From positions 1-20,603 of the forward strand of contig CANQSE010000004.1 in the NCBI GenBank assembly GCA_947626405.1: a stretch of 20,603 nt of DNA. Reading direction: 5' to 3'. Position 1 is the first letter of the stretch. Each line of letters opens with the position of its first letter. Below the pieces are notes generated by a model. It had not been told where the DNA came from. It searched no databases and saw only the letters and a list, made by a program, of their open reading frames with translations. This DNA comes from an uncultured Acetatifactor sp. (GTDB taxonomy: Bacteria > Bacillota > Clostridia > Lachnospirales > Lachnospiraceae). A program made the translations under genes and the position numbers. Positions 1-20,603 of the stretch are shown here, piece by piece.

Positions 1-162
1 CACGTCGGCACTTGGCGAGGTCCTTTCGAGCCTGGTGTCCGTTACGTGCGCAACCGAGCGAAAGCGCGTCTGTCGGGAGAACATCGGCAGTGCCGGGCTG
101 AATACGGCAGTGCCGGGCTGAATACGGCGGTGGGGCTGAATACGGCGGTGGGCCCAAACTGA
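1..162 (+). other. Unrecognised open frame running in from the left edge
   Basis: Frame 1 is open from the first base to a TGA at 160-162 (53 codons). The translation is rich in Arg and Gly and ends in a short amino-acid repeat (GLNTAVGLNTAVG) created by the DNA repeat beneath it. I recognise no family. It may be the end of an upstream gene or simply GC-rich noncoding DNA that happens to lack stops. No terminator follows; the promoter of the next gene starts 12 bases later. Confidence 0.15.
85..142. repeat. Short GC-rich tandem repeat, about 3 units
   Basis: Two identical 20-bp units (CGGCAGTGCCGGGCTGAATA) at 85-104 and 105-124 are followed by an 18-bp variant at 125-142 (CGGCGGTGGGGCTGAATA) and a partial fourth unit from 143 (CGGCGGTGGG). 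There are no unique spacers, so this is not a CRISPR array. It lies directly upstream of the promoter of the DUF402 gene. Confidence 0.8.
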
Positions 163-173
163 TATATTCTTCA

Positions 174-202
174 TTGACTTCCCCGCTCACGTGCTGTAGT
201 AT
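174..202 (+). promoter_or_regulatory. Sigma A-type promoter of the DUF402 gene
   Basis: A -35 box TTGACT at 174-179 and a -10 box TAGTAT at 197-202 are separated by 17 bp. Transcription would begin near 209, about 50 bases before the ATG at 261, leaving room for the AAGGAG ribosome binding site at 247-252. Confidence 0.6.
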
Positions 203-260
203 TTGTACATAGCAGATTTACATGGCAGAGGCGGACGCCCGCCGGGAAGGAGTACACATC

Positions 261-740
261 ATGGAAATCACCGAACTGTACCGACGCAGACTTATTCCCT
301 CGGAATACATACTGTTAAAAGATGACGTCATCGTAATGCAGGACGAGGAAGTGCTGATTACAAAGTGGAAAACCCTTCACCCGAAGGCTGAATTTTCCCA
401 TGGCTGTTCGTGTTATTTTCTTAAGGACGGCATTAAGATGAGCAAGGTATACCGTCCGGACGGCACTCTTGTGTACTGGTACTTTGACATAGTGGAATAC
501 TCGTGTGACGAGGAAAACCGGCGCCTGAGCGTCACTGATCTTCTGGCTGACGTGATCGTTTCGCCGGAGGGCGCGGTGCAGGTTGTAGACCTTGACGAGC
601 TTGCCGAGGCTCTGGAGCGCGGACTCATCACAAAAGAGCAGATGGCCGCCTGTCTCCGCAGTCTCAACCATCTGCTCACCATGATTTACCGTGATAAGCT
701 GGACCGTCTCCAGACAAGGCTTGACAGTCTCGGCTTATGA
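261..740 (+). CDS. DUF402 family protein (probable nucleotide/pyrophosphate hydrolase fold)
   Basis: The 159-aa product matches the DUF402 family. Its hallmark is a stretch with YWYFDI (about residues 72-77), then TDLLADVIVSPEG (92-104) and VVDLDEL (108-114). Asp76, Asp93, Asp97, Asp110 and Asp112 are candidates for the metal-binding acidic cluster. Characterised relatives are the Staphylococcus nucleoside tri/diphosphatase Ntdp and FomD of fosfomycin synthesis; the substrate here is unknown. The protein is soluble, with no signal peptide. The ATG at 261 is chosen over the upstream ATG at 222 because AAGGAG (247-252) sits 8 bases before it. The stop TGA (738-740) abuts the stop of the convergent hydrolase gene with no base between them. 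Confidence 0.8.
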   Translation: MEITELYRRRLIPSEYILLKDDVIVMQDEEVLITKWKTLHPKAEFSHGCSCYFLKDGIKMSKVYRPDGTLVYWYFDIVEYSCDEENRRLSVTDLLADVIVSPEGAVQVVDLDELAEALERGLITKEQMAACLRSLNHLLTMIYRDKLDRLQTRLDSLGL

Positions 741-1925
741 TTAATAAAAAATGTGTCCGCCTATGCTGATGCCTGTCAGTCCTTCTATGAGCGTCCTGAA
801 AAACACACAGGTTCCCACGTTTGTAATACCTGACATGGCTTCGTCTGCGGCCTTATAACAGGATGCGGTAGCCTTGTTTGCCTCAAGCGCAATCTGGAGT
901 CTTCCGCTTCGCGCAGGCGAAAACTGATTTTTCTGATAAATAACTCCCACCACTGTATCGGGAAATTTGGAGCTTAGCACCCTGTTTATCACCACGGCTC
1001 CCACGGCCAGCTTGCCAGCGTCCGGCTCGCTGCCGGCCTCACAGTATATAAGGTTCGCCAGAAGGTATCTGTCGCCTTCGGCGAAGGACACCTCTGAAAT
1101 ATCCCTCCACGACGCCTGAGCCGCTGCCTGTGACATGGCAATCTCCTCCGCCAGCTTCTTTCTCAGATACTCCAGATCTTCTTCCTTTTTCCTGATCTGC
1201 TCCTCATACTCCCTGGCTTTTTTCTCAGCCTCCTCTATCTGCTCCGCAGTAGCCTTAACCGAGCTTGACGTCTTGCTTATAAGTCCCGATACCTTGCTCT
1301 TTTCCTCCTCTGCCGCAAGCTTCAGGTTGTCAAGCTCTATCTTTTCCTGCTCAAGCCTTGCTTCCTGTTCCTCTATGAGCTCTCTGTTTGCCTTGTAATC
1401 GTCCATGAGCTTCCTGTCGCTGGCTGCCACCTTCTCTATGTAGCTGGCCCTGTTGAGCGCACCTGCCAGACTTCCCTCGCTTAACAGCTCATAAAGATAA
1501 TTGTTGCCGCCGTATTCATACATGACTCTGGCACGCATTACCATACATTTATACTGCCACTCCTCCGTGGCTATCGCCTCATCAAGCGCAGCCTGCGTCT
1601 CGACGATTTCCTGTTCCTTGTCCCTTATCTGCTGCTCCAGCTCATCCAGGTTCTCTACCACCTGCTTAAGCTGTTTGTTGAGCTCATTCAGGTTTTTCTT
1701 AAGATCGCTCTGGACATCCTTTAACCCCTCAAGCTCGTCCTGGTTTTCCTCCTGCTTTTCCTGCAGATCCCTCTTTTCATTCTCGGCCTGATTGATCTGT
1801 TCCTGTGTAGTGGGAGCCGCGGACACAGAAAAAGTCTCCGGTCCGTCACCAGCCGTACCGGTCAACAGCGCGACAACTAAAAGAATCGCCGCTATTTTTT
1901 GCTTTTTCCGCATGTTCCCTGTCAC
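741..1925 (-). CDS. Secreted coiled-coil cell wall hydrolase, SleB-type C-terminal domain
   Basis: Near the N-terminus is a signal peptide (RKKQK, then the hydrophobic run IAAILLVVALLTG, then a polar stretch). About 200 residues of Gln/Glu/Lys-rich coiled coil follow, resembling the N-terminal halves of PcsB/CwlO-type proteins. The last about 115 residues form a Hydrolase_2 (SleB) domain: LIYCEAGSEPDAGKLAVGAV with the presumed catalytic Glu in CEAG, then VINRVLSSKFPDTV and NQFSPARSG. The enzyme probably cleaves peptidoglycan outside the membrane; a sporulation role cannot be read from sequence. The start is uncertain. GTG at 1925 has GGAGG (1931-1935) 5 bases upstream, ATG at 1913 is 17 bases from that site, and GTG at 1943 has no good site. 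It is the last gene of the Sua5-RpiB-dCMP deaminase cluster. Confidence 0.85.
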   Translation of the reverse strand: MTGNMRKKQKIAAILLVVALLTGTAGDGPETFSVSAAPTTQEQINQAENEKRDLQEKQEENQDELEGLKDVQSDLKKNLNELNKQLKQVVENLDELEQQIRDKEQEIVETQAALDEAIATEEWQYKCMVMRARVMYEYGGNNYLYELLSEGSLAGALNRASYIEKVAASDRKLMDDYKANRELIEEQEARLEQEKIELDNLKLAAEEEKSKVSGLISKTSSSVKATAEQIEEAEKKAREYEEQIRKKEEDLEYLRKKLAEEIAMSQAAAQASWRDISEVSFAEGDRYLLANLIYCEAGSEPDAGKLAVGAVVINRVLSSKFPDTVVGVIYQKNQFSPARSGRLQIALEANKATASCYKAADEAMSGITNVGTCVFFRTLIEGLTGISIGGHIFY

Positions 1926-1958
1926 ACTATCCTCCGTTCCCACACTGTCATCCGTTCC
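1923..1958 (-). repeat. 18-bp tandem duplication over the hydrolase start region
   Basis: Two adjacent 18-bp copies, 1923-1940 and 1941-1958, match at 16 of 18 positions. On the coding strand the copies read GGAACGGAGGATAGTGTG and GGAACGGATGACAGTGTG. Each contains a potential GTG start in the same reading frame, but only the inner copy has an intact GGAGG. Confidence 0.85.
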
Positions 1959-1985
1959 GTCAGAATTTTAAGCCGCCCTCCGGAT

Positions 1986-2471
1986 TCAGACCTGAATGTG
2001 AATATGGCGCCCTGTTCCCGAGTAGGGGATATAGACAACCCCTGCCGAATCAAACATTTTTTTCGACGCCCTGTTTTCCATGGTTCCATCGTATTTGTCG
2101 CAGTCGTAGACCACCGTCTTTATCCCGCACTGGATAATTGCCTTTGCGCACTCGTTGCACGGAAACAAAGACACATACATTTTTGTCCCTTCCAGAGAGC
2201 CTCCGCGGTAATTGAGAATGGCGTTTAACTCCCCGTGCGTCACAAAAGGGTACTTGGTCTCCATTCCCTCTCCGTCCCTCTCCCAGGGATAGTCCTCGTC
2301 CGAGCATCCGTTTGGGAACCCGTTATATCCCATGGACAGGATCTTGTTGTCGCTGCTGACGATGCAGGCCCCCACCTGCGTGTTGGGATCCTTTGACCTC
2401 ATCCCCGAAAGCTGCGCAACACCCATAAAATACTCATCCCAGCTGATATAATCCGTTCGCTTCCCACTCAT
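1986..2471 (-). CDS. Deoxycytidylate (dCMP) deaminase, ComEB-like
   Basis: This 161-aa zinc enzyme converts dCMP to dUMP, feeding dTMP synthesis. The zinc site is visible: His79 in THGELNAI supplies a ligand with Glu81 as proton shuttle, and PCNECAK (104-110) supplies Cys105 and Cys108. The N-terminal SKDPNTQVGACIV and GYNGFPNG segments are typical of the family. The usual HAE triad is HGE here, a mild change. Length is normal. The start at 2471 is preceded by AAAGGTG about 10 bases upstream. The gene follows RpiB by 25 bases and so is probably co-transcribed. In many Clostridia dCMP deaminase follows sua5 and rpiB, often with upp, which is absent here. Confidence 0.93.
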   Translation of the reverse strand: MSGKRTDYISWDEYFMGVAQLSGMRSKDPNTQVGACIVSSDNKILSMGYNGFPNGCSDEDYPWERDGEGMETKYPFVTHGELNAILNYRGGSLEGTKMYVSLFPCNECAKAIIQCGIKTVVYDCDKYDGTMENRASKKMFDSAGVVYIPYSGTGRHIHIQV

Positions 2472-2496
2472 TTTACAATAACACCTTTCGATACGT

Positions 2497-2922
2497 TTAC
2501 TCCATCATGCCGATCCTGCGGGCGTGCTTTTCCTCTCCTGAAAATTCCGTGCCAAGGAAGGTGTCCACAATCTCCATGGCAAGGTTGGGGCCTACAATCC
2601 CGCCGCCCATGGCCAGCACGTTTGCGTCATTGTGCAGCCTTGTCATTTTGGCGGAAAACGAATCCGCACAGAGGGCGCAGCGGACTCCCTTCACCTTGTT
2701 TGCCACAATGCTTATGCCGATTCCCGTTGTGCAGATCACGATTCCCTTCTCACACCTTCCGGACGCCACCGCGTTTGCGACGGCCTTTCCGTACACAGGA
2801 TAGTCGCATCTGTTTTTGTCATGGCATCCCATGTCCTCGTAATCGATGCCACGCTCCTTAAGATGGCTTATGACTGCCTGCTTTAAATCGTACCCGCCGT
2901 GATCGCTCCCTATTGCTATCAT
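2497..2922 (-). CDS. rpiB: Ribose 5-phosphate isomerase B (RpiB/LacAB family)
   Basis: This 141-aa cytosolic sugar-phosphate isomerase interconverts ribose 5-phosphate and ribulose 5-phosphate in the pentose phosphate pathway. It begins MIAIGSDHGG, the phosphate/sugar-binding start of the family. The active-site cysteine is Cys64 in ICTTGIGISIVANK, where most RpiB proteins have CGTGIG. The late motif LHNDANVLAMGGG (97-109) is also typical. AGGAGG sits 9 bases before the ATG. The gap to the upstream Sua5 gene is 23 bases, so the genes form one transcript. RpiB and the galactose-6-phosphate isomerases LacA/LacB are similar; context with sua5 and dCMP deaminase favours RpiB. Confidence 0.92.
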   Translation of the reverse strand: MIAIGSDHGGYDLKQAVISHLKERGIDYEDMGCHDKNRCDYPVYGKAVANAVASGRCEKGIVICTTGIGISIVANKVKGVRCALCADSFSAKMTRLHNDANVLAMGGGIVGPNLAMEIVDTFLGTEFSGEEKHARRIGMME

Positions 2923-2945
2923 AACACATATCCTCCTGTTTTTGT

Positions 2946-4010
2946 TTACACTTTTACGACTTTATGTCCGGCCGCCTTTAAAAGGCGGTTCATAATGGCC
3001 TGTCCTAACCCCTGCGCCTCAAAGCTTTCCGAGTAGATTTTTTCCACGTGTTCCCGATCCATCAGGCGCAGGGCAGCGTAGAGATTTTTTGCAATGCTCT
3101 CCTCGTCTGAGCGCTCCCCAAGACATTGTACCACGTCCGCTCTGTACCTTGAAAGCTCCCCGCCTGTGCAGAGGATTCCCGTCCTGGCTCCGCGTCCTGC
3201 TGCCTCAGCCGTCCGCAGATTTATATAAGCCGCGACATTATCAGGCTTGCCCTCAACAATTACGAGCTCGCCCTTCGGAGCGTAATGACGGTATTTCATT
3301 CCCGGGGCCCTTGGTTTCTGCCCGCTGCCGTCGTGCATAATTGTGACATCAGTGTCAACTTCTCCGAGTACCTTTCGCAGCATACTTTCGGTTATATATC
3401 CCGGGCGCAGGATCTGCGGCGGCGTCACGGTCAGATCCACTATCGTTGACTCCAGACCTATCCCCACAGCTCCTCCGTCAAGGATCATCCGGATCCGCCC
3501 GTTTAAATCCTCCTTTACGGACTCGGCGTCCGTGGGACTCGGCCTGCCGGAAAGATTTGCGCTCGGAGCCGCCACATATCCGCCGCCGTACTCGATGAGC
3601 TTTCTTGCCGCACCTGAAGCCGGGAGGCGGACGGCAACGGTGTCCAGTCCTCCCGTCGTCTCATATGGGACTTTCTCCGATTTATGCAGTATCATCGTAA
3701 GCGGCCCCGGCCAGAAAGCCTCGGCCAGCTTTACGGCTTCATCAGGCACCTTCGCCACGATACCACTCAGATCTTCAAATCGGCAGATATGCACGATCAG
3801 GGGATTGTCCGAGGGGCGTCCCTTTGCCGCGTAAATCCTTCGGGCGGATTCACTGTTCAGAGCGTCGCCCCCGAGACCGTACACCGTTTCGGTAGGAAAG
3901 GCGACGAGTCCGCCGTCGCGTATCACACTGCCGGCCCGCCTTAGAATTTCCTCCTCACCCGTTGAAAATTCTTCCGCATCCTGCCGGATCTTTTCTATTA
4001 CGGTATCCAT
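2946..4010 (-). CDS. Threonylcarbamoyl-AMP synthase, Sua5/YwlC type
   Basis: The product makes threonylcarbamoyl-AMP from threonine, bicarbonate and ATP, the first step of the universal tRNA modification t6A. The YrdC domain covers about residues 20-215, with FPTETVYGLG near 38-47 and the signature KGRPSDNPLIVHI (63-75). The SANLSG and ESTIVDLT motifs follow. The C-terminal Sua5 domain starts after the linker GMKYRHYAPKG and gives the long 354-aa form rather than the short TsaC form. GGGAG lies 7 bases before the ATG at 4010. The gene is 33 bases from the GH127 gene upstream and 23 from rpiB downstream. Confidence 0.95.
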   Translation of the reverse strand: MDTVIEKIRQDAEEFSTGEEEILRRAGSVIRDGGLVAFPTETVYGLGGDALNSESARRIYAAKGRPSDNPLIVHICRFEDLSGIVAKVPDEAVKLAEAFWPGPLTMILHKSEKVPYETTGGLDTVAVRLPASGAARKLIEYGGGYVAAPSANLSGRPSPTDAESVKEDLNGRIRMILDGGAVGIGLESTIVDLTVTPPQILRPGYITESMLRKVLGEVDTDVTIMHDGSGQKPRAPGMKYRHYAPKGELVIVEGKPDNVAAYINLRTAEAAGRGARTGILCTGGELSRYRADVVQCLGERSDEESIAKNLYAALRLMDREHVEKIYSESFEAQGLGQAIMNRLLKAAGHKVVKV

Positions 4011-4043
4011 ATCATTTCTCCCGATACCTTTTATTTTTTTGCG

Positions 4044-5897
4044 TCAGCTCTGCTTTTTGATTTTAAAATAAATCTGATAGGGCTCATAGCCCACCTCGTT
4101 AAGCTTCTTAAAGCTTATGCCGGGATCCTGATTTTCGGTGCGGTAAAAGGTGCGGAACGTTCCCCATTCACGCTCGGTGTCCGCGGACAGCTCGTCCTCG
4201 GGCGCCCCGTCTTCCAGCTTAAGTACCCTCTCCTGCTCCGTGATACCCGCCAGCACGTCAGGTCCATAGCGGAACGCACCCATATTTTCATCATCCGGCA
4301 GAGGTATAAACTTAAGACCGATTGGCAGCGTCAGGATAACAGCATCCCCGTCCTTCCATCTCCTGTCAATCCTTAAAAATTCATCGGTACACTCGGTTTC
4401 CTTCTCAAGCTCCCCGTTTACATAAGCCTTTGCCTTTCCCGCAATCCAGTCCGGTATGCGCAGGCACAGCGCAAACTCTGTCTCCCCTTCCGTTTTCACG
4501 GTAAAGACATATTTTCTGAAATCAGGCTTGTTTGCGTATGTACTGGTGATATCGTTTACCGTCTGCTGCACGCTGTTTTCGGATGAATTCATCAGGCTTC
4601 CATTCATGTAATCCTGTCTCTGGGTCAGGCAGACCTTCCTTCCCCCCGCTTCAAACTCCGCCTCCGAATCCGCATACTGAGTCACATATACCGCGCCGTC
4701 GTCCTGATAATACATGAGACGGTTCCACGCCGCATTTGCCTGAAGCATGGTGCCGTGACAGCAGAAAAAGCTGTCCATCTCCCCCGCCCAGTCCTTTTTG
4801 CTGCCCGCTTTCATTGGAAGGAAATACGTAAGCAGTCCGGTCCACGGGCTTCCCTTCCACGGCGGCCCCTGAAAATATGTCTGGGCCATCACGCCGTTTC
4901 GCAGATTGTATTCTATATAGTGCATGTATTCGGGATCCTTCGTATTGCGAAACAAAAACTCCGCAAGCCGTATCATGTTGTAAACGGTGCAATGCTCCTG
5001 GTTTTTATCTCCCAGACGGGCCTTCAGCTTTTTCATCGGGGTCCATATCTCGCCCTGCGTCTGACCGCCGGTCGCGTAATAACCCCTGTCCGTCACCGCG
5101 CATTTCCAGTAGCACTGCACGATTCGAAGCCATTTCTCCTCTCCTGTGACCTCGTATGCCCTGGCGCATCCAAGCACCTCGGGAATTGTGGTGTTTGCGT
5201 GCATATTGGTGAGGACGTCCTTTCCCTCAAGCAGGGGATCAAAAAGCCTGCCCCTGTAGTACCGCCCCAAAAGTTCCCTGTATTTGTCACTGCCTGTGAT
5301 ATCAAGCAGATCGGCCCACACCTCCAGCATACCGCCGGTCTCAATGTCCAGAATATTGTCAAATTCCTCCCTGCTGTAGCCTCCGCTCCAGCGGTAAAAC
5401 CAATCGGCAAGCCTGTCCGCTATCTGCAGAGCCGCATCGATTTCCATATACCTGTATACATCGATCAGACCCATGAAAAGCTTGTGGAGATTGTACTGAG
5501 GCGCCCAGATATTCCTGCCCTGACCTATCCAGTACAGATATTTCTCCGGTATCGGGCCTGCCCATTCTCCGCCGTTGTCCCTCTGGCACATAGCCAGTTC
5601 TTCCAGAATCGCTTCCGTCTTGGCTTTAATCTCCACGTCGCCCGTCTCATAATAGCGAAGCGCGGCGGCTGACAGCCAGTGTCCAAGAAAATGTCCGCGT
5701 ATCTGACAGCAGGGGTCCTCCCATCCGCCCATGGCGTTCGGATCCATTCCCCTGCCTGAGAACCTGCCTGCCTCAAGCATATAATTGCGCAGCAGATACC
5801 TGTTTTCCAGCTTCATCATGTACTGTCTGTTGGCGTTCTCCCTGCGCAGCAGTTCTCCCTCTCTCAGCTTTACTTCCCTGCCTTTAAGTTCTCTCAT
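4044..5897 (-). CDS. Glycoside hydrolase family 127 (beta-L-arabinofuranosidase-type, DUF1680)
   Basis: This 617-aa protein has the (alpha/alpha)6-barrel sequence of GH127 and its close relatives. In the characterised Bifidobacterium enzyme HypBA1, zinc is held by a Glu, a Cys two residues later and a Cys-Cys pair about 79 residues on, one of which is the nucleophile. The same arrangement is present here: Glu301 and Cys303 in QEHCTVYN, and Cys379-Cys380 in DSFFCCHG. GGEWAG and QYNLHKLFMGL are also family-typical. There is no signal peptide or membrane segment, so it should act on imported arabino-oligosaccharides or glycosides in the cytoplasm. No sugar transporter or regulator lies beside it. 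A beta-L-arabinofuranosidase activity is likely but GH127/GH146 specificity varies. Confidence 0.88.
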   Translation of the reverse strand: MRELKGREVKLREGELLRRENANRQYMMKLENRYLLRNYMLEAGRFSGRGMDPNAMGGWEDPCCQIRGHFLGHWLSAAALRYYETGDVEIKAKTEAILEELAMCQRDNGGEWAGPIPEKYLYWIGQGRNIWAPQYNLHKLFMGLIDVYRYMEIDAALQIADRLADWFYRWSGGYSREEFDNILDIETGGMLEVWADLLDITGSDKYRELLGRYYRGRLFDPLLEGKDVLTNMHANTTIPEVLGCARAYEVTGEEKWLRIVQCYWKCAVTDRGYYATGGQTQGEIWTPMKKLKARLGDKNQEHCTVYNMIRLAEFLFRNTKDPEYMHYIEYNLRNGVMAQTYFQGPPWKGSPWTGLLTYFLPMKAGSKKDWAGEMDSFFCCHGTMLQANAAWNRLMYYQDDGAVYVTQYADSEAEFEAGGRKVCLTQRQDYMNGSLMNSSENSVQQTVNDITSTYANKPDFRKYVFTVKTEGETEFALCLRIPDWIAGKAKAYVNGELEKETECTDEFLRIDRRWKDGDAVILTLPIGLKFIPLPDDENMGAFRYGPDVLAGITEQERVLKLEDGAPEDELSADTEREWGTFRTFYRTENQDPGISFKKLNEVGYEPYQIYFKIKKQS

Positions 5898-5958
5898 GCT
5901 TTATTCCCCGTTTTTCTTTTTTTCTGAGCCTTCCGGCCGACCCGTTACGCTCAAAGTC

Positions 5959-5967
5959 AGTATATCA
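5959..5967 (-). promoter_or_regulatory. Possible extended -10 promoter of the GH127 gene
   Basis: In the 95-base gap between the GLUG-protein gene and the GH127 gene the minus strand reads TGATATACT, an extended -10 (TG-n-TATACT), about 60 bases before the ATG. No good -35 box is at the expected distance, so an activator might be needed. A palindrome TTTCCGGAAA lies just upstream (5971-5980). Confidence 0.35.
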
Positions 5968-5992
5968 CACTTTCCGGAAAAGGAAAAGCCTG

Positions 5993-8900
5993 TCATTTTT
6001 TACAAAGTTTAGGTCTCATTTTCTTTTTTATACACGAAAGCACTGCCGCGAGGATTGCAAGCGCGGCGCAGACTCCGGCTGGCACCACAAATTTCATAAT
6101 GCTTTCATGCGCATCGATCACACAGAAAACCTGCCTCGGCCCCGTCATGTCAACCTGCAGGTAACGCCCCCTCTCCAGGGCGTCAAGCCTGGTCCAGGCT
6201 CCGTCCGTCTCGACCCAGACCTCCGCTTTCTCATACGGATTCAGAAGACGGACCGCAATAACATCCGAATCCGCGACATCTCCGTTTTCAAGAATCACTT
6301 CGTAGGAGACAGATTCCCTTTCAGCGGCTTCCTCGGGCTTTTGTCCTTCCACAATATTTACCCTTAACGAGGTATCCTCCGTAAAAATCTGTTCCACAAG
6401 CGCATATGGCATCTCATAGGAGTTTTCCCCTTCCGTCGGCGCTTTTTCACCGCTCTCCACCACCAGCACCGTGTCCTTATACTCTCCGTCAATCACGAGG
6501 TTTCCCTTCATAACCTGGTCGGAGCAATCCGGCCAGACACCGTAATATCCCTCCTTTTCAGGAATATCCGGATATTTAAGTCCTGCAAGGCTTTCCCCGA
6601 AGGGAACCTCCTCAGTCCCGAGCACCGTGCCGTCAATCCTGTAAATTACCTTTAAGTGGCGAAACTCGTATGGGATCCCCGCAACAGCAAGCAGCGTCTC
6701 ATAGCTTACGGGTTCCGCTATTCCGACATAACTGATTCCGTCAATGCCGTAAGGCTCTCCGCCCACATAATAATTATTGCAGATCTGCCTGTCCTCGTCC
6801 TCCTGAACCAGCTCCGTCCCGTAGGCGGTCCACCCTGCTATCGCTCCCATTTTTCCGGCGGACGCTGTCACGTTTACTATAGCGTAGTTATCCTTCAGAG
6901 TGCAGCCATATCCCGCAATACCGCCCACATACTTATTTCCGGAAACGTCACAGAGCGAATAGCAGCTTCTGATAACCGTAAAGGACTGGCCGCAGATACC
7001 GCCCACATAATTCCCCTCCGTGCTGGAAGCGCTCCCGTAGCTTTCGGAGGAGATCACAATTCCGTGGTCCATAAAGCCCGCCACACCGCCTGCTCCGTCT
7101 TTTTTGGCAGTTATGTATCCTTCATTGACACATCTGTCAATTATACACTTCATGATGAAACGGCGGCCTATCTCGTAGTCAATGCTGCCCGCGGCGCTGT
7201 CCTCGGGATCCTCCTCGTCAATCGACATTGAGCCCGCTATTCCTCCTATATTGATATCTCCTCTGACGACTCCGCTGTTTGTACAGATCTCAGTCCGCCC
7301 TGTTGTGATTGCGTCCGTATTGTCCTCAGACACTTCCTCATACATTTCCTCAAGACTCAGTCCGCTGTCGCCCGAAAGATGATCCGCCAGAAGATTAAAC
7401 ACTACGTTTAGCTGATCGTTGACCGCCTTTAAATCGTCGTTGACAATGTCCGAATAATCGGAAGCATGCTCGCTCAAGCTTTTCAGGCTGTCCGATATAC
7501 CCGTAAGCTGCACGTTGAGCTGTTCCCTGTTCTGCGTAAAATCCTGCCCCAGCACGGTAAAGCGCAGAACAGGCTGGGAATTAATATAGCTTACCACGCT
7601 CTGCAGCCTGTTTTCGGCGCTTTTGAGGGCTTCCTGCATCACGCGAAGCTTCTCCGACGCTTCTTCAAGATCCCGTCCTGTCCTTCCGGGGACAGCCGCA
7701 TCACTGATTCTGTTCAATGCGTTTTCAGCGGACGAAACCGACTCCGTAAGATCCCCTATGGCGTCCTCAAGGTCGCGCAGTTCTTGAAGAATCTGCGCCC
7801 CGTCGGCGCCGGCAAGCTCCTGCTCCCCAAGTGAGGCCGTAAGCGCTTCTATTCTTTCCAGCGAAGTATTCACCCTGTCTGTGGTACTCTTAAGGCCGTC
7901 AGTGTCGAGATCGGCCGGTGCGTCTCCGGTAACGACATCTGTGTCATTTCCGCTCACGCTTTCCATGGTCATGTCGCCAACCGCGTTTTTTACCGCTTCA
8001 CCAAATCCTCCAAACGCTTCACGCGCAGTTGACAGATCATCCAGAATGGCAGGGATCTGCCCCGTCACATACTCCGTCCGCACGCGGAGCTCGCTGAGCA
8101 TACTGACATTTGTGTCAACAAAATCGGTAAGCTGGTCAGCCAGCGCATGTCCCGCGTTTCTTGCGCCGTCCCCGTAAAGCGTCAGGTTGTCCATGTCGGC
8201 TTTCATCACGTCCTTGCCGGACTGCATGTGATCAAGAGTAGTGTCTATGAGATCATGCAGCCTGTTCACCGCGTTGCGAAGCGACTGAGCCTCGTCAACC
8301 TCGACAAAGGGCTCCATCTGTCCCACTATTCCGCCAACATCCTTTCGGCCGCAGATCCTGCCGCTGTTTGTGCACATGGACACAACGCCGGAATGTCTGC
8401 CGACGATCCCGCCTATGTTATACCCCGTATGTTCATATCCCACACTGCCGTAGTTTTCGCACGCCGCGATAAATCCGTCCGAATAACCCGCGATTCCTCC
8501 CGTATCCACGCCGCTGTAAAATTCGACGTCGGAATCCGTGGCACTTATGCTGAAGAAAATGCCGACGCCCATCTCGTCGTCCGTCTCAACCCATTTGTTG
8601 TCGTCATTAATACCGGAATGGTTCCTGCAGAAGGTGATGTCGCCATGATTTAATCCTGCAATTCCGCCCGTCATGTAATATCCGTCAACGTGACCCGTCA
8701 CCTTGCAGCGCGTCACAAGCCCTGTTCCCTCGTTGACGCCAACGATGCCGCCCACCGTGTCGCGTCCGCTCATGCTTCCCTCAAAACTGCAGTCCTGTAT
8801 CGTGCCGTAATTTACGCCGCATATCCCGCCTATACATTCCTCGTCCTCGGCGCTTTCTATATTTCCGCTCAAATGCAGATTTTCCACCACGCCGTCCTTT

Positions 8901-9319
8901 TCTATATAGCGGAACAGCCCTTCAACATAGCCGTCTGTACTCTGATAACCCGAGATCGTATGTCCTCCGCCGTCGAAGGTGCCCGAAAATACAGGTACAG
9001 TCTGAACATCTGCGCCTGACAGATCAATATCTGCACACAGCCTGACCTTTCTTCCCACCGACCAGGCGTCCATATGGCACTGTTCGGCAAACTGCACAAA
9101 ATCCTCCGCAGTATAAATGTCTGTCACCCTGACGCTCTGTATGTCTTCCTCCACGCCGGCCGCGTTGTCATCCTGTTCTGATCCGTCCTCCGCCGCGGTA
9201 CCGGACGGGCTTTCGTCCGCCCCTGCCGCCAAAAGCTCAACATGCGGTATGCTGCCGCATATTAACGTCAGCACGGCGCAAAGTACCGTCAATCCCGGCC
9301 ATTTACATGTCTTTTTCAT
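5993..9319 (-). CDS. Large membrane-anchored surface protein: GLUG repeats with an inserted coiled coil
   Basis: The 1108-aa protein starts with a signal peptide (residues 1-32). Residues 65-340 hold GLUG-type beta-helix repeats: an opening IYTAEDFVQFAEQ and SGTFDGGGHTISGY, then many GGI(V/A/C)G(V/L)N-G-I-C units. About 345-665 is long amphipathic helix with regularly spaced Leu/Val, predicted coiled coil. GLUG repeats resume at about 690-880. Residues near 905-980 resemble a Listeria-Bacteroides-type repeat (VIYRIDGTVLGTEEVPFGESL). It ends with a membrane span (1077-1097) and a basic tail KKKMRPKLCKK, so it is anchored with the bulk outside. Its ATG overlaps the stop of the MMPL gene by 4 bases (ATGA), so the two are translationally coupled and may work together. 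Function unknown; no enzyme motif seen. Confidence 0.85.
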   Translation of the reverse strand: MKKTCKWPGLTVLCAVLTLICGSIPHVELLAAGADESPSGTAAEDGSEQDDNAAGVEEDIQSVRVTDIYTAEDFVQFAEQCHMDAWSVGRKVRLCADIDLSGADVQTVPVFSGTFDGGGHTISGYQSTDGYVEGLFRYIEKDGVVENLHLSGNIESAEDEECIGGICGVNYGTIQDCSFEGSMSGRDTVGGIVGVNEGTGLVTRCKVTGHVDGYYMTGGIAGLNHGDITFCRNHSGINDDNKWVETDDEMGVGIFFSISATDSDVEFYSGVDTGGIAGYSDGFIAACENYGSVGYEHTGYNIGGIVGRHSGVVSMCTNSGRICGRKDVGGIVGQMEPFVEVDEAQSLRNAVNRLHDLIDTTLDHMQSGKDVMKADMDNLTLYGDGARNAGHALADQLTDFVDTNVSMLSELRVRTEYVTGQIPAILDDLSTAREAFGGFGEAVKNAVGDMTMESVSGNDTDVVTGDAPADLDTDGLKSTTDRVNTSLERIEALTASLGEQELAGADGAQILQELRDLEDAIGDLTESVSSAENALNRISDAAVPGRTGRDLEEASEKLRVMQEALKSAENRLQSVVSYINSQPVLRFTVLGQDFTQNREQLNVQLTGISDSLKSLSEHASDYSDIVNDDLKAVNDQLNVVFNLLADHLSGDSGLSLEEMYEEVSEDNTDAITTGRTEICTNSGVVRGDINIGGIAGSMSIDEEDPEDSAAGSIDYEIGRRFIMKCIIDRCVNEGYITAKKDGAGGVAGFMDHGIVISSESYGSASSTEGNYVGGICGQSFTVIRSCYSLCDVSGNKYVGGIAGYGCTLKDNYAIVNVTASAGKMGAIAGWTAYGTELVQEDEDRQICNNYYVGGEPYGIDGISYVGIAEPVSYETLLAVAGIPYEFRHLKVIYRIDGTVLGTEEVPFGESLAGLKYPDIPEKEGYYGVWPDCSDQVMKGNLVIDGEYKDTVLVVESGEKAPTEGENSYEMPYALVEQIFTEDTSLRVNIVEGQKPEEAAERESVSYEVILENGDVADSDVIAVRLLNPYEKAEVWVETDGAWTRLDALERGRYLQVDMTGPRQVFCVIDAHESIMKFVVPAGVCAALAILAAVLSCIKKKMRPKLCKK

Positions 9320-11814
9320 TCCGTCACCTCAGCACGCATATTTTTTTCCTTCTGTATCAGTTCCTCCAGCTCGCTGTCGTCATCCTCCCGCGGCTCAAGC
9401 TTTCCCATATTCACAAACAGGCTTGCCTCTCCCCGCACAAATCCATGGACTTCCCCGATGATAGTGCCGCTTATCTGGCCCTGCACCATCCCGTCTATAC
9501 GCATCAGTCCCGCCGTCCGTTCCATCTTCAGAGGAATTGATACCGCAAAGGACGTCTTGTCGATAATCTTTTCTCCGAGCAGCAGGATCTGCGGCAGCAC
9601 AAACATAACTATAAAAATTGATATTATCGTTCCGCGTCCAAGGCACTGGCCGATGCCGCATATAGCTCCGTCAGAGGACATCTGGCCTATAAAAATACCC
9701 GCCAGCGCAAGCATGGAACCTGACGTGACAATAGTCGGGAAAGCAAAATTCATGGTTTCTATTATCGCGTCCTTTTTTGACATTTTGTCCTTAAGCTCCA
9801 TGAATCTCCCCGAGATCACGATTGCATAGTCTATATTTGCACCCATCTGTATTGAGCTAACGATCAGATAGCTCATAAAAAACAGGTTCTTTCCCTGAAT
9901 CGCCGGGAATGAGAAATTGATCCAGATCGCTCCCTGTATGATCATGATAAGCAGTACCGGCATGCCCGCCGACATGAACGTAAATAGAAGCACCACAAGC
10001 ACTGCAAGTATCGACACCACATTCACCACGGTATTGTCCGTCTGGAACGTCTTGTACAGGTCATACTGGCTTGTCGCCTCACCCGGGATCAGAATAGTTC
10101 CCTCGTAATATTTTCCGGCGATCTCATGCATCTCGTCCAGGAACGCAAATGTTTCATCGCCCTCCTCCGGAAGGTTAAGATACACAAGCATACGGCTGTA
10201 GTCTTCTCCCTGGAGCTGATCCAGGGCAATCTGCATCTTGGAGTGGGCGTCCTCGAGAGTTTCCATCATGTCGTCCTCCAGCGTCACATATCCCTCCTTC
10301 ACCTCGTCGTAGAGGAACATGAAAATGTCAATCAGGGGAACGCTGTAGGCGGAAAGCCCGTTGACGATCTTTGCATAATTCTCGTCGTTTACGGCATATG
10401 TCATGTACAAAAGCTCCGCGACCTCATAATCGAGCTCCAGAAGCTCCGAAAACTCCCTGGCAGTCAGTTTGTCAGTCAGCATATAGCCGTCCATGGCCTC
10501 CGTGTTTGAAAGTCCCATGGTATAGTCAACCTCCGGCCTTAAGTCAAGCTCTTTTAAAAGCTGCTTTTCTTTTTCGTAGTTTCCCGCGGGGACGATCAGC
10601 GCCACCATATTTGACGCGCCGAAGCTCTCCTCTATCATTTCGTCCACAATCATTGAATCGCTCTTTACCGGCGTCTCAAGCATTGTGTAGCCATAGACAT
10701 ACGGACATTTCGACGATACGATATACGCCGCCACAATCAGCACGACAAACACAAGCGGCATGACATGTCTTGTCTTATATGCAAATTTTCCCACGAACGG
10801 AATCTTTGGTATAAAGCTTTTGTGAACCGTCCTGTCCATCGCCTTGCCAAACAGCATAATCAGCCCGGGCATCAGCAGAAATACCGCAAGAAGGCTGAGC
10901 AGAATAGCGCGTATAAGGCACAGCGCCATGTCGCTGCCTATCCCGAACTGCATAAACATCATTGCGATCAGTCCGCCTATTGTAGTAAGGGAGCTGGATG
11001 AAATCTCCGGTATCGCCTTGCTGAGAGCTATGATATCCGCCTCACGTATCGAAAGCTTTTGGTGCTCCTCCTTGTAGCGGTTGCAGAAAATCACCGCGTA
11101 ATCTATGGACAGTGCAAGCTGCAGCACAATCGTAACGGAATTTGACACAAAAGAAATCGTTCCCATAAAAAAATTCGTTCCCTTTGTGATGATCGCCGCG
11201 GCGCAGAAGGTCAGAAGCAGCACCGGAACCTCAGCCCAGGTCTGAGAGGTTAAAAGCAGCACTGTTACGACCACGACGGCCACAAGCACGCTTATCACCT
11301 TCATCTCTCCGGCTATCTGCTCCGCAGAAGCGTCTCCCATGCTTGTCGAGACATACAAGTCGTAATCCGACAGCATGGCTTTTACCTCGTCCAGGGCATC
11401 AAGCGCCCTCTCGTCAGTTTCCTCATAACCGAAGGTTATATCGTACAAGGCGGAAAAATTATTGTAATGTTCTGGAGTGTTGTCAAAGGTCAGCATGATA
11501 ACAGTGTCGAGATTTTCAAGTCTGTCCGCGATCCGCTCAGCCTCGTCATAAGGGATGTTCGTCACCATCACCTTTGCCGTACCGTATGTAATGAACTGCT
11601 CCTCCATTCTGTCAAGTCCCTGACGCGTCTCCGTGGAATCCGGCAGATAGGCAGACATGGCATTTTCCACTTTCACCCAGTTCATGGAAATTACGGAAAA
11701 GATAATCATTATGCCAAACAACAGAAAAAACAGATTCCGCCTGTCAACGATAAAGGTGGCCACCTTCATCATAAAGCTGTCGTTTTCATCCTTCTTATTT
11801 GTCTGCTTCGCCAT
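9316..11814 (-). CDS. MMPL/RND-superfamily membrane transporter
   Basis: The 832-aa protein has the two-fold MMPL layout. TM1 (about 29-48) is followed by a large outer loop (about 50-170), a block of five or six membrane spans (about 172-330), another TM near 355, a second large outer loop (about 375-600) and a final bundle of spans (about 605-740). Family motifs include LALSIDYAVIFCNRYKEE and MGANIDYAIVISGRFMEL, which carry the Asp-Tyr pairs expected in the proton-relay helices. It probably moves a lipid or hydrophobic molecule, or a protein, using the proton gradient. The roughly 85-residue C-terminal tail is unusual: it contains GMVQGQISGTIIGEVHGFV, a Gly-spaced beta-helix-like pattern, then an acidic stretch. 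AGGTG lies 5 bases before the ATG at 11814. Confidence 0.9.
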   Translation of the reverse strand: MAKQTNKKDENDSFMMKVATFIVDRRNLFFLLFGIMIIFSVISMNWVKVENAMSAYLPDSTETRQGLDRMEEQFITYGTAKVMVTNIPYDEAERIADRLENLDTVIMLTFDNTPEHYNNFSALYDITFGYEETDERALDALDEVKAMLSDYDLYVSTSMGDASAEQIAGEMKVISVLVAVVVVTVLLLTSQTWAEVPVLLLTFCAAAIITKGTNFFMGTISFVSNSVTIVLQLALSIDYAVIFCNRYKEEHQKLSIREADIIALSKAIPEISSSSLTTIGGLIAMMFMQFGIGSDMALCLIRAILLSLLAVFLLMPGLIMLFGKAMDRTVHKSFIPKIPFVGKFAYKTRHVMPLVFVVLIVAAYIVSSKCPYVYGYTMLETPVKSDSMIVDEMIEESFGASNMVALIVPAGNYEKEKQLLKELDLRPEVDYTMGLSNTEAMDGYMLTDKLTAREFSELLELDYEVAELLYMTYAVNDENYAKIVNGLSAYSVPLIDIFMFLYDEVKEGYVTLEDDMMETLEDAHSKMQIALDQLQGEDYSRMLVYLNLPEEGDETFAFLDEMHEIAGKYYEGTILIPGEATSQYDLYKTFQTDNTVVNVVSILAVLVVLLFTFMSAGMPVLLIMIIQGAIWINFSFPAIQGKNLFFMSYLIVSSIQMGANIDYAIVISGRFMELKDKMSKKDAIIETMNFAFPTIVTSGSMLALAGIFIGQMSSDGAICGIGQCLGRGTIISIFIVMFVLPQILLLGEKIIDKTSFAVSIPLKMERTAGLMRIDGMVQGQISGTIIGEVHGFVRGEASLFVNMGKLEPREDDDSELEELIQKEKNMRAEVTE

Positions 11815-11868
11815 TTTGTCACCTCTGAATTTTATCCGTTATTTATTTTAACATTTTTCGATTCCACT

Positions 11869-11897
11869 GTTATACATCCCTTTTTGCCGATTGTCAA
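11869..11897 (-). promoter_or_regulatory. Strong sigma A promoter of the MMPL-GLUG operon
   Basis: The minus strand reads TTGACA (11897-11892), a 17-base spacer and TATAAC (11874-11869). The -35 box overlaps the TGA stop of cwlD (11896-11894), so the operon has its own vegetative promoter independent of the interrupted cwlD. The leader would be about 50 bases. Confidence 0.75.
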
Positions 11898-12448
11898 GTG
11901 TCTGAAGCAAGAAACTGAAGTATTCCCATATGGATTGCCCACGCCGCTCTGTCCTGATATACCGGATCGCACAGCTTTTCCGCCTCCGCCTCGTTCGACA
12001 AAAATCCACATTCTACAATTACAATCGGAAGCTTAGTCTTTTTTAACAGATAATAGCTGTCGTTTGCCTTGATACTGCGCTTATTGTCCCTGTCCGTCCT
12101 GGACACAAGCTGTTCCTGGATACAGGAGGCGAGTTTTTTGCCCTTGACGCTTCCGTCGTAATAAAAAACCTGAGCCCCGTGCACATACTCCTCGTGGTAA
12201 CTGTTCTGGTGGATGCTGACAACAATGCGCGGCTCAGTCTCGTCTATGAGCGCGATCCGGCGCTTCATATCCTGTACCTTTTTGTTGGAGGCGTCGGGAT
12301 CGTTAAGTCCGGCATCTTCTTCCCTGGTCATGACGACCCTTACGTCCGACAGCTCGAGATACTGCTTTACAAGCAGCGCAATTTTAAGATTTACGTCCTT
12401 TTCATAGACCCCGTTTATTCCCACCTTCCCCGGATCCGCGCCGCCGTG
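11894..12448 (-). pseudogene. cwlD: cwlD, 3' part: C-terminal 184 codons of a spore cortex N-acetylmuramoyl-L-alanine amidase
   Basis: The frame encodes HGGADPGKVGINGVYEKD, then VVMTREED, VVSIHQN, GAQVFYY, YYLLKK and VIVECGFLSNEAEAEK, which follow Bacillus CwlD closely to its end. Joined to the 5' part at 20440-20275 the protein is 236 aa (Bacillus CwlD is 237). In the joined protein the Amidase_3 residues are His53, Glu68 and His132 (zinc) and Glu198 (catalytic); this part supplies the last three plus a copy of the His53 codon within the repeat. As it stands the frame runs back into element DNA to a stop at 12482-12484 with no ATG. A GTG at 12424 could give 176 aa but lacks a properly spaced ribosome site. 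It is therefore silent unless the element excises. CwlD with PdaA makes muramic-delta-lactam in the cortex, needed for germination. Confidence 0.93.
12439..12448. repeat. Left att junction core
   Basis: CGCCGCCGTG, identical to 20275-20284. On the cwlD strand it reads CACGGCGGCG, the codons for zinc ligand His53, Gly54 and Gly55 and the first base of Ala56. Host cwlD lies to the left, element DNA to the right. Confidence 0.92.
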
Positions 12449-12449
12449 G

Positions 12450-12471
12450 GGCGGCGGCAGATTGCGCCGCC
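12450..12471. other. Left element arm of the att site (stem-loop)
   Basis: GGCGGCG (12450-12456) pairs with CGCCGCC (12465-12471) around an 8-base loop, followed by TTTCTT on the + strand. When the element circularises, GGCGGCGG at 12450-12457 faces CCGCCGCC of 20274-20281 as the inner arms of attP. It may therefore be a recombinase-binding arm rather than a transcription terminator. Confidence 0.5.
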
Positions 12472-12536
12472 TTTCTTGCGGTTATTCCGCTCTCCCTCAC
12501 TGCCTCAGACGATTTATGCAATCCGTCAGTGGCCGC

Positions 12537-12578
12537 AAAAAAGGCAGCTATAAACCGTTAAACAGGTTTATAACTGCC
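12537..12578 (-). terminator. Rho-independent terminator of the ABC exporter operon
   Basis: The 14-bp arms 12578-12565 and 12556-12543 pair with one G-U, around an 8-base loop, and are followed on the minus strand by six U (12542-12537). It lies 65 bases after the last ABC gene and inside the element, so cargo transcription stops before the 3' part of cwlD. Confidence 0.9.
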
Positions 12579-12642
12579 GTTACGCCATACCAGAATCTGT
12601 CCTCAAAATATTATAGAGATACAGTTTCCCGTCCTTTTAATT

Positions 12643-14550
12643 TCACAGATGCATGCGATCCGCTTCATACTGTCTTGATTTCTCGTAATACCGCGCCTGA
12701 GCGTCCCATAGCTCCCTGTACCTGCCCTGCGCCGCTATAAGTTCGTCGTGGCTCCCGTGCTGAATGATACTTCCGTCTTCAAAGACAAGTATCTCGCGGC
12801 AGAAGCGACAGCTCGAAAGCCTGTGTGAAATGTAAATAGCGGTGCGGTCGCCTGTGATTTTGTCAAAATTCCTGTATATTTCCGCCTCGGCCAGAGGATC
12901 CAGGCTTGCGGTAGGCTCGTCAAGCACGATAAACGGAGCGTCCTTGTAAAGCGCTCTTGCAATGGAGATTTTCTGACGTTCACCTCCTGAGACAACGATT
13001 CCGTCCTCGTCAAAATCCCTTCCGAGCCATGTCTCGATGCCATCAGGCAGTTCCTTCAGCCTGTCCTTTAGTCCCGCGTCCTCAAGACACTTTATGGCTC
13101 TGTCCGCATCTACGTCGCATGAACCCGCCACGTTCTGACCCAGCTTGTGGCTCATCAGCCAGAAGTCCTGGAACACCACCGAGAAAATGGCGATGTATTC
13201 GTCATAACGGTATTTTTTGATATTCACTCCGTTTAAAAGAATTTCACCCTCCTGTGGATCGTAGAGACGGCACAGGAGCTTGATAAAGGTGGATTTCCCT
13301 GAGCCGTTCTCGCCCACGACGGCAAGCTTTGTCCCCACCTCAAATTTTACGGAGACATGCCGGAGGGCCCACCTTTCGGAATTGGGATATTTAAAGCTCA
13401 CGTCCTTAAATTCCACATTGTATTTTCTGTCCCGGCGCTTTTCCGTGGTGAGCGAGCCCTGATACATTTTGTTTGGGATATCAAGAAACTCAAAAATATC
13501 CTTTAAAAATTTGGAATTGACCCGAAAATTGTTTAAAAGGTAAATACTCATTGTAAATCCGCTGATAAATCCCGATACCGCCCCTACATACCGCGCGACT
13601 TCTCCCAGGCCGAACGCGCCTCCCAGGGCTTTCAGACAGACAAACAGGTATATTACGCCCATAAGGAGCTTTTCCCCGAATACCGCACCTATCTTTGCAA
13701 GACCTGCCGCTCCCTTGTTTCTCCTGTCAACGGGTCCCCCAACTCCCCAGACGCGTCCTTCCCTGCACCAATTATAGTGCTTTATAAAGCCTTCGTTCTG
13801 GCTGTACATCCTGTAGTCAACCATTGCCTCCGGATTAAGCGGAAGAAAACCGAAATGAGCAAAGAGCCTGTTTCCGAATCTGGCCTTCTCACTCATTGCC
13901 GAATCGCGCTCTGTCATTATGCTGTTTAAAAATGGCGACACCGAGGCGCTGAGAAAAATAAGCGCAAGGAATCCCAGCACCGCAAACGGGCTGTTTAAAA
14001 AAACGTAAGGACTTTCCTGTGAAACTCTGCCTGTGATCAGTCCTACCGATATGGCAGACGCGCCGATGACTTTGAAGATATTTTCGACAAGCTCCCCGAA
14101 GGTCCACTCGATACGCGAAAATCCCCATCCCTTCCAGTTTCGGTTCTGTGCGATCTGAGCCGATAAATCCCGTACCCTTTGATCCTCCACGTCACAGTAG
14201 TCCATGGACATGAATTTTTCGTCTTCGATTCTCATCATATTGCTCCAGAAATTTACATTCCTGACAGCATAGGCATGATACATTATCCCGTTTATAAGCG
14301 CAAAAAACGCCGTGGAGACAAGCTGAAACACTGCCCAGAACACGAGCTTTTCAACCCTGCGCCCACCCGCCAGCTCTCCGATCAGCTGCGACATGATAAT
14401 CAGCGTCGCATAGGAAAAAACCGTATTTAAGAGAGCTTTAATCACCGCATAAGGAAACATCAGCTTATTTTTTGAATTTAATAACCTGATTGACCTGACG
14501 TTTATCTTCCATGCCTCACGCCACGGCATTTTGTCCTTTTTATCTGCCAT
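12643..14550 (-). CDS. ABC exporter half-transporter (permease-ATPase fusion), second subunit
   Basis: The 635-aa protein has an N-terminal membrane domain (about 30-345) and a C-terminal ATPase. Walker A is GENGSGKST (413-421), the Q-loop Gln461, the signature VSGGERQ (520-526), Walker B IVLDEP (541-546) and the switch His576. All catalytic residues are present. It starts directly after the TAA of the preceding ABC gene, and its ribosome site AGGAGG lies inside the end of that gene, so the two are translated together and probably form a heterodimer. Cargo could be a peptide, lipid or drug; there is no peptidase C39 domain and no precursor peptide gene is evident nearby. The strong terminator follows. 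Confidence 0.93.
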   Translation of the reverse strand: MADKKDKMPWREAWKINVRSIRLLNSKNKLMFPYAVIKALLNTVFSYATLIIMSQLIGELAGGRRVEKLVFWAVFQLVSTAFFALINGIMYHAYAVRNVNFWSNMMRIEDEKFMSMDYCDVEDQRVRDLSAQIAQNRNWKGWGFSRIEWTFGELVENIFKVIGASAISVGLITGRVSQESPYVFLNSPFAVLGFLALIFLSASVSPFLNSIMTERDSAMSEKARFGNRLFAHFGFLPLNPEAMVDYRMYSQNEGFIKHYNWCREGRVWGVGGPVDRRNKGAAGLAKIGAVFGEKLLMGVIYLFVCLKALGGAFGLGEVARYVGAVSGFISGFTMSIYLLNNFRVNSKFLKDIFEFLDIPNKMYQGSLTTEKRRDRKYNVEFKDVSFKYPNSERWALRHVSVKFEVGTKLAVVGENGSGKSTFIKLLCRLYDPQEGEILLNGVNIKKYRYDEYIAIFSVVFQDFWLMSHKLGQNVAGSCDVDADRAIKCLEDAGLKDRLKELPDGIETWLGRDFDEDGIVVSGGERQKISIARALYKDAPFIVLDEPTASLDPLAEAEIYRNFDKITGDRTAIYISHRLSSCRFCREILVFEDGSIIQHGSHDELIAAQGRYRELWDAQARYYEKSRQYEADRMHL

Positions 14551-16410
14551 TTACACCACCTCCTGTCCTTTATCATAATCCTCCTGATAATATCTGGCCT
14601 GAACCTCAAACAGGCGGGCATAATCCTTTCCAAGAGCCAAAAGCTCCTCGTGAGTGCCCTCCTCCGTTATTCTGCCCTCCTGCAGGTACAACACCCTGTC
14701 GCAGAAACGCGTGGAAGCCAGACGATGGGAGATAAAGAGGGAGGTCTTTCCGTCCGCCATAGAGCTGTATTTTCTATAAAGCTCTCTCTCTGCAAGGGGA
14801 TCCAGCGCGGCGGTAGGCTCGTCCAGAACAAGCACCGCGCCGTTTTTATACAATGCCCTTGCCAGAATAAGCCGCTGGGTCTGGCCTCCCGATAAAACAA
14901 CGCCGTCCAGGTACACCTCCCGCCCCAGATGGGTACAGAGTCCTTCAGGAAGCTCTGCCACGTCCTTTGTCAGCCCCGCCTTTTCTATGCAGTCGCGCAC
15001 GCGCTCCATATCTATGCCTTCGGCCGACTGGGCAACCGTCTCGGCCACCGTAATGTCAAACAGGTTAAAATTCTGAAATACTGCGGAAAACAGCTTATAA
15101 TATTCATTACGGTTAAATTTCTTAATATCAACTCCGCCTAACAACACCCTGCCCTCGTCAGGATCCAAAAGTCCTGTGATAAGCTTTATCAGGGTCGTCT
15201 TGCCCGCGCCGTTTAATCCCACGATGGCAACCTTCTCGCCGCGCTCTATGGTGAGATTCAGATTGTCTATGATCTTTTTGTCCGAGCCCGGGTAGCTGTA
15301 GCTTACGTTTTCAAGCCGGATATCATATGTATATTCCTCCGGTATCGGCTCTCCTTCTCCAAAGAAAAACGGCTCGGGATAGTTTAAAAATTCAAGTATT
15401 GCGGAAATATCCAGGCACTTATTCCTGATGTCAAGGAAATTGTTAAGGATCCCGCTGAACTGGTTGTTAAAGGAGCTGACCGCCGAAAAATAAAGCATAA
15501 ATTCCGTGGCGCTCATGCCGTTTTTAATACACAGCTCTAAAAGCAGGAACATCATGGCTCCGTTTCGCAGAAATTCCAGAACCATGCTGGAAAACGTTCC
15601 GATCAGATAAAAATCGTGCTCCTTTTTTGCGTACGCCTGACGCGCCGCCAAAGCCTTGTCCGTGAGACGTCCTATCCATCCCGACAGCCCGAACAGCCTG
15701 ATATCTTTTGCAGCGGAAAGCTGCCGCGGAAGACCTGCGAGGTACTGCGCCTGTCTGTCAATATGTGAAAGTTCCTCGCGGTGACGATAGTTGTATTTGT
15801 AGACATAGCCTGATATGGCAAATTCCACGACGCTTAATACTACAGTCACCGCAAAGGCAAGAGGATGAATATGCGTGAGCATTGCGGTAAAAAAGATAAA
15901 CATGACAAAATTTACACCCAGATTCTGAAGCGTGTGCCAGATTCCTTCTGTCGCCGAAGAATTTGAATTGCCGGCCCTGTACGCACGCTCCGCGGCCCGC
16001 AGGAATTTTTTGTCGAGGCAGTTGCAATAGGACGTAGAAACCGACTTGTCCGTGACCTCCTGCATGATCCATGAGCGCAGGTCACTCTGATAGCAGGCCT
16101 TTACGCCGCCGCTCCCCACGCCGTTTCCGATATATTGCACCACCGCATCCGACACAAAGCACCCGCCTATAAAAAACAGCGCCGTCAGAATCAGCTCCCC
16201 TGCCGTGCTGTGATTCTCCAGCCGCGAGAGGATCATCGGAGACATATAGAACCCGAAAACCGCACTTGATACGTTAAACAGAATCTGGAAAAACAAAAGC
16301 GCCACCGTCTCCGGCGTGTATTTAAGCGCTCTGCCGAAAAAGAAGCCGAGACACCTGAATACACCGTACTGCGGCTTTTCGCTCTGCTCGCTTTTTTCTT
16401 TCTTCTGCAT
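14551..16410 (-). CDS. ABC exporter half-transporter (permease-ATPase fusion), first subunit
   Basis: From the ATG at 16410 the protein is 619 aa. GGGAG lies 8 bases upstream, whereas the longer frame back to 16536 begins without a good site and would run through the promoter and terminator region. The membrane domain covers about 30-330. The ATPase has Walker A GLNGAGKTT (398-406), Gln446, signature LSGGQ (506-510), Walker B VLVLDEP (526-532) and His562. A soluble stretch with five cysteines near 83-170 is notable. With the next gene it should form a heterodimeric exporter. A LytTR-like site and its own promoter lie in the 129-base gap before it, so expression is probably set by the adjacent regulator. 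Confidence 0.93.
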   Translation of the reverse strand: MQKKEKSEQSEKPQYGVFRCLGFFFGRALKYTPETVALLFFQILFNVSSAVFGFYMSPMILSRLENHSTAGELILTALFFIGGCFVSDAVVQYIGNGVGSGGVKACYQSDLRSWIMQEVTDKSVSTSYCNCLDKKFLRAAERAYRAGNSNSSATEGIWHTLQNLGVNFVMFIFFTAMLTHIHPLAFAVTVVLSVVEFAISGYVYKYNYRHREELSHIDRQAQYLAGLPRQLSAAKDIRLFGLSGWIGRLTDKALAARQAYAKKEHDFYLIGTFSSMVLEFLRNGAMMFLLLELCIKNGMSATEFMLYFSAVSSFNNQFSGILNNFLDIRNKCLDISAILEFLNYPEPFFFGEGEPIPEEYTYDIRLENVSYSYPGSDKKIIDNLNLTIERGEKVAIVGLNGAGKTTLIKLITGLLDPDEGRVLLGGVDIKKFNRNEYYKLFSAVFQNFNLFDITVAETVAQSAEGIDMERVRDCIEKAGLTKDVAELPEGLCTHLGREVYLDGVVLSGGQTQRLILARALYKNGAVLVLDEPTAALDPLAERELYRKYSSMADGKTSLFISHRLASTRFCDRVLYLQEGRITEEGTHEELLALGKDYARLFEVQARYYQEDYDKGQEVV

Positions 16411-16456
16411 CTTTTCAACTCCCTTCTTTTTAAGCTTGTTCCCGCTTACGTTTATC

Positions 16457-16484
16457 AGCATATCACAAAAACCCCGAATGGTAA
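16457..16484 (-). promoter_or_regulatory. Promoter of the ABC exporter operon (extended -10)
   Basis: The minus strand has TTACCA (16484-16479), a 16-base spacer and TATGCT (16462-16457) preceded by TGA, an extended -10 (TG-n-TATGCT). The weak boxes suit activator control, and the LytTR-like repeats end a few bases upstream. The ATG at 16410 is about 40 bases from the expected start. Confidence 0.5.
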
Positions 16485-16493
16485 GATTCGGGG
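16467..16493 (-). terminator. Terminator/attenuator between the two-component genes and the ABC operon
   Basis: CCCCGAAT (16493-16486) and ATTCGGGG (16479-16472) form a perfect 8-bp stem with a 6-base loop, followed on the minus strand by five U (16471-16467). It would end most transcripts of the regulator-kinase genes. The ABC operon's -35 box falls in its loop and its -10 just beyond, so transcripts started at that promoter escape it. Confidence 0.85.
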
Positions 16494-16526
16494 ACGAATT
16501 GTCATTTTTTGGGGATGAGTTGCAAT
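16490..16526 (-). promoter_or_regulatory. LytTR-type direct repeat, candidate binding site of the encoded response regulator
   Basis: Two 16-base copies, 16526-16511 (ATTGCAACTCATCCCC) and 16505-16490 (ATGACAATTCGTCCCC), match at 12 positions with a period of 21 bp. AgrA/LytTR regulators bind pairs of short direct repeats about two helical turns apart just upstream of -35 boxes, which is exactly where this pair lies. Binding by this regulator is an inference. Confidence 0.55.
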
Positions 16527-16539
16527 CAGAATACACAAA

Positions 16540-17217
16540 TCAGGAGTTTGCTTCAGATACAGACAGCGGCAGCAGGACCTCCGTGGTAAACGCGCCCGCC
16601 TCGGAGTTGTGGGAAACATAACCTCCAAGACGCTTCACCACCGAATCAATTCTGCCAAGGCCGAGACCGCGCTCCGTTCCCCTGGTGCTTTTAAAGATAC
16701 CGCCTACCTTCGTAAGCTTGCCCGAAGCTGTAAAATTTAAAAAAGAAATGTATAGCTGGCTTCCCTTTACATCAATATAGACGCGTATCACGCGTCTGTC
16801 CTCCGGCAGACTTACGCTTGCTTCAATGGCATTGTCAAAAAGATTTCCTATGATTATGCACAAATCAACCGCAGATACGGAGAGAAGGACCGGAATATTC
16901 GCGTCCACATCAACTCTTATATGCCGGTCGTTTGCCAGAGCTATTTTGGAATTAAGGATTGCGTCAGTCATGGAATTGCCGGTCTTTATTACCATATCGA
17001 CTGTATACAGATCGGTTTCCAGCTCGTTAAGATATTCCGCGATGGCTTCAAGATCGCCTTTGTCCGTATAGGATTTTAAAACCTGAATATGGTTTCTGTA
17101 GTCGTGCCGCCAGCCGCGCATTTTGCGGTACATATTGTCAACCTCGGCAAAGTGGGTCTTTAGAAGCTCCTGCTGATATGCCTCAACTTTTTTGTCTGTC
17201 CTTCGGGATAATTTCAC
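16540..17217 (-). CDS. GHKL-type sensor histidine kinase lacking a sensor domain (AgrC-like core)
   Basis: The 225-aa protein carries only the kinase core of the AgrC class. The phosphoacceptor is His38 in WRHDYRNH, the N-box is NLFDNAIEA (125-133) with Asn125 and Asn129, and the ATP lid/G-box is GLGLG (184-188). All catalytic residues look intact. There is no membrane segment and no room for one: the response regulator stop is 15 bases upstream of the GTG at 17217, which has a GGGGG-rich ribosome site. It should be cytosolic. It could take its input from another membrane protein, such as the exporter encoded next to it, or from a soluble signal. It is co-transcribed with the regulator and ends before the terminator at 16467-16493. 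Confidence 0.88.
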   Translation of the reverse strand: MKLSRRTDKKVEAYQQELLKTHFAEVDNMYRKMRGWRHDYRNHIQVLKSYTDKGDLEAIAEYLNELETDLYTVDMVIKTGNSMTDAILNSKIALANDRHIRVDVDANIPVLLSVSAVDLCIIIGNLFDNAIEASVSLPEDRRVIRVYIDVKGSQLYISFLNFTASGKLTKVGGIFKSTRGTERGLGLGRIDSVVKRLGGYVSHNSEAGAFTTEVLLPLSVSEANS

Positions 17218-17232
17218 GTTTTCGCCCCCATA

Positions 17233-17928
17233 TCATTTAAGCCGTATGATCGCCCTGTTGACCGTCTCGTATGCGCCCCTGGGAATAGGGATTTTCTCAT
17301 TGTTTAAGAAAAAGAGCTCCGTATGCGTCACGCGCGAGACATAACGCAGGTTGACTATGTAAGATCTCCCCACCTTAAGAAATCGATCGTCCAGCTCCTC
17401 TCCGATCTCCTTAAGTGTCTTTTTTACGGTATAGTCTCCGCCCGCATGGATTGTTATATAATTCCTGACGACTTCGATGTAGCGTATCTCATAAACGGGA
17501 AGAAGCACAGTCTCCCCGCCAGCCTCAATCACAAGCTTTCTCCCGTCTGTCTCAAGCCTTTCCACAGCGCGATCAAGCGTGGAGAAAAACTTTTCAGGCG
17601 ATACGGGTTTCAAAAGGTAGTGCAGCGCCGCCACTTCGTAGCCCTCTGCGATATACTCGGAATAACCCGTTATAAAGACGATCTGAACAAGCTTGTTTAC
17701 CGCGCGGAGACGCTTCGCCAGCTCAACTCCGTTCATCCCCGGCATCTCAATATCAAGAAGCACAACATCCGGAACACTGTCTTCATATCCGAACAGAAAA
17801 GCCTCTGCATCAGGAAATTCGCAGATATCGGTGTCCGTACCGGACCTCCGCTCCCAATCCCTCACAAGTGACCGTATATAAGCGCGCTCCTCAGAATCGT
17901 CGTCACAGATACAGATCTTAACAGACAT
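17233..17928 (-). CDS. LytTR-family response regulator (AgrA-like)
   Basis: From the ATG at 17928 the protein is 231 aa; AAGGAG lies 6 bases upstream, favouring this over the longer frame to 17961. The receiver domain (1-120) has the acidic pocket CDDD (8-11), phosphoacceptor Asp59 in VVLLDIEMPG, Thr87 and Lys107. The LytTR DNA-binding domain covers about 130-231 with the typical IRYIEVVRNYITIH and FLKVGRSYIVNLRYV segments. It pairs with the adjacent kinase and most likely activates the ABC operon through the repeats at 16490-16526. A near-consensus sigma A promoter lies just upstream (17980-18007). Confidence 0.92.
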   Translation of the reverse strand: MSVKICICDDDSEERAYIRSLVRDWERRSGTDTDICEFPDAEAFLFGYEDSVPDVVLLDIEMPGMNGVELAKRLRAVNKLVQIVFITGYSEYIAEGYEVAALHYLLKPVSPEKFFSTLDRAVERLETDGRKLVIEAGGETVLLPVYEIRYIEVVRNYITIHAGGDYTVKKTLKEIGEELDDRFLKVGRSYIVNLRYVSRVTHTELFFLNNEKIPIPRGAYETVNRAIIRLK

Positions 17929-17979
17929 AGCAGACTCCTTACAGCCCATGACACTTTCCATGTCGTCCGCAGCAAATTC

Positions 17980-18007
17980 ATTATAACAGACCGCGCCGGA
18001 TTTTCAA
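17980..18007 (-). promoter_or_regulatory. Near-consensus sigma A promoter of the regulator-kinase operon
   Basis: TTGAAA (18007-18002) and a perfect TATAAT (17985-17980) are 16 bases apart on the minus strand. The start point falls about 45 bases before the response-regulator ATG. The -10 box overlaps the stop codon of the coding remnant upstream. Confidence 0.75.
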
Positions 18008-18274
18008 ACAAATATTTCTGAACCACTCCTTTTCCTTCCATGGCGCAAATATACCGCTTTTGCTGCCAGTCAGGCCGTCGGAAAGCATTTCACAAAATGT
18101 CGCCACCTCTGTTTTTTCGGCGTTGCGTATAACGTGCGGATTGTTTTTCATGCCGCAAAAGAGCCTTGAGCCATAAACAAATTCCCCGCAAAGACTGTCA
18201 GCCTGAACCGCTAAGCTGAGCGCCCTTTCCAGATTGTACCTGATTTTTTCTTCATTGCCGCGCTCCGAATCATA
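17981..18274 (-). pseudogene. Orphan coding remnant lacking a start codon
   Basis: Between the recombinase and the response regulator the minus strand keeps one frame open for 97 codons. It opens right after a TAA (18277-18275) and ends at TAA (17983-17981). The translation looks like real protein, with a charged helical start (NEEKIRYNLERALSLAVQAD) and a C-terminal APWKEKEWFRNICLKIRRGL. There is no ATG in the first third; the first Met is about 55 residues from the end. The short ATG frames at its 5' end hit a stop quickly. It looks like the C-terminal piece of a deleted gene. I do not recognise the family. Its codon use resembles its neighbours. Confidence 0.5.
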
Positions 18275-18300
18275 TTATCAGGTCCCATACCGTCATAATG
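18271..18300. repeat. Left copy of a duplicated operator-like module
   Basis: On the + strand CATATTATCAGG (18271-18282) is followed by CCGTCATAATG (18290-18300). The right copy at 20164-20194 has CATATTATTAGG (11 of 12 identical) followed by CATTATGACGG, the exact reverse complement of the second word. Because the right word sits in a dyad, both may bind the same protein. Confidence 0.5.
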
Positions 18301-18302
18301 CC

Positions 18303-18331
18303 ACTATATACCCTGCGGAGTAAGGTTTCAA
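18303..18331 (-). promoter_or_regulatory. Candidate sigma A promoter upstream of the coding remnant
   Basis: TTGAAA (18331-18326), 17 bases and TATAGT (18308-18303) on the minus strand. The operator-like word at 18300-18290 lies right at the expected start point. It may once have driven the now truncated gene and could still add to transcription of the regulator-kinase genes. Confidence 0.45.
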
Positions 18332-18396
18332 TGACGTATAGGGTCAATATGGGGCGGAATAATCGCCCTGAGAGCGGTTCATATAATTTCTTCCGT

Positions 18397-19983
18397 TCAT
18401 AAACTCATCTTTCCGTTCATCAATTCATCCGAGAACCGATATGTAATCTCGAGCTTATTATTTTCGTACACCTTAATTTCCTGTACCATTTCCGCCACAA
18501 TGTATCTGTCCAGTTCCTCCACCTTTTCTGCATCAAGAAGATGTTTTATCCACGGCTGCGCCGATGCGCCGTCTTTGCGTATGCGCCTGCCTGCGTCCAG
18601 TTCCTCCAGCATTTTTTTCAGATTATCCTCTTTCTTTTGAAAAGTCCGGCTGAAATCAATATATTCCTCTTTTGAAATCACTTCATCAAGATAGTCCCCG
18701 TACGCTTTTCTTCGGTGAATCCGTATCTTTTCAATTTCGGCGCACAGTTTGTCCCTTTCGCTGTTTAACCTGTCCGCGCCCGCATCCTCTGACGAAAATA
18801 TCTTTTTTACCGTTTCGTTCAGATCATTCAGATTTTTTAGCATCGTGTTTAAGTCGCCGAGAATTATTTCATCCAGGACCGAAAGCGAAACGGCGTGAGG
18901 AGTGCAGAACTGTCTTCCGGAGCGCACATATGTGCCGCATAAAAAACGAATTTCTCCTGTGCCGTTTTGCCCTGCTTTTGACTTTTTTACCATGGCTCTG
19001 CCGCAGTCCGCGCATCTTAAATAACCTGCAAGGATCGTCCTGTCTGCGTTAAGACCCGAAGCCCTTGTCCGCCGCCGTAGCAGATTTTGAGTCCTCTCCC
19101 ACGTCGCCTCGTCTATGACCGCCTCGTGCGTCCCCCTTACGACAATCCAGTCTTCCTTCGCCGCACTCCGCTGCTTTCCCCTCATCCGCTGGGTTTTCTT
19201 TCCCTGCACCATGCTTCCCCTGTAAATTTCGTTAGACAGGATCCGATGGATCGTTGAGTACGTCCAGTAGGATGTGCTTTCCAGTCTGTGACCGTTTCGA
19301 TAGTTTTCTCCGTTAAGCTTCTTATATTCCGAGGGGCATACAATTCCCTCTTTATTTAACAGAGCAGCTATGGCATTCTTTCCCATACCTTTGCCATAAA
19401 GCGCAAATATCCTCCTGACTACGCCCGCCGCGTACCCGTCGATAATAAGCCTGTTTTTATCTGTTGGTGATTTGCAGTATCCATAGCTTGCAAAAGCCCC
19501 TATAAATTCTCCGGCTTTCTGTTTTGTCCTCATTGCTGCGTGAACTTTTTCAGATATGTCTCTGGCGTATTGCTCGTTAAAGATGTTTTTGATTGGAAGC
19601 AGCATGTCGTACGCCTGTCTTGCGCTGTCGATGCCGTCTGTGATTGAAATAAATCTGACATTCCTGTCAGGGAAAAACCGCTCCAGATATTTTCCCGTGT
19701 CAATATAATCACGGCCAAAACGGGACAGATCCTTTACTACGACACAGTTCACCCTTCCCGCCTCGATATCCTCTATCATTTTTATAAAGGCAGGACGGTT
19801 AAAATTCGTTCCCGTAAAGCCGTCGTCAACGTATGTCTCAAACAGGGCAAATTCTTCCTTTGTCTCCAGATAATCACATATGAGCCTTCTCTGATTTACG
19901 ATGCTGTCGCTCTCCGCCCTGTCGCCGTCCTCTCTGGATAATCTTATGTAAGCCGCCGCATTGTACGCAGGATGTTCAATCAC
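18397..19983 (-). CDS. Large serine recombinase (TnpX/SpoIVCA type)
   Basis: The 528-aa product has the three regions of large serine recombinases. The catalytic resolvase domain (about 8-150) has Ser16 in YIRLSRED, with Arg14, and Arg88/Arg91 in KDLSRFGRDYI. The Recombinase domain (about 165-270) is followed by a zinc ribbon with Cys324, Cys327, Cys349 and Cys360. A coiled coil (about 395-465) and a C-terminal segment (KVYENNKLEITYRFSDEL) close the protein. All catalytic residues are present, so it is likely active. The GTG start at 19983 has AGGAG 9 bases upstream. It lies about 290 bases inside the right att core and should carry out both integration and excision of this element. It reads in the same direction as cwlD and overlaps a small ORF by 8 bases. 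Confidence 0.95.
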   Translation of the reverse strand: MIEHPAYNAAAYIRLSREDGDRAESDSIVNQRRLICDYLETKEEFALFETYVDDGFTGTNFNRPAFIKMIEDIEAGRVNCVVVKDLSRFGRDYIDTGKYLERFFPDRNVRFISITDGIDSARQAYDMLLPIKNIFNEQYARDISEKVHAAMRTKQKAGEFIGAFASYGYCKSPTDKNRLIIDGYAAGVVRRIFALYGKGMGKNAIAALLNKEGIVCPSEYKKLNGENYRNGHRLESTSYWTYSTIHRILSNEIYRGSMVQGKKTQRMRGKQRSAAKEDWIVVRGTHEAVIDEATWERTQNLLRRRTRASGLNADRTILAGYLRCADCGRAMVKKSKAGQNGTGEIRFLCGTYVRSGRQFCTPHAVSLSVLDEIILGDLNTMLKNLNDLNETVKKIFSSEDAGADRLNSERDKLCAEIEKIRIHRRKAYGDYLDEVISKEEYIDFSRTFQKKEDNLKKMLEELDAGRRIRKDGASAQPWIKHLLDAEKVEELDRYIVAEMVQEIKVYENNKLEITYRFSDELMNGKMSL

Positions 19984-20128
19984 GTTCCTTTGCTCCTGAC
20001 GGCTGTTTTTCGTCCACGCGGTTTATGTGGGATCGCAGTATGCGAGCGACAAGCTCTGCGGCGGAAATTTGTGATAAATACTTTCTTTCCACATCGTATG
20101 CGGCGGCAGATTTCCCGATTGTTTCCAA
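19976..20128 (-). CDS. 50-aa ORF overlapping the recombinase; possible accessory/directionality factor
   Basis: A TTG at 20128, with GAGAGG 6 bases upstream, opens a 50-residue frame rich in charged residues and predicted helix (VERKYLSQISAAELVARI near 13-30). Its TGA (19978-19976) lies inside the first codons of the recombinase gene, whose GTG is at 19983, so the two would be translationally coupled. The frame is open further upstream to a TAA near 20165 but without an ATG. I recognise no family. Small proteins next to serine integrases are often recombination directionality factors; that role is inference from position and size only. A GTG at codon 13 is another possible start. Confidence 0.5.
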   Translation of the reverse strand: METIGKSAAAYDVERKYLSQISAAELVARILRSHINRVDEKQPSGAKERD

Positions 20129-20163
20129 GGCGTCCTCTCTCCGTCCCCATTCTTTACAAAAAA

Positions 20164-20196
20164 CATATTATTAGGGGCACGTCCATTATGACGGAC
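20164..20196 (-). promoter_or_regulatory. Operator-like dyad and -10 region upstream of the recombinase genes
   Basis: GTCCATTATGACGGAC (20181-20196) is an imperfect palindrome with 12 of 16 symmetric positions. Downstream on the minus strand, CCTAATAATATG (20175-20164) could supply a -10 box (TAATAA/TAATAT) for the 50-aa ORF and recombinase. No clear -35 is seen, and the dyad covers the place where it would be. This suggests a repressed or autoregulated promoter. Confidence 0.4.
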
Positions 20197-20210
20197 ACTC
20201 CCGGATCATT

Positions 20211-20232
20211 GCGCCGTGCGCGGCGCCTTTTT
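20211..20232 (+). terminator. GC-rich hairpin with U-tract on the + strand
   Basis: GCGCCG (20211-20216) and CGGCGC (20221-20226) form a stem with a TGCG loop, followed by C and five T on the + strand. It could stop rightward transcripts at the element boundary. On the minus strand no U-tract follows, so it should not stop transcripts coming from cwlD into the recombinase gene. Confidence 0.5.
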
Positions 20233-20239
20233 ACGCCTC

Positions 20240-20440
20240 TTAGGTATGCCTGCGTAAGCCGCGCCGCAAAATACCGCCGCCGTGCCCTGCGTCAATGACA
20301 ACGCACGGACGATCCTCATCAATAACGTTGACCCTGTCACCGCTTGCATAGAAAGCCGTCTCACGGCCCACATACACGGCGGACAGGAGCAGCAGCGCCG
20401 CCATGGCCGCTGCAAGAAAATGATTCTGATACTTTTTCAT
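20240..20440 (-). pseudogene. cwlD: cwlD, 5' part: signal sequence and first zinc motif of the spore cortex amidase
   Basis: The frame begins MKKYQNHFLAAAMAALLLLS, a signal peptide or membrane anchor as in Bacillus CwlD, and continues to VVIDAGHGG (residues 47-55). At that point it enters element DNA, adds 11 foreign codons (GILRRGLRRHT) and stops at 20240. The host-derived part is 20275-20440. The His53 codon lies in the att core. The ATG at 20440 has AGGA 8 bases upstream. As it stands the product is a 66-aa export-signal peptide with no catalytic domain. In frame with the 3' part at 12448-11894 it gives a complete 236-aa CwlD. Confidence 0.93.
20275..20284. repeat. Right att junction core
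   Basis: CGCCGCCGTG, identical to 12439-12448. Element DNA lies to the left and the 5' part of cwlD to the right. If the attP dyad centre marks the crossover, the exchanged dinucleotide is TG at 20283-20284, the CA of the His53 codon on the coding strand. Confidence 0.92.
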
Positions 20441-20468
20441 GTTCTTATCCTGCCAAAAGCTTTACCAT

Positions 20469-20476
20469 AATGTATG
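20469..20476 (-). promoter_or_regulatory. Sporulation-type (sigma E/G-like) -10 box of cwlD
   Basis: The minus strand reads CATACATT, fitting the Bacillus sigma E -10 consensus CATACAHT and resembling the sigma G box. It lies 29 bases before the ATG, leaving a short leader with an AGGA ribosome site. No convincing -35 is visible (GTTTTAAA at the sigma E distance). Bacillus cwlD is reported to be under sigma E and sigma G, which supports the reading. Transcripts would run through the 5' part of cwlD into the recombinase. Confidence 0.5.
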
Positions 20477-20532
20477 CTTTCCGGCTTTCCTTTAAAACCC
20501 GTATAAGCCTTAATGCTATAGTCCGACCGCGG

Positions 20533-20603
20533 TCACATTCCGGCATAACCGTTTACCAGCTCCCACGCCGCGGCTGTGCCGTATCCGAGTCTCCAGACCG
20601 CCA
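20533..20603 (-). CDS. C-terminal end of an unidentified gene (cut by the window edge)
   Basis: The last 22 codons of a minus-strand frame end with TGA at 20535-20533 (AVWRLGYGTAAAWELVNGYA near the end). The WRLGYG...WEL pattern is reminiscent of the last strand and helix of GH18-type enzymes, but the piece is too short to name. A palindrome GACCGCGGTC (20525-20534) overlaps the stop. The gene sits about 90 bases upstream of cwlD in the same direction. Confidence 0.4.
   Translation of the reverse strand, partial: AVWRLGYGTAAAWELVNGYAGM

What the first reader, a model, noticed from the sequence alone, without database searches (positions are those of the whole stretch)
11894..20440. Spore cortex amidase gene cwlD is split by a 7.84-kb serine-recombinase element whose removal restores the frame exactly
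Seen directly: the 5' part ends in VVIDAGHGG at 20275 and the 3' part begins HGGADPGKVG at 12448. Both share the 10-bp core CACGGCGGCG, and joining them gives a 236-aa protein with every Amidase_3 zinc and catalytic residue. The insertion falls on the codon of zinc ligand His53. cwlD is dedicated to making muramic-delta-lactam in the spore cortex. A cwlD-intervening element carrying an exporter and two-component cargo is not something I can match to a described system.
Basis: partly seen in the sequence, partly recalled or inferred. Interest (0 to 1): 0.95.

Follow-up and report, generated by a model that had tools for sequence, protein, structure and literature searches.

The report
Removable DNA insert splitting spore gene
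A gene that gut bacteria are thought to need for spores that can germinate is cut in two by a piece of mobile DNA that could be removed exactly, and relatives of that piece sit at matching spots in three different spore cell-wall genes, which suggests that the cell cuts them out when it makes a spore.

Summary
Observation confirmed. cwlD is split by a 7,836-bp element; taking it out restores a 236-aa CwlD. It is not a one-off: 12 of 138 genus genomes carry the same recombinase clade, ten in cwlD at this His codon, two in a CwlC-like amidase. In a tree of 79 clade members, 73 were assigned to cwlD, a CwlC-like amidase or pdaB; one MAG holds identical recombinases in two of these genes. Two more distant recombinase systems (22-36% identity) split cwlD elsewhere in the genus. 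In one four-genome lineage the element looks vertically inherited, yet both cwlD halves stay under purifying selection like the intact neighbour TsaC. All 12 carriers have Spo0A, 11 have SpoIVA. A conserved 50-aa partner ORF and an upstream box accompany the recombinase. Best reading: a sporulation intervening element of the skin/SPbeta/gin kind, in new target genes. Excision is inferred, not shown; site sequence alone can explain which amidase genes are hit. I found no report of these targets.

The parts
20275..20440 (-). cwlD 5' part (start to DAGHGG); its last 10 bp are the shared core
   Evidence: 5' halves with the same kind of end found in 26 of 58 amidase rows
11894..12448 (-). cwlD 3' part, beginning at the His codon (HGGADPGKVG...)
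   Evidence: Amidase_3 E 1e-38, TIGR02883 172 bits for the ORF 11894-12424
12439..12448 (-). core repeat at the cwlD-3' side
20275..20284 (-). core repeat at the cwlD-5' side; probable strand-exchange dinucleotide is CA of the His codon (centre of the attP dyad)
12449..20284 (-). the intervening element (7,836 bp, one core copy included)
   Evidence: elements of 2.6-9.5 kb cut at the same motif in relatives
18397..19983 (-). large serine recombinase, 528 aa (Resolvase + Recombinase + Zn ribbon)
19976..20128 (-). conserved 50-aa partner ORF (TTG start); overlaps the recombinase start by 8 nt; candidate directionality factor
   Evidence: no Pfam, NCBIfam or PHROG hit
20149..20194 (-). weak copy of the conserved box GCATATTGGATAAGCC-N6-CATATGTTG upstream of the partner ORF
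   Evidence: best hit in the whole window with the window held out of the profile, 0 of 1000 shuffles as good; below the threshold used
17233..17961 (-). cargo: response regulator with LytTR domain
16540..17217 (-). cargo: GHKL histidine kinase; no sensor domain detected
14551..16536 (-). cargo: ABC exporter subunit
12643..14550 (-). cargo: ABC exporter subunit
20469..20476 (-). CATACATT upstream of cwlD, candidate sporulation -10 box
   Evidence: CATA[CT][AGT].T in 13 of 34 cwlD upstream regions, 1.6 expected

Best explanation
A small, non-phage serine-recombinase element integrated into cwlD at the codon of the zinc-ligand His and is kept there as a sporulation intervening element. SHOWN: the exact split, the in-frame empty site, the att dyad, repeated occupancy of the same codon in many species, a conserved recombinase plus 50-aa partner, and selection on the separated halves in one lineage. 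INFERRED: during sporulation, probably in the mother cell where the chromosome is discarded, partner and recombinase recombine the two cores, release a circle and rebuild cwlD. CwlD then helps make muramic-delta-lactam in the cortex so that the spore can germinate (function recalled), while the forespore chromosome keeps the element. Relatives of the module use CwlC-like and pdaB genes because their catalytic-motif codons give similar attB DNA.
For: Exact empty site. 10 of the 12 carriers among 138 genus genomes have the clade in cwlD at this codon (G138 by its 5' half, G154 by its 3' half only); three more (G005, G012, G133) show the recombinase tail or the element end against a cwlD 3' half. 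Four genomes with vertically consistent recombinase divergence: cwlD 3' half dN/dS 0.025-0.104 over six pairs against TsaC 0.043-0.094 (three TsaC pairs rest on 64-68 codons); 5' halves 0.037-0.331 over ten pairs. 58 of 58 amidase 3' halves (52 distinct) have element-end residues, not DAG, before HGG, and 51 of the 52 are open through the domain. 38 of 58 have no start codon after the last in-frame stop, so they cannot be translated as they lie. Carriers have Spo0A (12/12) and SpoIVA (11/12); 99%-complete G031 has no second cwlD among its four Amidase_3 genes. The smallest elements hold little beyond recombinase, partner and a toxin-antitoxin-like pair or a 176-aa ORF, like the SPbeta minimum sprA + 58-aa sprB (PMC4191935 passages). 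Two more distant recombinase systems split cwlD in the same genus.
Against: No read, RNA or PCR evidence of excision. The window's own copy has no close sister, so the selection test was not made for its lineage. One 3' half (L045) is decayed or badly read: two in-frame stops and Pro for a conserved His near the contig end. The sigma-E-like reading of the upstream box is weak: its left half and spacer are conserved too, it is partly an inverted repeat, and genus cwlD promoters share only the -10-like half. SpoIVA was not found in the window's 85%-complete MAG. In another group recombinases are 87-95% identical (DNA) while cwlD is 61-91%, so some copies moved recently and their intact halves prove little. 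20 of 58 3' halves do have a possible upstream start codon.
Confidence: 0.72

Rival explanations
1. A selfish mobile element that prefers the DAGHGG-type DNA. It disables cwlD (or CwlC-like, pdaB) without any timed excision; hosts bear the cost or are losing spore function, and the halves look intact because insertions are recent.
For: The degenerate amidase site GAYGCNGGNCAYGGNGG occurs only 8 times in four genomes: 3 cwlD, 3 CwlC-like, 2 elsewhere, so sequence alone can direct the element to spore amidases; 10 of 10 large (456-505 codon) amidases with the motif carry DPGHGG instead. Near-identical recombinases in hosts with diverged cwlD show horizontal movement. One 3' half looks decayed (L045). 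The closest named kin are transposon enzymes TnpX/TndX.
Against: Purifying selection on both halves in a lineage that appears to have carried the element since its common ancestor. Sporulation genes kept in carriers. Other recombinase systems also sit in cwlD.
Confidence: 0.17
2. A stochastic ON/OFF switch: excision and re-insertion happen at random in growing cells, so that only part of the spores can germinate (bet-hedging), with no developmental timing.
For: Both halves preserved in one lineage; serine recombinases can act in either direction with a partner (PMC5595907 passages); one locus (L088) shows pdaB halves on opposite strands as if a segment had flipped.
Against: No evidence of mixed states; the partner-recombinase pair shares a conserved upstream box, which suggests controlled expression.
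Confidence: 0.1
3. Assembly chimera.
For: The window is one contig of a 287-contig MAG.
Against: Same kind of junction with conserved element ends in independent MAGs and in strain genomes.
Confidence: 0.01

Closest known systems
SPbeta in spsM (SprA + SprB), Bacillus subtilis (PMC4191935, passages)
   Same: A serine recombinase plus a 58-aa partner suffices; a spore-envelope gene is rebuilt by exact excision. SprA (YokA) is among the recombinase's PDB hits.
   Different: SPbeta is a phage; no phage structural family was hit in the window element and the target differs. Excision here is untested.
gin in gerE, Bacillus cereus (GirC + GirX; PMC5595907, passages)
   Same: Non-phage element in a sporulation gene, short identical core, dedicated recombinase and small directionality factor.
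   Different: gin is 28.6 kb with three recombinases; the window element is 7.8 kb with one. The multi-recombinase elements at cwlD codon 198 resemble gin more in layout.
skin in sigK; vfbin in spoVFB; yin in yabG (PMC10747680, passages)
   Same: Sporulation gene split by an element.
   Different: Other genes; prophage-like; no multi-target recombinase mentioned in the passages I saw.
TnpX / TndX large resolvases (Tn4451, Tn5397; transposon names recalled)
   Same: Closest named recombinases: TnpX domain E 9e-29, TndX 35% identity.
   Different: TndX-like enzymes are placed in a multi-targeting clade, most with DUF4368 (PMC10083194 passages); no DUF4368 hit here.

Membership tests
Sporulation intervening element (skin/SPbeta/gin kind) | Splits a sporulation gene; short identical core; removal restores the frame | tested here: met
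   for the window; both halves seen in 26 of 58 amidase rows, frames not joined there
Sporulation intervening element (skin/SPbeta/gin kind) | Encodes a site-specific recombinase | tested here: met
   the recombinase starts at base 302 of the element
Sporulation intervening element (skin/SPbeta/gin kind) | Recombination directionality factor | tested here: inconclusive
   conserved 50-aa partner in 64 of 80; function untested
Sporulation intervening element (skin/SPbeta/gin kind) | Excised during sporulation | not testable with these tools
   no reads or cultures; selection on the halves is indirect
Sporulation intervening element (skin/SPbeta/gin kind) | Host sporulates | tested here: inconclusive
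   own MAG has Spo0A, SpoIVA not found at 85% completeness; 11 of 11 other genus carriers have both
CwlD (TIGR02883) | Over the curated cut-off of 221.55 bits | tested here: not met
   203.7 bits; 4 of 4 intact genus homologues also below, so the cut-off misses this genus; best NCBIfam family all the same
Prophage | Phage structural genes in the element | tested here: not met
   PHROGs named hits for the recombinase and the four cargo proteins: integrase, invertase and ABC transporter only; the other hits are of unknown function
TndX-type multi-target LSR | DUF4368 domain (in most of that clade) | tested here: not met
   Pfam: Resolvase, Recombinase, Zn ribbon only

The most novel reading that the evidence does not exclude
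One recombinase-partner module acts as a shared developmental switch for spore-wall genes: identical recombinases sit in two genes of the same genome (L038 in cwlD, L039 in a CwlC-like amidase, MAG MO.6_4) and would be cut out together at sporulation, so that cortex synthesis, mother-cell lysis and late spore-wall steps in a gut clade depend on coordinated removal of intron-like elements. cwlD would be a general hot spot, occupied by three separate recombinase systems at three sites.
Probability: 0.4. Interest if true: 0.9.

Novelty: new variant of a known kind. Interest (0 to 1): 0.82.

Why it matters
Programmed removal of DNA from a sporulation gene is known from a handful of genes, in Bacillus and a few Clostridia. 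Here it appears in gut Lachnospiraceae and neighbours, in genes for the spore wall itself, by one recombinase clade that switches among three genes and by two further systems in cwlD. If true, it would put germination competence of gut commensals under control of a mobile element. It is directly testable in isolates, and it warns that calling such split genes pseudogenes would misjudge sporulation in gut genomes.

Tried and rejected
Replacement 5' end supplied by the element: rejected as a general route; 38 of 58 3' halves have no start after the last in-frame stop. Read-through from the cwlD promoter as the sole driver of the recombinase: fits the window layout, but in pdaB most copies lie on the opposite strand (20 of 24 loci by my labels) and in L019 the recombinase is over 7 kb from the 5' half. 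Selection for spore genes as the reason for amidase targeting: not needed, since the site sequence singles them out; the pdaB site was not counted this way. Phage origin: one viral-contig relative at 47%, phage best 39%. Patterns upstream of the recombinase: sigma-K-like 2 of 76 (1.3 expected), sigma-G-like 1 of 76 (4.2), sigma-A-like 7 of 76 (6.8), a loose sigma-E-like one 13 of 76 (3.2 expected). Structure model of the partner: pLDDT 73, pTM 0.44, judged too weak for a fold search. No Rfam or tRNA hit in the window. PMC searches for cwlD, pdaB or amidase as intervening-element targets found none (listings, plus passages of PMC5595907, PMC10747680, PMC4191935 and PMC10083194); subscription papers and preprints are not held.

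Full report
WHAT IS THERE. The window is the whole contig C4 of a 1.97-Mb, 85%-complete MAG. On the minus strand cwlD starts at 20440 and runs to the core CGCCGCCGTG (plus-strand letters) at 20275-20284; the rest of the gene begins with the second core copy at 12439-12448 and ends at 11894. The two cores are the only copies in the window, 7,836 bp apart; collapsing them gives a 236-aa open frame. TIGR02883 CwlD is the best NCBIfam family for the join (203.7 bits, cut-off 221.55). The shortfall is shared by 4 of 4 intact genus homologues tested (206.6-216.1). The MAG has three Amidase_3 genes; the other two lie in open frames of 458 and 379 codons. The first carries DPGHGG and in the second my motif was not found, so no second cwlD was seen.

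ELEMENT ANATOMY. From the 5' side: a 50-aa ORF (19976-20128), a 528-aa large serine recombinase (18397-19983) whose start overlaps that ORF's end, then a LytTR response regulator, a GHKL kinase and two ABC exporter subunits. PHROGs names nothing phage-structural. The element ends, read from relatives, form an inverted repeat around CCAY, written here for L039: CCGCAACTTACTACCGCC-CCAY-GGCGGAAGTCAGTTGCGG (sequences; the reading of the dyad is mine). Its centre is CA, the first two bases of the His codon, identical at both ends in the rows that I compared by eye.

RECURRENCE IN THE GENUS. In 61 relatives the four closest recombinases are 61-65% identical and the next best is 39%. All four sit in cwlD at the same codon, in elements of 2.7-9.5 kb. 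Over 138 genus genomes 12 have the clade at E<=1e-130: 10 in cwlD (own, G017, G022, G027, G031, G067, G116, G147, G154, and G138 by its 5' half) and 2 in a CwlC-like amidase (G084, G120, by 3' halves). G005, G012 and G133 show a cwlD 3' half next to the clade's recombinase tail or element end. 123 of 138 genomes have a CwlD match. I fetched the loci with partial matches that looked split; other matches starting near residue 40-45 with long open frames were taken as intact after checking two, L158 and L159.

TWO OTHER SYSTEMS. G064 has cwlD split a few codons further on, beside a recombinase of 36% identity. In G014, G019, G026, G068, G135, G141 and G158 cwlD stops after VIVE with nearly the same foreign end, YCVSDRQT[GD]L. 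In five of these seven, serine recombinases of 22-36% identity lie beside it on the opposite strand, three in a row in G019, G068 and G135 and one piece in G014 and G141; none was seen in the other two, where the contig ends too soon. The missing tail CGFLSN... was found upstream of TsaC on another contig in G141 and G068, 2 of the 5 of these seven genomes that gave a TsaC locus. In all 20 of the 123 CwlD-bearing genomes are split (12 at the His codon, 1 G064, 7 at codon 198), plus G138; two of the seven have both parts in hand.

BEYOND THE GENUS. A scan of genomes of 84,980 species kept the best 80 of 115 relatives, mostly Lachnospiraceae by record title with a few Erysipelotrichia and others. 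Among 92 loci (window, L019-L109) I found 58 amidase 3' halves, 52 of them distinct. In 58 of 58 the residues before HGG are those of the element end, never DAG, and 57 of 58 lie on the recombinase's strand (L075 does not). 51 of the 52 are open through the domain; L045 has two stops and a lost His near its contig end. 26 of 58 rows also show the 5' half ending DAGHG or, in L090, DPGHG. They fall into CwlD and a second type, called CwlC-like by recalled resemblance to B. subtilis CwlC. Of 10 CwlC-like 5' halves seen, 7 have only 19-21 residues between the last stop and the end of GHG, so no room for a signal peptide; SPOR was found in 4 of 6 non-CwlD halves scanned. L090 is another amidase. 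In 24 of the 92 loci the split gene is instead a polysaccharide deacetylase, cut near SFDA-W; TIGR02764 PdaB is the best family in 2 of 2 3' halves tested (204.5 and 204.8 bits, cut-off 237.4).

ONE RECOMBINASE CLADE, THREE GENES. In a tree of 80 rows (labels assigned by me, a few on one half only: cwlD 29 including the far outgroup L148, further cwlD candidates 5, CwlC-like 17, pdaB 23, unresolved 6) the target labels need 33 changes against a minimum of 5; shuffled labels need 43.9 on average, as low in 0 of 200, so labels are clustered but switch often. L038 (cwlD) and L039 (CwlC-like) are identical in one MAG. Of the six unresolved, L044 and L082 have an amidase 5' end, L096 one on the other strand, L090 is the other amidase; L083 and L108 stay open. 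The sites help to explain this: amidase GAYGCNGGN-CA-YGGNGG and pdaB GAYGCNGCN-TG-GGGNAA share their left arm, with the central dinucleotide reversed, which would also explain why most pdaB copies are inverted (my inference from codons). The amidase pattern occurs 8 times in four genomes: 3 cwlD, 3 CwlC-like, 2 unrelated frames. 10 of 10 amidases of 456-505 codons in which I found the motif have GAYCCN (DPGHGG); one CwlC-like gene (L180) has DPGHGG too. So sequence preference alone can account for the choice among amidases.

ARE THE HALVES STILL USED? In G017, G027, G116 and G067 recombinase synonymous divergence (0.17-0.31 and 0.76-0.80) is of the same order as that of the neighbour TsaC (0.16-0.21 and 0.98-1.21), as expected if the split is ancestral. 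cwlD 3' halves there give dN/dS 0.025-0.104 (six pairs) against TsaC 0.043-0.094, three of the TsaC pairs on 64-68 codons. 5' halves give 0.037-0.331 over ten pairs that include G138, the two highest from very close pairs. Over pairs with dS<1.5 the medians are 0.111 for split (17 pairs among 26 rows) and 0.1305 for intact (40 pairs among 29 rows); pairs are not independent. Contrary cases: L038, L091, L043 and L104 have recombinases 87-95% identical in DNA while cwlD is 61-91%; L059 and L030 89% against 67%; so those copies moved between hosts. Spo0A 12/12, SpoIVA 11/12, the miss being the window's own MAG.

CONTROL OF THE RECOMBINASE. The 50-aa ORF lies just upstream in 64 of 80 rows by pattern, with invariant E, R, L, E in 38 aligned and no family hit for the window copy. 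Upstream of it is a box GCATATTGGATAAGCC-N6-CATATGTTG. The profile, trained on these same sequences, passes its threshold in 60 of 77 loci and 0 of 385 Markov controls; the window (11.2) falls just under it. With the window held out, its best match in both strands falls at 20149-20194 and no shuffle of 1000 reaches it, but the score is low (7.8, next best in the window 6.6). The right half resembles the CATA-type -10 seen upstream of cwlD in this genus (13 of 34 regions, 1.6 expected); the left half and spacer do not, and part of the box is an inverted repeat. A sporulation promoter is possible, not shown.

COMPARISON. Known intervening elements in what I read: sigK, spsM, spoVFB, gerE, yabG (PMC10747680, PMC5595907, PMC4191935: passages). 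In SPbeta sprA and the 58-aa sprB suffice; in gin GirC needs GirX. The module here has the same outline. cwlD, CwlC-like or pdaB as targets appeared in none of the searches; 'amidase' does not occur in the main text of PMC10083194. The class is therefore known; the genes, the host group and the multi-gene clade appear new. Excision itself remains untested.

Noticed in passing
L020, L022, L062, L140 (elements in cwlD): These copies carry genes matching vanH, D-Ala-D-Lac ligase and vanX (ligase and VanX over NCBIfam cut-offs for L022; the others by similarity to it), with a VanR-like regulator in L140 and a homologue of it in L062. Described only.
   Followed up: partly
L088: pdaB halves lie on opposite strands around the recombinase, as if a segment had inverted.
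   Followed up: no
L037, L055: The pdaB 3' half itself is found in two pieces at different places.
   Followed up: no
L150, L153, L156: Three serine recombinases in a row next to cwlD cut at the Glu codon; layout recalls gin of B. cereus.
   Followed up: partly
L021:12329-12859 and other minimal elements: Recurring 174-176-aa ORF after the recombinase; the L021 copy has no Pfam, NCBIfam or PHROG hit.
   Followed up: partly
L081, L087, L080, L034: Small elements carry pairs of small ORFs that look like toxin-antitoxin pairs (by eye).
   Followed up: no
L069, L085: The L069 element carries a large CotH-kinase protein with a DUF4956 protein; L085 holds homologues of both.
   Followed up: no
L045:12311-12608: cwlD-like 3' half with two in-frame stops near the contig end: decay or poor sequence.
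   Followed up: partly
window 4044-11814: An MMPL transporter, a GLUG-repeat protein and a glycoside-hydrolase-like gene lie between cwlD and TsaC, which are close neighbours in several relatives.
   Followed up: no
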